Assembly (NCBI RefSeq): GCF_029543085.1
Contig: NZ_CP119967.1
Span: 3,560,501-3,624,500 of the forward strand
Direction of reading: 5' to 3'
Source of the DNA: Pseudomonas sp. A34-9
GTDB taxonomy: Bacteria > Pseudomonadota > Gammaproteobacteria > Pseudomonadales > Pseudomonadaceae
DNA length: 64,000 bases
Of the stretch, positions 1-64,000 are shown one piece after another; position 1 is the stretch's first letter; the number at the start of each line of letters is the position of its first letter. Under the pieces are notes generated by a model. That model made no database searches. It saw nothing but the letters and a program-made list of their open reading frames with translations, and was not told the origin of the DNA. The translations under genes were made by a program, and so were the position numbers.

Positions 1-384
1 GACCGCAGTAATCGCCGCCCGCACCACAATCACACCCGGGCCCGGCCCGGTGGCCAGTGGCAGATCCTTGCCAATCTCACGCTTGAGCGCCTGGTCGTAG
101 TAGCTGGTGATACCGTTGAGGGTTTGCTGTGGAATCTTCGCGGTCGGTTGCGGTTTGGGGTAGAGCTGAGTCGGTTCGATGTACACGCTGGTGAACTTTT
201 TCACATCGACCTTCGGATCGATCCAGCGCATCACCTCGGCGCCGGACGGCGACTTGGCCTCCTTGAGCTGGCTGTAGTCCTTGAGAAACCCGGAGTACTC
301 ATCGGGAGCAACGGTTTTGCTTGAGCAGCCGACCACGCCGAGGGTGGCGACGCAGAGCGTGCCCATCATTACTGCTAGCTTCAT
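1..384 (-). CDS. DUF3313-family lipoprotein, 3'-truncated by window edge
   Basis: The first 128 codons are visible and the gene runs off the left edge. The N-terminus is a lipoprotein signal peptide: a short basic start, a hydrophobic core and a lipobox ending VVGC at Cys20. The mature part begins SSKTVAPDEYSGFLKDYSQL, followed by a WIDP segment and a VYIEP strand, as in DUF3313 outer-membrane or periplasmic lipoproteins. The ATG is preceded by an AGGAGT Shine-Dalgarno sequence. Function is unknown. The family call is from pattern memory. Confidence 0.75.
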   Translation of the reverse strand, partial: MKLAVMMGTLCVATLGVVGCSSKTVAPDEYSGFLKDYSQLKEAKSPSGAEVMRWIDPKVDVKKFTSVYIEPTQLYPKPQPTAKIPQQTLNGITSYYDQALKREIGKDLPLATGPGPGVIVVRAAITAV

Positions 385-648
385 GCTGTAACTCCTGTCA
401 GAAGACCTCATTGGTTTGTTCGAGGGGTGAATTCAGGTATAGCTAAAACTCTGACAATTGCTGCTTGGAATTAAAAAAAACTCGCGAAACCTGCAGGCGT
501 TTCGCAATGAAGCGCCATGCGCGGTTGTCGCTGATTCAGTGGTATCTCGACAGTGGACAGGAACCGAAGGCGCTGGTGTTGGTGCAGGGGTGGAAGAAGA
601 TGAATAGGGGGGATCCGGCGCTTAAGTGACCGGCTGGAGATTGTCTTG

Positions 649-955
649 CCCTCACCCTAGCCCTCTCCCAGGGGTAGAGGGGACCGATTGGGGGATATCC
701 AAGAGATACGCCGACGTGAACGATAGGCTCTGAATCCATAATCGACTCGGTCTTTTACGTCGGTGCAGGACGACAGACACCTCGGTCAGTCCCCTCTCCC
801 AGAGGTAGAGGGACCGATTGGGGGATATCCAAGAGATACGCCGACGTGAACGATAGGCTTTGAATCCATAATCGACTCGGTCTTTCACGTCGGTGCAGGA
901 CGACAGACACCTCGGTCAGTCCCCTCTCCCTCTGGGAGAGGGTTAGGGTGAGGGG
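649..955. repeat. Tandem 131-bp repeat with inverted CCCTCACCCTAGCCC ends
   Basis: About two near-identical units of 130-131 bp start at the CCCTCTCCC motifs at 661, 792 and 922. The block opens with CCCTCACCCTAGCCCTCTCC and closes with its inverse, ending GGGTTAGGGTGAGGGG, so the whole block has complementary ends. The same terminal motif bounds the longer array at 6341-6846. No coding function is supported. It lies between the DUF3313 gene and the next membrane-protein gene. Confidence 0.8.
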
Positions 956-974
956 CTTTTAAGGGTTCACGCCA

Positions 975-1949
975 TTACCAGGACGAAGTCTCGCCACTGC
1001 GCAACGCCATCTCGCGCCGACTATTGATGTGCATCGCCTTGATCAGCGACACCGTCCCGACCATCAAAATCGCCGCCCCCAACAGGAAGTCGATGTTGTA
1101 CAGCTGGAAGTCCTGCACCGGCCCGATCAGCAACACCCGTACGATCGCGGCGCCCAACAGCGTGGCGAGGAAGTCGATTCCCGGCTCATTGCGGTAAAAC
1201 ACCAGCAGTAATGGCAGACACAGCACCAACAACAGCAACATAACCACAACCTTGAACGAACCTTTACGCTCAACGCTGAAGGCACATTCGTGCGGCCCGT
1301 AAGCCTTGTAATCGTCGTCGCGGATCATCGAGTTGTTCTCGTTGATGTAGTCGACGCGGTTGTATTTCTGAATCGGTGTGAAGGTGTTGGACATCTCCAT
1401 CAGCGTGGTGATGTTCTTGAAGCGCAGGTCGATGCGCTCGCTGCCCTTGAGGTAGTAAAGGACCGGTTTGTAGCCGTAGCGATAGGTGTCGAAGGGGAAT
1501 TCGGTGACCTGACCCTGCACGCCGATCGGCCGTGGTTCGAGTTCGGCGTAGGCGCTTTTGTTGGTGGCGGACAGGTTGCGGCTCAGCGGCTGAACCTTGA
1601 CCTGTTCAAGGAAGATCGGCGTGACGCCGTAGGACCACTGCAACGGTTCCAGACGCAGGCGCAGTTCGTTGCGGCCCAGGTCGTAACGGTTGAAGGTGCG
1701 TTCCGAAACCACCAATGAGCCACTGAGCATGAACTCGCCGCGCAGGTTGTTGGTCACGCGCAAGGTCAGTTGGTCCTTGCCCAGCAACGCCGCCTCCGTG
1801 GACGGCGGCGTGCCGCACCATGCGCTGCTTTCGCCGACACCGCCGAGCTGGCCGCTGCGGTTTTCCTTGAATACGTAAAAGTAACTGGCCCACAGCGTCA
1901 GCATCAACAGCATCGCTGTGAGACCGAGGATTTTTTTGCCCGGACTCAC
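975..1949 (-). CDS. Membrane protein with extracytoplasmic domain, possibly DUF4436-like
   Basis: The 324-residue protein has one N-terminal transmembrane segment (about 8-27), a long polar extracytoplasmic domain (about 30-225) and three C-terminal hydrophobic segments (about 233-250, 257-275 and 283-305). This order resembles DUF4436 membrane proteins, but I see no diagnostic motif. The domain contains two cysteines, in SAWCGTPP and PHECAFS, which could pair. It stands alone on the minus strand. Function is unknown. Confidence 0.6.
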   Translation of the reverse strand: MSPGKKILGLTAMLLMLTLWASYFYVFKENRSGQLGGVGESSAWCGTPPSTEAALLGKDQLTLRVTNNLRGEFMLSGSLVVSERTFNRYDLGRNELRLRLEPLQWSYGVTPIFLEQVKVQPLSRNLSATNKSAYAELEPRPIGVQGQVTEFPFDTYRYGYKPVLYYLKGSERIDLRFKNITTLMEMSNTFTPIQKYNRVDYINENNSMIRDDDYKAYGPHECAFSVERKGSFKVVVMLLLLVLCLPLLLVFYRNEPGIDFLATLLGAAIVRVLLIGPVQDFQLYNIDFLLGAAILMVGTVSLIKAMHINSRREMALRSGETSSW

Positions 1950-2092
1950 TGATCAGACTCCCTTCTTCGATTCCATCGTCCAGCCGAAAACCCGCTGGCG
2001 ACGGCGACTCTACCAAAAGGCCAGCATCGACCCAAGGGAAAATGCCCGCCTCATCAGGTTTCTAGGGGTTTCCCCGGTGTACATCGAAGAAC

Positions 2093-2162
2093 AAAAGTTC
2101 GCAGCCTGCGGCAGCTCCTACAGTGGATCGCGTGTAGGAGCTGCCGCAGGCTGCGATCTTTT
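2093..2162. repeat. REP palindrome, family A
   Basis: This is an inverted repeat whose arms read GCAGCCTGCGGCAGCTCCTA and its complement, separated by about 14 bases. The same arm sequence recurs at 8829-8916 and 19252-19329. It lies at the 3' end of the DUF934 gene, where such hairpins often limit transcription or stabilise mRNA. Confidence 0.9.
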
Positions 2163-2168
2163 CAAGCG

Positions 2169-2648
2169 TCAGCGACGACGAAACAGCGGGAGCGGTTCGA
2201 TGACCGAGCGACCGTACAGCACACTCATCCCCGCCAACCCCTTCAGCGCATCCTCAGCGGATTTGTCCTCACGCACGGCAAAACTGTCGAACCCGCACTG
2301 GCGCATATGGCTGAGCTGATCACGCAGCACATCGCCAATCGCGCGCAACTCCCCTGCCCAGCCGAAACGACTGCGCAGCAGATACGCCTGGCTGTAAGCG
2401 CGGCCATCACGAAAACTGGGAAAATCCAGCGCAATCAGCGGCAACGAGGCCAGCCACGGCACCAGGCTTTCCACCTCGTCGTCCGGGCCGAGCCACACGG
2501 CGTGGGTCGACGGTGACTGCAGCCAATGCGTCAGCGGCAGCATGAGTAATCCGTCGGGCCTCGGCATTGACGGATCGCGCACCAGGGTCCACGGATCATC
2601 CGTCACAATCCGCGCCACACCCTGTTCCAGTCGCAACAGATTGTTCAT
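2169..2648 (-). CDS. DUF934 protein, partner of nitrite/sulfite reductase
   Basis: The protein has 159 residues and begins MNNLLRLEQG. Its start overlaps the stop of the upstream reductase gene by four bases (ATGA), so the two genes are translationally coupled. The family hallmarks IALDFPSFRDGRAYSQAYLL and a central LRDQLSHMRQCGFDSF segment are present, as in DUF934 proteins that accompany CysI-type reductases. In P. aeruginosa the corresponding pair is, from memory, PA4129/PA4130. The biochemical role is not established. An accessory role in reductase assembly is an inference. A longer in-frame start upstream would run into the reductase gene and is rejected. Confidence 0.85.
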   Translation of the reverse strand: MNNLLRLEQGVARIVTDDPWTLVRDPSMPRPDGLLMLPLTHWLQSPSTHAVWLGPDDEVESLVPWLASLPLIALDFPSFRDGRAYSQAYLLRSRFGWAGELRAIGDVLRDQLSHMRQCGFDSFAVREDKSAEDALKGLAGMSVLYGRSVIEPLPLFRRR

Positions 2649-4318
2649 GCCATCGCCTCCAGCGTTTTCGGATAGACCCGCTCCTTGAACGGCTCCAGGC
2701 CAATCCGCGCCACGGTATCGACAAACAATTCCTCGTGCTCGCGATAGCGGACAAAGGTGCCGATGATCCGCTCGATCACCTGCGGCACTTCGGCGGCGCT
2801 GAACGACGGGCCGATGACTTTGCCCAATGCGCTGTGCTTGCCCTGCGCGCCGCCGAGGGTGATCTGATACCACTCGCTGCCGTTTTTATCGACGCCGAGG
2901 ATGCCGATATTGCCGATGTGGTGATGGCCGCAGGCGTTCATGCAGCCGGAGATGTTCAGGCTGATATCGCCCAGATCATGCAGGTAATCGAGGTTGTCGA
3001 AGCGCGCCTGAATCGCCTGGGCAATCGGGATCGACTTGGCGTTGGCCAAGGCACAGAAATCGCCACCGGGGCAGGCAATGATGTCGGTCAGCAGGCCGAT
3101 GTTGGCGCTGCCCAGATCGTGTTTGCACGCCAGTTGCCACAACGCATAGAGATCGGTTTTCGCGACGTCGGGCAGGACGATGTTCTGCTCATGGGCGATC
3201 CGGATCTCGCCAAAACCGAAACGCTGCGACCAGTCGGCCACCGCCAGCATCTGCACGCCGGTCACATCTCCGGGTGGCGACGCCATGCCCGGTTTGGTCG
3301 ACAGCACCACACTGGTGTAGCCCGGCACTTTGTGCGGCTGCACGTTGCGCGCGACCCAACGAGCGAACGCCGGGCTTTCGGCCAGGCGCGTGCCGAAGTC
3401 CAGGTCGGTGTCGGCCAGGGTGTGATAAACCGGCGGCACGAAGGCGCTGGCAACACGCTGATATTCGGCCTCGGTCAACTGCGCCGGGCCGTCCTTGAGG
3501 TGTTGCCATTCCTCTTCGACTTCCTTAGCGAAAGCCTCGATACCCAATGCCTTGACCAGAATCTTGATCCGCGCCTTGTACTTGTTGTCACGCCGGCCGT
3601 GACGGTTGTACACCCGCAAAACGGCTTCGACGTAGGACAGTAAATGCTGCCACGGCAAGCCTTCGCGGATCTGCAGACCGAGGATCGGCGTGCGTCCCAA
3701 ACCGCCGCCGACGATCACCCGCAACAGCATCTGCCCGTCGCGACCGGTGTAAAGGTAGAGGCCGATGTCATGCATCATGATCGCCGCGCGATCCTGCTTC
3801 GCCGAGCAGATGGCGATCTTGAATTTGCGCGGCAGAAAGAGGAATTCCGGGTTGATCGTCGACCACTGCCGGAGGATTTCGGCCAGCGGGCGCGGGTCGA
3901 TCAACTCGTCCGCCGCGACCCCGGCGAAGGCCTCGGTGGTGATGTTGCGCACGCAGTTGCCCGAGGTCTGGATCGCGTGCATGTTGACCTGCGCCAGACG
4001 TTCGAGGATGTCCGGCACCTCGGCCAGTTCGATCCAGTTGAACTGCATGTTCTGCCGTGTGGTGAAGTGGCCGTAACCGCGATCATAGTCACTGGCGATG
4101 CTCGCCAGCGTGCGCATCTGTTCGGCACTCAAGGTGCCGTAAGGAATCGCCACACGCAGCATGTAGGCGTGCTTTTGCAGGTACAGGCCGTTTTGCAGGC
4201 GCAGCGGCAAGAACTCCTCTTCGCTCAATTCCCCGGCCATGAAGCGCTCGACCTGATCGCGAAACTGCGCGACGCGCTCGAACACTAGCGCCCGGTCGTA
4301 ATCATCGTATTGATACAT
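2645..4318 (-). CDS. Siroheme/4Fe-4S nitrite or sulfite reductase (PA4130-like)
   Basis: The 557-residue protein begins MYQYDDYDRA, and the family start supports this ATG over one three codons upstream. Such enzymes reduce nitrite or sulfite by six electrons at a siroheme coupled to a 4Fe-4S cluster. The cluster/siroheme cysteines are visible as CPGGDFC (C-x5-C) and CMNACGHHHIG (C-x3-C). Other landmarks are RLQNGLYLQKHAYMLRVAIP near the N-terminus and HFTTRQNMQFNW. The DUF934 gene follows with a four-base overlap. Across a palindrome on the other strand is a ccoN-like gene. That arrangement matches the cyanide- and low-oxygen-responsive P. aeruginosa PA4129-PA4134 cluster rather than housekeeping cysI. 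Whether nitrite or sulfite is the substrate cannot be read from sequence. Confidence 0.85.
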   Translation of the reverse strand: MYQYDDYDRALVFERVAQFRDQVERFMAGELSEEEFLPLRLQNGLYLQKHAYMLRVAIPYGTLSAEQMRTLASIASDYDRGYGHFTTRQNMQFNWIELAEVPDILERLAQVNMHAIQTSGNCVRNITTEAFAGVAADELIDPRPLAEILRQWSTINPEFLFLPRKFKIAICSAKQDRAAIMMHDIGLYLYTGRDGQMLLRVIVGGGLGRTPILGLQIREGLPWQHLLSYVEAVLRVYNRHGRRDNKYKARIKILVKALGIEAFAKEVEEEWQHLKDGPAQLTEAEYQRVASAFVPPVYHTLADTDLDFGTRLAESPAFARWVARNVQPHKVPGYTSVVLSTKPGMASPPGDVTGVQMLAVADWSQRFGFGEIRIAHEQNIVLPDVAKTDLYALWQLACKHDLGSANIGLLTDIIACPGGDFCALANAKSIPIAQAIQARFDNLDYLHDLGDISLNISGCMNACGHHHIGNIGILGVDKNGSEWYQITLGGAQGKHSALGKVIGPSFSAAEVPQVIERIIGTFVRYREHEELFVDTVARIGLEPFKERVYPKTLEAMA

Positions 4319-4341
4319 GCCTGCCACCTCATCAGTTATTC

Positions 4342-4433
4342 CTGTGGGAGCGAGCCTGCTCGCGAATGCGGTGTGTCAGGCAATTGCATTGTTGGCTGAC
4401 ACACCGCATTCGCGAGCAGGCTCGCTCCCACAG
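4342..4433. repeat. REP palindrome, family B
   Basis: A long inverted repeat has arms TGTGGGAGCGAGCCTGCTCG plus CGAATGCGGTGTGTCA, around a short AT-richer loop. It lies between the divergent reductase and ccoN-like genes. A second member is at 9950-10039. Because it sits in the intergenic region upstream of the reductase, it may affect the leader of that transcript. Confidence 0.9.
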
Positions 4434-4657
4434 TTTTCTTCAGAGCACTATGACGAAGCAGCGCAGCGCGTTACAGATTCACCTGAAGTCATAAAAACCA
4501 TATCAGGGCGCGGCAGAACGCCGCAGCCGGCCCTTCAATCTGATCCGCACAAATGAAAGATTCCTGAGCCTGTTTTGTTTCTGGCGGGGTTTCTACAGTG
4601 CAGCTCATGCCAGACCGGGTGGCCTGGCAAGACTTTGCAACCGTGGATGAACTGACC

Positions 4658-6085
4658 ATGAGCACAGCAACAATCGGACAGGCTTATAACTACAAGGTCG
4701 TCCGCCAATTCGTCATTGCGACGATCTTCTGGGGGGTAGTGGGCATGGCGATGGGCGTGTTGATCGCCTCGCAACTGGTGTGGCCGGAGATGAATCTGGA
4801 CCTGCCGTGGACCACCTTCGGCCGCTTGCGACCGCTGCACACCAGCCTGGTGATTTTCGGTTTCGCCGGCAGCGCACAATTCGCCGCCAGTTACTACGCG
4901 GTGCAGCGTACCTGCCAGGTGCGGCTGTACTCGGACACCCTCGCCGCGTTCACATTCTGGGGCTGGCAGTCGGTGATCGTGATCATGCTGATCACCCTGC
5001 CGATGGGCTACACCACCACCAAGGAATACGCCGAAATCGAATTCTCCGGCGCGGTGTGGATGGCCGTGGTCTGGGTCGCGTATGCGGTGGTGTTCTTCAC
5101 CACCGTGGTGCAGCGCAAGACCAAGCACATTTACGTCGGTAACTGGTTTTTCGGCGCGTTCATTCTGGTGATCGCCATGCTGCACGTGGTCAATCACCTG
5201 TCGATTCCGGTGGACTGGTTCAAGTCGTATCCAGTGTATTCCGGGGCCACCGACGCGATGGTGCAGTGGTGGTACGGGCACAACGCGGTGGGCTTCTTCC
5301 TGACCACCGGGTTCCTCGGCATGATGTATTACTTTGTGCCGAAACAGGTCAATCGGCCGGTGTATTCGTATCGCTTGTCGATCGTGCATTTCTGGGCGCT
5401 GATCACGCTGTACATCTGGGCCGGCCCGCACCATTTGCACTACACCGCGCTGCCGGACTGGGCGCAATCACTGGGCATGGCGATGTCGCTGATCCTGCTG
5501 GCGCCGAGCTGGGGCGGGATGATCAACGGCATGATGACCTTGTCCGGGGCCTGGCATAAGTTGCGCACCGATCCGATTCTGCGCTTCCTGGTGCTGTCGC
5601 TGGCGTTCTACGGCATGTCGACATTTGAAGGACCGATGATGGCGATCAAAACCGTCAACGCCCTCTCCCACTACACCGACTGGACCATCGGCCACGTGCA
5701 CGCCGGCGCCTTGGGCTGGGTGGCGATGATCACCTTCGGCGCGACCTATCACATGGTGCCGAAAGTGTTTGGTCGCGAGCAGATGTACAGCACGCCGCTG
5801 ATCAACCTGCACTTCTGGCTGGCGACCATCGGCACGGTGTTGTACATCGCCTCGATGTGGGTCAACGGCATCACCCAAGGCCTGATGTGGCGGGCGATCA
5901 ACGAGGACGGCACGCTGACCTATTCGTTTGTCGAGGCGCTGCAGGCCAGTCATCCGGGGTTCATCGTGCGCTTTGCCGGGGGGGTGTTCTTCCTCAGCGG
6001 GATGTTGCTGATGGCCTATAACGTCTGGCGCACAGTGCGGGTTGCCGACGTCGCACTGGCGCGCAGTGAAGCGCAGATCGCCTGA
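4658..6085 (+). CDS. ccoN: Orphan cbb3-type cytochrome c oxidase subunit I (CcoN4-like)
   Basis: The 475-residue integral membrane protein starts [18 protein letters not shown], which is the usual CcoN start. A GGATGA Shine-Dalgarno lies eight bases upstream. It is the catalytic heme b/heme b3-CuB subunit of a proton-pumping, high-affinity terminal oxidase in the inner membrane. The metal-binding region [13 protein letters not shown] and the later [12 protein letters not shown] helix are intact, with about 12 transmembrane segments. No ccoO or ccoP follows, so it probably assembles with CcoO/CcoP encoded elsewhere, as the orphan CcoN isoforms of P. aeruginosa do. Its neighbours match the locus of CcoN4, the isoform linked to cyanide tolerance. 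That isoform assignment is inference from context. Confidence 0.9.
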
Positions 6086-6103
6086 GGCAGGGAGCCGCTC
6101 GTG

Positions 6104-6322
6104 ATGGAGATTTTCTTTGATGTGTTGGGGGTGGTGTTTCTGTGGCTGGCGGTGGAGTACTGCCTGCGGCGGGAGACGGCGGACAGTCTGGACGAAGCGA
6201 GTATGGTGCCGTTTGCCGATGATCCGGAGGTGGCGCGGCGGCTTGAGCTGGCCACTGGCAAGACTGTGAAAGCTGTGGCGCCGGAGGTGGCGAAGCCGGG
6301 TTGGGTCAATCTTGATATGTGA
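6104..6322 (+). CDS. CcoQ-like small cbb3 oxidase subunit (PA4134-like)
   Basis: The peptide has 72 residues. It has one N-terminal transmembrane helix (residues about 3-20), followed by a cytoplasmic tail with LDEASMVPFADDPE. This closely resembles the CcoQ signature FDEARLLPFADD. The gene follows the ccoN-like gene by 18 bases. A GGAG at 6091 favours the ATG at 6104. A GTG three bases earlier is an alternative. CcoQ-type peptides stabilise cbb3 oxidase, and the same role with the orphan CcoN is inferred. Confidence 0.75.
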   Translation: MEIFFDVLGVVFLWLAVEYCLRRETADSLDEASMVPFADDPEVARRLELATGKTVKAVAPEVAKPGWVNLDM

Positions 6323-6340
6323 GGCGTGTCAGGTGGGCTG

Positions 6341-6846
6341 CCCTCACCCTGGCCCTCTCCCAGAGGGAGAGGGAACTGACCGAGTTGTTTGTTCGGGTTA
6401 CGCCGACCTGAAATATCGAAAGTGAATGCAATCTCGAAAACAACGAAGATCAGCTCCCTTTCCCCCTCGTCCGCAGAGGGAGAGGGAACTGACCGAGTTG
6501 TTTATTCGGGGTACGCCAACCTGAAATATCGAAAGTGAATGCAATCTTGAAAACAACGAAGATCGGCTCCCTTTCCCCCTCGTCCGCGGAGGGAGAGGGA
6601 GAGGGAACTGACCGAGTTGTTTAATCGGGGTACGCCAACCTGAAATATCGAAAGTGAATGCAATCTTGAAAACAACGAAGATCGGCTCCCTTTCCCCCTC
6701 GTCCGCGGAGGGAGAGGGAACTGACCGAGTTGTTTGTTCGGGTTACGCCGACCTGAAATATCGAAAGTGAATGCAATCTTGAAAACAACGAAGATCGGCT
6801 CCCTTTCCCCCTCGCCCCCTTGGGGGAGAGGGCTGGGGTGAGGGGG
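6341..6846. repeat. Four-unit tandem repeat (113-119 bp) with inverted CCCTCACCC ends
   Basis: Four units share GAACTGACCGAGTTGTTT (at 6373, 6486, 6605 and 6718), followed by GAAATATCGAAAGTGAATGC and an ACAACGAAGATC segment. Units two to four are nearly identical. The block starts CCCTCACCCTGGCCCTCTCC and ends with the inverse GAGAGGGCTGGGGTGAGGG, the same end type as 649-955. Short frames run through it on both strands, but they consist only of repeated sequence. I see no gene. Confidence 0.85.
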
Positions 6847-6859
6847 TAAGCTCTTGATC

Positions 6860-7351
6860 TTAACTGCGGTCGCGAGGAATCAGGCTCTGCAACTGCTGAG
6901 CAAGAAAGTTGGCGTCGAAGGCAAACGTATCCGGATCCTTCAAACCATTGGTCTTGCGCCACTGCCACGTGCCGTCGGGCAATCCGACTAGCGAAATGCT
7001 GCCATAACGCGCCGCCGTCAGCCCCATCACGGCGAGCGAGATCTGCCCCGCGCTGCCCATCACATCCGGCACGAACTCCACCGGTTTGCCGGCAATCACA
7101 ATGCTCAGCTTTTCCGTCTTGAACGTGGACGTTTCCACCGGTGTGCTCGGCCCGAACGCAACATACGCCTCGCGACTCACCTCCAGCAGATTCGGCGCCT
7201 GCACCGGTTCCAGCCATTGCTGAATATCACCGAACAGCGCGGTAATCCGCGTGGCCCACGCCGCCGATTGCGTCTCGAACAGTTGCTTCTTGTGCGCTTC
7301 GCTCTCGGCGTAATGACGAAGCATCTCGCCCAGTTGTTGTACGTCGTCCAT
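6860..7351 (-). CDS. Hypothetical cytoplasmic protein (163 aa)
   Basis: I do not recognise this protein. The start MDDVQQLGEM is preceded by a GAGGAA Shine-Dalgarno seven bases upstream, which decides it over a longer frame. The sequence is helical at the N-terminus (about 1-45). The remainder looks like mixed alpha/beta structure, with VAFGPSTPVETS and VMGLTAARYGSISLVGLPDG. There is no signal peptide or membrane segment. It lies next to the tandem-repeat block and upstream of a divergent racemase gene. Confidence 0.65.
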   Translation of the reverse strand: MDDVQQLGEMLRHYAESEAHKKQLFETQSAAWATRITALFGDIQQWLEPVQAPNLLEVSREAYVAFGPSTPVETSTFKTEKLSIVIAGKPVEFVPDVMGSAGQISLAVMGLTAARYGSISLVGLPDGTWQWRKTNGLKDPDTFAFDANFLAQQLQSLIPRDRS

Positions 7352-7563
7352 AGCGGTGTTCCTCGGAAAGGACCTGCAAAGGTTGATAGTGGCAGATACC
7401 AGCCCCGGCGTACGTTTAACCTGCACCAGGCCCGACGAAGCACCATGACACTTGAGCAAAACATCAGCAGTACAGTCACTTGTCGCTGGCATCGGATCGT
7501 GAACAAAAGGAAACTCCGGGCAGACCTGAACGCTCGACACTGTCATTTGCCTGAGGACATCCA

Positions 7564-8256
7564 ATGCGCACCATCGGCCTGATCGGCGGCATGAGCTGGG
7601 AATCCAGCGCCGAATACTATCGACTCATCAATCAGCAAGTCCGTGATCGTCTCGGCCCGTTGCGCTCGGCGCAAATGCTGATGTACAGCGTCGACTTCGG
7701 CCCTGTCGAACAGGCCCAGCACGCCGGACGCTGGGACGATGCGGCGGCAATTCTGGTGGACGCCGCGCGCAGGCTCGAAGCCGGCGGCGCTGATTGTGTG
7801 GTGCTGTGTACCAATACCATGCACAAAGTCGCCGAGCAGATTCAGGCGGCGATCAGCATTCCGTTTCTGCACATTGCCGAACCGGCCGCGCAGGCGGCTC
7901 TGGACATCGATGCTCGCACCGTCGGTTTGCTCGGCACGGCATTCACCATGGAACAGGACTTCCTCAAGCAACGCCTGATCGCTCAGGGTTTGACCGTGTT
8001 GGTGCCGGACGAAACAGAACGCAAGGACGTGCACCGGATCATCTACGACGAACTCTGCGTCGGCGTGATCAGTGAACAGTCGCGAGAAATCTATCAGCGA
8101 GTAATCGAATCCCTGACCAGGCGCGGCGCGCAGGCAATCATCCTCGGTTGCACGGAAATCGGCCTGTTGATCAAAGCCGAACACAGCGCCCTGCCCATGC
8201 TCGACACCACCGAGCTGCATGCGCAGTCGGCGGTGGCGTTCGCGCTGGGCGACTGA
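7564..8256 (+). CDS. Aspartate/glutamate racemase family protein (YgeA-like)
   Basis: The protein has 230 residues and begins MRTIGLIGGMSWESSAEYY, the hallmark of the Asp/Glu/hydantoin racemase superfamily. These enzymes are cofactor-independent and interconvert L- and D-amino acids using two cysteines. Both are visible: Cys82 in VVLCTNTMHK and the later one in LGCTEIGLL. Length fits the family (about 230). The substrate (aspartate, glutamate or broad) cannot be read from sequence. It ends one base before the convergent acetyltransferase gene. Confidence 0.85.
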   Translation: MRTIGLIGGMSWESSAEYYRLINQQVRDRLGPLRSAQMLMYSVDFGPVEQAQHAGRWDDAAAILVDAARRLEAGGADCVVLCTNTMHKVAEQIQAAISIPFLHIAEPAAQAALDIDARTVGLLGTAFTMEQDFLKQRLIAQGLTVLVPDETERKDVHRIIYDELCVGVISEQSREIYQRVIESLTRRGAQAIILGCTEIGLLIKAEHSALPMLDTTELHAQSAVAFALGD

Positions 8257-8257
8257 G

Positions 8258-8776
8258 TCAGGTTTTCGGGCGATTGCGCAGGCGGGCCATGCTCAGGGTG
8301 TCGACCCACTGCCCGTCGCGCACTGCGTAATCGCGAAACAGGCCTTCGTCCTCGAAACCGAATTTGCGGTAGAGAGCGATGGCCGCTTCGTTATCGGCAT
8401 ACACAGTGAGTTCGACGCGGTGCAGGTTCATCCAGTTGTCGGCGACGTCCAGCGCCGCCGCCAACAGCTTCGAACCCACGCCTTTGCCCTGCCACGCCAC
8501 CGCCACACCCATGCCGAAACTGCCGGCGTGCGCCCGGCGCATCCGCGAATGAGCTTCCAGCCCCAGATTGCCGATCACCACGCCCTGATGCAGCGCCACC
8601 AGTTTCACCGCGCGTTCGTTGTCCGCCAGCAGGCGTTGGCGCCAGACCTCGGTGGATTGAAACGGCATCTGCAACACCTGCCGCGCCACGGCCGGATCGT
8701 TATAGAGCGCGGTGATGCCCTCGATGTGGGATTCGTTGAAGCGTTCGAGGTGGATGGCGGCGTTGTGCTCAGGCAT
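8258..8776 (-). CDS. GNAT family N-acetyltransferase
   Basis: The protein has 172 residues and begins MPEHNAAIHLERF. An AGGAAGGA Shine-Dalgarno supports this start. The acetyl-CoA binding motif A reads VAWQGKGVGSKLL, close to the Q/R-x-x-G-x-G/A signature. The motif B region contains ELTVYADNEAAIALYRKFGF. The overall pattern fits RimJ/SpeG-like acetyltransferases acting on amino groups of proteins or small molecules. The substrate is unknown. Confidence 0.85.
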   Translation of the reverse strand: MPEHNAAIHLERFNESHIEGITALYNDPAVARQVLQMPFQSTEVWRQRLLADNERAVKLVALHQGVVIGNLGLEAHSRMRRAHAGSFGMGVAVAWQGKGVGSKLLAAALDVADNWMNLHRVELTVYADNEAAIALYRKFGFEDEGLFRDYAVRDGQWVDTLSMARLRNRPKT

Positions 8777-8828
8777 GGCGGATCCTTCCTGGATCGGTGT
8801 GTGGCTGACCACTCTAAACTACAAACCA

Positions 8829-8916
8829 TAGGAGCTGCCGCAGGCTGCGATCTTTTGATCGTGTTTTTTGAAAATCAAATTCAGGATCAAAAGATCGCAG
8901 CCTTCGGCAGCTCCTA
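8829..8916. repeat. REP palindrome, family A
   Basis: An inverted repeat has arms TAGGAGCTGCCGCAGGCTGC / GCAGCCTTCGGCAGCTCCTA, each followed by GATCTTTTGATC-type sequence, around an AT-rich loop. It lies between the acetyltransferase start and the stop of the LysR gene upstream on the same strand, so it may act as a transcription barrier. Confidence 0.9.
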
Positions 8917-8923
8917 CAGGGGG

Positions 8924-9901
8924 TTATTCGAACCATTCGTGGCGTTCGTTGAAGGTGTGGTGGATCAGGTCAGTCAGGGTCTGCACTTCGGCCACATTCT
9001 GCGACTCGGCGTTGACCGCCAGCCACGCCTGCAATTGCATCGGTTCTTCAAACAGCCCCGGCAGCGCGATCAGGCCACGGTCGAACCGGCTCATATACGC
9101 CGGCAACAAACCAATGCACGCGCTGCAACGGATCATCTCCAGCATCAATTCATAAGACTGCATCTGCACCACCCCGGCCAAGCGTTGTTCGACCAACTCG
9201 TTCCACGGCCGGAAACTGTCGATCTGCCGATCGTGTTGCCATTGCACGAGCATGAAGTCGGCGAGGTCGTCGGGGGTGTCCGGGCGGGCGGTGACGCGGG
9301 AGTAGCGTTTGGCGATGTGTGGCAGGTAGTCGAGGCGTGCCAGCGCTTGCGGTTCGCTGGTGGCGAAGGTCGGGCCCGGGTGCGGGGTTTCGCCGTGGGC
9401 AAGCCAGAGGACGACGTCGGCGCTGACGGCGCGCAGCGACAGTTCGCTGTCGAGGGCGATGATTTCCAGACGTACGCTGGCGTTGCGCCGCAGCAGTGCA
9501 ATGAGGTCGCGGCCGAGGATGTCGTGCAGGATCGATTCGGCGACGGCGAGGCGAATCAGCGGTTGTTCGATCACCGGCAGTTTGCGCTCGTTGGCCAGCG
9601 CCACCAGTTTGGCCTGCAGTTGCTGGCCTTCGCGGGTCAGGCTCAAGGCGCTGCCCTGAAAGCTGAACAGCGTGTGTTGCAGTTCTTGCTCAAGCTGCGC
9701 CAGTTGTTTGCGCAACAAGGTCGAGCGCACATTGAGGCTGCGCGCGGCTTGCATGAAGCAGCCGCAGCGGGCGCTGACCAGGAAGTATTGCGCGACATCC
9801 GGGTCGACCTTCGCGGCTTGCGCCAGCCAGGGTTCGTGGTTGTCGATTGGCCAGCGGAATTCGCCATTGCCCTGTCGTCCTGCGGGTTCGGTGAATGACA
9901 T
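8924..9901 (-). CDS. LysR-family transcriptional regulator
   Basis: The protein has 325 residues. The chosen start MSFTEPAGRQG is preceded by GGGAG. The winged helix-turn-helix spans about residues 40-95, with FLVSARCGCFMQAARSLNVR and a LTREGQQL wing. The effector-binding region follows from about 110. It lies downstream of the PpiC-terminated operon on the same strand, separated by a REP. Its target is not evident and a link to that operon is only positional. Confidence 0.85.
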   Translation of the reverse strand: MSFTEPAGRQGNGEFRWPIDNHEPWLAQAAKVDPDVAQYFLVSARCGCFMQAARSLNVRSTLLRKQLAQLEQELQHTLFSFQGSALSLTREGQQLQAKLVALANERKLPVIEQPLIRLAVAESILHDILGRDLIALLRRNASVRLEIIALDSELSLRAVSADVVLWLAHGETPHPGPTFATSEPQALARLDYLPHIAKRYSRVTARPDTPDDLADFMLVQWQHDRQIDSFRPWNELVEQRLAGVVQMQSYELMLEMIRCSACIGLLPAYMSRFDRGLIALPGLFEEPMQLQAWLAVNAESQNVAEVQTLTDLIHHTFNERHEWFE

Positions 9902-9949
9902 CGATGACTCCCTGTCGATCTTTGTATTTATGAATTCCACCCATCCCCA

Positions 9950-10039
9950 TGTGGGAGCGAGCCTGCTCGCGAAAGCGGTGTCTCAGACCCCGCAAGTGTT
10001 GAATGTGCAGACGCTTTCGCGAGCAGGCTCGCTCCCACA
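9950..10039. repeat. REP palindrome, family B
   Basis: The inverted repeat has arms TGTGGGAGCGAGCCTGCTCG / CGAGCAGGCTCGCTCCCACA with inner GAAAGCG/CGCTTTC pairing. It follows the last gene of the nine-gene minus-strand operon (ppiC) and probably marks its 3' end. Confidence 0.9.
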
Positions 10040-10062
10040 GGAGAAAAGTGGTGAAGGTGAAA

Positions 10063-11010
10063 TCAGTGTTTTTCCTCGAGGACTTTGTTGAGCTCGGCAC
10101 CGTCGATACTCAGCGTCGCGGTGTTGAGCATGCCGTCCAGGTACGCCTGGGCAATCTGCTCCTGCCGTTGTGTACGCAAGGCCTGGGTCAGTTGCTCGCG
10201 CAATTCGTCGAGGGTCGCCAGACGCGCTGGCAGTTGCTCGGTGAGTTTGATCACGTGAAATCCGGCGGCGCTCTGAACAGGCTCGGAAACCGCGCCAACC
10301 TTGAGCCGTGCCACGGCGCTACGCACTTCCGGGACGAGTTGCTGCAACGGTTGCAGACCGCTATCCCCACCACGTTCAGCGGTGACGCGATCCTGCGAAT
10401 ATTGAGTCGCCAGTGCGGCAAATTCCGCCGGCGTCGCCTGAGCCTTCTTGCTCAGGTCGGTAGCCTGCTTGCGCACGGTCTCAAGGTTCTGCGGGTCGTT
10501 CACCCCGAGGAAAATCTGGCTGACCCGATACAACGCCGGTGTCTGCCAATTCGCCTTGCCGGCGTCATAGGCCTGCTGCAACTCAGCGGCACTCGGATAG
10601 TCCGCCGGCACCTGGCTGACCGAACGCAAGTAATCGCGGAAGACAATCTGCTCAGTCGCCGCGCGAGTCTGCCGCGCTACATCCGGACGCTGCGCCCAAC
10701 CCTGCGCATCGGCCTGTTCCAGCACCGCTTTCTCGGCCAGACGCGTGCGAATCCAGCGCTCCAGCGCCTCACGATCGCCGCGTAATTGTTCGCGGGTTTG
10801 CGGCGGGACTGTCGCCAGCAACGCCTGCAATTCGTCAGGTGACACTTGCTGATTGCCCAACCGCGCCACCGCCGGCCCCGCAACAACCACCGCCAGCGGC
10901 GACGATTGCTGGGCGGCGACCGGGTCACTGCCCGGCCGCACCACCAGCGCCACGGCCACCACCAACAGCGCCACCGCAGCGGCGCTGATCACCATGGCAG
11001 GCTTTTTCAC
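10063..11010 (-). CDS. PpiC-type peptidyl-prolyl isomerase (periplasmic foldase)
   Basis: The protein has 315 residues. An N-terminal hydrophobic segment (about 6-26) anchors it to the inner membrane or is cleaved. A SurA-N-like helical region spans about 50-130, and the parvulin domain about 138-240 begins YRVSQIFLGV and ends with AGFHVIKL. These enzymes catalyse proline isomerisation and chaperone envelope proteins. It is the last gene of the operon, and its start overlaps the YbjN stop by four bases. Its likely clients are the outer-membrane proteins (TpsB, porin) of the same operon. The matching P. aeruginosa gene is, from memory, PA0699. Confidence 0.85.
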   Translation of the reverse strand: MKKPAMVISAAAVALLVVAVALVVRPGSDPVAAQQSSPLAVVVAGPAVARLGNQQVSPDELQALLATVPPQTREQLRGDREALERWIRTRLAEKAVLEQADAQGWAQRPDVARQTRAATEQIVFRDYLRSVSQVPADYPSAAELQQAYDAGKANWQTPALYRVSQIFLGVNDPQNLETVRKQATDLSKKAQATPAEFAALATQYSQDRVTAERGGDSGLQPLQQLVPEVRSAVARLKVGAVSEPVQSAAGFHVIKLTEQLPARLATLDELREQLTQALRTQRQEQIAQAYLDGMLNTATLSIDGAELNKVLEEKH

Positions 11011-11477
11011 AGCGCGACTTCCTCTTGTTCAGCGACGGCCACTTTCGCGGTGGATGCTTGCGCGGCCTGAGTGAAATCACGCAGGTAGACGATGAACTCC
11101 TGCAACAGGCGATCCCACAATTCCAGGTTGCCGCGCAGGTGATCGTTGCTTACGCCTGCCGCCACCACCACGTCCATTTCCATCACCAGAAACTCGCCTT
11201 GCAACGACAACCGGGCAAAGCGACGGCTGGCGTTCCACTGCTCGGCCACACCCTGTGGCAACTCACCCTGCACGCGCAGCGCACAGCTGAAGGTGAAGTC
11301 GACGTAGCTGCCCTGCTCCACCGCCGGGTTGCCGAAACGCACGGCGTAGCCGATGCCCTGGCTGGCGCTGAGCAACTGGACGATGCCGTTCTGCTCGGTC
11401 TGATTGACGCGATAACCGGCGGCTTGCAGGACTTCGGTCAGGGATTGTGGGGAAACATGGCTGATCAATTGGGTCAT
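11007..11477 (-). CDS. YbjN-domain protein
   Basis: The protein has 156 residues and no signal peptide. The fold pattern matches YbjN: SLTEVLQAAGYRV at the N-terminus, GIGYAVRFGN, then WNASRRFARLSLQGEFLVME and a C-terminal amphipathic helix with WDRLLQEFIVYLRDF. Such domains resemble type III secretion chaperones and often act as adaptors. It overlaps the downstream ppiC start by four bases. An adaptor or chaperone role within the operon's TonB-like system is inferred. Confidence 0.75.
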   Translation of the reverse strand: MTQLISHVSPQSLTEVLQAAGYRVNQTEQNGIVQLLSASQGIGYAVRFGNPAVEQGSYVDFTFSCALRVQGELPQGVAEQWNASRRFARLSLQGEFLVMEMDVVVAAGVSNDHLRGNLELWDRLLQEFIVYLRDFTQAAQASTAKVAVAEQEEVAL

Positions 11478-11494
11478 TGTTTCTTCCTTGTTTA

Positions 11495-12136
11495 TCAGTG
11501 CGTGAGCGCGGCTTGCGGCGCGTCGAATTGAGTCTTGTAAAGGTCATCGCCGAACCCTTGGGCCAGTTCATCGAACTTGACCCGGGCGCTGCCCGCGAAG
11601 GGCTGGCGGATCTTCATCACCTCGGCCACATCGATGTTTTCGTAGGCGGTGAGGATCTGTTTGGCGACGCCGTACATCTGCTGATTCTTGACTGAACATT
11701 GCTGCACTTGTGTGTCACGTTCAGTCAATTGCGCTTGAAGCTTAGACCGTTCTGCCTCTTTGGCACGGGCCATGACCAGCAACTCGTCATAGGCCTTTTT
11801 GAACTTGCCGGTCTGCTCGGCGCTGGCCGCCATTTGTGCCTGCGCCTGGCTGTGCAGGCTCTGCTGCTGCCCGGCGAGTTGCTCGGCGAGTTGCTCGGCA
11901 ACGCCCTTGGCCTTGGCCAGTTCAGCAGTCAATTGCTTGATTTGCGCCTGCGCAGCCTTGGCCTCATTCTGCGCCGCCAGTTGCGCGGCGCTGGCCTGGG
12001 CCTGCTGACTTTGCAGGGCCTGCAACTGTTGCGTGGTGCTGCGCAATTGCGTGCGCAGGCGTTCTTCCATGCCTTCGGCATGCGCGCCAGTGGCGATCAA
12101 AAGCCCGAGCCCGAGCCACACAAATCGCGTTTTCAT
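11495..12136 (-). CDS. Periplasmic coiled-coil protein
   Basis: The protein has 213 residues. A signal peptide ends at GAHA (residues 1-20). Residues about 25-145 form a long Ala/Gln-rich heptad coiled coil (LRSTTQQLQALQSQQAQASA and similar). A short globular C-terminal part contains VKNQQMYGVAKQILTAYENI. No enzymatic motif is seen. It lies between the porin and ybjN genes, so it may be a structural linker in the periplasm. Function is otherwise unknown. Confidence 0.7.
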   Translation of the reverse strand: MKTRFVWLGLGLLIATGAHAEGMEERLRTQLRSTTQQLQALQSQQAQASAAQLAAQNEAKAAQAQIKQLTAELAKAKGVAEQLAEQLAGQQQSLHSQAQAQMAASAEQTGKFKKAYDELLVMARAKEAERSKLQAQLTERDTQVQQCSVKNQQMYGVAKQILTAYENIDVAEVMKIRQPFAGSARVKFDELAQGFGDDLYKTQFDAPQAALTH

Positions 12137-12153
12137 AACCCTCTCCCGGCGCC

Positions 12154-13851
12154 TTAGAAGCGCGTGTTGATCTCAAGCTGCAAGACGTCGATGTCGAACG
12201 GCGCGCCGTACACCGCTTCGGTGCTCATCCAGCGACCGGTCGCGTAAACGTTCTTCGCCAGACCGTAGTTGCCGCCAATGAAATAGCCCTTGGCGTTGGT
12301 GCCACCGAGATGAAATGACGAGTCGTTGAAGCCGTCCGGCAACGCGTCCGGCTGGATGTATTTGTAGCCAGCGAACATGTTCCAGTCGCCTTGCTTTTTC
12401 AGGTCCAGCGCGCTGCCAAGCGTGAACTGCACCATCCATGCATTGGCGCCGCTTTCGATGTCGCCGTTGCTGTCGAGGTTGTTGACGATCTGCCCGGCCG
12501 AACGCTTGCGCATGTCGCCTTCGTCGTAAGCGAGGTTGTGGATGTAGTTGCCCTGGCTGCGCAGTTTGAAGTCTTCTGGCAGGTCGGCATCCCACACTAC
12601 GTTCAGATCAAGCAGATTGAATTCCGAAGCAAGGCCGACAAACTGAGGCTGCGGCGTGGTGGTCGGGTTGAGCGGGTTCGGCGTGATGTCACGCAGCAGG
12701 AACACGCTGTTGCCCTTTTGCATGAACGCCGCGCGGCTGCCGTCGCTGTCGCAACCCGGCGCGCCGGCCCACGGTTCGCAAGGGCTGGAACGCTGACCCT
12801 GAATGTCGTCGAAGCGGTAGTACGCCAGCGCACCTTTCAAGCGGTTGTTGCTGTTGATCGCCCATTTGGCGCCGATCTGCGCACCGTACAGCCACTTGTT
12901 GTCGCTCTCTTCCTTGTCGAAGCCGTTGCTGCTGGCGGTGTCGTTGGTGTAATCCACCGGGAACGCGCCGACGGTGCCGAACACGCCCCAATCGCGGTTG
13001 AGCTTGTGGTCGAAAATCGCTGCCATGCCGTCGAAGTTCAAGTCGTTGGAATAGAGCATGTCGGTGGACATGAACGGGTTGGCGAAACGCCCGCCGGTCA
13101 GGGTCAGTTCATCCGTCGGCTTCCAGTTCAGGTAGCCCTGATCGAGCCAGATGTCCTTTTTGGCGAAACCGCCGCCGAGGCTTTGCGTAGTCGACACCGG
13201 GTTGTTGTCCGAACCGGTGCCGATGCGAATGCCGGCGGTCCACTGCGGCGAGATCTCCGCTTTCATGCCCAGTCGCGCACGAATACGGAACTGGTTGGTG
13301 CGGTCTTCGCGGGTGTTGAGCAGTGGCGGCAGATTGGTGCTGCTGTTGGGATTGACGTCGTACGGGCCGTTGTTGTTGAGCTTGGCGAAGTCGACGATCT
13401 CGTTGCTGTTGCTGTCGGAGTAGTAGCGCGACTCGTCACGCAAACGAATGTCGCCGTCGAAACTGATGCGTGCAGCCCATTCCGGAAAGCTGTTGGGCGC
13501 GGCCCAGTTTTCCTGTTTGGCGGTGGCCATGACCTCAGCTTTGACCTGATCACGAATCTGGTCACGCACGGCAGCTGGCACGTATTGCACACGCACGTCA
13601 CCCGGCGCCGCCACTGGCCCGGCCGCGACGGCGGTGGAAGCCGCTGCTTGTTTAGCCTGCGCCGCTTCGTTCTGCGCCTGAGCGATCAGCGCGTCGGCCT
13701 TGTCCTGTTTCAGAATGCCCTGCTCGACCAGCAAGCGGATCAGATTGATCGTGGCGTTCTCCGAGGGCGCAGGCGCTGCCACGGCCTGACCGACCAGGGT
13801 CGCAATGACCATGCCGACCGCCAGGGACAATCGATTCACGTTGGAAATCAT
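12154..13851 (-). CDS. Putative outer-membrane porin (Porin_5-like)
   Basis: The protein has 565 residues. An AAAGGAG Shine-Dalgarno ten bases upstream supports MISNVNRLSLAVG over a start seven codons earlier, which would sit on the Shine-Dalgarno itself. A signal peptide ends at AVAAP. A short helical segment (about 30-75, IRLLVEQGILKQDKADALIA) precedes a beta-barrel ending in the canonical C-terminal Phe (QLEINTRF). Alternating WTAGIRIGTGSDNNP and YLNWKPTDELTLTGGRF strands fit the putative-porin family. It is encoded between the tonB and coiled-coil genes, so a TonB-energised or regulated pore is plausible but unproven. Confidence 0.8.
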   Translation of the reverse strand: MISNVNRLSLAVGMVIATLVGQAVAAPAPSENATINLIRLLVEQGILKQDKADALIAQAQNEAAQAKQAAASTAVAAGPVAAPGDVRVQYVPAAVRDQIRDQVKAEVMATAKQENWAAPNSFPEWAARISFDGDIRLRDESRYYSDSNSNEIVDFAKLNNNGPYDVNPNSSTNLPPLLNTREDRTNQFRIRARLGMKAEISPQWTAGIRIGTGSDNNPVSTTQSLGGGFAKKDIWLDQGYLNWKPTDELTLTGGRFANPFMSTDMLYSNDLNFDGMAAIFDHKLNRDWGVFGTVGAFPVDYTNDTASSNGFDKEESDNKWLYGAQIGAKWAINSNNRLKGALAYYRFDDIQGQRSSPCEPWAGAPGCDSDGSRAAFMQKGNSVFLLRDITPNPLNPTTTPQPQFVGLASEFNLLDLNVVWDADLPEDFKLRSQGNYIHNLAYDEGDMRKRSAGQIVNNLDSNGDIESGANAWMVQFTLGSALDLKKQGDWNMFAGYKYIQPDALPDGFNDSSFHLGGTNAKGYFIGGNYGLAKNVYATGRWMSTEAVYGAPFDIDVLQLEINTRF

Positions 13852-13890
13852 CTGCACACAACTCCTTTTCATACAGCTTTATGAATTCGG

Positions 13891-14595
13891 TTAACCCGGA
13901 CGCCGCCCTTGCAGGGACATGCGCACAGGCAGGGTGATGGAGGCCGGCGGCCGTTCGCTCAGGTGCGGCGCGTTACGCAGTGCCGCCAACACTTGAGTGT
14001 CAATCTCGGGGTTGCCGCTGGACTTGATCAGCTCAACCCGGGTGATCTCGCCGACGCTGCTCAGCCAGACATCGGCCTGCAGCGAGAACGCGAGGTTGCG
14101 CAGGTCGGGGTTCTCGCGCAGCAGCTTCTGGAAGGTGAACGCGAGGAACTGGCTGTAAGTGCCGTTGCCCAGTCGTCCGCCACCGGCACCGGCCATGCCG
14201 CCGCCCTTGCCCGCGCCGATGTTGAACGCGTCGTTACCGGACTGAGCGTCGCCGTCCATTTGCATCGGATTGGCCAGATCGTCCGCCGGCGATGGCGGAG
14301 CTTCTTCCTCGGGCTTGACCTCTTCCGGTTCCGGCGTTGGCTCAGGCTCGACGACTTTTTCTTCCACCGGGGTTTCCGGCTCTGGCGGTTTTTCCGGCGG
14401 CGGAGGTGGCGGTGGCGGCAGCGGAATGATCGTCGGCACCTTCGGCGCTTCGCGGCGGATGCCGCTCATGTCGTTGGCCCATTGCCAGAGGAACCACGCA
14501 GCGAGCGCGCCGATCAGCAATCCGGCGCCCCATTTCGCATAACGCAGCGCTGGTTTTTTCACCGGCAGCGGCTCGATCGGAAGTTGTGCGGTCAT
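13891..14595 (-). CDS. TonB-family energy transducer
   Basis: The protein has 234 residues: a single N-terminal transmembrane helix (about 21-42), a Pro/Glu-rich periplasmic spacer (about 55-100) with PLPPPPPPPPEKPPEPETP, a Gly-rich stretch, and a TonB/TolA C-terminal domain (about 150-234) with LQADVWLSSVGEITRVELIK. It couples inner-membrane proton motive force to an outer-membrane partner through ExbB/ExbD, whose genes lie immediately upstream (gap of three bases from exbD). The outer-membrane partner is probably the TpsB or the porin of the operon. Confidence 0.85.
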   Translation of the reverse strand: MTAQLPIEPLPVKKPALRYAKWGAGLLIGALAAWFLWQWANDMSGIRREAPKVPTIIPLPPPPPPPPEKPPEPETPVEEKVVEPEPTPEPEEVKPEEEAPPSPADDLANPMQMDGDAQSGNDAFNIGAGKGGGMAGAGGGRLGNGTYSQFLAFTFQKLLRENPDLRNLAFSLQADVWLSSVGEITRVELIKSSGNPEIDTQVLAALRNAPHLSERPPASITLPVRMSLQGRRPG

Positions 14596-14598
14596 GAC

Positions 14599-15024
14599 TC
14601 AGCCCTGACTCGGTTTGCCGGTGACGAGACCGACCTGGGACAGTTCGAGCCGGCGCAACAGGTCCAGCACTTCGATGACTTTCTGGTATTGCACTGTGGC
14701 GTCGCCGCGCACGATCACCGGGAAATCCGGGCTCTGCGCTTTCTCGATGCGCAGGCGTTCTTCCAGCTCGGCCAGGGTCACCGGGTAGGCATCGAGGAAC
14801 ACCTGGCCGCCGTCGTTGACCGAGATCGCCTTGGTCTTGGCCTCGGACAGCGACACCGACGCGCTGGCCTTGGGCAGGTTGATCTGGATCCCGGAGACCT
14901 GCGCGGTGGCGGTGAGGATGAACATCACCAGCACCACCATCAGCACGTCGACCAGCGGGGTGATGTTGATGCTGTCCACCGCGGCATCTTCGTCATCGTC
15001 GTGGGAGGCATTTACGGACGCCAT
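14599..15024 (-). CDS. exbD: ExbD/TolR-family proton-channel subunit
   Basis: The protein has 141 residues with one transmembrane helix (about 25-43). The catalytic membrane Asp is in INITPLVDVLMVVLVMF, and a periplasmic ExbD domain ends in VGLVTGKPSQG. With ExbB it forms the proton-driven motor that energises TonB. It lies 11 bases after the ExbB-fusion gene. The P. aeruginosa counterpart is probably exbD2 of the pdt locus. Confidence 0.9.
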   Translation of the reverse strand: MASVNASHDDDEDAAVDSINITPLVDVLMVVLVMFILTATAQVSGIQINLPKASASVSLSEAKTKAISVNDGGQVFLDAYPVTLAELEERLRIEKAQSPDFPVIVRGDATVQYQKVIEVLDLLRRLELSQVGLVTGKPSQG

Positions 15025-15035
15025 GTCAGTGCTCC

Positions 15036-16832
15036 TCAGGCCGGTACGGAGTGGTTGGTGTGATGGCCGCGATGCGCCGCCTCACTGAACTGGCTCTCGC
15101 CGTGCATCTCCGCCAGCCGGGTGATGAACTCGTCGACGAACACACGCATGTCGGCGCTGACTTCCTTGTTGCGGGTGATCAGGCGGTTGTAACCAAACAG
15201 CGCCGGAATCGCGACGAACAGGCCCATCGCCGTGGCCAACAACGCGGCGGCCATACCGGGAGCAATGGCGTTGATGTTGACGTCGCCGGCCATCGCGGTG
15301 CCGAGGAACACCACCATGATCCCCAGCACCGTACCGAGCAGACCGATGTAAGGGCCGCCGGCGATGGCGTTGGACAGGGTCGAGAGTTTCGAACTCAGTT
15401 GCTGGTTTTCACGGGTGCGCACGCCGTCCATGGAGCAACGGATCGCTTCGATGGTGGCGGCGGACACCGACGAGGTATCGGCACCCTGCTCGCGGCGGGT
15501 GCGGATCTCTTTGACCGCCACCAGGTACAGGCGCCACAGCGACGAATGCTGCAGGCGCTGGGCGAGTTGCGCGTCGTCGGCGAACATCTCCAGACGCGTG
15601 CCGACCTTGGCGAACTGCACACGGAAGTCTTCGTTGGCGGCGGACACGCGGCTGAGGCTGCGGTTCTTGCGCAGCATGATGATCCACGACTGGAACATCA
15701 TCAGCACCAGCACGGCGATGATCACCCAGGCGTCGATTGGCACGGCGTTGAGCAGGAAGCCGAGGCTGCCGAAACCGAACCCGGACTGCTCTTCGTCGAC
15801 GCCGTAAGCCACCAGTTTCGACTCGGCGCCTTGCGAGGTGGCGTCGGCCAGCAGCAGCGGCGCCGGGCGTGACACTTTCGACAAGCGCAATTCGTCGATG
15901 GCGCCCACGAACGGCTGGAACGGGCCTTCATGCACGTCAGCACCGATGGCCATGACCGAGTTGAATGCCGGCATCGCCTGGGCGAGCGTCGCGCCTTCGC
16001 GGCCATTGATGTACAGCGTGACTTTCGAGCCCTCAGCGGTCAGCGCGATGTGCTGCCATTGGCCCGGATTAAGCGCTTGGGTAGCGACCGCACGTTGGCC
16101 GTCGATCTCCACAAACGGCACCCCTTGGTTGGCACCGATCAGTAGACTGTTGGCTCCTTCACGACGGGCGAGAATCAGTTGCTCGCCACTGGCCTGATCC
16201 AGACGCAGCCAGGCACTGAAGGTGAACGCACTGCCGGCGTTGTGCTGCAAGGAAGGACTGGCCGGCAGCAACAATGGCTGGCCGCTGAACTGCAACGCGC
16301 GCCCCACTACGCCGTCAATCGACGCGCCAGTCGCACTTTGCGCGGTGTTGCCGTAGGCGGTGGTGTCTTTGGCCGGGGTGCCGGTGGCGCCGTCAAAGTG
16401 ATAGAGCGCGGTGTAATTAGGATCGAACGTCAGTTGGCCGTTGCCGGTCGCCGGGGCCTTCTGATTGCCGTAATACATCCAGATGTCCTGGCGCTGACCG
16501 CCCTCGACATTCGGCACATCAACCCAAATCAGCGCCATGCCCATCAGCGCGTCGAAGCTTTCGATCTGGTGATTGAGCACAGTCTTGTCGTCAGCCGCGA
16601 CGAAGCGCAGATCCGAACCGTCCTCTTTCACCCCGTCAAAGGTGAAGTTGCCGGTGTGCAGGCGCACCAACAGCGCCGTGCGGCCGAGGGCCTGATTGAT
16701 CGCCGCGCCTTGTGGCGTGGTGTCGACGGCGATCTGTTTGCGATAGTGCCAGTCGTCCTGCCACCAGGCCTGAGCCGTGGCCGGGAGCACGAAGCCCAGG
16801 CAGATCAACAACGAAAGAATGAGGCGCTGCAT
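15036..16832 (-). CDS. exbB: DUF2341-LamG-ExbB fusion (MotA/TolQ/ExbB channel protein)
   Basis: At 598 residues this is far longer than a normal ExbB (about 240). In order: a signal peptide (1-20, ending ATAQA); a DUF2341-like region (about 22-140, WWQDDWHYRKQIAVDTTPQG); a LamG/concanavalin-like domain (about 150-325, TFSAWLRLDQASGEQLILAR and WQHIALTAEGSKVTLYINGR); a transmembrane helix (about 362-385); a cytoplasmic helical stretch; and a MotA/TolQ/ExbB domain (about 460-575, GPYIGLLGTVLGIMVVF). The lectin-like part would face the periplasm. This suggests the motor senses or binds an envelope glycan or exported ligand, which is inference. The following exbD and tonB genes complete the motor. 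Confidence 0.88.
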   Translation of the reverse strand: MQRLILSLLICLGFVLPATAQAWWQDDWHYRKQIAVDTTPQGAAINQALGRTALLVRLHTGNFTFDGVKEDGSDLRFVAADDKTVLNHQIESFDALMGMALIWVDVPNVEGGQRQDIWMYYGNQKAPATGNGQLTFDPNYTALYHFDGATGTPAKDTTAYGNTAQSATGASIDGVVGRALQFSGQPLLLPASPSLQHNAGSAFTFSAWLRLDQASGEQLILARREGANSLLIGANQGVPFVEIDGQRAVATQALNPGQWQHIALTAEGSKVTLYINGREGATLAQAMPAFNSVMAIGADVHEGPFQPFVGAIDELRLSKVSRPAPLLLADATSQGAESKLVAYGVDEEQSGFGFGSLGFLLNAVPIDAWVIIAVLVLMMFQSWIIMLRKNRSLSRVSAANEDFRVQFAKVGTRLEMFADDAQLAQRLQHSSLWRLYLVAVKEIRTRREQGADTSSVSAATIEAIRCSMDGVRTRENQQLSSKLSTLSNAIAGGPYIGLLGTVLGIMVVFLGTAMAGDVNINAIAPGMAAALLATAMGLFVAIPALFGYNRLITRNKEVSADMRVFVDEFITRLAEMHGESQFSEAAHRGHHTNHSVPA

Positions 16833-16844
16833 GAACGTGCTCCT

Positions 16845-18434
16845 TTAGAAAGTGGCTTGAAGGTTGAAGTGCAGGCGCGATTCCTGTTTCGAGGTGTTCG
16901 GCCCTTCGAGTAGCGGGTAGCCCCAGTCGAGGCTGCCGGACAGCCATTTGCTCAGGCTGGCGCGGGTGCCGAAGCCGACGCTGGCCAGGGCGTAATTGGC
17001 GTCCTGATCCGGCAGTTCATCGCGCAGGTAAAGTTGCGCGCCTTCGGCGAAGGCATAGAAGCGCCAGTCCTGCATCCACGTGCCGGCGTACTTGGCCAGC
17101 GACGGCGTGCGCACTTCCTGGCTGAGCAACAAACCGTCATCACCGGTGCGTTCGGCGGCCAGATAGCCGCGCACCGAAGTGGCGCCGCCGGCAGAAAATT
17201 GTTCGTTGGAAACCAATGGCCCCGACGCCAACTGGAACGCGGCTTTGCTCGCGCTCTGCCAGTCGCTGTCGAAGGTCCAGGTGTAATTGGTGTCGCCCTT
17301 GAGCACGGCGAAACTCGGTTTGGCGCGATAGCGTTTGTAGTCGAAGTCTTCGTCGGAGCTGCCGTAGCCGAAAATGCTGCGGGTGGCAGCGACCAGGCTC
17401 AGACCCAAGCCGAGCTGGCTTTTTTCGCTGTAGCGATAGCCGTTGTAGGCGAAGGTGAACGGCGCGTATTGCAACGGGACTTTGTCGCTTTCGCCGGAAA
17501 GGGTCAGGCGTTCGTCAAAGTCCTTGAAGTCGATACCGGCCGACAACGAGTTGGACCAGTTGCCGCTGGAGGGCAGCGTGTAGATCGCCGAGACGCCATA
17601 GGAATGGCCCTTGCCCAACACGTTGCTGCCACCGATGGTGGCGACGTTGCTGTCGGACTGATAACCGGAGAACTGCACGCTCCAGCGCTCGGTCAGCGGC
17701 GCGGTGTAGGAGCCCGACCAGACCTTGGCGTTGTCGGTTTCCTGCGGCGCGGTGAAGAACGTCAGGTTGACGCTGTGGCCGAGTTGCCAAAGGTTGTTGT
17801 AGCCGAGGCTGGTGACGGTGCGCAGCTTTTCAGTGTCGGCGCTGTAATCGTTATTGAGGCCGACGCTGGCGGTCCACGGGTTCTGGTCTTCGACCTGCAA
17901 ATCGACGTCCATGGTGCCGGGGCGCTGACCTTCGCGCACCAGTGGCATGACTTGCCGGCCCGGCGTCTTGTTGAGCTGCGCCAGTTCGCCCTGAACCTTG
18001 GCGAAGTCCGGCACCTCGCCTTCCTTCAGCGCCGGGACGTCGTCGCGGATGTCCAGCGGCGAATAATGTTTGGCGCCGACCACACGCACGCGGCCGACCT
18101 TGGTTTCGCTGACTTGCAGATAGACGATGCCGTCGGCGACAGCTTGCTCGGGCAGCTCGACGAACACCGATTGATAGCCGCGTTCCTGATAAGCCTTCTG
18201 CAAGGCATCCCGCGCGCCTTCGATGTCGTTCATGCCCTTCTGCGGGCCGAGAAACGGATACACCGCTTCTTCAATCGCCCGCGCATCGAGCACGGTATTG
18301 CCGCGCACGAAGTATTCGTTGACGTCGACCAGACGCTGCGCTTCGACGGCCTCTTCGGCCAATGCCGGCTGCACGCCCGCCGTCACCAGCAGCCAGCCCC
18401 ACAGCGCCAGCCGTGACTTGAAAATCGGTTCCAC
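16845..18434 (-). CDS. pdtB: TpsB-type two-partner secretion transporter (PdtB/ShlB/FhaC-like)
   Basis: The protein has 529 residues. I choose a GTG start (VEPIFKSRLALWGW), preceded by AGGGGG, because it begins directly at the signal peptide. Two POTRA domains follow (about 35-180: VNEYFVRGNTVLDARAIEEA and VGRVRVVGAKHYSPLDI). A 16-strand barrel follows, with the conserved VRGY motif in GGATSVRGYLAAERTG and a C-terminal Phe. TpsB proteins export one large TpsA protein through the outer membrane. No TpsA gene is in this window. The order phdA-tpsB-exbB-exbD-tonB-porin matches, from memory, the P. aeruginosa PdtB locus (PA0691-PA0699). Confidence 0.82.
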   Translation of the reverse strand: MEPIFKSRLALWGWLLVTAGVQPALAEEAVEAQRLVDVNEYFVRGNTVLDARAIEEAVYPFLGPQKGMNDIEGARDALQKAYQERGYQSVFVELPEQAVADGIVYLQVSETKVGRVRVVGAKHYSPLDIRDDVPALKEGEVPDFAKVQGELAQLNKTPGRQVMPLVREGQRPGTMDVDLQVEDQNPWTASVGLNNDYSADTEKLRTVTSLGYNNLWQLGHSVNLTFFTAPQETDNAKVWSGSYTAPLTERWSVQFSGYQSDSNVATIGGSNVLGKGHSYGVSAIYTLPSSGNWSNSLSAGIDFKDFDERLTLSGESDKVPLQYAPFTFAYNGYRYSEKSQLGLGLSLVAATRSIFGYGSSDEDFDYKRYRAKPSFAVLKGDTNYTWTFDSDWQSASKAAFQLASGPLVSNEQFSAGGATSVRGYLAAERTGDDGLLLSQEVRTPSLAKYAGTWMQDWRFYAFAEGAQLYLRDELPDQDANYALASVGFGTRASLSKWLSGSLDWGYPLLEGPNTSKQESRLHFNLQATF

Positions 18435-18490
18435 ACTACCCCCTGAATTCGCGATGACCTGTTGGCGTTTCGAACGCCGCGTGTATGGCG

Positions 18491-19102
18491 TCAATTGCTG
18501 GCTGTCGAGGCACAGGCGTGTTTGCCCAGCCACGTGTGCAAAAGCGCGAAGTTCAGCGAGAACTCGGGCATTTGCAGCAACGCGCCGCAGAACACTTCGC
18601 CGATGATTTTTTGAATGAGCAGCACCGCGCGCGGCTCGTTGAGCAGCGTGGCGATGTCGCGACTGAGGGCGTTGAAGCTCCAGACTTTCTGGTTCAGGCC
18701 AAGGCCCACGAACCAGCGGAACAGCAGGTTGTAGTTGAGCTGTTCATACAGTTGCTGCTCGCTGGGCACCGAATACAGCAGTTGCAGGAGCAGGATGTGC
18801 ATGACCGTTTGCGCGGGAATCAGCATGCCGGGCTCGGCATTGAGGTCGTGCAGGAGATCGCGGTGGGCGTCGAGCAAGTCGTCGATCTGCGGGCGCAGCA
18901 ACACCAGCGAATGGCCCGGCGGAATGTAGCTCGACACCTCTTTCAAGGCGCCCTGCCAGTCATCCTGCGAGACGATCCAGACCCACGGCGCGCCGTAGCG
19001 ATACACCGAAACCGGCTTCTTGCGCGCGGCTTCGACGATCTTCGACAGGCGTTGATCGAGTTCCTGCATGCCCACTTTCGAGTAGCGTTCCATAGTCCCC
19101 AT
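18491..19102 (-). CDS. phdA: PhdA-like protein: Phd/YefM-like N-terminus plus DUF772 transposase-like domain
   Basis: The protein has 203 residues. Residues 1-50 (ERYSKVGMQELDQRLSKIVE, then PVSVYRYGAPWVWIVS) resemble a Phd/YefM antitoxin DNA-binding fold. Residues about 65-165 match the IS5-type transposase N-terminal DUF772 domain (LYSVPSEQQLYEQLNYNLLFRWFVGLGL). There is no catalytic transposase domain, so it is a domesticated regulator rather than a transposase. A GGGAG seven bases upstream supports the ATG. It heads the operon. In P. aeruginosa, PhdA (PA0691) is a prevent-host-death protein linked to biofilm DNA release, according to literature I recall. Confidence 0.75.
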   Translation of the reverse strand: MGTMERYSKVGMQELDQRLSKIVEAARKKPVSVYRYGAPWVWIVSQDDWQGALKEVSSYIPPGHSLVLLRPQIDDLLDAHRDLLHDLNAEPGMLIPAQTVMHILLLQLLYSVPSEQQLYEQLNYNLLFRWFVGLGLNQKVWSFNALSRDIATLLNEPRAVLLIQKIIGEVFCGALLQMPEFSLNFALLHTWLGKHACASTASN

Positions 19103-19211
19103 TGCCTCACTCCCGGCGTCCCGCCTCGGCTTGTGAAAAGCGCCCCGTTGGGCCCCTCAAGCGCGTTACATAGGCATGACCGGACTGGCGATGTGCTACC
19201 GAACTTTTGTC

Positions 19212-19229
19212 ATAAAAGCTTCATTACAG
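19212..19229 (-). promoter_or_regulatory. Candidate PHO box upstream of the phdA-pdtB operon
   Basis: Read on the operon's strand the site is CTGTAATGAAGCTTTTAT. Against the PhoB consensus CTGTCAT-N4-CTGTCAT the first heptamer matches 6 of 7 and the second 5 of 7. It lies about 110 bases upstream of the phdA start. I do not see a strong -10 at the ideal spacing. The call rests on the match and on the reported phosphate-starvation control of the homologous P. aeruginosa locus. Confidence 0.45.
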
Positions 19230-19251
19230 AAATTGCCGGGGGAGCAAAATC

Positions 19252-19329
19252 AAAAGATCGCAGCCTTCGGCAGCTCCTACATTAAGATTGAGTACACCCT
19301 GTAGGAGCTGCCGAAGGCTGCGATCTTTT
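19252..19329. repeat. REP palindrome, family A (possible bidirectional terminator)
   Basis: The inverted repeat has arms AAAAGATCGCAGCCTTCGGC-AGCTCCTA and the complement, around an 18-base loop, ending in a run of T. It separates the stop of the PLP-enzyme gene from the phdA operon promoter and probably insulates them. Confidence 0.88.
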
Positions 19330-19330
19330 T

Positions 19331-20614
19331 TCAGGAATAAACCGGCCAGATGTCGACGATCTTGCCTCCGCGTACTGCCAGCAGATCACCGAATTGCAGG
19401 AGGACAGCCTCAGTCTGCGTCGGACGCAGGAACACTTGGTCTTCAATGGTCAGGCCAACCGCGTTGGAGCCATTGACCATCTCCTGATTTGAACTGCGGC
19501 CGTAAACGCCGTTGCTCTGGAGTCCAGGCGGCGATTCGAACTCGGCCATCCAGTTGCCGCCGTAGATGAAAAAGGTCTGGCGCTGATTCTGATCCCACCA
19601 CGAGAACAATTTCGACTTGTCATCCAGCGCCGGAATATTCACCGCGCCCGTGCTCTTTAAAACCGGCGTGGCGATGTAGGTTGCGGGCACGTGTTCGACC
19701 AACGACGGCAAATCGTAGTGCGTCGGTTTGAGCATCGCCGTGCCCACGGAAACCTCGCTGCTGAGCTTTTCGTTTTCGTGAATGCGGTAACTCGGGCTGC
19801 CGGCGGTGTTGAGGCACAAGCCGTCGTGCCACAACGCAGGAAACTGCTGGCGGGTGAAATCGACGCAGCGCTGATAAATCACCATGACCTTGGCGAACAG
19901 TTCTTCCGGCGAGCCGAGAATCCCCGGCACGCCCATGCCTACGAACGGGTCGTAACCCATGAACCCGGCGAACTGCAGATGCTGGGGGTTGGCGCTGATC
20001 AGCGTGAGCATCTGCCCCAGCTCATTCACATCACTGACCCCGCCGCGATGCAGCCCGACGTCCAGTTCGATGTTGATGCGCATCCGCGTGCCCAGACCCT
20101 GTGCCAGCGCGAGGTATTGCTGTAAACGTTCAGGGCTGTCGAGCAGCCATTGCAGTTGCTTGCCCGGATCGAACGGACCTTTGTGATTCTGATAGAACAA
20201 CTCGGCCGAACGCACCGGCAGCGGTTTGCCCAGCAGGATGTCCGATTGCGGGAAGGTGACGGCGTCGTGATTGAGAAACGGCTGGTGGAACGACATCAAT
20301 TTTTGCGTCCCGGCACGTTGCGCGATATAGCTCAACAGTCCCGGTGACGGCAGCGACTTTTCCACCAGACGCAATTGTTTGCCACCGCGCCTGACCGACT
20401 GCATCACCACATCGATGTTGTGATCGAGGCGATCCAGATCGATCAGCAGCACCGGGCGCATCGGGCCTTTGCCCTTCAACTCGTTGTTCAGTGCGCGGAA
20501 ATATTCGCTGTACGGCCCACCGCGATCGCCCGGCCGCAGCCACGCGCCCACACCCATCAGCAAAGCACCAACGCCCAATGTGCCGAGCAGGAATTTGCGG
20601 CGATTAACGGCCAT
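19331..20614 (-). CDS. DSD1/alanine-racemase-fold PLP enzyme with Tat-like signal
   Basis: The protein has 427 residues. The N-terminus VNRRKFLLGTLGVGALLMGV looks like a twin-arginine or Sec-type export signal. The fold-type III PLP barrel starts at about 54 (PVLLIDLDRLDHNIDVVM), with the probable Schiff-base lysine in RLVEKSLPSPG. INIELDVGLHRGG and the C-terminal metal-site-like region resemble D-threonine aldolase/D-serine dehydratase-like proteins. The ATG overlaps the stop of the upstream FAD oxidase gene (TGATG). Substrate is unknown. Export with an oxidase and a cytochrome suggests periplasmic oxidation of a D-amino or hydroxy compound. Confidence 0.75.
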   Translation of the reverse strand: MAVNRRKFLLGTLGVGALLMGVGAWLRPGDRGGPYSEYFRALNNELKGKGPMRPVLLIDLDRLDHNIDVVMQSVRRGGKQLRLVEKSLPSPGLLSYIAQRAGTQKLMSFHQPFLNHDAVTFPQSDILLGKPLPVRSAELFYQNHKGPFDPGKQLQWLLDSPERLQQYLALAQGLGTRMRINIELDVGLHRGGVSDVNELGQMLTLISANPQHLQFAGFMGYDPFVGMGVPGILGSPEELFAKVMVIYQRCVDFTRQQFPALWHDGLCLNTAGSPSYRIHENEKLSSEVSVGTAMLKPTHYDLPSLVEHVPATYIATPVLKSTGAVNIPALDDKSKLFSWWDQNQRQTFFIYGGNWMAEFESPPGLQSNGVYGRSSNQEMVNGSNAVGLTIEDQVFLRPTQTEAVLLQFGDLLAVRGGKIVDIWPVYS

Positions 20615-22008
20615 CAGCTCACCCCCAAAATCGATGACAGATGCGCGTTCAGAAAGCGCCCGTTCGGATCGAGCGCCTGGCGCACGTCGGCAAATTCGCG
20701 CCAGCGCGGATACAGCGGTTGCAGGTTCTTCGCGTTGAGCGTGTGCAACTTGCCCCAGTGCGGCCGGCCGTTGTACTTCCAGAAAATCGGCTCCACCGCC
20801 GCGAAGAAGTTGTGGTGATCCATCTGGTAATGCTGGTGCACCGAGATCGAACAGCTGTCGCGGCCTTCGAACATACTCAGCGGAATATCGTCGGCCTTGA
20901 CGTAGCGATACTCAATGGGAAACCAGGTGCGCAAATCCTTGTCCTGAATCAGCTTGAGAATTTCGCGCAGGCACGCCGGGCCGTGTTCGGCTGGCACGGA
21001 ATATTCCATCTCGTTGAAGCGTACGGTGCGCACGTTGGCGTAGATGTCGAACGAGTCACCCACGCGGTCATCGAAACTCGCCAGATGGCGCAAGCTGTTA
21101 AGCAGCGTGCGGCGCAGGTCGGGGAAGTCGCTGCCGTACTTGTCGATCTTCTCGATCAGGGTGACGAACTCGTTGCCGCCCTCCTCTTCGGGCGGGATCG
21201 GCGGCGTGGCCGGGTCGTCGGTTTCGTTGAGGGCGATGGACAAGGCGTAATCGGAATGGGTGACGACGAGCATTTCCCAGTGCTGGTTTTCGCGGGTGTT
21301 CTTGTCGAGGTCTTCGAGCAACTCTTCGGTCTTGGCGATCCACTGGCGTTCGCGCAGGCGATAGGCCGGGCGGTTTTGCAGACGGATCTTCGTCGCCACA
21401 CCGAGTGCACCGAGGGAGACGCGCGCAGCGTTGAACACTTCGGGATGCCGTTGACTGTCGCAGTCGAGCACTTCGCCGCTGGCCGTCACCAGCTGCAGGC
21501 CGCAAACGTGCGCTGAATAGGACTGGAATTGTTTACCGGTGCCATGGGTCGAGGTAGCGATGGCCCCGGCGAGGGTCTGGTAATCGATGTCAGCCATGTT
21601 TTGCAGGGCCTGGCCGATGTCTTTCAGCGGTACGCCCATGCGTGACATCGGTGTGCCGGCGGCGAATTCGGCTTGCAGGGTTTTCGCGTCGTGATCGAGC
21701 AGGCCGTTGAAATAGCTCAGCGACAACAACGTGCCGTCGGTGGGCACCAGCGCGCTGAAGGAATGCGCCGAACCGACCGGGCGAATCTTGCCTTGCGCCT
21801 GCTTGATGACGGTTGTCAGTTCATCAAGGTCCTTCGGTGCGAGCCTTGCCGCTGGCAGGCAACTCTGCCCGCCCGACCAGTTGCGCCACGGAATCAAGCG
21901 CGGCGCACGCATCAACTGGCCCAATGCCGGGTGGCTCGCCAACGCGCTGAACGCGCCGACAATGCTTGCCCGTTGCAACAACTGACGCCGTGTCAGATCC
22001 ATCGTCAT
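20614..22008 (-). CDS. Tat-exported FAD-linked sugar-lactone/alditol oxidase-type protein
   Basis: The protein has 464 residues. AAGGTG six bases upstream of the ATG decides MTMDLTRRQLLQRASI as the start. The TRRQLLQ motif is a twin-arginine signal. A PCMH-type FAD domain follows (about 45-215, with IRPVGSAHSFSALVPTDGTL and GAIATSTHGTGK), then a D-arabinono-1,4-lactone oxidase C-terminal domain with WGKLHTLNAKNLQPLYPRW near the end. It probably oxidises an alcohol or lactone in the periplasm and passes electrons to the cytochrome encoded immediately upstream. Confidence 0.8.
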   Translation of the reverse strand: MTMDLTRRQLLQRASIVGAFSALASHPALGQLMRAPRLIPWRNWSGGQSCLPAARLAPKDLDELTTVIKQAQGKIRPVGSAHSFSALVPTDGTLLSLSYFNGLLDHDAKTLQAEFAAGTPMSRMGVPLKDIGQALQNMADIDYQTLAGAIATSTHGTGKQFQSYSAHVCGLQLVTASGEVLDCDSQRHPEVFNAARVSLGALGVATKIRLQNRPAYRLRERQWIAKTEELLEDLDKNTRENQHWEMLVVTHSDYALSIALNETDDPATPPIPPEEEGGNEFVTLIEKIDKYGSDFPDLRRTLLNSLRHLASFDDRVGDSFDIYANVRTVRFNEMEYSVPAEHGPACLREILKLIQDKDLRTWFPIEYRYVKADDIPLSMFEGRDSCSISVHQHYQMDHHNFFAAVEPIFWKYNGRPHWGKLHTLNAKNLQPLYPRWREFADVRQALDPNGRFLNAHLSSILGVS

Positions 22009-22018
22009 GCCGGGCACC

Positions 22019-22375
22019 TTATTGTGGGAGGGGCTGGTCGGCCATGAAGCCGATCAATTGCACAAATTGTTCTTCCGAGCACTCGACGCACTGGCCCATC
22101 GGCGGCATGCCGTTGTAGCCGTTGATGGCGTGATCGAGCAGCGTGTCAGCGCCCTGCTGGATGCGCGGCTCCCAGGCTTTGCGATCACCGGTGAGCGGTG
22201 CGTTGGCGGCGGGGTTGGCGTGGCAGAGCTGGCAGCTGTTGGCGTAGATCTGCGCCAGTGCCGGGTCTTTGGGCATGGCGTTGTTATTGATGCTGGCCGG
22301 GGGCTTGGGATCTTCGCCGCAGCCAGGCAACGCCATGGCCAACGCCAGCAGTAATGTGAGTCGGATTGCCCGCAT
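22019..22375 (-). CDS. Lipoprotein cytochrome c5-like
   Basis: The protein has 118 residues. The start MRAIRLTLLL is supported by GAGG six bases upstream. A lipoprotein signal ends LPGC at about residue 18. A single heme c site CQLCH (about 47-51) and an axial Met in MPPMGQC fit the cytochrome c5 family, including its extra Cys pair (CVECSEEQFVQL). It is the first gene of a three-gene unit with the FAD oxidase and PLP enzyme, so it is the likely electron acceptor for the oxidase. Confidence 0.85.
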   Translation of the reverse strand: MRAIRLTLLLALAMALPGCGEDPKPPASINNNAMPKDPALAQIYANSCQLCHANPAANAPLTGDRKAWEPRIQQGADTLLDHAINGYNGMPPMGQCVECSEEQFVQLIGFMADQPLPQ

Positions 22376-22487
22376 AACGGCCTCGCTTATTGTTGTGCTC
22401 ACACATTAAGGCAGCGGCTGCAACGGGTTGAGGGCATTGCGGGACAGCGAGGGGGGCAAACGGGGCCAGCCCTCCCCCCCGATGATG

Positions 22488-22596
22488 AAGATCGTTCCCA
22501 CGCTCCGCGTGGGAATGCAGCCCGGGACGCTCTGCGTCCCATTGGAACGCGGAGCGTCCCTTGAGGCATTCCCACGCGGAGCATGGGAACGATCTT
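22488..22596. repeat. Palindromic repeat, family C
   Basis: A 109-bp inverted repeat has arms AAGATCGTTCCCACGCTCCG / CGGAGCATGGGAACGATCTT, with inner pairing GGGACGCTCTGCGTCCC and GCATTCCCACGC. It lies between divergent transcription of the cytochrome operon and gapN, and is a typical mobile palindrome of fluorescent Pseudomonas. Confidence 0.85.
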
Positions 22597-22730
22597 CAAG
22601 CCACCCCTTCTGTTTCGCGCCTCTGCGTGACATTCGCGTGACATTTGCGGGTTTAAATTTCGGCGCATTCAGGCGTATAACCTGTGAAGACTTTCTGATC
22701 TGCATACGGACATCAACACGGGGTAGCGAC

Positions 22731-24356
22731 ATGACCACAGCAAACATCCTTGGCAACCTGTTCTCTTCTGTCAGCGACATCCCGGAAAAATACCGCCTCG
22801 ACGCTCAGGTCGAGCAACGTGAATATCTGGTCGACGGCCAGTTGCGCCGCTGGGACGGCCCACTCGCCACCGTACGCAGTCCGGTCTACCTGCACGGCGA
22901 AAACGGCGACGAACAAGCGATCCTCGGCAGCACGCCGCTGCTCGATGCCGATACCGCCCTCACCGCCCTCGACGCCGCCGTGCGCGCCTACGACCGTGGT
23001 CAGGGCCTGTGGCCGACCATGCGCGTGGCTGAACGTATCCAGCATGTCGAAGCCTTCCTCGGCCGCATGCGCCAGCAACGTGATGCTGTGGTGAAGTTGT
23101 TGATGTGGGAGATCGGCAAGAACCTCAAGGACTCGGAAAAAGAGTTCGATCGCACCTGCGACTACATCGTCGACACCATCAATGCGCTCAAGGAACTCGA
23201 CCGCCGCTCCAGCCGTTTTGAACTGGAACAGGACACCCTCGGGCAGATCCGTCGCGTACCGCTCGGCGTCGCGCTGTGCATGGGGCCTTACAACTATCCG
23301 CTGAACGAAACCTTCACCACGCTGATTCCGGCGTTGATCATGGGCAACACCGTGGTGTTCAAACCGGCCAAGCTCGGCGTGCTGCTGATTCGTCCGTTGC
23401 TCGAAGCGTTCCGTGACAGCTTCCCCACCGGCGTGATCAACGTGATCTACGGCAGCGGCCGCGAGACCGTCAGCGCGCTGATGGCCAGCGGCAAGATCGA
23501 CATCTTCGCCTTCATCGGCACCAACAAAGCCGCCAGCGACCTGAAGAAACTGCACCCGAAACCGCACCGCTTGCGCGCCGCGCTGGGTCTGGATGCGAAA
23601 AACCCGGGCATCGTCTTGCCGGAAGTTGATCTCGACAACGCGGTCAGCGAGGCGGTCACCGGTTCACTGTCGTTCAATGGCCAACGCTGCACTGCGCTGA
23701 AAATACTGTTTGTCCACGAAGACGTCGTTGACAGTTTCATCGAGAAATTCAACGCCAAACTGGCCACGCTGAAACCGGGCATGCCGTGGGACAGCGGTGT
23801 GTCGCTGACGCCGCTGCCGGAGTCAGGCAAAGTCGATTATCTGCACGGTCTGGTGGCGGATGCGCGCAGTAAGGGCGCTGAAGTGGTCAACCCGAATGGC
23901 GGCGAATCCCGCGAGTCGTTCTTCTACCCGGCGGTGCTGTATCCGGTGAACCCGCAGATGCGCGTGTACCAGGAAGAACAGTTCGGCCCGGTGGTACCGA
24001 TCGTGCCGTACCGTCACCTCGATACCGTGATCGATTACGTGCTGGAATCGGACTTCGGTCAGCAGTTGAGCATCTTCGGCACCAACCCGGTGGCGGTCGG
24101 TCGGCTGGTCGATACGTTCGCCAACCAGGTCGGCCGGATCAACCTTAACGCGCAATGCCAGCGCGGCCCGGACACGTATCCGTTCAACGGCCGCAAGAAC
24201 TCCGCCGAAGGGACGCTGTCGGTACACGATGCGTTGCGGGTGTTTTCGATCCGCACACTGGTCGCGACCAAGTTCCAGGACAGCAACAAGGACCTGATCA
24301 GCGAAATCATTCGCGGGCGTGATTCGAGCTTCCTGACCACTGATTACATCTTCTGA
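22731..24356 (+). CDS. gapN: NADP-dependent glyceraldehyde-3-phosphate dehydrogenase (GapN-type ALDH)
   Basis: The protein has 541 residues and begins MTTANILGNLFSSV. GGGG seven bases upstream supports this ATG rather than a much longer open frame. The ALDH active Cys is Cys320 in SFNGQRCTALK. GSGRETVSALMASGKIDIFAFIGT is in the nucleotide/glycine-motif region. Where most ALDHs have ELGGK, this reads LGLDAKNPGIVLP, so the usual general-base Glu is not at that place. I recall this as a feature of Pseudomonas GapN-like proteins. It would oxidise G3P to 3-phosphoglycerate with NADPH formation. Confidence 0.82.
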   Translation: MTTANILGNLFSSVSDIPEKYRLDAQVEQREYLVDGQLRRWDGPLATVRSPVYLHGENGDEQAILGSTPLLDADTALTALDAAVRAYDRGQGLWPTMRVAERIQHVEAFLGRMRQQRDAVVKLLMWEIGKNLKDSEKEFDRTCDYIVDTINALKELDRRSSRFELEQDTLGQIRRVPLGVALCMGPYNYPLNETFTTLIPALIMGNTVVFKPAKLGVLLIRPLLEAFRDSFPTGVINVIYGSGRETVSALMASGKIDIFAFIGTNKAASDLKKLHPKPHRLRAALGLDAKNPGIVLPEVDLDNAVSEAVTGSLSFNGQRCTALKILFVHEDVVDSFIEKFNAKLATLKPGMPWDSGVSLTPLPESGKVDYLHGLVADARSKGAEVVNPNGGESRESFFYPAVLYPVNPQMRVYQEEQFGPVVPIVPYRHLDTVIDYVLESDFGQQLSIFGTNPVAVGRLVDTFANQVGRINLNAQCQRGPDTYPFNGRKNSAEGTLSVHDALRVFSIRTLVATKFQDSNKDLISEIIRGRDSSFLTTDYIF

Positions 24357-24405
24357 CGAGGGCCTTGCACTGAGTACGTTCAGCACCCACCGACTGCCAC
24401 CGCTG

Positions 24406-25443
24406 TTGCGCCGAATCCTGCGTCCGCTGCTGGACCCGTATCGGCGCTACCGCCACGCCCGGTTGATCCACGCGGTGCGGGTGGCGTTGGGGTTGCTGGC
24501 AACGATTCTGTTGACCACCGGCATCAACCTGCCCCACGGCGAATGGGCCTCGGTGACCATGCTGGTGGTGATCGGCGGTTTGCAGCATCACGGCAACATC
24601 GGCAAAAAAGCCGCCGAACGTGCCACCGGCACCCTGATTGGCGCCGGCGTCGGTTTGTTGCTGGTGGCGCAGCAGGCTTGGCTCGGCATGCCGTGGCTGA
24701 CCTATTTCGCCATGGCGGTGGTCTGCGGTTTCTTCTCTTATCACGCGATTGGCAAGGGCGGTTATACCGCCCTGCTCTCGGCAATCACCGTATTCATTGT
24801 CGCCGGGCACGGCGACAATCCGATCACTGACGGCTTGTGGCGCGGCGTCGACATCCTCATCGGCATCGCGTTGGCGCTCGCATTCTCCTTCGCCCTGCCG
24901 CTGTATGCGGTCTACTCGTGGCGCTACAACCTCGCCGATGCCTTGCGCGACTGCGCCACGGTGTACGGGCGGATCATCAGCGGCCAACCGGTCAGCGCCG
25001 ACGAACATCTGAAATTGATGAGCCGCTTGGGCGCAGTGATGGTGCAATTGCGTTCGCTGATGCCGTCGGTATCCAAGGAAGTGAAAATCTCCATGACCGA
25101 ACTCGATGCCATCCAGCGCAACCTGCGCATGTGCATCAGCACGTTGGAGATCCTCGGCAACACTCGCCCGGATGCCAACGACCCGCAGGCGATGGCCCAT
25201 CTGCAAACAGCATTGAAAGCAGAGCACCGGCAGATTCGTGTGCAATTGATCGGCATGGCCCGCGCGTTGAAAACCGGTGCTGCGCAACGCCTGGACCGGC
25301 CGCTGGAACTGCCGGACGCCAGCCTTGAGGCACCGGTTTACACCGCGCTGGACGGCTATCGGATGTTGACCCGGCAATTGGCGGTGAACGTTACCGAGAT
25401 GCGCCAGCGTCTGGCGAAAACCGCGCCGCGCTGGAACATCTGA
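24406..25443 (+). CDS. FUSC-family inner membrane protein
   Basis: The protein has at least 345 residues. Six hydrophobic segments occupy about 28-175 (VALGLLATILLTTGINLPHG and WLTYFAMAVVCGFFSY), followed by a cytoplasmic helical tail. This fits fusaric acid resistance/YccS-like transporters. The TTG at 24406 has no obvious Shine-Dalgarno. The reading frame is open upstream, and a CTG at 24370 preceded by GAGGG may be the true start. It follows gapN by about 50 bases or less. Substrate is unknown. Confidence 0.75.
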   Translation: MRRILRPLLDPYRRYRHARLIHAVRVALGLLATILLTTGINLPHGEWASVTMLVVIGGLQHHGNIGKKAAERATGTLIGAGVGLLLVAQQAWLGMPWLTYFAMAVVCGFFSYHAIGKGGYTALLSAITVFIVAGHGDNPITDGLWRGVDILIGIALALAFSFALPLYAVYSWRYNLADALRDCATVYGRIISGQPVSADEHLKLMSRLGAVMVQLRSLMPSVSKEVKISMTELDAIQRNLRMCISTLEILGNTRPDANDPQAMAHLQTALKAEHRQIRVQLIGMARALKTGAAQRLDRPLELPDASLEAPVYTALDGYRMLTRQLAVNVTEMRQRLAKTAPRWNI

Positions 25444-25446
25444 GCG

Positions 25447-26340
25447 TTACTGCGCGGCCAGTCGCCGGGCCTTCAGGCCCCAGCCCTGTTGCATGCCGGC
25501 CGCCGCCAACAGGATCGCCGCGACGCCCACCCATTGCAGGATTTCCAGGCGATGACCGAAGGCGAACCAGTCGACGAAAATCGCCGCAATCGGGTAGATG
25601 AATGACAGTGCCCCGGTCAACGCGGTCGGCAGTTTCTGAATCGCGCCGTACAACAACACGTACATCAATCCGGTGTGGACGATGCCCAGTGTGACCAGAC
25701 TGGCCCAGGCGCTGGGTGCCTGCGGCAGCGCATCGAAGTGCGCAAACGGCGCCAACAGCAAAATCCCGGTGCATACCTGAATCAGCGCGATCAGATGCGG
25801 CGGCGTACCGCTCAGACGCTTGATGATCAGCGCGGCAATCGCATACAGAAACGCCGCGCCCAACGCCAAAGCAATCCCCAGCAAATAATCGTCACCGCTG
25901 CCGCCCTGCGTGCCATGTGCGCTGACGATTGCCAGCATGCCCATAAACGAAATCGCCAGCCAGAACAGCTTCTGCACGGTGATTTTCTCGCCAAGGAACA
26001 ACGCGGCCAGGCCGACCAGCATGAACGGCTGCACGTTGTAGACCGCTGTGCCGATGGCAATCGAAGCCCGCGAGTACGAGGCGAACAACAGCAGCCAGTT
26101 GCCGACAATCGCCACCCCGCTGAGCACCGCCAGCAAGAACGTCGTTCTGCTCAAAATGCCCGGACGCAGAAAGCCGAACGCCGCGCAGATCAACAGCAAA
26201 GTGCCGGCACCGAACACACAACGCCAGAACACCACGTCCAGCACGGGTTGCCCGGACACCAGCACAAACCAGCCGATCGTCCCGGATATCAGCATGGCGG
26301 CGGTCATTTCAAATGAGCCGCGACGGAGGGTTGTGTCCAT
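25447..26340 (-). CDS. EamA/DMT-family transporter
   Basis: The protein has 297 residues and ten predicted transmembrane helices in two repeated EamA halves (FVLVSGQPVLDVVFWRC in the first, LGAAFLYAIAALIIKRLSGT opening the second). AAGGAG with correct spacing supports the second of two adjacent ATGs. It is a drug/metabolite-type exporter, perhaps of amino acids, given the divergent Lrp-type regulator 150 bases away. The regulatory link is inferred from position. Confidence 0.85.
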   Translation of the reverse strand: MDTTLRRGSFEMTAAMLISGTIGWFVLVSGQPVLDVVFWRCVFGAGTLLLICAAFGFLRPGILSRTTFLLAVLSGVAIVGNWLLLFASYSRASIAIGTAVYNVQPFMLVGLAALFLGEKITVQKLFWLAISFMGMLAIVSAHGTQGGSGDDYLLGIALALGAAFLYAIAALIIKRLSGTPPHLIALIQVCTGILLLAPFAHFDALPQAPSAWASLVTLGIVHTGLMYVLLYGAIQKLPTALTGALSFIYPIAAIFVDWFAFGHRLEILQWVGVAAILLAAAGMQQGWGLKARRLAAQ

Positions 26341-26489
26341 CATCAATCTCCTTAGCGAGTGTCGAAAGCGTGGCAAAAGTATGCCAAGCCGAGACACGCT
26401 CACTCCAGCGCAAAAAGCAGGCTAAACTCGGTTTCTGCCTTTTTTATCGAGGGTGGTTTTCAGTAATCGCCTAATACGGGAGTTGGCTT

Positions 26490-26927
26490 ATGACTGACGA
26501 CATCGACCAGATCCTCATCAGCGCGTTGATGGAGGATTCGCGGCGCTCACTCAAGGCGCTGGCACAAATCAGCGGCCTGTCCTCTCCCAGTGTCGCCGAA
26601 CGTTTGCGACGGCTGGAAGAGCGTGGCGTCCTCACGGGCTATACCGTCGAGATCGACCCCAAGTGCTTCGGCTATCAATTGCAGGCCATCGTCCGGGTAC
26701 GTCCGCTGCCGGGACAGTTGCAGGAAGTGGAGCGGCAGATTCTGTCGATCCCGGAATTCACCGAGTGCGACAAGGTCACCGGGGAGGACTGCTTTATCGC
26801 CCGCCTGCACGTGCGCTCGATGGAGCAACTGGACACCCTGCTCGACCGTCTCAATACGTTGGCCGAAACCAATACGGCGATCGTCAAGAAAACCCCGGTC
26901 AAGCGCCGTTTGCCGCCGATGGCTTGA
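26490..26927 (+). CDS. Lrp/AsnC-family transcriptional regulator
   Basis: The protein has 145 residues. The N-terminal helix-turn-helix is ISALMEDSRRSLKALAQISG with LSSPSVAERLRRLEERGVL, followed by the RAM/AsnC ligand domain (about 65-140, LQAIVRVRPLPGQLQEVE). It is divergent from the EamA transporter and probably senses an amino acid to control it. GGGAG lies about eight bases before the ATG. Confidence 0.9.
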   Translation: MTDDIDQILISALMEDSRRSLKALAQISGLSSPSVAERLRRLEERGVLTGYTVEIDPKCFGYQLQAIVRVRPLPGQLQEVERQILSIPEFTECDKVTGEDCFIARLHVRSMEQLDTLLDRLNTLAETNTAIVKKTPVKRRLPPMA

Positions 26928-26983
26928 ATGCGTTTTTATGACGTTCAGCGTAGATTGAAGGTTTCCGGCGAAGGATTGGCGGT

Positions 26984-27301
26984 ATGAGAATTCAGGCAAT
27001 GATGTTGACGGCGGTGATGCTTGGCGGGTGCGGGACGGTGCAGACCGTCGCGCGTAGCGATCAGGTGGCCGTGGACGATTTGAAAAAGAACAAATCCTAT
27101 TGCGGGGCTGTGCCCCGGATCTACAGCGGCGTGATGTACGATTTCTGTAATCTGCATGCGCCAATTGGCCAAGGCAACGCCTACAACAATGCGCTTCCTG
27201 GCTGGGCAATTGATGCCGTGGCATCAGGGGTACTCGACACGTTGCTGCTGCCCTACACGATTTATAAGCAACAGACCGATGGCAGCATCGTCATCAACTG
27301 A
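26984..27301 (+). CDS. YceK/YidQ-family lipoprotein
   Basis: The protein has 105 residues. A lipoprotein signal ends LGGC at Cys16. The conserved family features CGAVPRIYSGVMYDFCNLHA and ALPGWAIDAVASGVLDTLLLPYTIY match small YceK/YidQ proteins. It is expected in the outer membrane. Role is unknown. Confidence 0.85.
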   Translation: MRIQAMMLTAVMLGGCGTVQTVARSDQVAVDDLKKNKSYCGAVPRIYSGVMYDFCNLHAPIGQGNAYNNALPGWAIDAVASGVLDTLLLPYTIYKQQTDGSIVIN

Positions 27302-27306
27302 TTGAA

Positions 27307-27336
27307 AGCCTCCGGACACCAAGGCATCCGGAGGCT
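27307..27336. terminator. Intrinsic-type hairpin between convergent genes
   Basis: AGCCTCCGGA pairs with TCCGGAGGCT around a ten-base loop. It lies between the convergent YceK-like and heme-protein genes. There is no long T-run on either side, so termination is probable but unproven. Confidence 0.55.
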
Positions 27337-27344
27337 GCTGCGGT

Positions 27345-28697
27345 TTACTCGAGCAGTTGTTGCAGGCTTGGGTCACGGATCACTTTCTGCTGCGGCTGCG
27401 ACGTATCATCGCCGGCCTTGAGCATCTTCAACTTCAGGTTCTGCACTTTCGCGCAAGCATTCTTGCCGTCAGCGTAGATCCCGCTCATGTCGCACTTCCA
27501 CTCGTAGTAATTAATCAGCCCACCCGACAGTTGCAGGCTGTAGTCGGTGCTCTTGGTACCGGGCGTGAACGGATGGCCGGCGGGAATATTCTGGAACCAC
27601 TTCATCCATTCCGGCGTGCCCGGCTTCGGCGCGTTCGCCTGGAATGTCGGGTTCATGATCGCCACTTGCGGGCTCTCGGCGGTGGCGTGGCAGCTCAGGC
27701 AGGAACTGTTGGGGTTGTCCACCGGACCATTGAGGCGACCGTTCCAGCCCAGGTGAGTCGGTGGCAGCTCCTTGGTATTGGCGTTGATGGCCGTCTGTTG
27801 CAGCGCCGTGTTGATCTTGGTGACGGTCGGCTGCGGGTTGGTGAAATCATTGCCGGTTTCCTTCGGATCGTTGCCCCACATGATCCCCACCGGCACCAGG
27901 TTGTCCCAACCGGGTTTACCGGTTTTCTCGCCGTTGTACTGGAACGTACCGAAAATCCAGCCGGTATCGCTCATGCGCGTATCGCGCACGGCGATGTCCA
28001 TCTGGATCAGGGCGACGTCTTTGACCTTGCGATTGGCTGAGGTGAAAGTTTCGGTGATATAGCCTTTCCACAGAACCGGATTGACCAGGAACGGCACGGT
28101 GCTGCGATCAATATCGGCGAACAGCGCTTTGCACACGACGGTGCCGTTGGGGAAGCTCTTGGGCTGGGAGGTAAAGCTCGGGTCCGGGTTGTTCGGATCT
28201 TTCCAGACCTCGCCGATGGTGTAGGCACCGATGTCGTTGTAAATGCCTACCGCATACGTCTGGCCGGTGGCTGTTTGCGTCGAGGCCAGTTGCTTGACCT
28301 GAATCTGCGCTTCCTTGGTCAGACCGTGAATACCTTCGCGCCCCAATGGCCCGTAATGCTGCCACGGCATGTGATACCACTGGCGCACCTTGTTCTTCTG
28401 CACATTCCAGTCAACCTCGACGTTGCCTTCAAGGCAATAGTCCTTCACGTCCTCCAGATAGCCGCGCCAGGTTTCAAAGTCGTTGTTCGGCTTGGTCGGC
28501 AACTTCTTGAAGAATTCAGGCAGCGGCACTTGAGGCGGCGTGACCGGGTAACTCTGGCTGAGTTGAAACAACGGGCCAGAATACTGACTGGAAGGCGGTT
28601 GGTAACCGAAGTCGGGATAGACACCGGCAATTGTCGAAGCGCTGAACAGCGCGGTCGTCACGGCCAGTGCCGCCAGTTTTCCTTGGGGCTGGTTCAT
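27345..28697 (-). CDS. Exported mono-heme c-type protein of unknown function
   Basis: The protein has 450 residues. AAGGAG eight bases upstream supports MNQPQGKLAALAVTT. A signal peptide spans residues 1-24. One heme c motif, CLSCH, lies at about residue 333, preceded by a large domain rich in aromatic and Pro residues with no family I can name (DFETWRGYLEDVKDYCLEGN, GWIFGTFQYNGEKTGKPGW). Two further cysteines near the C-terminus (CDMSGIYADGKNAC) could form a disulfide. It is a single gene. A periplasmic redox function is inferred from the heme site. Confidence 0.7.
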   Translation of the reverse strand: MNQPQGKLAALAVTTALFSASTIAGVYPDFGYQPPSSQYSGPLFQLSQSYPVTPPQVPLPEFFKKLPTKPNNDFETWRGYLEDVKDYCLEGNVEVDWNVQKNKVRQWYHMPWQHYGPLGREGIHGLTKEAQIQVKQLASTQTATGQTYAVGIYNDIGAYTIGEVWKDPNNPDPSFTSQPKSFPNGTVVCKALFADIDRSTVPFLVNPVLWKGYITETFTSANRKVKDVALIQMDIAVRDTRMSDTGWIFGTFQYNGEKTGKPGWDNLVPVGIMWGNDPKETGNDFTNPQPTVTKINTALQQTAINANTKELPPTHLGWNGRLNGPVDNPNSSCLSCHATAESPQVAIMNPTFQANAPKPGTPEWMKWFQNIPAGHPFTPGTKSTDYSLQLSGGLINYYEWKCDMSGIYADGKNACAKVQNLKLKMLKAGDDTSQPQQKVIRDPSLQQLLE

Positions 28698-29080
28698 CGA
28701 TGATCTCCTTGTCTTGGGACAACGCCTGTTCTGGCTCGGGACATGCCCGCCCAGCAGGGCCTCCATTATTTTTGTTGATATCAGTTTCCCGGTTCGATAG
28801 CCGGGCGGCGGTCACGATTGAGTGGTTTTTTGGATCAGGCACCTCCAGTTCCATTGGACGAACGAACACAATCAAACCCGGCCGCAAGGCCTGGCGATCA
28901 CATGCAACGATAGGGAAACGTCAAGGGCGCACGGGTGACGCGAGGGATTCTGCATACCGACTCCTGTCGATCAGACGGGCTGTTCTTCCTTGTTCTTAGG
29001 TGTAGGCCATTTCCAAAAAGGTGCCATTATTTTCAGATCATTTTATGGGTAAAAGGCCACTACCCTTTTTCACAGGCGAC
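28698..29080. other. Intergenic region without a supported gene
   Basis: This is the stretch of 383 bases between the heme protein start and the BI-1 gene terminator. It contains the heme protein's leader with its Shine-Dalgarno. I find no ORF with a ribosome site, no tRNA and no clear riboswitch fold. Base composition becomes AT-richer towards 29080. Confidence 0.5.
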
Positions 29081-29106
29081 AAAAAACCCGCCGAAGCGGG
29101 TTTTTT
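29081..29106 (-). terminator. Rho-independent terminator of the BI-1 family gene
   Basis: AAAAAACCCGC and GCGGGTTTTTT form an 11-bp stem around CGAA, giving T-runs on both strands. It lies 20 bases past the stop of the minus-strand BI-1/YccA gene. Confidence 0.9.
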
Positions 29107-29125
29107 GTTTAAACGGCGGCTGTGA

Positions 29126-29797
29126 TCAGTCGTCGCGGCTCATGATGCCGAAGATCTGCAACAAGCTGATGAACAGGTTGTAGATCGATACATACAGGCT
29201 GATGGTCGCCATGATGTAGTTACGCTCGCCGCCATGAATGATGGCACTGGTCTGGAACAGAATGCACACCGACGAGAACAGCACGAAACCTGCGCTGATC
29301 GCCAGTTGCAGGCCGCTGATCTGGAAGAAGAAGCTCGCCAGCGTTGCACCCAGCAACACGAAGAAACCGGCGGTGATAAAGCCACCGAGGAAGCTCATGT
29401 CCTTGCGGGTGATCAGCACGTAGGCCGACAGACCACCGAACACCAGTGCAGTCATCGCAAACGCGGAGCTGACCACTTCAGCGCCGCCCTGCATGCCCAG
29501 GTAACGGTTGAGGATCGGGCCGAGCAGGAAACCCATGAAACCGGTCAGCGCGAACGCAGACACCAGGCCCCACGCGGAATCACGGAGTTTGTTGGTGAGG
29601 AAGAACAACCCGTAGAAGCCGATCAGCACCACGAAAATGTTCGGGTAGCCAACACGCATCTGCTGAGCCACGAAAGCCATCACACCACTGAATGCGAGGG
29701 TGAGAGCGAGTAAACCATATGTGTTGCGCAGGACGCGGCTAACCTCTAGCTGCTCAGCCTGCACGCCGTTATTAACTGCGTAATCCTGTTCGCGCAT
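29126..29797 (-). CDS. yccA: Bax inhibitor-1/YccA family membrane protein
   Basis: The protein has 223 residues with seven transmembrane helices starting at about 27 (YGLLALTLAFSGVMAFVAQQ). The family hallmark near the C-terminus, INLF/YNLFISLLQIFGI, is present as SIYNLFISLLQIFGIMS. YccA in E. coli modulates the FtsH protease in the inner membrane, so a similar role is likely. It is a single gene with a strong terminator, followed upstream by the tRNA-Ser region. Confidence 0.9.
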   Translation of the reverse strand: MREQDYAVNNGVQAEQLEVSRVLRNTYGLLALTLAFSGVMAFVAQQMRVGYPNIFVVLIGFYGLFFLTNKLRDSAWGLVSAFALTGFMGFLLGPILNRYLGMQGGAEVVSSAFAMTALVFGGLSAYVLITRKDMSFLGGFITAGFFVLLGATLASFFFQISGLQLAISAGFVLFSSVCILFQTSAIIHGGERNYIMATISLYVSIYNLFISLLQIFGIMSRDD

Positions 29798-29919
29798 GGC
29801 GACACTCCTGTTGGTTTGAAACGTTCAGTCGCAAAGATCATAACAGACGCTCTGTAACAAGCCATGCAGAGAGTTTGACAGTGTGTTTCATTCAGGTATT
29901 ATGGCGCCCGCAACGCAAC

Positions 29920-30007
29920 GGAGGTGTGGCCGAGTGGTTTAAGGCAACGGTCTTGAAAACCGTCGACTGTAACAGGTCCATGAGTTCGAATCCCATCGCC
30001 TCCGCCA
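29920..30007 (+). tRNA. tRNA-Ser (anticodon TGA)
   Basis: This is an 88-nt tRNA with encoded CCA. The acceptor stem is GGAGGTG / CGCCTCC with one G-T pair. The anticodon loop CTTGAAA carries TGA, with anticodon stem ACGGT/ACCGT. There is an extended variable arm typical of tRNA-Ser and a T-loop GTTCGAATC. Its 3' portion is repeated at 43706 and 51974, so it is the chromosomal attachment site of the islands to its right. Confidence 0.95.
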
Positions 30008-30008
30008 T
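29948..30008 (+). repeat. att copy 1 (tRNA-Ser 3' end, attL of island 1)
   Basis: These 61 bases, starting CGGTCTTGAAAACCG and ending GCCTCCGCCAT, are identical to 43706-43766. Copy 1 diverges for about nine bases after this point and then regains the shared terminator sequence. Integration here keeps the tRNA gene intact. Confidence 0.92.
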
Positions 30009-30020
30009 ATTTGTACTGAC

Positions 30021-30044
30021 AAAGCCCTGATTATTCAGGGCTTT
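30021..30044 (+). terminator. Terminator of tRNA-Ser, also copied at the other att sites
   Basis: AAAGCCCTGA and TCAGGGCTTT form a ten-bp stem around TTAT, followed by a T-rich stretch. The same hairpin recurs at 43779-43802 and at about 52042-52066. Confidence 0.9.
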
Positions 30045-30207
30045 GTCGTTTCTGGGATCTGAGATTTTTGCGGCTTTTTCCGAAGCGTTACAAAACTTTT
30101 TGCAACGCGTTACAAAACTCCCCCCTCTCCGGCGTCCTGCCGATCGCTAAAAAACTCTTCATGTAACACGGTGCTACGCTGGTTCTTTGGCTACCAAGGA
30201 AACCAAA

Positions 30208-30417
30208 ATGCCCAACTCAGACCTGCCCCCTTCCCTGCTCTTCAAGATCAACGAAAACCAACTCGCCCTCGAAGCCGCCATCATGGAGCTATCGAATTGG
30301 GTTGAGCAGCGAGGGTCGGCCGATGTCGCCGAGAACGTCCGGGGCGCCCTTTGGGCAATCGACAAGAACGAGGAATTCATCAAGATGACGCTTGCGGTTT
30401 TGATGACACCCGAATGA
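30208..30417 (+). CDS. Small hypothetical protein (69 aa)
   Basis: AAGGA seven bases upstream of the ATG supports MPNSDLPPSL as start, rather than a TTG seven codons earlier. It is acidic, helical and soluble (LLFKINENQLALEAAIMELS, then VENVRGALWAIDKNEEF-like sequence). It is the first gene after attL. I recognise no domain. Similar short proteins are common in Pseudomonas accessory DNA. Confidence 0.6.
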   Translation: MPNSDLPPSLLFKINENQLALEAAIMELSNWVEQRGSADVAENVRGALWAIDKNEEFIKMTLAVLMTPE

Positions 30418-30481
30418 CCGCTATCGGCCAAAAGCGGACGATTCTGACGTCTCATGGAAAACCGGCAAGGAGAAAGGGCCA

Positions 30482-30667
30482 ATGGACTTCATTATCGATT
30501 TGATAGCTCATCGAATTGGCGTGTTTGTGTTGGGCTTGCTGAGTGGCGGCCGTTTCAAGGGTGAGAGTGGTTTTGCCTGGGGCTGGGCAGTTGTCGTCGG
30601 TGGACTGATTCTGCTATCTCCATTCGCAGCATTCATAGCTGTGCTCATCTATACCAGTGGCCCGTGA
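30482..30667 (+). CDS. Small membrane protein (61 aa), copy 1
   Basis: The peptide has two hydrophobic segments (about 5-21 and 33-56), separated by a basic, Gly-rich turn (SGGRFKGESG). AAGGAG eight to ten bases upstream of the ATG supports translation. An identical protein is encoded at 47258-47443. Its role is unknown. In both arms it is convergent with the VOC gene. Confidence 0.65.
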   Translation: MDFIIDLIAHRIGVFVLGLLSGGRFKGESGFAWGWAVVVGGLILLSPFAAFIAVLIYTSGP

Positions 30668-30781
30668 GTTAATGTTTGTAATGTTCAGAAACTGCATTTC
30701 TCAAACGGTAGCTCTTGGCCGGTCGCTGCCTCAGCGACCGGCTAAAAACGACCCTAAACGGACGATCGCCTTAGCCTGAGT

Positions 30782-31213
30782 TCAAATTGAACAAACCGGG
30801 CGCTCTCCCAAACGCTCTACCAACCTTACGAGATAGCCATCGGGATCCTGGACGATGAATTCGCGCTGACCGACTTCTACATTGTTAGCCCGATACCAGG
30901 TGTCTTTGCATTCTCGATAGAGTGGAAATCCAGCCAGACCAAGTTTTTGGATGATCGGGCCGACAGCCACAACGTCAATCTGGAGGTTGATTCCTCTTCC
31001 AAACGGCTTGGTCAGGTGGGCAGTTAGCCATTGGCCTGCGTCCGGGTCAGCCTGCTCAAGCATTACTTGCGCACCGTTCAAGTCGAGGTAAGCGAATCCG
31101 TCTTCTGGCCGTTGATAAGCCACTTCAAGTCCCAGGCAAGAAACCCAAAAGGCCAAACTGCTATCCAGGTCAGTGACCATTAACTCTGGAACCAGTTTGC
31201 TACGTTCGAACAT
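30782..31213 (-). CDS. VOC-family bleomycin-resistance-like protein, copy 1
   Basis: The protein has 143 residues with the glyoxalase/bleomycin-resistance fold: ELMVTDLDSSLAFWVSCLGL at the start, QVMLEQADPDAGQW, and the terminal strand EFIVQDPDGYLVRLVERLGE. Proteins of this type bind and sequester bleomycin-like drugs or act on small molecules. The DNA-level identity of copies 1 and 2 shows recent duplication. A third, decayed fragment is at 47601-47715. Confidence 0.8.
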   Translation of the reverse strand: MFERSKLVPELMVTDLDSSLAFWVSCLGLEVAYQRPEDGFAYLDLNGAQVMLEQADPDAGQWLTAHLTKPFGRGINLQIDVVAVGPIIQKLGLAGFPLYRECKDTWYRANNVEVGQREFIVQDPDGYLVRLVERLGERPVCSI

Positions 31214-31480
31214 GAGATGACTTCCATTTCAATCGGCTCAATCGCCGGGGGTGAGCAGTGTAAAAATCTGATTCGCGAAATCAGGCTGTGCTCTTCTGGC
31301 ACGGCGCCATGGGAGAAGGTGGCGAGCATCATGATGCACGGTCGGCTGAGTATTATCGAGTCGAGTTGAATGGCGGCTTATGGCCGGTTACGACCGTTTA
31401 CAGATGCCAGTTAATGGTCGATAGCCGACTTCAATCGCAGCTCGTCGCTTCTTGCTCGCTCTACGGCCGGACCTCGATTA

Positions 31481-31496
31481 CTGTACATACATACAG
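31481..31496 (+). promoter_or_regulatory. LexA (SOS) box
   Basis: CTGTACATACATACAG fits the gamma-proteobacterial LexA consensus CTGT-N8-ACAG perfectly and is a near-palindrome. It lies 25 bases upstream of the ATG of the next gene, a good place to overlap its promoter. It predicts DNA-damage induction of that gene. Confidence 0.8.
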
Positions 31497-31520
31497 CTTT
31501 TGTACAGTGAACCCGTTTTC

Positions 31521-31970
31521 ATGAATTTCGACCAGGCCAAATCTCTGAGGCTCCAGCAATGGCGCGCAACTCTCGATGACCAAGACTTCCGCATGCAAAA
31601 CCCCGAGGGACATCGGGAAACGCTCCGCGAGATGGCGTCTGCGCTGTGCTCTGAGGGATTGATCAATCAGCTCGAGCAGTTCGAACTGAACGAGATGGCG
31701 GACGCTGCCTACTGGCACGCCGTTGAGGAGTTGCAGGACTCATCTGGCCAGTACCGCGGAGCGTCGACCTATGGCGTCGTGCAGGTCGACACCGGAAGCC
31801 TTCTGGCCATTGCACAGGGGCTGCTGTTCAAGAAATTGAACAGGCATGAAAACGCCTACAGCCCAATAGAACCGGGGGGGGACCCCACTAAAAACCACTG
31901 TTTGGATCATGCGAACTCTGTCGCTGAAAACCCGGCATTCCTTGTCAACCTGTCAACCGCTGTCAACTAA
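31521..31970 (+). CDS. SOS-controlled hypothetical protein (149 aa)
   Basis: The protein is soluble, acidic and mostly helical in its first 90 residues (FDQAKSLRLQQWRATLDDQD, then LCSEGLINQLEQFELNEMAD). No enzymatic motif is evident. A perfect LexA box lies directly upstream, so it should be induced by DNA damage, when prophages also switch. Function is unknown. The C-terminal 40 residues look less ordered and may be altered relative to homologues. Confidence 0.65.
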   Translation: MNFDQAKSLRLQQWRATLDDQDFRMQNPEGHRETLREMASALCSEGLINQLEQFELNEMADAAYWHAVEELQDSSGQYRGASTYGVVQVDTGSLLAIAQGLLFKKLNRHENAYSPIEPGGDPTKNHCLDHANSVAENPAFLVNLSTAVN

Positions 31971-32157
31971 CTTTCCAACCCTGTGGCTAACGCTTTCCCG
32001 CGGGTTTCCGACCCCGTACCCTTCGGATAACCCCAGGGTCCCCGGCGATGTCAGCTCCAGGTTGGGTCTCACCTTTGACCCACAACTCCTTCCCGTCATC
32101 GCCTATCACGCGGACCTGCATTGGCCGATCTCCTTGGAGTATTTGATTGTCAGCGAC

Positions 32158-32478
32158 CTACTCATCGACTTGAATACCTGCCTTCTTTGCCAAGAACCGG
32201 GTGTACAAACCGCCGGCTACATCGGCACCAATCACCGCAATGACAATGCCCAGTCCGGCGGCGAGGTACAGGTTGTTCCAGAGCGCCATTGCGAGCAGCA
32301 GCGTGGCCATACCCAGTAGACCGGATGCGAGAAACCGCAAAGCTACCCGTTGCAGGATCTGCCGGAGACCAAGGTCACTACCTGACGCCCTCAGCATTTC
32401 CCCCGACAGGCCCGCCATGCTCAGTAAGATCAAAAGCCAAAGGGGCACATCCGCGAGAGCTTGTTGCTCCGTGCTCAT
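32158..32478 (-). CDS. Phage holin, LydA-like
   Basis: The protein has 106 residues with three hydrophobic segments (about 12-30, 46-66 and 70-92) and a short charged tail. The pattern PLWLLILLSMAGLSGEMLRA followed by GADVAGGLYTRF is what I know from LydA-type holins of Pseudomonas phages. Holins permeabilise the inner membrane at lysis. No endolysin gene is adjacent, which fits a decayed lysis module. Confidence 0.75.
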   Translation of the reverse strand: MSTEQQALADVPLWLLILLSMAGLSGEMLRASGSDLGLRQILQRVALRFLASGLLGMATLLLAMALWNNLYLAAGLGIVIAVIGADVAGGLYTRFLAKKAGIQVDE

Positions 32479-32558
32479 CTGTAGTCCTCAAATAGGTTCG
32501 GCCTCCATGTCACTGTCATCCGCGCAGAGCAAAGAGGCAGGCATGGGGCCGAAAACGA

Positions 32559-32582
32559 AAAAGCCCCGCTCAATGGCGGGGC
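32559..32582 (-). terminator. Rho-independent terminator, minus strand
   Basis: AAGCCCCGC and GCGGGGCTT form a nine-bp stem around a six-base loop. On the minus strand it is followed by TTTTCGTTTT. It probably ends the transcript of the 32765-33832 gene. Confidence 0.7.
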
Positions 32583-32764
32583 TTGTAATGGGTACAAAAA
32601 ATCGACTCATTGGTCGTTTTTTTGAAAGTGTCTCGCTGCGTTCACAGCAGTCCACGTTGCTATAAAAACACATCGTTTCCGCGCGGAAAAGCCATTTTCA
32701 TCCTTGCCCAATGCTGGAGAAATATTCAATGTTAGTCATAGCTTAATGATAAAGTCATTAAATC

Positions 32765-33832
32765 TTATTTATTATTTCTCTCAAACATTTTGGGGATTGT
32801 TCTCACAATATTTCGCGTCAACTCGGAGTCCGACTTAGCCTTTTCCAGTTCTACTGTTGTCTGCCCCTTCTCTAGTACGAAATTCCGCTCGGTTCTAGAA
32901 AGAGCCTCAATAGCTGTTTTCAACGCTGCTTGATTTTTAGTTACATACGCAAATTCAATGGCCGCCAATTTAGACTCAACGTTAGTCAGCTCATTCTGAA
33001 AGTACTTAATTTCGGAAAGGCCATTTCTATATAAGCGCAAAAAGAAATAGGCAAACACCTCAACAAATAGCACCAATAAGACACGAGGCACTATAGGCAA
33101 GATCAAATTTTTTAGAAACTTTGAGTTCGACTCAGCACCTTCTGAAGCTAAAGCCTTCAATAACTCAGAAGCATCCACCATGGAAACTGTAGACCATAGC
33201 AACCACAATCCACCGGCAGTAATTGCCATTCCAAGAAGAAGATTAGTGTTGGATCGCAAGCGCAAGTCAGATATCTCTCGTTTTAAGCGCTCTATACTGC
33301 CCCTAGACGATAACGTTAAGCGCTCAAGACCTAAATTATCTTTAAGCCCCTGCTCAAATCGGCTCGCCTCCCTTTCGAAAACCTCTTTCATGGCGTCAGA
33401 ACTAGCAAAGGAAATGGCGCCCTCAACCACTTTCTCTCTTTCAGCATCGGTCAAGACTCTAGCCGATTCTGCATCCCCCAGCTTTTTATCCAACAGATCA
33501 AATCTTTCCGCAACTTCACGACTGCGACGCTCAAGCACCTCAAACATCTTGCTCGCTTTAGTGAGCGACGCGTCGCTTAGCGATGCAATAGAATGATCAG
33601 AGCTAACCCTAGTTCCACCTGACTGCAAATAAACGAAGGAGAACGCCAAACCAGAAGTTATTAAAAGAGCGACCGGCAAACCACTACCATAAGTATCTAT
33701 ACCCGTGAGTATATAAAACTGCTTATTGAAAATCTCGGAGAAGAACAGCAAAAAAGCAACTATACCATTTAGCACACCAACCATAAATACCATGCGCTTT
33801 ATTGTATTAGCATCAGAAATCCTTAACTTCAT
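32765..33832 (-). CDS. Membrane/coiled-coil cargo protein of unknown function (355 aa)
   Basis: I do not recognise the family. There are two N-terminal transmembrane helices (about 14-32 and 48-68), a long coiled coil (about 80-185, RRSREVAERFDLLDKKLGDA), two more membrane helices (about 193-212 and 240-262), and a second coiled-coil tail ending MFERNNK. Its DNA is clearly AT-richer than the phage genes around it and runs against them. The second of two ATGs (MKLRISDANT) has better spacing from a G-run. A membrane effector of a defence system is a reasonable guess, not a demonstrated role. Confidence 0.65.
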   Translation of the reverse strand: MKLRISDANTIKRMVFMVGVLNGIVAFLLFFSEIFNKQFYILTGIDTYGSGLPVALLITSGLAFSFVYLQSGGTRVSSDHSIASLSDASLTKASKMFEVLERRSREVAERFDLLDKKLGDAESARVLTDAEREKVVEGAISFASSDAMKEVFEREASRFEQGLKDNLGLERLTLSSRGSIERLKREISDLRLRSNTNLLLGMAITAGGLWLLWSTVSMVDASELLKALASEGAESNSKFLKNLILPIVPRVLLVLFVEVFAYFFLRLYRNGLSEIKYFQNELTNVESKLAAIEFAYVTKNQAALKTAIEALSRTERNFVLEKGQTTVELEKAKSDSELTRNIVRTIPKMFERNNK

Positions 33833-34017
33833 ACCCATCCACCCCCCAAAAAACCAGATAGTTATTTAACAAATAGAAGCAGCCATGACGCGAGCAACAA
33901 CATTACTACGCAATCACACTGCAATAAGGGGGAATTGATAATTCTTCCATGTTTTTGGAAAGCTCCCTATCTCTTTAGGTGTGAATTTTGTTGGAAAAAG
34001 CGACGGTGTCAAGCTAT

Positions 34018-34377
34018 TTAGGCTACCTGACGTTTGTCATCTATGGCGCAGTCCACCCAAGCTGATCCAGCCCTGACCAATTCTCTTGCTTTTCCCTCGC
34101 TGATCCCAAAGTGTTTTCCCACTCTTACCATTGCCCACTTTTCACCGAAGTACAGCCAAAGAACGTCGCCCATCTGTTGATCTCGGTGAGTGAGCCTTGC
34201 CACTGCATTGTCGATAGCAACGGCCCAATCATCAGTAATGCAGTAATTTTTGCTGACTGATGTTTGCACCCCCGCTATGCGCATGAGCGCCAACGTCGGT
34301 GATGTATAACTAGGCAACCCCCTTCCATCCATTCGCCACCAACCCCATTGCTCGAGTAGGTACAGGTAATCGACCAT
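34018..34377 (-). CDS. Phage antitermination protein Q-like
   Basis: The protein has 119 residues from MVDYLYLLEQWGWWRMDGRG. This N-terminus and the middle DQQMGDVLWLYFGEKW are typical of Q-type antiterminators of Pseudomonas phages, which let RNA polymerase read through into late genes. The C-terminal SEGKARELVRAGSAWVDCAI is the helix-turn-helix-like end. Its start codon overlaps that of the divergent 34376 gene by two bases. No late structural genes remain for it to control. Confidence 0.75.
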   Translation of the reverse strand: MVDYLYLLEQWGWWRMDGRGLPSYTSPTLALMRIAGVQTSVSKNYCITDDWAVAIDNAVARLTHRDQQMGDVLWLYFGEKWAMVRVGKHFGISEGKARELVRAGSAWVDCAIDDKRQVA

Positions 34378-34537
34378 GAAGCACGAAGCGACAATCGCCC
34401 TACTCGAGCAACAGGCGACCAATAACGAACAGAACGCCGTGATCCAAGAACGTGAAGGCCAGTTCGAAGACGTCGCGAATAATCGTAGAAACGCTGCCGC
34501 TTACCGGGCGGGTATCGAAACTCTTCAGGCCGAATGA
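34376..34537 (+). CDS. Small phage protein (53 aa)
   Basis: The peptide begins MKHEATIALLEQQATNNEQN and ends AAAYRAGIETLQAE. It is a single amphipathic helix-rich peptide. I have seen such sequences as conserved hypothetical proteins in Pseudomonas prophages. It is divergent from the Q-like gene, with a two-base overlap of starts. A weak AGG lies about ten bases upstream. Confidence 0.5.
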   Translation: MKHEATIALLEQQATNNEQNAVIQEREGQFEDVANNRRNAAAYRAGIETLQAE

Positions 34538-34587
34538 TCATCGCTGCTTCACCTTGGCGACAGGGTGCAGCGGGATGAAAAGCGAAG

Positions 34588-34797
34588 TTATTGGCTTTCG
34601 TTTTCTTCAAGAACGCGGCGGTCTTCTGCGATCTCAGCCTTGGCACCTTTCAGCAGGTCGATCAAAGCATCAACCTCATCGTCATCAAATATCAGCACCA
34701 GCTCGTGCTCAACGCCTTGGTTCTGCCTGATACAGGCTTTGCCAGCTTCCGATACGTAAACCTCCGCGCCGAAACGCGGTTCGATTGTCCCAACCAT
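34588..34797 (-). CDS. Small phage protein (69 aa)
   Basis: The sequence has a beta-hairpin-like N-terminus (VGTIEPRFGAEVYVSEAGKA) and an acidic helical C-terminus (FDDDEVDALIDLLKGAKAEI). Codon pattern and context fit a conserved phage hypothetical protein. It is divergent from the next small gene. Function is unknown. Confidence 0.55.
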   Translation of the reverse strand: MVGTIEPRFGAEVYVSEAGKACIRQNQGVEHELVLIFDDDEVDALIDLLKGAKAEIAEDRRVLEENESQ

Positions 34798-34808
34798 GGA
34801 GTGCTCCC

Positions 34809-34955
34809 GTGCAATTTACCTACGAAGTGAAGGGTGGAATGTACATCTACAAAGGGCCGCGCGGCCATGGCAGAATCGCCTATTCGCTTCATCAGATCAA
34901 CGATCTACTTACCAAAGCATATGGCGCCGACGGCTACGCCCTGAACCAACTCTGA
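34809..34955 (+). CDS. Small phage protein (48 aa), GTG start
   Basis: GGAG seven bases before the GTG decides the start. The peptide reads VQFTYEVKGGMYIYKGPRGH and continues HGRIAYSLHQINDLL to its C-terminus. It looks like a short beta-rich phage protein. It is followed by another short gene after 16 bases. Confidence 0.5.
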   Translation: MQFTYEVKGGMYIYKGPRGHGRIAYSLHQINDLLTKAYGADGYALNQL

Positions 34956-34971
34956 TTCATCGGAGAATCAC

Positions 34972-35145
34972 ATGCTTCTGATCATCCTGATCGGCGCAGC
35001 GCTGGATCATGTGCGGCCAGAACCGCCCTCCTCTATCGCGCTTCCAACAAATCCGCAATGTGCACACCGCAAGCGATGGCGATGTACCGCCGGGGGTCAC
35101 CGCGTTCTGGCGCTGAACGATCCCGCCAAAAATCTCGCCACCTGA
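34972..35145 (+). CDS. Small phage protein (57 aa)
   Basis: CGGAG six bases before the ATG supports translation. The first 12 residues are hydrophobic (LLIILIGAAL), and the rest is basic with several cysteines (QCAHRKRWRCTAGG). No family is recognised. It could be a short exported or membrane-tethered peptide. Confidence 0.4.
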   Translation: MLLIILIGAALDHVRPEPPSSIALPTNPQCAHRKRWRCTAGGHRVLALNDPAKNLAT

Positions 35146-35303
35146 GGTCACTGCATCGGAAACACCAAAAGGCCCTCCCGTCCAGTTGGGCCTTTTCTTC
35201 GCCCGCCTTTATCCGTCAGCACTCTCCTCTGCGCCCAACGGCAACCAGCAGGCGGCGCCGAGTGCTGACGAATACACGCAACCCCACCACCGAGAGATCA
35301 GCC

Positions 35304-35579
35304 ATGCAACCGCAACCACCGATGCAACAGCGCCGGGAAGTTCTCAACGCCTTGTTTGTTCGTTCTCACGCAGCCCGTGGAGAATTCGCCCGCCTTGCTG
35401 GTCTGGCAGCGCCGGATAAGAAAGTGCGCTTCCAGGTGAAGTCGGTCGGCAATGCCTACCACATCGTTGATCTGGTCACCGGAAAGACCAAGGCCTTTCG
35501 CTTCAACTATCAGGTAGCAGTGAACATAGCGATCGCGTTCGAGAAGCAGGCCAACCGCCTGGCGGAAGGTCTACATTGA
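35304..35579 (+). CDS. Phage hypothetical protein (91 aa)
   Basis: The start MQPQPPMQQRREVL follows a GAGAGA-type Shine-Dalgarno. The sequence has a helical N-terminal half (VLNALFVRSHAARGEFARLA) and a beta-rich half (VRFQVKSVGNAYHIVDLVTG). It ends in an overlap with the next gene's TTG start (TTGA), so the two are coupled. Function is unknown. Confidence 0.6.
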   Translation: MQPQPPMQQRREVLNALFVRSHAARGEFARLAGLAAPDKKVRFQVKSVGNAYHIVDLVTGKTKAFRFNYQVAVNIAIAFEKQANRLAEGLH

Positions 35580-35887
35580 TCGGTACTCCAATCCCAGATC
35601 CGCGCGATCAGATCACCGCCCACCTGAACCGAGCGCTGGAACAGTTCTTCGGCGTCGGCCGTGAGGTTCAACACGTCGAGCCAGGGGTTTCTGGTGAGCG
35701 CGAACTGACCTTCGGCACCGCGCACGGTGACAAGCTGCGCGCCAAACGAGACAAGATCGCGCCGGAGCTGAAGCGACTGGCCGACAGCGGCGCATCACTC
35801 TACCAAGCCTGCAACGAGCTGAAGATCAGTCACAAACGCGTTCTGCTCATAGCAAGCGAGAACAAGATCAAATTCAAAGTCTCATGA
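35576..35887 (+). CDS. Phage hypothetical protein with helix-turn-helix-like end (103 aa)
   Basis: A TTG start overlaps the previous stop. The C-terminal part LADSGASLYQACNELKISHK-RVLLIASENKIKF looks like a helix-turn-helix, so DNA binding is possible. The N-terminal part contains ALEQFFGVGREVQHV. It belongs to the plus-strand small-gene run of the phage backbone. Confidence 0.55.
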   Translation: MIGTPIPDPRDQITAHLNRALEQFFGVGREVQHVEPGVSGERELTFGTAHGDKLRAKRDKIAPELKRLADSGASLYQACNELKISHKRVLLIASENKIKFKVS

Positions 35888-35959
35888 AACGAAGACCCCA
35901 ACAAAGCAAACGACAGACCTGGCTGCACTTGCCGTCCAGCAGAATTGAAGAGGTAAGCC

Positions 35960-36283
35960 ATGGCCAAGACTGGAAAAGAGCGATCGGCGAAGGCCGCGCT
36001 GAAACGGATCGAGTTCGACGAGAAGGAGCTGCGGCACCGGTGCCGGCTCGGAACACGGCAGAAGCTGGAAGAGCTCATGGCCTGGAACGAGGATACTGAA
36101 CAGGCCTCGGTCATTGAGGGCTGCCTTCGGTATGTTCATTCGCTTGGGCCTGAAGCTGCGCGCGATGCTTTGAAATCGCGCCACGAAGTCGTGATTAGCG
36201 AAAGTGTGGCGCGTGATTTCAGAAATCAAAGCTTGGCGGAACTGAAGCGTGATCCCGACGACGAAGTGTTGTTGCCAATTTAG
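35960..36283 (+). CDS. Phage hypothetical protein, RHH-like (107 aa)
   Basis: The start is MAKTGKERSAKAALKRIEFD. The segment ELRHRCRLGTRQKLEELMAW followed by EQASVIEGCLRYVHSLG has the strand-helix-helix layout of ribbon-helix-helix proteins, so it may be a DNA-binding regulator. It ends in a four-base overlap with the convergent DUF2971 gene, which marks the junction with AT-rich cargo. Confidence 0.55.
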   Translation: MAKTGKERSAKAALKRIEFDEKELRHRCRLGTRQKLEELMAWNEDTEQASVIEGCLRYVHSLGPEAARDALKSRHEVVISESVARDFRNQSLAELKRDPDDEVLLPI

Positions 36284-37095
36284 CCAACAAGCTGAGGTAT
36301 ATCTTTCTTTTTGTGAAAACCAGGAATTTTGATTGCGTAGGAAGACGGATCAAATTTTGCTTTAAAAATCTCTACTTTCTTGCCTAATGAAACTGAAGCA
36401 GCAGTCACGCAATCTTTAATCTCGTAGTAGCTACTGGATTTCGCCCCAACTATCACCGAATGTAAAAGATCATGATTGTAGTCAAAAATTCCGGAGCCAC
36501 CTAGCCGCTTTATCACCCTACTCTCTTGTTCATAAGCCCAGTGCTGGGACTTCGCCAAAAATAACTGCCGAAGTATTTCCGAGCCATCAACTACGGCACC
36601 GTTATATTCCAAAGTAGGCCGAGAATCAGTATAGTCCACATCAAATGCAACCAAGTCTCGGTAAGCTTCGCTGAGACGGATCAATCTATTGCTAATTGGA
36701 ATCTTGAACTCTACTACAGCTCCGCGATGAAAGTCAGCATAATGTGACCACATTAAAATACTGTCAGGAATTTTAGAAAGAGATAGAACCGACGCTTGCT
36801 CAAGAAGCCGCTGCAGCAATTCTCCGCTTTCAATTTTCGCGCGCAGTATGCGCTTAGACTGCTCCATCCCCATCAATCGCTGAGCGGGGCTACCGGATTG
36901 GGCGGACCACGCGTCATACAGGCGAGGGTTGAGATGCTTAAGATTGGTAAAAGTGCCAAACTTACTAGACGGCATACAGTCAAACGGATCATTGAACGCG
37001 CTGGGATGTGTAAACTTTATGGTGCCGCCCTGAACAACGCCTTTGATACCGACCATATCCGGAAGATACTTATATCGGTAAATATATCTGCTCAT
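36280..37095 (-). CDS. DUF2971-domain protein
   Basis: The protein has 271 residues. The family pattern is visible: YRYKYLP near the N-terminus, FTHPSAFNDPFDC (about 48-58), then SILMWSHYADFHRGAVVEF and WAYEQESRVI. DUF2971 proteins are frequent in variable, defence-rich regions, but their activity is not established. The gene is AT-rich, on the minus strand, and converges on phage genes. Together with 37152-37427 and 37524-38048 it forms a minus-strand cargo block. Confidence 0.8.
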   Translation of the reverse strand: MSRYIYRYKYLPDMVGIKGVVQGGTIKFTHPSAFNDPFDCMPSSKFGTFTNLKHLNPRLYDAWSAQSGSPAQRLMGMEQSKRILRAKIESGELLQRLLEQASVLSLSKIPDSILMWSHYADFHRGAVVEFKIPISNRLIRLSEAYRDLVAFDVDYTDSRPTLEYNGAVVDGSEILRQLFLAKSQHWAYEQESRVIKRLGGSGIFDYNHDLLHSVIVGAKSSSYYEIKDCVTAASVSLGKKVEIFKAKFDPSSYAIKIPGFHKKKDIPQLVG

Positions 37096-37151
37096 CGTTC
37101 CCTCAGAGATTTGGAGTTTGGTTGTAGCTATACTAAACCTGACTCAATGAT

Positions 37152-37427
37152 TTAGTAATTACCATCTTGAACTGAGCGATGATCAGAAAAAAACTCGCAC
37201 ATGTATACAGCCTGAATCGCGCGAAAATCTTTCGTGGGAATTTTTTGCCCTCCGCGCATATAACTCAACAGCTTATGAGCTTCAATGTGTACGTTATCGG
37301 CAAACAACTTTTGATGTGCCCGTGAAGCAATCGACGGGGGTGTATTTGCAAAGTCCTTGGGACAGTCAGTCCAGCGCCTGAAAAGACCAGCGTGATCCTC
37401 ACCAGCAAAATCATCGTCTTGTGACAT
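37152..37427 (-). CDS. Hypothetical protein (91 aa)
   Basis: The start is MSQDDDFAGEDHAGLFRRW, with an alternative four codons upstream. Conserved-looking segments are RAHQKLFADNVHIEAHKLLS and KDFRAIQAVYMCEFF. No domain is recognised. It lies 56 bases upstream of the DUF2971 gene on the same strand and may be its partner. Confidence 0.5.
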   Translation of the reverse strand: MSQDDDFAGEDHAGLFRRWTDCPKDFANTPPSIASRAHQKLFADNVHIEAHKLLSYMRGGQKIPTKDFRAIQAVYMCEFFSDHRSVQDGNY

Positions 37428-37523
37428 ATCTATCTCCATAACCCGGTTCCATTCCGGTCACCCGTAATACCCCAATCCAAACCAAACTGCTACCACCGAT
37501 CACGGAGGGCAGTGTAAGGTTGT

Positions 37524-38048
37524 TTATCTATTAGATTGTATCAAGCCTACAAGAGTTTCTTTTACAACTTCTATTTTAGAAATACAGTTTTCGCAACCGT
37601 TGTGATAGCCAAGATTGTCGGGCAATGCGCTTAGATCAGTGGATTTCGTTACTCGAAGATACTGGTCAATTTCAGCAGCATACTCATACGCAAACTTTAG
37701 ATCTGTGAGCAACGTGATCTCAAATGCAACAACCATGTTTGCAGGTATTTCGTTAAGAGATTTTCCAAGAATTCCTAGCTCCCGAGACTCATCTCCAGCT
37801 AACCATCTGTTTTGGTAGTCCACTTCCAGAAGAGCTCTACTAAGCATCTTCATAAACCTTTCAAGTGGATCGGCCAAGTAACTTAATGACCTGAGAACAT
37901 TGCGACGATCACGCTTCTCCCGCGCCTTCTCGTGCGCAATTGGAAAATAGCCAGCAGCGATTATCGCGCCAATTGATCCAATTGCTTGCACCCAAGAAGC
38001 CAATCCCGGGTGATGCTCAATCCAATACGAGACACACTCCCAACTCAT
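37524..38048 (-). CDS. Membrane-anchored hypothetical protein (174 aa)
   Basis: MSWECVSYWIEHHPGLASWV is followed by a transmembrane helix (QAIGSIGAIIAAGYFPIA, about 21-38) and a basic stop-transfer stretch (HEKAREKRDRRN). The soluble helical domain has a late HNGCENC cysteine pair. Similar short N-anchored proteins occur in Pseudomonas prophages and cargo loci. Function is unknown. Confidence 0.6.
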   Translation of the reverse strand: MSWECVSYWIEHHPGLASWVQAIGSIGAIIAAGYFPIAHEKAREKRDRRNVLRSLSYLADPLERFMKMLSRALLEVDYQNRWLAGDESRELGILGKSLNEIPANMVVAFEITLLTDLKFAYEYAAEIDQYLRVTKSTDLSALPDNLGYHNGCENCISKIEVVKETLVGLIQSNR

Positions 38049-38124
38049 CGCTCGCCCTCTCCGGCCGCATGCCTGACCGAACACAAATACCGCAATGGGC
38101 GGCAATTTGCCAGCAAGGCTGAGC

Positions 38125-38313
38125 TCAGACGATGCTCGGCGCTTCAACCAGCCGATGCTTCGACTCCATATAGCTGGCCAGATCGATCACCTCGCGAAGG
38201 AACACGACCACCTCCAGCTTCACTGCGTCGTCCAGCAGCCCTATCCGTTTAAGCATCGCTTTAGCGTCCTCTTCGATAGCCGCTAGTGCATCTACATCGC
38301 TCTGCAACCTCAT
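38125..38313 (-). CDS. Small phage protein (62 aa)
   Basis: A strong AGGAGG six bases before the ATG decides the start MRLQSDVDALAAIEEDAKAM. It is mostly helical, with LKRIGLLDDAVKLEVVVFLR. It belongs to the phage backbone by composition, being GC-richer than the cargo around it. Function is unknown. Confidence 0.6.
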   Translation of the reverse strand: MRLQSDVDALAAIEEDAKAMLKRIGLLDDAVKLEVVVFLREVIDLASYMESKHRLVEAPSIV

Positions 38314-38387
38314 GTCGGCCTCCTGCCAGTGTGAGATTTCAGATAAATACCCCACTTCAACGAATCACGCCAACCGGCGAGGATCCC

Positions 38388-38553
38388 ATGTCGCCTTATA
38401 AAATATCAGGGACGACCGTCGTGAGTTTTTCAGACGGCCGGACCAGCGCCCTTCATGCTGCGTCAGGTGCTGGACAACAACGATGACCTGAGCAATTTGG
38501 TCGTCACCTTCGCCAACAGCAACTGCTTCCAAACATCCATTGTTATATCCTAA
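38388..38553 (+). pseudogene. Frameshifted, truncated PAPS-reductase-like phage gene
   Basis: The ATG frame reads MSPYKISGTTVVSFSDGRTS and then loses the homologous frame. The +1 frame continues FMLRQVLDNNDDLSNLVVTF-ANSN before stopping at 38551. Together they resemble the N-terminal PP-loop (SGGRTS) region of phosphoadenosine-phosphosulfate reductase-like proteins common in phages, where this loop usually has SGG rather than SDG. The rest of the gene is absent, and the AT-rich 38631-39737 gene begins immediately after. The truncation probably accompanied the cargo insertion. Confidence 0.65.
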
Positions 38554-38630
38554 GCGGAGCTCGCTAACGTCTCAGACGAAATCATTAGTAGCGAAAATCT
38601 TTCGAGGATCGCTACCAAACCAGCACGATA

Positions 38631-39737
38631 TTATTTTGGCGGCCTCAGCTTATCAATAATTTTTGCGACCCCATCCAACCCATCAAAAGTTGACGGCAAG
38701 TCTTTTTCTCCACTGACCAAACCACTAAATATAAGCTGCTCAAACTTATCGAAAGTTGCCTCACCGGAAGCCCTCTCGCCCTTTGCAAACTTCGCATAAC
38801 TTTGAATAAACTGCAGAAGAGCAACCCTAAGATCTAGCTGAAGTATTTGAGCCTTCACGGCTCTAAAGTTATGCAGAGCCACCCTAAAGAAATAAACAAA
38901 TATCAACTCCAGAGCACCGATAGAAACTGCGGTATAAATATCAATCTGCGGTATATCTATCTTTGAGTAATAAAAATACACCTTCAGCGCAGCAGGAGAA
39001 ACCAATAGCACAGCTAATAAAATCAAACTAAAAAAATTGAAATGCTTTTCTATTTCCTTCTTAAATCGCATCGAGGCGAACCCTTCAGCCAGCTCGACAA
39101 AGTCGGATCGAATTTTGATCTTATCTAGAGCCTCCTCAAGATGTTTGACCTTTCCTACTCTTTTATTTAGGCTTTCCTCGCTATCAGTTCTGACTCGTTC
39201 AGCGCGGTCCAGCAGTGTCGGCAAATTCTTTATTGAAACTATTCTGTCGTGATGAAGGTATTTTCTAAGAACAGCAATCAGCATGGAGTGCTGTGCATAA
39301 TCTATATGACTACTCGCATTAGAGTTAAAGGTCGCGGAGCGCACATCACTAGCACTTATAGCAAGTTCTGCAGAAACTTCCCCGGGAAATACCACTTGAA
39401 ATTCCGTAACAAATCTATATGCAAGAGCCGCTAACAGCTCGACCTGAGAGTCCTTTGACAAATCAATTGTGGCAACTAAATCTCTAAATTCACTACCAAT
39501 TATTTCAATATTAAAGGCACATGCCCCATCGAACATCTTTGCGTTATTTCTCATACTACCCAAGGCAATAACAAGAAAGCGCAATACATAATCACCCGCA
39601 ACCAAAAAACCGTTATCGCCGCTATAATCCGAAATCAGTTTTTGCACCACATTAGACAAGCCACGCTGCATTTCCTCATCTCGAAAATATACATCAGCCC
39701 GTTCCTTAAGCTCATTAACACTTGAATCTTCCGACAT
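38631..39737 (-). CDS. Membrane/coiled-coil cargo protein of unknown function (368 aa)
   Basis: I do not recognise it. The start is MSEDSSVNELKERADVYF. A soluble N-terminal domain (about 1-160) is followed by a coiled coil (about 180-225, ERVRTDSEESLNKRVGKVKH), two transmembrane helices (about 240-262 and 278-300), and a helical C-terminal part. It is strongly AT-rich and opposite to the phage genes. The plan of coiled coil plus paired membrane helices resembles the 32765-33832 protein, although I see no clear sequence identity. A defence effector role is inference. Confidence 0.6.
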   Translation of the reverse strand: MSEDSSVNELKERADVYFRDEEMQRGLSNVVQKLISDYSGDNGFLVAGDYVLRFLVIALGSMRNNAKMFDGACAFNIEIIGSEFRDLVATIDLSKDSQVELLAALAYRFVTEFQVVFPGEVSAELAISASDVRSATFNSNASSHIDYAQHSMLIAVLRKYLHHDRIVSIKNLPTLLDRAERVRTDSEESLNKRVGKVKHLEEALDKIKIRSDFVELAEGFASMRFKKEIEKHFNFFSLILLAVLLVSPAALKVYFYYSKIDIPQIDIYTAVSIGALELIFVYFFRVALHNFRAVKAQILQLDLRVALLQFIQSYAKFAKGERASGEATFDKFEQLIFSGLVSGEKDLPSTFDGLDGVAKIIDKLRPPK

Positions 39738-39925
39738 AAAAACCCTTAAATACAATCAAAACTACGCCATGTTTATTCTTCACTAACACCACGCAACTTA
39801 CCCACGAAGTTCACATTCTAAAGCTGTGTAGCCGTCGAAGGTATGTCTCGCGTTATTAGTCTGTCGTACCGACTCTCATATAACTTCCATAGGAGGTTTA
39901 TGAACCGTACCGGCCAGGAGCCATT

Positions 39926-40873
39926 ATGCCCATAACCTACGGAAGCGTCTGCTCCGGCATCGAGGCGGCAACGCTTGCTTGGAAGCCGCTCGGCATGCGC
40001 GCCACTTGGTTCGCCGAGATCGAAGCGTTTCCCAGCGCAGTGCTGGCTCACCACTACCCGAACACTCCGAACCTCGGCGACATGACCAAACTCGGCGCCC
40101 AGGTGCTGGCCGGCGAGATCGCCGCGCCGGACATACTAGTCGGCGGGACACCGTGTCAGGCGTTCAGCGTGGCAGGCATGCGCGAAGGCCTCACCGACCC
40201 GCGCGGCACCCTCACCATCAAATACGTGGAGCTTGCAGATGCAGTTGACTATGTTCGAGCAGGTCAGCGAAAGCCGCCCTGCATCATCGTCTGGGAAAAC
40301 GTCCCCGGCGTCCTCAGCGACAAAGGCAACGCCTTCGGATGCTTTCTTGGCGCGCTTGCTGGGGAAAACTGCGAACTGCAGCCTTCAGGGAAAAAATGGC
40401 CGGACGCTGGTTGTGTGTATGGACCCAAAAGAACAATCGCGTGGCGGGTCCTGGACGCCCAATATTTCGGCCTGGCCCAACGACGCCACCGTGTGTTCGT
40501 TGTCGCAAGTGCTCGAGACGAATTCGATCCCACCGAGGTACTTTTTGAGCGCGAAGGCCCTCGCAGGGATCGGCCGCCGGGATGGCCGGAGAAGCTCGCA
40601 GTTCATCCTACTCTCACGGCACAAGGGGGAGGCTCTCTCGATGACAGAGAGGCATATGTATTGGAGCCCGAGGGTGTGCGCCGAACAAGCGTAATAGAAT
40701 GGGAGCGTTGTCAGGGGTTTCCAGATGATTACACACGGATACCATGGTATGGAAAGCCTTCAAGTGAATGCCCGGATGGACCCCGATACAGGGCGATCGG
40801 GAACAGCAAAGCAGTTCCGATCGCGGAATGGATTGGTATCCGAATCATGAGTTCGCTAAGTTACCCTTCATAG
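39926..40873 (+). CDS. DNA (cytosine-5) methyltransferase, phage type
   Basis: The protein has 315 residues. Motif I is YGSVCSGIEAATLAW. The catalytic motif IV is GGTPCQAFSVAG with Cys77. Motif VI is WENVPGVLS, motif VIII is QRRHRVFVV and motif X is RAIGNSKAVPIAEWIG. All core motifs are present, so activity is likely. No cognate endonuclease is adjacent, so it is an orphan methyltransferase, typical of phages protecting their DNA from host restriction. The target sequence cannot be deduced. Confidence 0.88.
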   Translation: MPITYGSVCSGIEAATLAWKPLGMRATWFAEIEAFPSAVLAHHYPNTPNLGDMTKLGAQVLAGEIAAPDILVGGTPCQAFSVAGMREGLTDPRGTLTIKYVELADAVDYVRAGQRKPPCIIVWENVPGVLSDKGNAFGCFLGALAGENCELQPSGKKWPDAGCVYGPKRTIAWRVLDAQYFGLAQRRHRVFVVASARDEFDPTEVLFEREGPRRDRPPGWPEKLAVHPTLTAQGGGSLDDREAYVLEPEGVRRTSVIEWERCQGFPDDYTRIPWYGKPSSECPDGPRYRAIGNSKAVPIAEWIGIRIMSSLSYPS

Positions 40874-41965
40874 TTATTGACTTGCCTCCTCCAGACACTC
40901 TTCATCCACCTCATCGGACTCGTCCGATTCTTCCTCAGCAGTGTCTTGAAATGCCGAGATGAAAGCAGCGCGCTCTGCTGCTGGCAAATAATCAATTACG
41001 ATTACATCATCACCTAGCGTAAGCGCCCATCGCAGCGGAACATTATCACGGTAGCGTTGCCAGTCCGAAATGAGCATCCAGTCTCTAACAACGCCATAAA
41101 TCGTCGTCGTAACTCCGGCATTTTTTGATCGCTTAACATAGTCATCTGGTATAAGTTCATTTAGTTCCGCAAGTGTAACAACACCAAAAAGCCGGAGCTC
41201 CTCTATCAAATCACCCAACCCATCTTTCAACTCGAGATGCTCTAAAGGAAAGCCACGAGTTCTCGACCAATCCTCAACAAACTCCAGCAAATTTATTGAG
41301 TTTATTTCCATATTCAAGTCCCCTGCCGTTACCTCGCGCTGAACATCCTGAATATAGGTATCAATTTCACTTGATAGCTCATCAAACCCTCTATCAGCAA
41401 TTTCCAGCATCCCTGCATACAAGTACAGCTTCCTTTCCGCCGCCTTTGGTAACTTTCCGGAAAATTTATAATTCCTATCATGCGCCAACTCGGCCCAAGC
41501 GTGCTGCAAAACAGTTCTCACTTGGAACTCAAACTTCAGCCCATCAAGTCCTTCATACTCGGGAAGCCCCTGCCTCTTTGAACCTAAATCACATACAAAA
41601 TGCAATGACCTATATCCGATCTGATTAACTAACAAAGAAGCATCTTTGTTGCTCGAGTTTTTTAAATCAACATTAAAAGCGTCGCTAATCAAATTAGAAA
41701 CCTTTTCAACCTGAGACTCAAAAAAAACAATTACTCTTATCCCTGAGAGATCAGTGAGTTGCGACGCCGGATCCTTGTACCCCTTCCTTTTTACTTTTTT
41801 AACGACACTTTCGACATCTTTTACACGACTAGTTACGGCCAAATAGTCTACGGAGTTGCTTTTCAGCAAGTTCTCCACGATTGACGAAACAGATCTGGCC
41901 AACAACTCATGCTTCGGCAGGGTCTCACCCAGCCACTCCTTTAACTTAATCGAGTTCAACTTCAA
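40874..41965 (-). CDS. RelA/SpoT-synthetase-domain protein with C-terminal extension
   Basis: The protein has 363 residues. A RelA/SpoT synthetase fold spans about 40-170: TSRVKDVESVVKKVKRKGYK, LTDLSGIRVIVFFESQVEKV, then QIGYRSLHFVCDL (Gly117-Tyr118-Arg119-Ser), FEFQVRTVLQHAWAELAHD and NYKFSG. A C-terminal part of about 190 residues ends in an acidic tail (EEESDESDEVDEE). There is no hydrolase domain. Such proteins make (p)ppGpp or pyrophosphorylate adenine nucleotides or tRNA, and several, including CapRel, act in anti-phage toxin systems. It is AT-rich, reverse-oriented and stop-to-stop with the phage methyltransferase gene. Confidence 0.8.
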   Translation of the reverse strand: MKLNSIKLKEWLGETLPKHELLARSVSSIVENLLKSNSVDYLAVTSRVKDVESVVKKVKRKGYKDPASQLTDLSGIRVIVFFESQVEKVSNLISDAFNVDLKNSSNKDASLLVNQIGYRSLHFVCDLGSKRQGLPEYEGLDGLKFEFQVRTVLQHAWAELAHDRNYKFSGKLPKAAERKLYLYAGMLEIADRGFDELSSEIDTYIQDVQREVTAGDLNMEINSINLLEFVEDWSRTRGFPLEHLELKDGLGDLIEELRLFGVVTLAELNELIPDDYVKRSKNAGVTTTIYGVVRDWMLISDWQRYRDNVPLRWALTLGDDVIVIDYLPAAERAAFISAFQDTAEEESDESDEVDEECLEEASQ

Positions 41966-42287
41966 CCTCCATGATTTCTTTATCGATTTGAAATATGACC
42001 AAGAACCAGCTCAACAAACGCTACCGTAAATTGACATTTTTTGAAAACAATTCCTGCTTCGGCATCGCTAAAAATCCTACCCGATTAGAAGCCAAATGCT
42101 GCGCGCCCCAACTAGTAGTTTTGGTTAAGTCGAACTCTACTCGTGTTCAGCTCAACAAAGCCACTCATTGTTGGGGGCAACAAAAAGCATGTCCCGCAGT
42201 TCGCCATACAGGCGCGCAGCTTTTCAAAGCTTGGATTGAACAATTCACTACCACCTGCTGCCGGTGCATTCGGCATGGAGCAACAAA
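41966..42287. other. Intergenic region, no supported gene
   Basis: This is a 322-base stretch between the divergent RelA/SpoT-type gene and the DUF4224 gene. An open frame on the plus strand (41995-42291) has no Shine-Dalgarno and a composition unlike a protein, so I do not call it. The RelA/SpoT gene promoter must lie here. Confidence 0.5.
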
Positions 42288-42530
42288 ATGAAAACTGAAA
42301 TCCTCTCGGATGAAGAGCTGGCCGAGCTTACCGGTTACAAAGCCCGGGCATATCAACGTCGCTGGCTGATTGATCGACAATGGATGTTCGTCGAAAGCCG
42401 CGGCAAGCGCCCACTGGTTGGTCGGATGTACGCCCGAATGAAGCTGGGCATGATCAGCTCCACGATTACCGATCTGAACCCGCCGCCGGCGGCCCCGGTG
42501 TGGACGCCTGACTTCTCGCGAGTGAACTGA
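42288..42530 (+). CDS. DUF4224-domain protein next to integrase (possible excisionase)
   Basis: The protein has 80 residues: LSDEELAELTGYKARAYQRR followed by LIDRQWMFVESRGKRPLVGR. This matches the short DUF4224 proteins that usually precede phage integrases. The helix-turn-helix-like start suggests DNA binding, and a directionality-factor role is inferred. The integrase ATG follows its stop by one base. Confidence 0.8.
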   Translation: MKTEILSDEELAELTGYKARAYQRRWLIDRQWMFVESRGKRPLVGRMYARMKLGMISSTITDLNPPPAAPVWTPDFSRVN

Positions 42531-42531
42531 T

Positions 42532-43581
42532 ATGCGCCCCCGCAAGATCGAAACCCGCAATTTGCCTCCCAGGATGTATCAGTGGACACGAAAACGGAAG
42601 AGCGGAAAGGTGTGGATCGCCTATTACTACCTGGACATGACCGGCAAGGCTATCCCGCTGGGCAAGGATCTAGACTTGGCTAGGATCAAATGGGCGGACC
42701 TGGAGGCGAAGGAAAAGCCGCTCGATCTGCGCACCATGAAAGGCATCTTCGACCGATACATCCGCGACATAGTATCGAAGAAAGCGCCGCGCACGCAGAG
42801 AGACAACCTTTCGGAGATTAAGCAGCTCCGGCCGATGTTCGACGGCGCGCCCATCGACTCGATCACTCCTGCAACGATCGCCGGATACCGCGACGCGCGG
42901 ACGGCCAAGGTTCGAGCAAATCGGGAGATTGCGACACTATCGCACGTCTTCAACATCGCTCGGGAATGGGGACTGACGACCAAAGAAAATCCCTGCCAGG
43001 GCGTGCGAAAAAACAAAGAAACACCGAGGGACTATTACGCAAACGATGTGGTTTGGGATGCTGTTTACATGAAGGCAGCTCAAGAGCTGAAAGACGCGAT
43101 GGACTTGGCATATCTGACCGGGCAACGACCGGCAGATGTCTTGGTCATGAGGAAGGACGATGTCGAGGGAAATTACTTGGGTGTTCAGCAGAACAAGACA
43201 CACAAAAAGCTGCGTATCCAGATGACTGACGGTGATGAATCAAACAGCCTAGGCTTGCTGATCGGGAAAATGGCCGAGCGCAATGCTCAACACATTTGCA
43301 GCTATTTGATCGTGAGCTCGCGCGGCAAACGGATGACGGCGAAGATGCTTCGCGATCGATGGGACGACGCTAGAGAAAGAGCCAAGAAAGAGGCCAACGA
43401 AAAAGGCGATGTCCAGCTGGCGGAGAAAATCGGAGGCTTCCAGTTCAGAGACATCAGGCCGAAAGCGGCGTCGGAAATCCTCGACGTCGGCGATGCGAGC
43501 CTACTCTTGGGGCACACCAAAGGAGACATTACCGAGCGCGTCTATCGACGAATTGGCGCCATTGCCAAGCCATCGAAATAG
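42532..43581 (+). CDS. int: Tyrosine site-specific integrase
   Basis: The protein has 349 residues. An N-terminal arm-binding domain (about 1-65) and a core-binding domain (about 68-155) precede the catalytic domain. Visible active-site residues are Arg199 (TGQRPADVL), a Lys in NKTHKKLRI, Arg309 in FRDIRPKAAS (the usual His of HxxR is Arg/Asp-like here), His328 in LLGHTK and the nucleophile Tyr338 in ERVYRR. It lies 124 bases from att copy 2, as expected for the element's own integrase. Confidence 0.9.
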   Translation: MRPRKIETRNLPPRMYQWTRKRKSGKVWIAYYYLDMTGKAIPLGKDLDLARIKWADLEAKEKPLDLRTMKGIFDRYIRDIVSKKAPRTQRDNLSEIKQLRPMFDGAPIDSITPATIAGYRDARTAKVRANREIATLSHVFNIAREWGLTTKENPCQGVRKNKETPRDYYANDVVWDAVYMKAAQELKDAMDLAYLTGQRPADVLVMRKDDVEGNYLGVQQNKTHKKLRIQMTDGDESNSLGLLIGKMAERNAQHICSYLIVSSRGKRMTAKMLRDRWDDARERAKKEANEKGDVQLAEKIGGFQFRDIRPKAASEILDVGDASLLLGHTKGDITERVYRRIGAIAKPSK

Positions 43582-43705
43582 CTCCAAAAACCGTTACAAA
43601 ACTCAAAATCCGCCCCTTGTAGAATGCGGTCTGTAGAGGTGTCAAAAAATAAACGTATCGTAACGAAAAGCGGCTACAGACCCCGGTTTCATTGGCCTTG
43701 CATAT

Positions 43706-43813
43706 CGGTCTTGAAAACCGTCGACTGTAACAGGTCCATGAGTTCGAATCCCATCGCCTCCGCCATCTTATGTACGACAAAGCCCTGATTATTCAGGGCT
43801 TTGTCGTTTCTGG
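43706..43813 (+). repeat. att copy 2 (junction of islands 1 and 2)
   Basis: Bases 43706-43766 equal 29948-30008, the tRNA-Ser 3' end, and bases 43710-43813 equal 51974-52077 over 104 bases, including the tRNA terminator hairpin. It therefore serves as attR of island 1 and attL of island 2. Confidence 0.92.
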
Positions 43814-44014
43814 CATTTAGAAAAATTCGGTTCCGTCCCCTCTGGATCATTTCCGCATCTTTTCGGTCATTTCCGCAACCCTACCCTTCCGACATCACTT
43901 GTTCGAACTCGACACACCCGCGGATGTAGCTGTATTCAACTGGCAGCTTCCGGCCAAAAGCGGACGCTAACTGCCATTCCCCATCCAGTGCTCCCAGACA
44001 GGAACCTGACCCAG

Positions 44015-45445
44015 TCATTTCAATGGGTCATAGCTGATCAACGTCTTTGGCTCCAAATACGCGCTCATCCCCCACCTGCCCATTTCGCGCCCAAGGCCTG
44101 AATGCTTGAATCCACCGAAGGGGGCACGCGGTTCGTGGGCCAGGGTGTTGATGAGCACGCGTCCCGAATCGATCTGACGGGCGACGTTCATACAACGTTC
44201 GGAGCTTTTTCCCAGCACCAGGGCACTCAGCCCATAGTCCGTATCGTTGGCAATGCTGATCGCATCGGCATCATCCTCGTAGGGGATGATCGTCAGCATG
44301 GGGCCGAAAATTTCCTCACGCGCGATGCGCATCCGGTTGGTGGCATCAGTGAAGATCGTGGGCTTCACGAACCATCCGGCATGCAAGCCTTCCGGGCGAC
44401 CTTCGCCACCCGCCAGCAACCTCGCGCCTTCTTCGTGGCCGGTACGGATGTAGCGCTGCACCCGCTCCCATTGTTTCTGGCTCACCATCGGACCGATGTC
44501 GGTGTCGGCGCTGCGTGGATCGCCCGATTGAATCTGTGAGACACCCTCCTTCGCAATCCGCTCGAACTCTGCCAGCCGGCTGCGCGGCACGAGGATGCGA
44601 GTGCCCGCGATGCAAGCCTGGCCGCTGTTGAGAAATCCGGCTTGCAGCACCAACGGCATGACCGCCTGGAAATCAGCATCGTCAAGCACCACGGTGGGGG
44701 ACTTGCCGCCCAATTCGAGCGTCACGCGCTTCATGGTGTCGGCACCGGTTCTTACCAGATGCTGACCGACAGCGGACGAACCCGTGAACGAGATCTTGGC
44801 AACGTCGGGATGACGGACGATCTCCTCGCCAACCACATCGCCCCGTCCGTTGACGACATTGAATACACCCGGTGGCAGCCCCGCTTCGTGCAACGCCCTG
44901 ACCACGACCTGCGTCTGCAACGCGCTCATTTCGCTGGGCTTGATGACAGCGGTGCAGCCTGTCGCCAGCGCGGTGGCCAGCTTGTTGCAGATGAAGCCCG
45001 CATTGCTGTTCCAGGGCGTGATCAGACCGGTCACGCCCACGGGCGTCAGAATGACCCTGGCCACGCCGACCTGTTCCTCGAAATCGAACGCCTCCAGTGC
45101 ATCGATTGCTTGCGCAATCACATCGGCCGGATAAGTCGCCATCCAGCGCCCGCGAACCGCAGGCGCGCCGTATTCCACGAGGATGGCTTCCAACAGTTCC
45201 TCCTCCCTTGCCGCCATGGCCCGGTGCATGCGTTGCAGTGCCGCAATGCGCTCCCCCCGGCTAGTACGAGCCCACGCCGGGAACGCAACCTTGGCGGCTG
45301 CGATCGCACGCTGTGCGTCCAATGCATCGCCCAGCCGAACCTGACCGATGACTTCCTCGGTGCTCGGGTTATGAAGGTCGAACCATTCCTGACCGTGCGG
45401 AATGACGAACTCGCCGTCGATGTAGATATGTTCAATGAGTTGCAT
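44015..45445 (-). CDS. Aldehyde dehydrogenase family protein
   Basis: The protein has 476 residues from MQLIEHIYIDGEFV. GAGGAG six bases upstream rejects a longer frame. The catalytic Glu is in VTLELGGKSPTVVL and the catalytic Cys in NSGQACIAGTRI. The cofactor motif FTGSSAVGQHLV and the C-terminal PFGGFKHSGLGREMG are present. The substrate is not evident. The divergent LysR at 45569 is its probable regulator. Confidence 0.9.
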   Translation of the reverse strand: MQLIEHIYIDGEFVIPHGQEWFDLHNPSTEEVIGQVRLGDALDAQRAIAAAKVAFPAWARTSRGERIAALQRMHRAMAAREEELLEAILVEYGAPAVRGRWMATYPADVIAQAIDALEAFDFEEQVGVARVILTPVGVTGLITPWNSNAGFICNKLATALATGCTAVIKPSEMSALQTQVVVRALHEAGLPPGVFNVVNGRGDVVGEEIVRHPDVAKISFTGSSAVGQHLVRTGADTMKRVTLELGGKSPTVVLDDADFQAVMPLVLQAGFLNSGQACIAGTRILVPRSRLAEFERIAKEGVSQIQSGDPRSADTDIGPMVSQKQWERVQRYIRTGHEEGARLLAGGEGRPEGLHAGWFVKPTIFTDATNRMRIAREEIFGPMLTIIPYEDDADAISIANDTDYGLSALVLGKSSERCMNVARQIDSGRVLINTLAHEPRAPFGGFKHSGLGREMGRWGMSAYLEPKTLISYDPLK

Positions 45446-45568
45446 GGCGACTCCTCGCTCAAAAACGACTCGCCTGAATCGAGCCTCTGTGATGAAGTCT
45501 AAGAAGGGTTCATTATTCCGATAAGCCACCCTTTGGCTTATGAAGCATCCGCATATTCAGGACAATCC

Positions 45569-46471
45569 ATGCACAGAACAGGAATGACCGAGCTGGAAGT
45601 GGTTCTGGCCGTGGCGCGCCGCAGCAGTTTTCGCGGCGCAGCACAGGAATTGGGCATGTCCACTACCGCCGTGAGCAGCGCGGTGGCCGGCCTGGAAGCA
45701 CGCCTGAAAGTGCGCCTGTTCAATCGCTCCACGCGCAGCGTGGCCCTCACCGACATTGGGCAACGCTATGTGGCACGTATCGCCCCTGCGTTGGCGCAGA
45801 TCAAAAGTGCCGGCGAAGAAGCCAGCCTCGGCCCCGATGAACCCAGCGGCACATTGCGCATCAATGCACCGCATGGCGCGGCCTACCTGCTGTTGGATCC
45901 GCTATTGAAGCAGTACGCTCAGCGCTATCCCGAAGTGCGCATCGACATCGTCAGCGAATCAAGCATGGTCGACATCATCGCCGGTGGCTTCGACGCCGGG
46001 ATCCGCCTGGCGGAGTCTGTGCCGCAAGACATGATTGCCGTGCCATTGTCAGGTGACATCCGGATGCTCGTAGTAGCAACGCCCGAGTACCTCGAACGCT
46101 ACGGCGTGCCCGAGCATCCGCGAGATCTGCTCACCCACGAGAGCATCTGCATGCGCATGGCCCACGGTGGCCTCTACCAGTGGGAATTGGAGCGCGATGG
46201 CCAAAAGCTGCAGATGGATCTGCCGGTGCGCTTCGCCTCCAACGAGTTGCTGGCCATCAAACAGGCCGTGGTGTTGGGCCTTGGCATTGGTTTCATTTCC
46301 GAGTGGTTCATCCAAGAAGAACTGGCGAGCGGCGCCCTGGTGCCGGTGTTAATGCCATGGTGCCCGTCGTTTGGCGGGTTGAGGCTCTACTACTCGGGCC
46401 ATCGCTTCGTGCCGGCGCGATTGCGCGCACTGATTGAACTGGCGCAGGAGTTGCGGCCCACGGTGGTTTGA
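45569..46471 (+). CDS. LysR-family regulator, divergent from aldehyde dehydrogenase
   Basis: The protein has 300 residues from MHRTGMTELEVVLAVARRSS. The helix-turn-helix is SFRGAAQELGMSTTAVSSAV and the wing is NRSTRSVALTDIG. The substrate-binding domain (about 90-295) contains SGTLRINAPHGAAYLLLDP. It shares a 123-base divergent region with the dehydrogenase gene, the classic LysR arrangement, and probably controls both. Confidence 0.88.
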   Translation: MHRTGMTELEVVLAVARRSSFRGAAQELGMSTTAVSSAVAGLEARLKVRLFNRSTRSVALTDIGQRYVARIAPALAQIKSAGEEASLGPDEPSGTLRINAPHGAAYLLLDPLLKQYAQRYPEVRIDIVSESSMVDIIAGGFDAGIRLAESVPQDMIAVPLSGDIRMLVVATPEYLERYGVPEHPRDLLTHESICMRMAHGGLYQWELERDGQKLQMDLPVRFASNELLAIKQAVVLGLGIGFISEWFIQEELASGALVPVLMPWCPSFGGLRLYYSGHRFVPARLRALIELAQELRPTVV

Positions 46472-46711
46472 TAATGTTCCGCCGCCTTTTTATCGTCCCC
46501 CCTTCGGCCAAAAGCAGACGTCCGCGATCGACCGTTAACGGCCAGAAGCCGCCATTCAACTCGACTCGATAATACTCAGCCGACCGTGCATCATGATGCT
46601 CGCCACCTTCTCCCATGGCGCCGTGCCAGAAGAGCACAGCCTGATTTCGCGAATCAGATTTTTACACTGCTCACCCCCGGCGATTGAGCCGATTGAAATG
46701 GAAGTCATCTC

Positions 46712-47143
46712 ATGTTCGAACGTAGCAAACTGGTTCCAGAGTTAATGGTCACTGACCTGGATAGCAGTTTGGCCTTTTGGGTTTCTTGCCTGGGACTTGA
46801 AGTGGCTTATCAACGGCCAGAAGACGGATTCGCTTACCTCGACTTGAACGGTGCGCAAGTAATGCTTGAGCAGGCTGACCCGGACGCAGGCCAATGGCTA
46901 ACTGCCCACCTGACCAAGCCGTTTGGAAGAGGAATCAACCTCCAGATTGACGTTGTGGCTGTCGGCCCGATCATCCAAAAACTTGGTCTGGCTGGATTTC
47001 CACTCTATCGAGAATGCAAAGACACCTGGTATCGGGCTAACAATGTAGAAGTCGGTCAGCGCGAATTCATCGTCCAGGATCCCGATGGCTATCTCGTAAG
47101 GTTGGTAGAGCGTTTGGGAGAGCGCCCGGTTTGTTCAATTTGA
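46712..47143 (+). CDS. VOC-family bleomycin-resistance-like protein, copy 2
   Basis: The protein is identical in all 143 residues to that of 30782-31213. The ATG is preceded by the same leader sequence, because the repeat extends about 170 bases upstream of the gene. Complete identity implies very recent duplication or gene conversion. Confidence 0.8.
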   Translation: MFERSKLVPELMVTDLDSSLAFWVSCLGLEVAYQRPEDGFAYLDLNGAQVMLEQADPDAGQWLTAHLTKPFGRGINLQIDVVAVGPIIQKLGLAGFPLYRECKDTWYRANNVEVGQREFIVQDPDGYLVRLVERLGERPVCSI

Positions 47144-47257
47144 ACTCAGGCTAAGGCGATCGTCCGTTTAGGGTCGTTTTTAGCCGGTCGCTGAGGCAGC
47201 GACCGGCCAAGAGCTACCGTTTGAGAAATGCAGTTTCTGAACATTACAAACATTAAC

Positions 47258-47443
47258 TCACGGGCCACTGGTATAGATGAGCACAGCTATGAATGCTGCG
47301 AATGGAGATAGCAGAATCAGTCCACCGACGACAACTGCCCAGCCCCAGGCAAAACCACTCTCACCCTTGAAACGGCCGCCACTCAGCAAGCCCAACACAA
47401 ACACGCCAATTCGATGAGCTATCAAATCGATAATGAAGTCCAT
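47258..47443 (-). CDS. Small membrane protein (61 aa), copy 2
   Basis: The protein is identical to that of 30482-30667, with two hydrophobic segments around a Gly/Arg-rich turn. It is convergent with the VOC copy 2. The Shine-Dalgarno AAGGAG is retained inside the repeat arm. Confidence 0.65.
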   Translation of the reverse strand: MDFIIDLIAHRIGVFVLGLLSGGRFKGESGFAWGWAVVVGGLILLSPFAAFIAVLIYTSGP

Positions 47444-47600
47444 TGGCCCTTTCTCCTTGCCGGTTTTCCATGAGACGTCAGAAGCGTCCGCTATTGGCCG
47501 ATTGCTGTCCGCTGCGAAGGGCAGCAGTTGGCCATTAGCGCACGTTGAACTACGTCCGCTTAACCCTAAATCTGACTATCGGCTTGACTCAGATTCAAAT

Positions 47601-47715
47601 TCAGATTGAGCAAATCAGCCTCTCACCCAACCGCTCTACCAACCTGATGAGATAACCGTCGGGATCCTGGACGATGAATTCACGATGGCCCACTCCAAGA
47701 AGGGTTAGATCCTCC
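47601..47715 (-). pseudogene. Decayed third VOC gene fragment
   Basis: Read on the minus strand the fragment gives LLGVGHREFIVQDPDGYLIR then LVERLGERLICSI and a stop, matching the C-terminal 37 residues of the VOC protein with a few changes. Upstream sequence around 47730-47790 also resembles the leader of the repeat unit. The central part of the gene is missing, so this is a remnant of an older copy. Confidence 0.7.
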
Positions 47716-48004
47716 AACTATAGTTCGGTGCCACGAGGGGATCGTGGCGAGCATCATGATGCAAGGGCGGACGGGAATTAGAGTGACGCGTTGATGGCTG
47801 CTATTGGTCGAAGGGACTCATGCACGCAGCGCATGTTTAGGCCGGTGGTTATCGATAAGACACGCTCGGATGAGCGGCGATCGAAGCGCGTCAGGTCATA
47901 AAACATTTTTGGGGTGAACCTGCCAGCGGTTCGGATACGCATATACTGTGCGTATTACGACTGGTAGCTTTTTGATATTACGGATTAAGGGTTGTGTAAC
48001 TTTG
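47716..48004. other. Intergenic region with remnants of the VOC repeat leader
   Basis: Bases about 47730-47790 resemble the leader of the VOC unit (GGCGAGCATCATGATGCA). The remainder, to the regulator start at 48005, holds no supported gene. A LysR- or Fis-type site cannot be defined by eye. Confidence 0.4.
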
Positions 48005-48898
48005 ATGAACAAGACTGATCTGCTTGAGTATTTGAAAGAGACCAGTTCCGAAATGACCCGAGGCAATATAGATGAAGCGGTTCTTCTGCATTTCGATTTG
48101 GTCATGGAAAGCTATCGAGAAAAGCCTTCATTTTATAAAAATTTGTTGAAATATGATCGGTTCATGGTTGCCCTGTCTTTATTGAGCTTCAGCTACAAAG
48201 ACGAGGAAGCTCCTTTATCCAAAGTAAAGGCATTCTGCCAAGAACGTGGCTATATGTCTCGAAACAGCCTGGACTCTTATTGTTCATTTTTGTCCATCGC
48301 CGGATATATGGATGTTCGGTTACATGTCCAGGATGGACGTCAACGTAGTTTCCGACCTACGGAAAAAGCGCTAAGCAATACCGTGCAGCTAATAAAATCG
48401 TATTTGCTTCCTTCGCAAATGATCTCTCCATACGACAGTTGGTTGTCGGGTTTGGGGAAGAATGCTGACCTGTTGCGCGTATATTTTCGAGGGTTTGCCA
48501 AGATACTTGAAGGTGACTTCCTGCTCGATAAGCTGTTGCCTGAAGCGAAATGGATTCTCAACCGGGACGGCGGTCATCTGCCAATGCTCGCACTCTATGC
48601 CGATGCCCTGCGCACCGGCTCGTTAGAGACCGGCTACAACGTATCCTCTTACGTTGAGCTTTCATCGCGTCTGGGCGTGTCAAAAACGCATATGCAGCGC
48701 ATGATCAAAGAAGGCCAGTTACAGGGGTATTTCAAATGCGACAAACGTTTGGTGGAATTAAGTCCTGCCTTTCTCGAATTGATGCGGCGGGCCATGTCAA
48801 TCTACTTTGCAGTTGCCCGTGTCAGCATGGAGTTGGGAGTTGATGAGAGCGAAGTGGAAAACGAGACTAGCGGTATTTGCAGTGTTTGTGGGCGTTAG
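48005..48898 (+). CDS. Winged-helix/helix-turn-helix regulator-like protein
   Basis: The protein has 297 residues from MNKTDLLEYLKETSSEMTRG. A first wHTH-like region spans about 55-130 (LSKVKAFCQERGYMSRNSLD, a wing with RLHVQDGRQRSF). A second helix-turn-helix is near 220-245 (SSRLGVSKTHMQRMIKEGQL). It resembles MarR-like or dual-HTH regulators without clear family identity. It precedes the PAS-MCP and GGDEF genes, so it may regulate that signalling set. Confidence 0.6.
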   Translation: MNKTDLLEYLKETSSEMTRGNIDEAVLLHFDLVMESYREKPSFYKNLLKYDRFMVALSLLSFSYKDEEAPLSKVKAFCQERGYMSRNSLDSYCSFLSIAGYMDVRLHVQDGRQRSFRPTEKALSNTVQLIKSYLLPSQMISPYDSWLSGLGKNADLLRVYFRGFAKILEGDFLLDKLLPEAKWILNRDGGHLPMLALYADALRTGSLETGYNVSSYVELSSRLGVSKTHMQRMIKEGQLQGYFKCDKRLVELSPAFLELMRRAMSIYFAVARVSMELGVDESEVENETSGICSVCGR

Positions 48899-48996
48899 CG
48901 CGATGAGTTCGCTTGTTATTCGATCGTCCCCTTGGGGAGCGATTTAATCACTGAGCAATGTCCTTTATGTTGTAATCGTTTATGTCGGAGTTGAGC

Positions 48997-50265
48997 GTGT
49001 TTAATCGCCAGTTGAAGAATGCTCTTTTTACCTGCCAAGAGGAATTGTGCCTGGCGCTCGGGACAGTCGCCGACATCGAAGCGGTTTTTCTTTCAGTACG
49101 TGTCGATGGAGCTGGCCGGATTATCTCGGCCAACCAGCGGTTTGCGCAAACGCTGGGATACTCGCTGGAACAGCTTTCAAATATGGCGATGAATAACATC
49201 AACGCGGAACCGCAGAATGATTTTGCACCCAACCTGTGCGCCATCGAACGGCAACGCTATCGTGCCTCCGACGGCCGTGCTGTGACACTCAATATAGCCT
49301 GGATCGCTGCAGCGAACCGGACGTTTCAAGGCTACGGCATGGTTGCACCACCGCTGGCGCGGGACGAACAGGAGGTCATCGAAATGTTCAGCGCACTGAA
49401 CCGCTCGATGGCGATCATCCAGTTCAGTCTCGCGGGTGAGGTCGTCTACGCCAACGAATCGTTCGTCCAGGCCATGGGTTACAGCCTTGCGGAGATAGAA
49501 GGCAAGCATCACCGCCTGTTCTGCCTGGCGGAGGACGTGGCTTCGTCGCATTACGCCGAGTTCTGGAATAGTCTTAATAAGGGCGTGTTTAACGCTGGTC
49601 GCTTTCGCCGGGTAGATAAAAGCGGAAAAGTGGTTTGGCTGGAGGCTACTTACAATCCTATCAGAGACGCTTCCGGTCGGGTTTATAAAATTGCCAAATT
49701 CGCCAGCGTAGTGACCGAGCAAGTTGAAAAAGCCGACGGAATCAAACAAGCAGCGACCATGGCTTACGACGTGTCGCTAGATACCGATGTGAAAGCTAAC
49801 CGAGGTATGGAACTGGTCGCCGACTCCGTGCTCGGCACACAGAATATTGCCCAACAGATGGCCTTGGTGACCGACAGCATGACCGCGCTGGAGTCGCAGT
49901 CGCAGTTGATCGGTTCCATCGTCGACACGATCGGCGCCATCGCCACCCAGACCAATCTCTTGGCGCTTAACGCCGCTATCGAAGCTGCACGCGCTGGAGT
50001 GCATGGGCGAGGATTCGCTGTTGTGGCGGATGAAGTGCGCAAGCTCGCCGGTCGTACAAGTGCGGCCACGCAGGAGATTAACGGCGTGGTCAGGCAAAAT
50101 CGAGAATTGGCCGGCGAAGCAGCGTTGCATGTCCAGTGCAGCAGAGACCAAGCCGACGTTTTATTGGAGTTGTCCGAACAGGCAGGTATGGCGATGGCAG
50201 CTATCCAATCAGGCGCAAAGCAAGTAGTGAAAGCCATTGGTAGAGTCACCAGCGATCTGCATTGA
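48997..50265 (+). CDS. Cytoplasmic PAS-PAS-MCP sensor, BdlA-like
   Basis: The protein has 422 residues. A GTG start at 48997 is preferred because GGAG lies six bases upstream. An ATG at 48982 has none. Two PAS domains are seen (about 30-120, [19 protein letters not shown], and 140-240, [20 protein letters not shown]), followed by an MCP signalling domain with the hairpin tip [20 protein letters not shown]. There are no transmembrane helices. Length and layout match BdlA, the P. aeruginosa biofilm-dispersion sensor (about 417 residues). The adjacent cyclase gene supports a c-di-GMP context. Confidence 0.82.
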
Positions 50266-50448
50266 ACGCTCTATCTGCGTTGCGGTAACGCCTCCTCCTT
50301 CTATGGTGAAAGCAATATGGAGGTTTTTGCGTGCAGTTTTTCCGATTGATAACTGGCGTTTGGATGCCGGAACACACTTACTTCATTGATCAGGTATTGC
50401 CCAGACGTTGACATCACATTCAGGTCGTTTCGGAAAAGGAGTTTAGGA

Positions 50449-51486
50449 ATGCCGGCGATTTTCAAAATCAGACCAAGAATGCGAACGCTGCTGTCACCAG
50501 CGGTAACCAAGATTGAAATGGCGGGAATTGTTTCCTGGCTTTGTGTGTTGCTGATTGAGCCTGCGACAACGTTAAATCTGCCAAATCTGTTGGTTACAGC
50601 ATCGTTGTTGGTTATCTGGTACGTTCATCGCGTAGTTGCTGATTTCCGCATATGGAGAATGCTCGGCGGCGTCTATATATTGATTTTGTCACTCGGCTTT
50701 GCGCATGTGATTGACACCAATGTGCAGCTGCGCGTCTTTACGCTGCCCTTAGCTGTGATCATCGTGGTAAGCAGTGCGATCTTATTCGTCACGGTTCAGG
50801 ACTATCTTCTGTCTACATTGCTGGTCTGGATACTGATGTGGCCCGCTTTGGACGTTGGCTTTTACCGGGAACTGGAAGTTTATCTGGTCATTTTTTGCGT
50901 TGCTTCCATGTCCATCGGTTTTACTCTCAGCTTTACCTATCTAAGAAATATGCGGTCAGTGTTGTTGGTCGAAAGTGAATTCAGGACACTGGCGGAGACA
51001 GACTTTCTCACCTCCTTACTTAACCGAAGGGCCTTTATGGGGATCTTCCAAAATGCATTGACAGAAGGTCACAGCGGCTACTTTATAATGTTGGATATTG
51101 ACGGCTTTAAATTAAAAAACGATCAGTACGGTCACGACGTCGGTGACAAGATTTTGTGTGCCATGGCCGCGTGCCTGAAATCCACCCCTGGCAGCCACAG
51201 TGTCGGGCGGATTGGAGGTGAGGAATTCGGTGTCTTGTTGTTAGGCGAAGATGATGCGGTTGCTAATGAATACGCATTGCGCCTGCTGGCCAATATCCGT
51301 TGCAGTGTATTGCCTCCGCATCAGTTCACTTGCAGCGCGGGCGTCGCGCAGTTTCGAGCGACATCGGACATGTCAGCAGTGCTCAAATGCGCCGACAGCA
51401 ATATGTATAAAGCGAAGCATGATGGTAAGGATCGGGTGTTTCAGAATGGAAGGCAGGTCAAACCGCTACTTCCTGTAACTACGTAA
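50449..51486 (+). CDS. Membrane diguanylate cyclase (GGDEF)
   Basis: The protein has 345 residues from MPAIFKIRPRMRTLL. AGGAG eight bases upstream decides the start. Five to six transmembrane helices (about 22-165, MASE-like) precede a GGDEF domain (about 175-335) with LTSLLNRRAF, LDIDGFKLKNDQYGHDVGD and the active-site GGEEF at 256-260. The RxxD inhibitory site expected five residues before is absent (the sequence is STPGSHSVGR), so product inhibition is probably lost. It lies downstream of the BdlA-like gene. Confidence 0.88.
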   Translation: MPAIFKIRPRMRTLLSPAVTKIEMAGIVSWLCVLLIEPATTLNLPNLLVTASLLVIWYVHRVVADFRIWRMLGGVYILILSLGFAHVIDTNVQLRVFTLPLAVIIVVSSAILFVTVQDYLLSTLLVWILMWPALDVGFYRELEVYLVIFCVASMSIGFTLSFTYLRNMRSVLLVESEFRTLAETDFLTSLLNRRAFMGIFQNALTEGHSGYFIMLDIDGFKLKNDQYGHDVGDKILCAMAACLKSTPGSHSVGRIGGEEFGVLLLGEDDAVANEYALRLLANIRCSVLPPHQFTCSAGVAQFRATSDMSAVLKCADSNMYKAKHDGKDRVFQNGRQVKPLLPVTT

Positions 51487-51510
51487 TTAAGATTTGACTG
51501 GAGGACGTCT

Positions 51511-51660
51511 GTGAAAATCGTTTTCGAAGAAATCGAATCTCCCCCTTGTTGCTTGCTTACGCTGGGCACCTTCACTTTAATGTTCCAGAACCGTTCAGAA
51601 GCTGAAAGCTTTCTCAAGCTCCTGACGGGGGCGGAGACATCGTTTAGCCCCCATCGCTGA
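51511..51660 (+). CDS. Small protein (49 aa), GTG start
   Basis: GGAGG six bases before the GTG supports expression. The peptide starts VKIVFEEIESPPCCLLTLGT and ends in FLKLLTGAETSFSPHR. It contains a vicinal Cys pair. No family is recognised. It follows the cyclase by 24 bases and may be cotranscribed with it. Confidence 0.5.
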   Translation: MKIVFEEIESPPCCLLTLGTFTLMFQNRSEAESFLKLLTGAETSFSPHR

Positions 51661-52203
51661 GCGTCTGCTTTTGGCCGGTAGCAGTCGCCTGCCGACGTCC
51701 GCTTTTGGCCGTGTCCTGCCTATTACGGCTGACCAGGTTGGTTGCAAATCTCACTTCAGATGAAAATCGCTTTCCATCAAGCACAGTCTCTCGATTGCAG
51801 CTTGAAGTCTAGGGCGATTTGAGCCTACCCAGAACGCCAAATAACCGGCCAAATTCGTTTCCGCAAATAAGTGTCCACCCCTTGATTTCAGAGGCCTCCA
51901 GAGCATTAATGAATACCGCCTAGCGGAAACGAATACAAGGTAAGGCATTGAAATATAAAGATTAATCTTCGGACTTGAAAACCGTCGACTGTAACAGGTC
52001 CATGAGTTCGAATCCCATCGCCTCCGCCATCTTATGTACGACAAAGCCCTGATTATTCAGGGCTTTGTCGTTTCTGGGGTTTGAGAAAATCTACGCCCCC
52101 ACTGACGTGTTCCATTACTTTTGTGGACGCGTTCCATAACGAGCTGTGTTTCAGCGACTTTCCCCGGGCGTTCTGCCGCCTGAAAAACCAATCCCCCCCC
52201 CTG
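51661..52203. other. Non-coding end of island 2 with short repeats and att copy 3
   Basis: Two inverse copies of CGGCCAAAAGCGGACG-type sequence lie at 51662-51677 and 51696-51711. About 250 bases without a supported gene follow, then att copy 3 at 51974-52077. The stretch from 52078 to 52203 contains short degraded-looking sequence and the end of the LLM monooxygenase gene. Confidence 0.6.
51974..52077 (+). repeat. att copy 3 (right end of island 2)
   Basis: The 104 bases are identical to 43710-43813. They include 57 bases of the tRNA-Ser 3' end and the downstream terminator hairpin. Five bases upstream (GGACTTGA instead of GGTCTTGA) the tRNA match is lost. This is the outer boundary of the tandem islands. 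Confidence 0.9.
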
Positions 52204-53556
52204 CTACGCTGGTTTCGTGCTTTCGAAGAAGCGATTTCCCACCCGTTGCAGCCCGAGGTTTTCCCGCAGGCTGCGGCCTTCGTAATGGGTGCGGTATAGC
52301 CCGCGCCGTTGCAATTCAGGCACCACCAGATCTACAAAATCATCGATGGCACCCGGGAGATGAGTGAACAGCACATTGAAGCCATCCGCTGCATATTCTT
52401 CATACCAGGTGGCCAGTTCGTCGACGATCTGCGCCGGTGTGCCGACCTGAACCTTATGCCCACTGGCTGACAGGCTGCGCAGCAGTTGCGCGACCGTCGG
52501 TCGCTCGCGACGGATCAGATCGAGCACCAGTTGCTGTCGGCTCTGGTGCCGTTGCGTCGGCGCGAGATGTTCCGGCAACGGCACCACGGCGTGCAATGGC
52601 AAGTCCGACAGATCAATGCCCAGGTCAAGCAGCCAGGACAAGCTCTTGAGCATCACTTCGGGGTCGAGTAGTTCTTGCAACTGCTGGTACTTTTCTTCGG
52701 CCTCGTTGAGGGTTCGGCCGACAGTTGGCGCAATGCCCGGAAAGATCTTCAACTGCCCGACGTGTCGCCCATAGTGCGGCAAACGCTCCTTGAGTCCGGC
52801 GTAAAAAGCTTTGCCCTCCTCCAGGGTTTGCTGAGCGGTGAACACCAGTTCAGCGCTGCGCGCCGCCAGCTCTCGACCCGGGCCAGACGAGCCGGCCTGA
52901 GCGATCAGCGGCCAACCTTGCAGGGGGCGCGGCGCGTTCAATGGACCGCGAACCTGGAAGTGTTGGCCGTGATGCTCAAGCACGTGCATTTTCTCGGTAT
53001 CGAGCCAGGTGCCTGTGACCTTGTCGCGCACAAACGCATCATCGGCCCAGCTGTCCCAGAGCCCTGTTACCACGTCGAAAAACTCTTCGGCCCGGGCATA
53101 ACGATCAGCGTGCGCCAAGGGCTGGGCATGATTGAAATTTTCGCCGCCAATCAAACCGGTTACCAGGTTCCACCCGGCACGACCACCGCTCAGGTGATCG
53201 AGTGAAGCGAACTTGCGCGCGACGTTATAGGGCTCGTTGTACGACGTATTGACGGTGGCGATCAGGCCGATGTGTTCGGTCAACACCGCTAGCGCCGGCA
53301 GTAGCGTCAACGGGTCCCAGCGCAGGCTGTAAGACGTGCGGCTGAGCACCCGTGGATCGAGGTTGCCCACGGCAACATTGTCATTGAGAAACAAGGCATC
53401 GAAGCAGCCTCGTTCCAGCGTTTGCGCGTAGTGCCGATAGCGCTGAAAATTCAGCGAAGCATCGGCATCCGCCTGTGGGTGACGCCAACTGCCACCGTGC
53501 GCCCCGGAGCCGGACAGAAAGGCCCCAAGGCGTATTTGCCCCGTACGTTCAGCCAT
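52204..53556 (-). CDS. LLM-class flavin-dependent monooxygenase (NtaA/SnaA-like)
   Basis: The protein has 450 residues from MAERTGQIRLGAFLSGSGAH. The bacterial-luciferase-type barrel carries LFLNDNVAVG, SYSLRWDPLTLLPALAVLTE, IGLIATVNTSYNEPYNVARK and SGGRAGWNLVTG. This matches FMNH2-dependent monooxygenases of the nitrilotriacetate/pristinamycin-synthase group, which use reduced flavin from a separate reductase. The start overlaps the MFS gene stop by eight bases. In this operon it could N- or C-oxidise a cyclodipeptide, or serve sulfur/nitrogen scavenging with the upstream genes. The sequence does not decide. Confidence 0.88.
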   Translation of the reverse strand: MAERTGQIRLGAFLSGSGAHGGSWRHPQADADASLNFQRYRHYAQTLERGCFDALFLNDNVAVGNLDPRVLSRTSYSLRWDPLTLLPALAVLTEHIGLIATVNTSYNEPYNVARKFASLDHLSGGRAGWNLVTGLIGGENFNHAQPLAHADRYARAEEFFDVVTGLWDSWADDAFVRDKVTGTWLDTEKMHVLEHHGQHFQVRGPLNAPRPLQGWPLIAQAGSSGPGRELAARSAELVFTAQQTLEEGKAFYAGLKERLPHYGRHVGQLKIFPGIAPTVGRTLNEAEEKYQQLQELLDPEVMLKSLSWLLDLGIDLSDLPLHAVVPLPEHLAPTQRHQSRQQLVLDLIRRERPTVAQLLRSLSASGHKVQVGTPAQIVDELATWYEEYAADGFNVLFTHLPGAIDDFVDLVVPELQRRGLYRTHYEGRSLRENLGLQRVGNRFFESTKPA

Positions 53557-54976
53557 GACCCGGCCCTTCTCCGGCGAGTGCCTGCGCCGTTTTTGCCCTG
53601 CGCAGCAACCACGCCACCGAGGCCCAGACACTGAGGCTGGCCACCGCCAGAAACACCATGACCGCACGATAGCCATTGAGGAACGCGCCCGGCACATCAT
53701 CCAGCGGCAGTGCGGAAAAATGATGATAAATCCCGACGCCAACCGCCAACCCGAGACCGCCACCTACGTTGTGCAACGTCATCAGCGACCCCATCGCTAC
53801 CGAACCGACCTGCTGCGGCACCGAAGAAATCCCCAACACCGTCGACGGCCCGAGAATGCTCGCCCAGCCCAGGCCCATGACCACGAACGCGGCCAGGACA
53901 TAGGCCAGGGACGTCTGGCGATCAAAGCCAGCCTGCAACAACGCCGACACCACAAACAGCAGTAACCCGGTCTTGATCAGCAACGCCGGCCCCTTGCGAT
54001 CCACCAACCGCCCCACAAGCGGTGACAATACCGCGACCCCAAGTGTGGTCGGCAACAGCAACAGACCGCTGGCCTGAACGTTTTCGCCGCGAATCAATGC
54101 CAGGTAAAGCGGCATGACAAAAAACGCCACGCAGTAAAACAGCGCCAGGCCGAAACTGGCGGTCACCGCGGCCACGAAGCGCCGGTTGGCGAATAACCGC
54201 AAGTCGATGATCGGTGCCGCGACACGTTTTTCGACCTCAATGAACGCCCAGAGCGCCAGCACCGCCAGACTGATCAAGCCCAGCGTAACCGGCGAACGCC
54301 AACCCCACGCTGCGCCTTGCACGATCACCAGCACCAGGCTTGGCAACCCGACCAACAACAAAATCGCCCCCAGCCAATCAAGCCGGGTGCCTGTCTGCTC
54401 AGCACGGGACTCATCGACGCTGACGCTACAAATCGCCAGGCTGAGCAGCACCAACGGCACGTTAATCAGGAAAATCCATTGCCAGCCGAACGCACTGGTA
54501 ATCACGCCGCCCAATACTGGCCCGATGGCCAGTCCGATGCCATTGACGCCGAACAGCACACCGAATGCCTTGCCTTGTTCGGCGCTGTCGAACGTGCTGG
54601 AAACAATGGCGCCGGACGCGGTGTAGAGCACCGCGCACGCCAGGCCTTGGACGATTCGCGCGGCGATCAACTGGTCGATGTCGCCGACCAGACCGGCCGC
54701 CAACGAAGCCAGGCCAAACAGGCTCAGACCGATGAACAGCACGCGTTTGCGCCCATGCACATCCGCCAGCCGCCCGACCAGCACCATAAAACTCGACAGC
54801 GCCAGAATGAAACCATTGATAACCCACTGCAAACGGTCGACGTCCGCCCCCAGATCCTGCTGCAACGCCGGCAGTGCGGTGTTGACGATGGTGAAATCGA
54901 CGCAGCCCAGAAAACTGGCAATGCTCACGCCGAGCAATGCCCACCATTTGCGTTGCTGTTGCGCAAAAACGCTCAT
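53549..54976 (-). CDS. MFS multidrug-type exporter (DHA2/14-TMS)
   Basis: The protein has 475 residues from MSVFAQQQRKWWALLG. AAGGAG six bases upstream rejects a longer frame. There are about 14 transmembrane segments. DHA2 hallmarks are FTIVNTALPALQQDLGADVD, the loop 2-3 motif VGRLADVHGRKRVL and motif C-like LGGVITSAFGWQWIFLINVP. It is encoded 78 bases after the cyclodipeptide synthase. Such pumps usually export the product of the same cluster and give self-resistance. Confidence 0.9.
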   Translation of the reverse strand: MSVFAQQQRKWWALLGVSIASFLGCVDFTIVNTALPALQQDLGADVDRLQWVINGFILALSSFMVLVGRLADVHGRKRVLFIGLSLFGLASLAAGLVGDIDQLIAARIVQGLACAVLYTASGAIVSSTFDSAEQGKAFGVLFGVNGIGLAIGPVLGGVITSAFGWQWIFLINVPLVLLSLAICSVSVDESRAEQTGTRLDWLGAILLLVGLPSLVLVIVQGAAWGWRSPVTLGLISLAVLALWAFIEVEKRVAAPIIDLRLFANRRFVAAVTASFGLALFYCVAFFVMPLYLALIRGENVQASGLLLLPTTLGVAVLSPLVGRLVDRKGPALLIKTGLLLFVVSALLQAGFDRQTSLAYVLAAFVVMGLGWASILGPSTVLGISSVPQQVGSVAMGSLMTLHNVGGGLGLAVGVGIYHHFSALPLDDVPGAFLNGYRAVMVFLAVASLSVWASVAWLLRRAKTAQALAGEGPGHG

Positions 54977-55054
54977 GGAAACTCCTTGTTCAATTGAATA
55001 AAAACAGCGGTACGGTGGTGCATAACGGCAGGAGCTCACGCTGCGCCGTTTTCT

Positions 55055-55804
55055 TCAAATCGCGATCGCGCCACTCGACCAGTTCGGGTGAATCGCCCCA
55101 GGCAGCGTGAAGGGAATCGGGATCCCGCGTTTCTTGAATTTCAACGGCAACCAGCGCACGCGGTCCGGGCTGTAAGGCTCGATCAGCAGGTCACGGCTGG
55201 TGGCCATCGCGGCGGTCATCTGCTGCGGATACAGCACGTAGTCGTAACCCTCGGCGGCCCATAGCGGCAGGATGATCGGGATTTCTTCGAGGATGTATTC
55301 GCGGCACTGGTTGGCGGCACGCGTGATGTCGGCGTGTTCGTCACGCAATCGCAAACGCTCGGTAAACACCGCGATGGTGCTTTCGATCGCTTCGCGCAAC
55401 TCTTGACGCTCTTGGTAGATCACATTGAGTTGCTGGCGCAGTTCGGCGTATTGGTCGCTTGCCAGTTCCTGGTTCCAGCGGGTGATGTGATAGGGCACGC
55501 GCAAACCGTCGAGAATCTGCTGATTGCGTGCCAGCCAGGCGTCGCCGTCGCGGATGGATGCCGACAGCGCTTCGCCGGGGGATTTGCCGTGCTTGTTATG
55601 GCGCTGCAAGGTGTCGGCGACCACGACTTTGACGTGGCTGAAGCCCGACTGATTGATCAAGTGGATGGTCGAACGCAGCTTTTGGTCTTCGTGATACTCC
55701 TGGCCAACACTGACCGCCAACACCACCCGCTTACCTTCAAATTCGTGCTCTTCGCCACCCTTGTTGAAATAGGCCTTGAGGTTGATTTCCTGTGTGTTGC
55801 TCAT
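55055..55804 (-). CDS. tRNA-dependent cyclodipeptide synthase, XYP type
   Basis: The protein has 249 residues. The catalytic Ser is Ser32 in VVLAVSVGQEYHED, aligned to the AlbC GISAGN segment, with Gln35 at the place of the NYH-type Asn. The second hallmark Y-x3-E is present as Tyr170-Glu174 in REYILEEIPIILP. YVLYPQQM supplies Tyr192-Pro193, the YP of the XYP subfamily (AlbC has YH). These enzymes take two aminoacyl-tRNAs and form a diketopiperazine. The two amino acids cannot be predicted. The gene follows the 2OG-oxygenase stop by three bases. Assignment is by motif alignment from memory. Confidence 0.8.
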   Translation of the reverse strand: MSNTQEINLKAYFNKGGEEHEFEGKRVVLAVSVGQEYHEDQKLRSTIHLINQSGFSHVKVVVADTLQRHNKHGKSPGEALSASIRDGDAWLARNQQILDGLRVPYHITRWNQELASDQYAELRQQLNVIYQERQELREAIESTIAVFTERLRLRDEHADITRAANQCREYILEEIPIILPLWAAEGYDYVLYPQQMTAAMATSRDLLIEPYSPDRVRWLPLKFKKRGIPIPFTLPGAIHPNWSSGAIAI

Positions 55805-55807
55805 GAG

Positions 55808-56584
55808 TTAGCTCCAGTAGGCCAAAGGCTGGTGTTCGCCGTAAAAACCGATAAAGACGCCGAGTGTCACGCGGGTGCTGCTCGCTGAAGGGCGCACCGC
55901 ATGGATCAACCGCGGGTTGAGCAGGATCAGGTCGCCAGGCTCGGGCTTGATCACAAAGTCCGGTGGCGGTAGCAAATGCCGATCGATGCCGTAGGCGCGT
56001 TCGCCACGCAGGCGCTGGTATTCTTCCTCGTCCGGCTCGATACCCCAGATCTCGAGTTCGCCACCGTCCTCGGGGATTTCCAGATAGATGTTGGTCGACA
56101 ACTGCGTGAGCAATTTCGGGTGGTGCCCTTGAGGGGCATTGCGTTCCAGATTGTCAGTGTGTGGTGTCAGGTCGACGCCGCTGCCCTGGAAGCGGGCGAT
56201 GCCGACGAAGCATTTTTGCCCATCCACTTGCAACAGGTGCGCACCGTGGGGCCAGACTTCATCGAGCAGCAAACGCAGCTCGTCGATCGGTGAAGCCAGT
56301 GGCCGGAACAAGTTGCGAATCCGGCGGATGTTGGCGTGGGCCTGAGCGTGATAGTCGGCACGGCTCTGCTCATCCTGGATTTCGATGTAAGCCTTGCCGA
56401 TCCGAACGAATTCCTGCTGCTCGGTAAAGGCGCTGCGCAATTCAGGGCGGAATAAATGATCGCGTGCGACCTGCAAGGTGTCCGGTGGACAAAAGCCTTT
56501 TAGTTGCACGCCATAAGAGCGTTTTTCCACGACATCAAGAATATGCCTTGCTTCAAGTTGGTCGGCAGTAATGACTGTAAACAT
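55808..56584 (-). CDS. 2-oxoglutarate/Fe(II)-dependent oxygenase
   Basis: The protein has 258 residues. GAGGAA six bases upstream supports the ATG. The iron triad is His142, Asp144 (TPHTDN) and His228 (RLIHAVR), and Arg238 (SSTRVTLG) binds 2-oxoglutarate. The double-stranded beta-helix fold lies at about 120-250. It probably hydroxylates or desaturates the diketopiperazine made by the adjacent synthase. In bicyclomycin biosynthesis, 2OG oxygenases act in this way on a CDPS product, but several are used there. Here only one is present. Confidence 0.85.
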   Translation of the reverse strand: MFTVITADQLEARHILDVVEKRSYGVQLKGFCPPDTLQVARDHLFRPELRSAFTEQQEFVRIGKAYIEIQDEQSRADYHAQAHANIRRIRNLFRPLASPIDELRLLLDEVWPHGAHLLQVDGQKCFVGIARFQGSGVDLTPHTDNLERNAPQGHHPKLLTQLSTNIYLEIPEDGGELEIWGIEPDEEEYQRLRGERAYGIDRHLLPPPDFVIKPEPGDLILLNPRLIHAVRPSASSTRVTLGVFIGFYGEHQPLAYWS

Positions 56585-56855
56585 TCAAGCTTCCTCATTC
56601 CCTGGAAGTAACGACGGGACAGACCGGGCAAATCTTTCAAATTGTTTCAAGGCAACCTTAGGTAATTGCCCCAGGCTTGTGAAATATCGTTTATCTCTAA
56701 CTACCCAACTAAAAAACGTATCAAAAATCAGGCAAATAGAGCCCTGCACCGATCCTTGACGATTCGAGCTAAAGATTATTAAAAATACTGATAGTTAAAC
56801 TAAGTAACGCACATTATTCGAATGCTCTAATTGATCACCCTCATTCAAACAGTCA
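56585..56855. promoter_or_regulatory. Probable promoter region of the cyclodipeptide operon
   Basis: This is a 271-base AT-rich gap between the SBP stop and the 2OG-oxygenase start on the same strand. It is the only large gap between the transport block and the synthase block, so a separate promoter is likely. I cannot assign -35/-10 elements with confidence. Confidence 0.4.
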
Positions 56856-57902
56856 TCAATTTGTCACTTCGTTAAATTGCTCATCAAAGTAAGCCGGCGC
56901 ATTAAATGAGTTCTGAATAATGCCTTCCTCTCGATAAAGATCGGCGGTGTGCTGCACATCTTCAACGACTGCTGGCGCAATCGGAATACGATGCGGTACG
57001 GCGAAGCGATTGGAGCGTTCGTGGATCTCCACCGGCAAACCGCTGTAGCCCGCCTGGATTTTCGAGAACGCCTCCTGATGGTGGTTAGCCCAGGCATAGG
57101 CGCGATCGAGCCGTTTGAGCAGGTCACGAATTTGCAGGGATTTGTCACGGATGGCGTTGTCGTTGGCGACCAACAACATGTGCCCGGCAAACAGCCCTTC
57201 GCCACTGACCAGCACCCGCGTGCCGCCTTCCATTTGCACCATGCTGGTGTAAGGATCCCAGGTCGACCAGGCGTCTGCCTGACCGTTGGCCAGCAAGCTG
57301 CGGGACTCGCCGGGTTGCAAAAAAATGAACTGCGCATCACGGCCGTGCAGCCCCGCCGAACGCAGCGCCGCCAGTGCCATGAAATGCCCGATGGAGCCAC
57401 GGGTGGTGGTAATGCGCTGGCCCTTCAGGCTCGCGGCGTCCGTCAGCGGCGAGTGCTGATTGACCACAATCGCCACCGCGGTTTGCGTCACGTTGACCTT
57501 GATCACCCCGACCGTTTTGATCGGCGCTCCGGCCGCCGCCGCAAACACGAACGGCGCGTCCCCAAGGCTGCCGAAATCCACTGCGCCAGCCGCCAATGCT
57601 TCGGCGGTGGGCGCGGCAGCGGCGAACGAGGCGAACTCGATCGGGTAAGGCAGATTCTCCAGTTCACCGGCCGCTTGCAGCAAGATTTTCAGCGACTGCT
57701 TTTGGCTGGAAACACGCAAAGTGTCATCGGCCACGACCGGGGTGCTCAAGCCCGAAATCATGAGCACCAGCATCGACAGCCCGCCGAGTTTTGCAACCGC
57801 GTTACGGGCCTTATCTCCAGCAAGCCGGCACCCACGGATTTGGGTGGCGCCGCCAATATCGTCGGTGAAACGTTCGTTGCCAGCGGATGTGTGTTGGGTC
57901 AT
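56856..57902 (-). CDS. SsuA/NMT1-like ABC substrate-binding protein
   Basis: The protein has 348 residues. An internal signal-like hydrophobic segment ends STPVVADDTLRVSSQKQSL (about 40-60), so the first 20-30 residues may be mis-started. No strong Shine-Dalgarno is seen at this ATG. The ligand domain has GAVDFGSLGDAPFVFAAAAG, TTTRGSIGHFMALAALRSAG and GQADAWSTWDPYTSM, as in aliphatic-sulfonate/taurine-type binding proteins. No ABC permease or ATPase genes are adjacent. It starts three bases after the TonB receptor stop. Ligand is unknown. Confidence 0.8.
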   Translation of the reverse strand: MTQHTSAGNERFTDDIGGATQIRGCRLAGDKARNAVAKLGGLSMLVLMISGLSTPVVADDTLRVSSQKQSLKILLQAAGELENLPYPIEFASFAAAAPTAEALAAGAVDFGSLGDAPFVFAAAAGAPIKTVGVIKVNVTQTAVAIVVNQHSPLTDAASLKGQRITTTRGSIGHFMALAALRSAGLHGRDAQFIFLQPGESRSLLANGQADAWSTWDPYTSMVQMEGGTRVLVSGEGLFAGHMLLVANDNAIRDKSLQIRDLLKRLDRAYAWANHHQEAFSKIQAGYSGLPVEIHERSNRFAVPHRIPIAPAVVEDVQHTADLYREEGIIQNSFNAPAYFDEQFNEVTN

Positions 57903-57905
57903 CGG

Positions 57906-60374
57906 TCAGAACGCCAGGCTGACGCGGCTGTAGTAATACCCGCCGCCCAGACCGTACGGCGAGAACATCCCGTATTCGTAGGTGCCGGCCCAAGCCTTGA
58001 GGCCGATCTTGTCCGGGTATTCATCAAACAGGTTGTTGGCGCCCAACGCCACGGTGAGGTTTTTGGTGACGTCGTAGGCCACGTCGATATCGGTGATCCA
58101 CTTGGCGCTGTAAGTACGATCGTTGGCCGGGATGTTCGAGCCTTCGGTGTACTCGCCGAACCGCGTCAGTTGCAGGTTGGTGGTCCAGTCGCCGACCTTG
58201 TAGTTGGTCGACAGAATCCACTTGTCTTTGGGCGTCGACTTGGTCAGGTCGATCTGTTGCTGCCGGTCGAACAACAGGTAGCTGGAACCTAACCGCGCCA
58301 GGGCTGCCGGGGTGTCGGCCAGGTCACGGATCGTGGTTTTGTTGTGGTTGTAGGCGATGCTCCATTTCGCCGTGCCGTACTCACCAAACGATTGGCTGTA
58401 ATCGGCCACCAGGTCCACACCTTTGGTGCGGGTGTCGGCGGCGTTGGTGTAATACTGGCCGGCGAGGTTCGGCGCCAGTCCGTTTTCGACGAGGATCTGC
58501 GAGACGGCGGCACCTTGCAGCAAACCGGTCTGCAGGATGCGTTTGTCGATGTCGATCAGGTAAAAGTCAGCGGTAAAACGCAGGCGCTCGGCAGGTTCCG
58601 CCGTAAAGCCCAGGCTGTAGTTGCGCGAGGTTTCCGGTTCCAGGTCTTTGGCGCCCAGGGCGATCGCTTCGGCTGAATCCGGACGCATTTGCTTGGTGCG
58701 CACTGAACTGGTGGTGCCGTTGGCGCCGAACTGGGTCACGGTGCTGGTGGTGGAGAAGACACTTTGCGCCAGCGACGGTGCGCGGAAGCCATTGCTGACC
58801 GCGGCCCGCACTGCGTAACCCGGCAGAAACTCGTAACGCGTGGTCAGCTTGCCGCTGGTGGTGTCGCCCACGCCAAGGTTGTACTTTTCATAGCGCCCGG
58901 CCGCACCGACGTACCAGTTGGGCGTGATGTTCAGACCGAAGTCCAGATAGGCCGCTTCGCTGTGACGCTGCAAGTCATAGGCGTCATCCGGTGTTGTGCC
59001 GTTCACCGAAAACAGGCCCGGGTCCGGACGCACGCCGGCGAATCGCCCGACTGCCGGCACATAACTGCCATAGTTGTAGGCGTTCGGTTCGCCCTCCTCC
59101 AGCGCGTACTTCTCCCATCGATATTCGACGCCGAACGAGGTCTCCAGCGGGCTGCTCCAGCCGATATCCAGCGCTTGGGTGAAGTCGAGATTGTTAGTCC
59201 ACTGATCGAAAATCAGATTGCCCAGGTGGAAGTCGTGCTGGCCGTAAGGGCCGTTGGAAATGTTCAGGTTGTTGTCGGTGTCGAGCACCGCGCGATCCTT
59301 GCCGTAGGTACTCGACAGATCCCAATCCCAGTTGCCCAGCGCGCCCTTGGCACCACCGGCCACCTGAAAGTCCACCTCGTGGATTTCCCGTCGCGCCTGC
59401 CCGCCATTGGGGTACGGCGCATCCGGCACACCGTTGAGGCTGGTAATGTCAGTGGGTTTGCGGTGGCCCAGGTCCTTGTTGCTGGTGCGGTAGCTCAAGG
59501 TCGAAAACGAATACAGCTTCAGATCGTCCTGCAACGGCAACTCGGCGTTATAGGCGACGCTGGTGGTGCGATCGCGGCCGAGCCCGTACTCGGTGCCCCA
59601 GCCTTGGCGATTGCTTTCACGCGAGTCGGGTGTGCCGTTGGGCTGATTGAAATACAACTGGCCGGTGGCAGCGCTGGAGCGCTCGTAAGGCTCTTGCAGT
59701 TTGCCGTCCCACGACAGGTTGAAAAAGCCGCCGTTTTCGCCCAGTGCCGAGCCCCAGTTGAACGCCTCATGGCCGGTGGTGCCATCGCCGTCGTAGTACT
59801 GGCCGACGCTGGTGTCGGACGTCAGGCCTTCGGCATTGCGCTTGAGGATGATGTTGATCACCCCGGCAATGGCATCGGAGCCGTACTGCGCCGCCGCGCC
59901 GTCACGCAGCACTTCAATGCGCTCGATGGACGCCGTGGGAATCAGGTCCAGGTCGACCGGCACCGAGGCGTTGCCGACGCGGGCGCCGTTGTTGATCAGC
60001 GCCGAGTTGTGACGACGCTTGCCGTTGATCAACACCAGCACCTGATCGCCGCCAAGGCCACGCATGCTCACCCCGCGCACCAGGAACGCAGTACCGCCGC
60101 CGTTGATGGTCGGTACGTTGAACGATGGCAGCAGGCGCCCGAGCATTTCTTTCAGACCATTCTGACCGATGGTGCGCAGTTGTTCGCTGTCGATCACATC
60201 GATCGGCGCCGGGCTGTCGGTGACGGTACGCTGCTGACTGCCGCGGACCCCGGTGACCACCACGGTGCCCAGGGTTTCATCGGCGGCGAACAGTACGGAG
60301 GGCACCGCCATGCCGAGCAGGCCGAAGCTCAGGGGCGCAGCACCGAACAGGGTTTTATGCAAAATTGAACGCAT
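57906..60374 (-). CDS. TonB-dependent outer membrane receptor
   Basis: The protein has 822 residues from MRSILHKTLFGAAPLSFG. AAGGA about eight bases upstream is adequate. A signal peptide ends VLFAA. The plug domain (about 45-165) has TVVVTGVRGSQQRTV, LIPTASIERIEVLRDGAAAQ and YGSDAIAGVINIILKR. The barrel ends in the C-terminal Phe (RVSLAF). There is no N-terminal signalling domain. It imports a ligand energised by TonB. It is clustered with RidA, an oxidase and a dipeptidase, and the substrate may be a peptide-like or sulfonated compound. Confidence 0.9.
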   Translation of the reverse strand: MRSILHKTLFGAAPLSFGLLGMAVPSVLFAADETLGTVVVTGVRGSQQRTVTDSPAPIDVIDSEQLRTIGQNGLKEMLGRLLPSFNVPTINGGGTAFLVRGVSMRGLGGDQVLVLINGKRRHNSALINNGARVGNASVPVDLDLIPTASIERIEVLRDGAAAQYGSDAIAGVINIILKRNAEGLTSDTSVGQYYDGDGTTGHEAFNWGSALGENGGFFNLSWDGKLQEPYERSSAATGQLYFNQPNGTPDSRESNRQGWGTEYGLGRDRTTSVAYNAELPLQDDLKLYSFSTLSYRTSNKDLGHRKPTDITSLNGVPDAPYPNGGQARREIHEVDFQVAGGAKGALGNWDWDLSSTYGKDRAVLDTDNNLNISNGPYGQHDFHLGNLIFDQWTNNLDFTQALDIGWSSPLETSFGVEYRWEKYALEEGEPNAYNYGSYVPAVGRFAGVRPDPGLFSVNGTTPDDAYDLQRHSEAAYLDFGLNITPNWYVGAAGRYEKYNLGVGDTTSGKLTTRYEFLPGYAVRAAVSNGFRAPSLAQSVFSTTSTVTQFGANGTTSSVRTKQMRPDSAEAIALGAKDLEPETSRNYSLGFTAEPAERLRFTADFYLIDIDKRILQTGLLQGAAVSQILVENGLAPNLAGQYYTNAADTRTKGVDLVADYSQSFGEYGTAKWSIAYNHNKTTIRDLADTPAALARLGSSYLLFDRQQQIDLTKSTPKDKWILSTNYKVGDWTTNLQLTRFGEYTEGSNIPANDRTYSAKWITDIDVAYDVTKNLTVALGANNLFDEYPDKIGLKAWAGTYEYGMFSPYGLGGGYYYSRVSLAF

Positions 60375-60399
60375 GACTAAGATCCTTTTCTGACGGCGC

Positions 60400-60897
60400 T
60401 CATTGCGACCTAGCGGCAACGGTTTCGACTTCGATCAAGGCACCGGGCAACACCAGTCCGGCCACTTGCACGGTGGTTCGCGCGGGTTTCAGCGGTTGTT
60501 GTTCGGTACCGAAAAACTCGCGGAAGGCCACTTGCAGCCCGTCGAAATCCAGCTTGCCGCCCAACGCCGGATCGCCCACCAGATAGATCCGCAGTTGCAC
60601 CACGTCGGCCAGTTTCAACCCCTGGCTCGCCAGAATGCTCTCGACCTTGCGCAGCACCACGCGGGTCTGCGCTTCGGTATTGCCGACGGCACGCACCTGA
60701 TCTTTCGGGGCTTTGGGATCGACCGGATCGGGGAGCAGGCCCGAGAGATACGTGACCTCGGTATTCGCGGCGAGCGTCACCGATTGCAGGATCGGTGAGT
60801 TGGGGTACGTGGACGGCACCCGCGAAATCGAAGCGGCCAGGGTGTTGCTGGCCGCAAAGAGGATCCCCATCCCCAACAAAGTTTTTTTCAAAGACAT
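60400..60897 (-). CDS. Secreted RidA/YjgF-family protein
   Basis: The protein has 165 residues from MSLKKTLLGMGILFAASNTL. Unlike cytosolic RidA it has a signal peptide (cleavage near TLAAS). The fold shows VTYLSGLLPDPVD, AQTRVVLRKVESILASQG, ADVVQLRIYLVGD and PARTTVQVAGLVLPGALIEV. RidA hydrolyses reactive enamines/imines released by amino-acid oxidation. Its gene follows the exported amine-oxidase gene, which makes such imines, so a periplasmic detoxifying role is likely. Confidence 0.85.
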   Translation of the reverse strand: MSLKKTLLGMGILFAASNTLAASISRVPSTYPNSPILQSVTLAANTEVTYLSGLLPDPVDPKAPKDQVRAVGNTEAQTRVVLRKVESILASQGLKLADVVQLRIYLVGDPALGGKLDFDGLQVAFREFFGTEQQPLKPARTTVQVAGLVLPGALIEVETVAARSQ

Positions 60898-60988
60898 GCA
60901 AAGACACTCCAAGGTTGTTTAATGCCAGCCTCGGAGGTCCGCTACCTGGCAAATCGTGTGTGGCTGTTTGAATGAAAGCGCGGCTTTT

Positions 60989-62566
60989 TCAGGCCGTTTG
61001 CTTGATAGGCGAGCCTTGCGCCCGCTCGAAAAGATTGCGCACTACCCGCCGCGCCGCACCGGCCGCCGCTTCCTGCCAGATCCCCACGCCGCTGTGCGCC
61101 AGGCCGTCACTGGTCAGGTACACCCGACCCTGCGGTTGGTTGAGCAAGCTGTAATCGGGATCGGCCACTTCGTGATTGATCCACGGACCAAGGTTGTACG
61201 GAATTTTCGCCCAGGCAATGGCCAAGGGTTTGCGCAGTTCATGGCTGTGGCCGGGGTGCAGCAATTCAACGGCCTGACGGGAAATCGCTATCTGCTGATC
61301 AAGGCTTTTCTCGCCGAACTTGCGCGCCGTTTCGCCATTGTTATAAGCCGCCACCAACACCCCTTGCGCCTGGTTGAAACCACCGCTGGGGTACCACAGG
61401 CCCGAAGCTTCCTGATTGATAAATGACAGCCCGCCGTAAATCTGATAATCGCTTTCCCAGAAGCGTCGCGACTGCCAGGCGACTTTGTTCGCGTAGCCGA
61501 ATTGCACGGCGGCGATGGCTTGGCGCACCGGTGCCGCGAGGTTGCTGTCGATCTTCGCCAGCAGTGGCAGCGGCAACGCGCTGATCACGTAATCAGCACG
61601 AATTTTTTGTTCGTGGCCACTGCGTCGGTCCAGATAAGCGACCTCGACGAAGTCCGGTTGATTAGTGATCGAGCGCACTTCGGCGTTCAGGCGTAGCGCT
61701 GCTTTCAGGTGCCGCGCGAAGGCCTTGGGAATGCGGTCCATACCGCCCACCGGCTGAAACATGGTCGGCGAAAATTCCGGGTATTCATCAATCATCAACG
61801 CGGTGGTCAACGCCGGGTTGAGCAACGTCTGCAACGGCAGCGGATCTTTTTTCTGTGCGAGTTGATCACCGGCGCCCGGCCATACCTTGTACCCGGAGCG
61901 AGCAGAACCGACGTACTCGAGTTTGTCCGAGAGATCGCCCCAGGTCTTGAGGAAACTCAGCAGGTTGCTGCGGTCTTCGAGGCTGAGTTCCTGATCCAGC
62001 GCGTGGCGATTGACCGCTTTTGCCAGCAGCTCGGAGAAGTGTCCACGGCTGTCGTTCACGGCTTGGCGAATCTGGATCGCCGGTTGATTCAGGTCGGGTC
62101 GCACCAGTGCGTTGCGGCTGGTGTTGACCAGCACTTCCAGCTCCACCCCGAGCTCGCGGCAATAGCCGAGCATCAACTGATGATGGCTAGGCAGGCGACC
62201 GGGGCCGGCGTTGAGGTAGAAGCCGTTGTCGAAGTCCGCGACCTGCACGCTGCCGTCGGTGTACTCGACACGATCACCCCCGCGTACCGTCCAGTTGCGT
62301 CCGCCAACACGATCACGGGCCTCCAGCAGCGTGACGTTGAAACCGGCCTTTTTCAGCTCATAGGCGCTGACCAGGCCGCCGATGCCGGCACCAATCACCA
62401 CCACGCTGGCACCTTGACCAACACGGGCGGTGGGCAACGCGGCGTAGTTCTCCGCAGCGGCCTGCGCCGTGTCGGTCACACCGAGCATGCCCATCACCGC
62501 GGAGGCCGCCTGAAGACCGCCGACGGCGGCGACACGGGCGATCAATTGTCTTCTGGTCAATGGCAT
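60989..62566 (-). CDS. Tat-exported flavin amine/L-amino-acid oxidase
   Basis: The protein has 525 residues. The twin-arginine motif TRRQLIARVAAVGG is at residues 4-17. The dinucleotide site SVVVIGAGIGGLVSAYELKK is followed by the ADP-ribose acidic residue in LLEARDRVGGRNW. The substrate-binding region includes FSPTMFQPVGGMDRIPKAF, and the C-terminal FAD motif reads RVYLTSDGLAHSGVGIWQEA. It would oxidise a free amino acid or amine to an imine, with release of peroxide, in the periplasm. The RidA gene lies downstream. Confidence 0.85.
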   Translation of the reverse strand: MPLTRRQLIARVAAVGGLQAASAVMGMLGVTDTAQAAAENYAALPTARVGQGASVVVIGAGIGGLVSAYELKKAGFNVTLLEARDRVGGRNWTVRGGDRVEYTDGSVQVADFDNGFYLNAGPGRLPSHHQLMLGYCRELGVELEVLVNTSRNALVRPDLNQPAIQIRQAVNDSRGHFSELLAKAVNRHALDQELSLEDRSNLLSFLKTWGDLSDKLEYVGSARSGYKVWPGAGDQLAQKKDPLPLQTLLNPALTTALMIDEYPEFSPTMFQPVGGMDRIPKAFARHLKAALRLNAEVRSITNQPDFVEVAYLDRRSGHEQKIRADYVISALPLPLLAKIDSNLAAPVRQAIAAVQFGYANKVAWQSRRFWESDYQIYGGLSFINQEASGLWYPSGGFNQAQGVLVAAYNNGETARKFGEKSLDQQIAISRQAVELLHPGHSHELRKPLAIAWAKIPYNLGPWINHEVADPDYSLLNQPQGRVYLTSDGLAHSGVGIWQEAAAGAARRVVRNLFERAQGSPIKQTA

Positions 62567-62777
62567 TCAAGCGCTCCCTGCCTGGCGGATAGATAGTGCA
62601 TTCGGTTATAGCCCGGCAACTTGTACAGTCACTTGGGTCTATGCGAAGCCATCCTAGGGGGCACTCTTTAATAAGAGAAATACATTTTAAGCATATGCAA
62701 ATATTAATTTGTGTCATATTCGGCGCAGGTGATTCTGCGGCGATTGCATAGTCACATCGTCAGTCGATTCAACCCGA
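62567..62777. promoter_or_regulatory. Upstream region of the oxidase gene
   Basis: This is an AT-rich 211-base gap between the dipeptidase stop and the oxidase start, a probable promoter for the oxidase-RidA-receptor-SBP unit. I see no defined operator. Confidence 0.35.
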
Positions 62778-63977
62778 TCAATGTCTGCGCTGCGCCTCGC
62801 TCAGCACCCGCAGCAAATTCCCGCCCCAGATCTTTGCCACATCCCTTTCGTTGTAACCCGCCGCCAGCAAGCGCTCGGTAATTCGCGGCAACTGCGACAC
62901 ATCGCTCAAGCCTTGCACCCCGCCGCCGCCGTCCCAGTCAGCACCGATCCCGACATGGTCGGCGCCGACGACTTGCAGAATGTGCAGCAGGTGCTTGATG
63001 AAATCATCAAGGTTTGCTTGCGGTTGCGGGTAGCGGTTTTCGACCTCGTGGATACGCGCTGCCAGGTCCGCCACCTCGGCCGGGCTCAGGCTCGCCGCCA
63101 GTCGAAACTCGCGATACAGCGGGCCCAGCGCCTTGTCGCGCTCGGGGTTGGGCTCGTGGTTGATCAAGTCACCGGGAAAGCTGTTGACCTGCACCACACC
63201 GCCCTTCGCCGCCAACCGGCGCAAGCGCTGGTCGTCGAGGTTGCGTGGGTGCGCCGTGATCGCCCGACTGCTGCTGTGCGAAGCAATGATCGGGGCACTG
63301 GATAGCTCCAGCACTTGGTCAAACACCTGGTCCGAGGCGTGCGAGACATCGAGCAAAATCCCCTGCCGGTTGGCCTCCACCACCAGGGCTCGACCGGCCG
63401 GGCTCAAGCCGTGCCATTGCGGCAACGCGGTGGCTGAATCGGCGAAATCGTTGTTGGCCGCATGCACCAGCCCAAGCATGCGCAAACCCAGTCGGTAATA
63501 GGTCTGCAATCGTTGCAGATCAGCCGCCAGCGGCTCGGCGTTTTCCATGCTGATAAACACCACCCGCTGCTGGCGCGCGACGATGGCCGGTACGTCTTCG
63601 GCGCGCAACGCCAAGGCAAAATCCTTGGGGTGCGCCGCTACCATGTCGCGAATGCGGGTGATCACCGCCAGGCCATGCTCGCTGGCCAGTGTCCGGCCTT
63701 CGGCGGTGAGTGGACCCTGCGGGGTGAATATCGCCCAGAAGCCACCGTCCAGCCCGCCCTCCTTCATGCGCGGCAAGTCCACTTGGGACAGGTCGGTGTC
63801 GAAGCTGTGCCGCTGGGTGATGTCCCAATCGGGACGCGCCAGTTGCATCGGAGTGTCGAGGTGGCTATCGAGGACGGTGAGACGCTGGTGAAGTTGCGTA
63901 ACGGTTTCCCCGGCGTGGGTGAAAGCGCTGATCAGGCACAACAGCACTGCGCAACAGCGCGCAAAAGAAGTGAGCAT
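62778..63977 (-). CDS. Membrane dipeptidase (peptidase M19), exported
   Basis: The protein has 399 residues from MLTSFARCCAVLLC. GGGAGG near the ATG and a signal peptide ending THAGE support the start. The zinc site motif is DSHLDTP, followed by DLPRMKEGGLDGGFWAIF, a SHASDQVFDQVL segment, IIASHSSSRAI and the terminal HVGIGADWDGGGGVQG. The family hydrolyses dipeptides, including D-residue or unusual ones, in the periplasm. It could release amino acids for the adjacent oxidase. It lies at the right edge of the window, and genes further upstream are not seen. Confidence 0.9.
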   Translation of the reverse strand: MLTSFARCCAVLLCLISAFTHAGETVTQLHQRLTVLDSHLDTPMQLARPDWDITQRHSFDTDLSQVDLPRMKEGGLDGGFWAIFTPQGPLTAEGRTLASEHGLAVITRIRDMVAAHPKDFALALRAEDVPAIVARQQRVVFISMENAEPLAADLQRLQTYYRLGLRMLGLVHAANNDFADSATALPQWHGLSPAGRALVVEANRQGILLDVSHASDQVFDQVLELSSAPIIASHSSSRAITAHPRNLDDQRLRRLAAKGGVVQVNSFPGDLINHEPNPERDKALGPLYREFRLAASLSPAEVADLAARIHEVENRYPQPQANLDDFIKHLLHILQVVGADHVGIGADWDGGGGVQGLSDVSQLPRITERLLAAGYNERDVAKIWGGNLLRVLSEAQRRH

Positions 63978-64000
63978 GCATGCCCTCCCTGGCAAGTGTC

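Follow-up and report, generated by a model that had tools for sequence, protein, structure and literature searches.

A cyclodipeptide synthase trio of a widespread type, predicted here to make hydroxylated cyclo(Leu-Glu) and conserved beside uptake and amino-acid-oxidizing genes in Pseudomonas

The 64,000-nucleotide window of Pseudomonas sp. A34-9 analyzed here contains a gene cluster for a small cyclic two-amino-acid compound, which is probably a hydroxylated leucine-glutamate ring. On balance, we lean toward a reading in which this hydroxylated cyclo(Leu-Glu) is secreted and coupled to neighboring uptake and amino-acid-oxidizing genes. The core of the cluster is a trio of a known, widespread type, comprised of an Fe(II)/2-oxoglutarate (2OG) oxygenase (OXY), a cyclodipeptide synthase (CDPS), and an MFS exporter. 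The adjacent LLM flavin monooxygenase gene lies outside of this invariant core, and the conserved unit reaches past these four genes.

The oxygenase-synthase-exporter trio and its distribution

The first-pass annotation had described four minus-strand genes encoding a 2OG oxygenase, a CDPS, an MFS protein, and an LLM monooxygenase, and all four are indeed present. OXY (55808..56584; 258 aa) is an oxygenase of the WelO5 fold with an intact HxD...H motif plus R238, while the CDPS (55055..55804; 249 aa) belongs to the XYP subfamily on the basis of PF16715, TIGR04539, its match to Nbra-CDPS, and its residue columns. The MFS (53549..54976; 475 aa) is a predicted exporter of the DHA2/EmrB type (TIGR00711 236.7 bits; cut-off 230.2) and the LLM (52204..53556; 450 aa) is a flavin monooxygenase of the NtaA/DmoA family. 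None of the four ORFs contains an internal stop, and their spacing is 3 (OXY/CDPS), 78 (CDPS/MFS), and -8 bases (MFS/LLM), the start of the LLM ORF overlapping the end of the MFS ORF by 8 bases. The gene identities likewise support the combination of a single 2OG oxygenase, an XYP CDPS, and an exporter as a set. The accompanying suggestion that such a set is without precedent did not hold up, however, as 56 of the 64 loci that we retrieved from Pseudomonas, Streptomyces, Nocardia and relatives, Xenorhabdus, and (Para)burkholderia carry the OXY-CDPS-MFS trio, and the proximity of CDPS and 2OG oxygenase genes in Pseudomonas fluorescens and Burkholderia was already noted in 2010 (PMC2922099, in excerpt). 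The MFS gene follows the CDPS gene in 61 of the 64 loci.

Trees were built from 50 hand-picked loci (50 CDPS, 46-47 OXY, and 49 MFS sequences; FastTree, midpoint rooted) and repeated after cutting five rows at the stop and dropping L072 from OXY, which left the groupings unchanged. The MFS tree places the Leu-type and Ala30 Pseudomonas together (support 0.68), the CDPS tree places the Ala30 clade with a Nocardia group (0.84), and the OXY tree joins the Leu-type sequences with Burkholderia and Xenorhabdus (0.97). This pattern hints that the synthase/oxygenase pair was exchanged while the transporter was conserved; as the supports are mixed, we do not claim such an exchange.

Predicted specificity of the synthase and chemistry of the oxygenase

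The membership of the synthase in the CDPS family was borne out by a Pfam profile search, in which PF16715 scored 30.4 bits (cut-off 27), and by TIGR04539 at 48.6 bits (cut-off 45). The PF16715 score is near its limit: a genus-wide search with the same profile missed the source genome, while a single-genome search listed it. In phmmer searches, the CDPS matched the Nocardia brasiliensis CDPS entries 9i5m and 5mlq with E values of 3e-57 and 3.2e-57, respectively. The residues singled out previously, Ser32, Tyr170-x3-Glu174, and Tyr192-Pro193, align with those of homologues and are invariant both in 17/17 homologues and in 64/64 rows consisting of the window plus 63 of the 64 fetched loci (L064, whose frame is broken from about residue 165 on, was left out of this count). 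Position X of the XYP signature (AlbC N40) corresponds to Gln35 when residues are counted from the catalytic Ser.

The comparison with solved relatives was made by sequence. Nbra-CDPS (PDB 5mlq/9i5m) shares the catalytic residues as well as the substrate-contact residues Q67, N70, and R150 (window numbering) with the window enzyme, and this Nocardia brasiliensis member of the trio, whose structure is solved, has been assayed as a synthase of cyclo(Ala-Glu). Its P1 residue is Leu32, whereas the second P1 residue of the window CDPS is Ala30. Excerpts of PMC5816076 and PMC13062777 set out a P1-pocket rule by which cyclo(Ala-Glu) enzymes can be told from cyclo(Leu-Glu) enzymes, and an Ala at the key P1 position is what the former describes for the cLE group of XYP CDPSs, of which 2 of 19 were characterized in 2017 and for which the same excerpt mentions no tailoring of cLE. 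Because the key P1 residue is Ala30, the window CDPS is predicted to produce cyclo(L-Leu-L-Glu). Gln67, Asn70, Arg150, and Thr197 were also compared, as single residues. Since a long branch leads to the Ala30 CDPS in the tree, the pocket rules may shift, and many cLE enzymes are described as making cFE too (PMC13062777, in excerpt).

For the oxygenase, the proposed iron residues H142/D144/H228 align and are invariant in 32/32 sequences, as is R238. Both the sequence and the modelled fold place OXY in the WelO5 family. In the WelO5 halogenase, a Gly replaces the iron-binding Asp (HxG), whereas OXY retains D144 in 32/32. Since HxD is kept where WelO5 has HxG, a hydroxylase is expected rather than a halogenase, and OXY is predicted to hydroxylate the diketopiperazine. 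One source names a relative of OXY a WelO5-family halogenase; we rejected this reading for OXY given the intact HxD in 32/32. The likeness of OXY to 3w20, an enzyme with a taste for branched-chain amino acids, fits hydroxylation of the Leu half too.

Accessory monooxygenase and conserved upstream partners

The LLM scored 535.3 bits against TIGR03860 (cut-off 279.7), and its nearest solved match is 7e36, followed by YtnJ, MoxC, and then DszA. A self-contained four-gene operon, in which the 2OG oxygenase and the LLM both tailor the diketopiperazine, would agree with the 8-base overlap of MFS and LLM, with the presence of an LLM orthologue in 16/20 Ala30 loci, and with the occurrence among the LLM matches of EDTA monooxygenase and RutA, which act at C-N or amide groups. 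However, 4/20 Ala30 loci lack the orthologue even though they retain the other core genes; in the genomes of these four, the closest LLM encoded at any position is 55, 37, 36 (plus one partial match at 47), and 53% identical. At ≥60% identity, the LLM is absent from 41/41 Leu-type loci. An LLM is also found in 7/8 related cassettes lacking the trio. The absence from 4/20 otherwise similar loci makes the tailoring role assigned to the LLM by the first-pass annotation doubtful, and we regard the operon reading as improbable. The LLM as a core enzyme was rejected on the same absence; its gene looks dispensable and accessory. Downstream in one of the four loci (L056) is a short match, 49% identical and covering 16% of the LLM, perhaps a remnant.

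Nor are the four genes the whole unit, as had been supposed. Upstream on the minus strand are SBP1 (56856..57902), an SsuA-family periplasmic solute-binding protein (TIGR01728 198 bits, cut-off 163.5; 2x26 E 1.6e-35), TBDR (57906..60419), a TonB-dependent outer-membrane receptor (PF00593, PF07715), RID (60400..60912), a RidA/L-PSP protein (PF01042 55 bits), AMO (60989..62566), an L-amino-acid oxidase (PF01593; 2jae E 2.7e-80), and an M19 membrane dipeptidase (62778..63977; PF01244 339.5 bits; 2rag E 2.5e-104). The N-terminus appears by eye to be Tat-like in AMO and signal-peptide-like in RID and M19. The TBDR ORF is listed from a TTG, with an ATG 15 codons inside. A 271-base gap (56585..56855, minus strand) separates SBP1 from OXY and is a possible site for a separate promoter of OXY-CDPS-MFS-LLM; a simple scan of the gap returned no sigma-70 consensus. 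AMO, RidA, the TonB receptor, and the SBP are conserved partners of the CDPS genes. AMO (≥77% identity) and the Ala30 CDPS (≥70%) occupy the same 18 of 398 genus genomes, a match that partly reflects shared ancestry. Within this lineage of Pseudomonas, a TonB receptor and an SsuA-type SBP are linked to the trio, as is an ABC importer in most members examined. One locus (L059) has no SBP1 and a partial TonB receptor match, and the stretch retrieved for P. viridiflava G119 did not reveal the genes upstream of AMO.

Related AMO-RID-TBDR cassettes also occur without the trio (AMO 54-62%, TBDR 46-49%, and LLM 39-45% identical). From the 90 genomes whose AMO is more distant, eight such loci were retrieved; AMO, RID, and TBDR were present in 8/8 and OXY, CDPS, or this MFS in 0/8. 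In one of the eight genomes (G286), a Leu-type trio is present at another locus. Since such cassettes exist, the one in the window may act on a separate substrate, and the trio might simply sit inside a pre-existing organosulfur/amino-compound scavenging cassette with which it shares no molecule. In addition to the recurrence of the cassette, including LLM in 7/8, this is consistent with 4/8 cassettes that also have SBP1, SBP2, ACDH, and HADH at ≥49%, with the SsuA-type SBP and YtnJ/DszA-like LLM, and with the 271-base SBP1-OXY gap. On the other hand, the CDPS-adjacent version of the cassette (AMO ≥77%) was not found without the CDPS in 398 genomes, and in the Leu-type loci of Pseudomonas the trio is still accompanied by orthologues of TBDR, SBP, and MFS. 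We consider two such independent functions rather unlikely, though still a serious contender.

Known systems and the proposed pathway

The bicyclomycin cluster (bcm) of Streptomyces and P. aeruginosa resembles the window in having a CDPS, 2OG oxygenase(s), and an MFS, but contains five 2OG enzymes plus a P450 and a cyclo(Ile-Leu) core (PMC5930311, in excerpt), whereas a single 2OG enzyme and no P450 were found among the 16 cluster genes profiled here. The TonB receptor, oxidase, and RidA of the window are not mentioned in that excerpt. The N. brasiliensis loci (L088/L089) have the same upstream 2OG oxygenase and downstream MFS as the window, but no AMO, RID, SBP1, or LLM match. These four also lack matches in a Burkholderia locus (L102), where the trio lies between two TonB receptors. 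This locus may be the operon of a CDPS and siderophore pumps in PMC5767969, which in excerpt pairs a single oxygenase with the CDPS, as in the window, and is proposed there as a siderophore system.

That proposal raises the idea of a metallophore, in which the hydroxylated diketopiperazine would chelate metal, be exported by the MFS, and be recovered by the TonB receptor. So do genes near the trio: TonB receptors lie next to it in Pseudomonas and Burkholderia (L102), Xenorhabdus (L099) has both a TonB receptor and TonB upstream, and N. brasiliensis (L088) has FecCD/SIP genes downstream. The SBP is SsuA-type, however, not siderophore-type, and regulator sites were sparse in consensus scans. Fur-like sites (≥14/19) occurred in 2/20 Ala30 loci, namely between SBP1 and OXY in L046 and inside the CDPS of L054, which is about the level of shuffled sequence (2 in 723,378 bases of mononucleotide shuffles), and in none of five Leu-type Pseudomonas stretches from four genomes. 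IdeR-like sites occurred in 4/28 actinobacterial loci (background 1 in 625,416 bases) and upstream of OXY in 0/28; those of L088, L089, and L090 occupy corresponding positions (right before FecCD in L088), and that of L104 is away from the trio. A Zur scan of the 28 loci, without a set threshold, gave a best match of 11 of 15. A metallophore seems quite improbable and was kept as a rival reading only.

In the pathway that we favor, the CDPS would join Leu-tRNA and Glu-tRNA into cyclo(L-Leu-L-Glu), which OXY would hydroxylate, the beta carbon in the glutamyl half being the most likely site, and the product would leave the cell through the DHA2 MFS pump. Given the TonB receptor, SBP, and importer, as well as the export signals of AMO, RidA, and M19, we infer that the product is probably recaptured and/or processed extracytoplasmically, with the LLM as an optional part of that processing rather than a core tailoring step. 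More speculative, and in our estimate unlikely, is a fully closed cycle in which the cell takes the secreted compound back up through a TonB receptor and ABC importer of its own and dismantles it, or fragments of it, outside the cytoplasm with the M19 dipeptidase, AMO, and RidA, the compound serving as a signal, metallophore, or scavenging shuttle.

We found no characterized product for this gene set in the open-licence papers searched, which name no final product for a trio spanning Actinomycetota and Pseudomonadota. The biocontrol strains P. protegens Pf-5 and CHA0 are listed with a CDPS cluster of unknown product, which may be that of the window (PMC9059233, in excerpt), so that a single assay could reveal what a large family makes. 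Our product prediction is precise enough to be tested directly. If uptake were confirmed, the cluster would stand out as an unusual example of recovery genes dedicated to a diketopiperazine.

The four-gene locus and its predicted product

The first-pass annotation had placed four minus-strand genes at 52204-56584, encoding a 2OG oxygenase (OXY), a cyclodipeptide synthase (CDPS), an MFS exporter, and an LLM flavin monooxygenase. All four are present and open throughout, with no internal stops and spacings of 3, 78, and -8 bases. The CDPS exceeds the cut-offs of both PF16715 (30.4 bits; cut-off 27) and TIGR04539 (48.6; cut-off 45), and among solved structures it is closest to the CDPS entries from Nocardia brasiliensis (E 3e-57 over residues 17-227) and then to 5ocd (E 1.3e-31). 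The residue numbers assigned from the sequence were also right, because Ser32, Tyr170, Glu174, Tyr192, and Pro193 of the CDPS line up and are kept in 17/17 aligned homologues and in 64/64 rows of a locus alignment (the window plus 63 of 64 fetched loci, excluding the broken-frame L064), and H142, D144, and H228 of OXY, along with R238, are kept in 32/32.

PF16715 found the CDPS gene when run upon the source genome alone (E 1.2e-6), whereas a genus-wide run did not list it and returned only 15 of 398 genomes, versus 21 by protein search. This CDPS family lies near the detection limit of the profile and Pfam-based counts are therefore too low. Among the 398 genomes, the genus-wide run listed just one CDPS of another kind (L131, in genome G386), which scored 214 bits, with the window-type family at 24.5-33.9 bits.

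According to excerpts of published work, the second P1 residue of Glu-using XYP CDPSs tracks the first substrate, with Leu paired with cyclo(Ala-Glu), Ala with cyclo(Leu-Glu), and Phe with cyclo(Gly-Glu) (PMC5816076). In the Nocardia enzyme, replacing L32 with Ala or Gly gives rise to cyclo(Leu-Glu) and reduces cyclo(Ala-Glu) (PMC13062777). The aligned counterpart in the window is Ala30. Among the 64 loci, a sample picked with two conserved peptide patterns, this residue is Ala in 20 (all Pseudomonas, judged by record title), Leu in 41, and other in 3 distant loci. The Nocardia residues Gln69, Asn72, and Arg152 touch the first substrate or its tail; their counterparts here, Gln67, Asn70, and Arg150, are kept in 64/64 rows, and position 197, which corresponds to Nocardia Ser199 in the cleft for the second substrate, carries Ser or Thr in 62/64. 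Taking the P1 rule, the Nocardia L32 change, and Ala30 together, the predicted main product is cyclo(L-Leu-L-Glu).

Extent of the conserved unit

OXY lies immediately before and the MFS gene immediately after the CDPS gene in 56/64 loci, from Streptomyces, Nocardia, Gordonia, Williamsia, Mycolicibacterium, Xenorhabdus, Burkholderia, Paraburkholderia, and Pseudomonas, and because of this arrangement we regard the OXY-CDPS-MFS trio as an old unit. Five Photorhabdus loci retain the MFS gene without this WelO5-type OXY; in the one profiled (L068), a different 2OG enzyme (DIOX_N + 2OG-FeII_Oxy; 8906-9943) takes its place beside the same CDPS and MFS genes, with an SBP_bac_5 binding protein upstream of it. 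OXY and MFS were both missing from 3 distant loci.

That the four genes form the unit is not supported. Counting matches of at least 60% identity, LLM occurs in 16/20 Ala30 loci and in 0/41 Leu-type loci, and when the whole genomes of the four lineages lacking it were searched, LLM matches reached at most 55% identity. By the same measure, an L-amino-acid oxidase (AMO), a RidA protein, and a TonB receptor are each found in 19/20 Ala30 loci, the sole miss being L053, which is ended by a contig edge, and an SsuA-type solute-binding protein (SBP1) is found in 19/20 (absent from L059). AMO and RidA are found in 0/41 Leu-type loci, and the TonB receptor and SBP1 in 3/41, all Pseudomonas. In Pseudomonas sp. 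GV071 (G228; L042/L064), the flanking cluster is present, but the CDPS gene is broken or mis-sequenced, since its two matching pieces lie in different frames.

The amino-acid-oxidase cassette and a test for iron control

Among solved structures, 2jae, an L-amino-acid oxidase, is the closest match of AMO (E 2.7e-80). The genes upstream of AMO on the same strand, most of them past the end of the window, encode an M19 membrane dipeptidase (62778-63977), a second solute-binding protein, a class II aldolase, a 2-hydroxyacid dehydrogenase, an acyl-CoA-dehydrogenase-like protein, an ABC ATPase and permease, and a LysR regulator. The order LYSR, SSUC, SSUB, ACDH, HADH, ALD, SBP2, M19, AMO recurs in 10/11 Ala30 relatives fetched there, with L123 deviating. 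Among the 398 genomes, taken as Pseudomonas from contigs common to named records, AMO at ≥77% identity and CDPS at ≥70% identity mark the identical 18. CDPS matches occur in 22/398, comprising, as typed by residue 30, 18 of the Ala30 type and 3 of the Leu type (41% identity), plus one at 20 bits that looks like chance.

The next-best AMO genes (62%) belong to genomes without a CDPS match in the protein search. At the loci of eight more distant AMO genes (54-62%), AMO, RidA, and the TonB receptor are present in 8/8 and LLM in 7/8, with no CDPS, OXY, or this MFS; one of these genomes (G286) carries a Leu-type trio elsewhere. Thus, a related AMO-RidA-TonB receptor cassette also occurs away from diketopiperazine synthesis, and it is chiefly for this reason that the idea of one molecule shared by trio and cassette calls for caution.

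A siderophore role was weighed by scanning for Fur and IdeR sites with consensus sequences against mononucleotide shuffles. At ≥14/19, Fur-like sites occurred in 2/20 Ala30 loci (the SBP1-OXY gap of L046 and within the CDPS gene of L054) and were absent from all 5 Leu-type Pseudomonas stretches, which came from 4 genomes. Of the 28 actinobacterial loci scanned, 4 had an IdeR-like site, which in L088 lay 56 bases ahead of the first FecCD gene and in L089 and L090 at a matching place; none of the 28 had one before OXY. Judged by these consensus matches, iron control of the cluster is not supported.

Genomic setting and published precedents

The operon starts just past the last of three direct repeats (29948-30056, 43705-43813, and 51960-52080; 96-99% alike), each consisting of a tRNA-Ser(TGA) 3' end and the hairpin after it. 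The intact tRNA-Ser(TGA) lies at 29920-30007, and by eye there is an integrase-like ORF directly before the second repeat (42532-43581) and, within the first island-like segment, an ORF (39926-40873) resembling a DNA cytosine methyltransferase. GC content is 0.50 and 0.54 in the two segments and 0.60 in the operon, and the repeats have the appearance of attachment sites for two islands in tandem. None of the 14 relatives' loci checked contains a tRNA gene.

No product for the trio was found in the open-licence literature searched. That the gene set is without precedent is not supported: in the excerpts available, a 2010 paper notes 2OG enzymes neighbouring CDPSs in P. fluorescens and Burkholderia (PMC2922099), one from 2014 notes CDPS genes near TonB receptors and ABC and MFS transporters (PMC4159871), one from 2018 notes a CDPS accompanied by a single oxygenase and siderophore pumps in Burkholderia (PMC5767969), and one from 2022 lists a CDPS cluster, product unknown, in P. 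protegens CHA0 and Pf-5 (PMC9059233). A 2OG homologue named from P. protegens is 91% identical to OXY and represents 173 sequences. Bicyclomycin, a studied Pseudomonas CDPS pathway, differs in having five 2OG enzymes and a P450, as excerpted (PMC5930311). We conclude that the locus is a genuine orphan diketopiperazine cluster of a known kind, with a sharp product prediction, and that its setting of uptake and amino-acid-oxidising genes is unusual.
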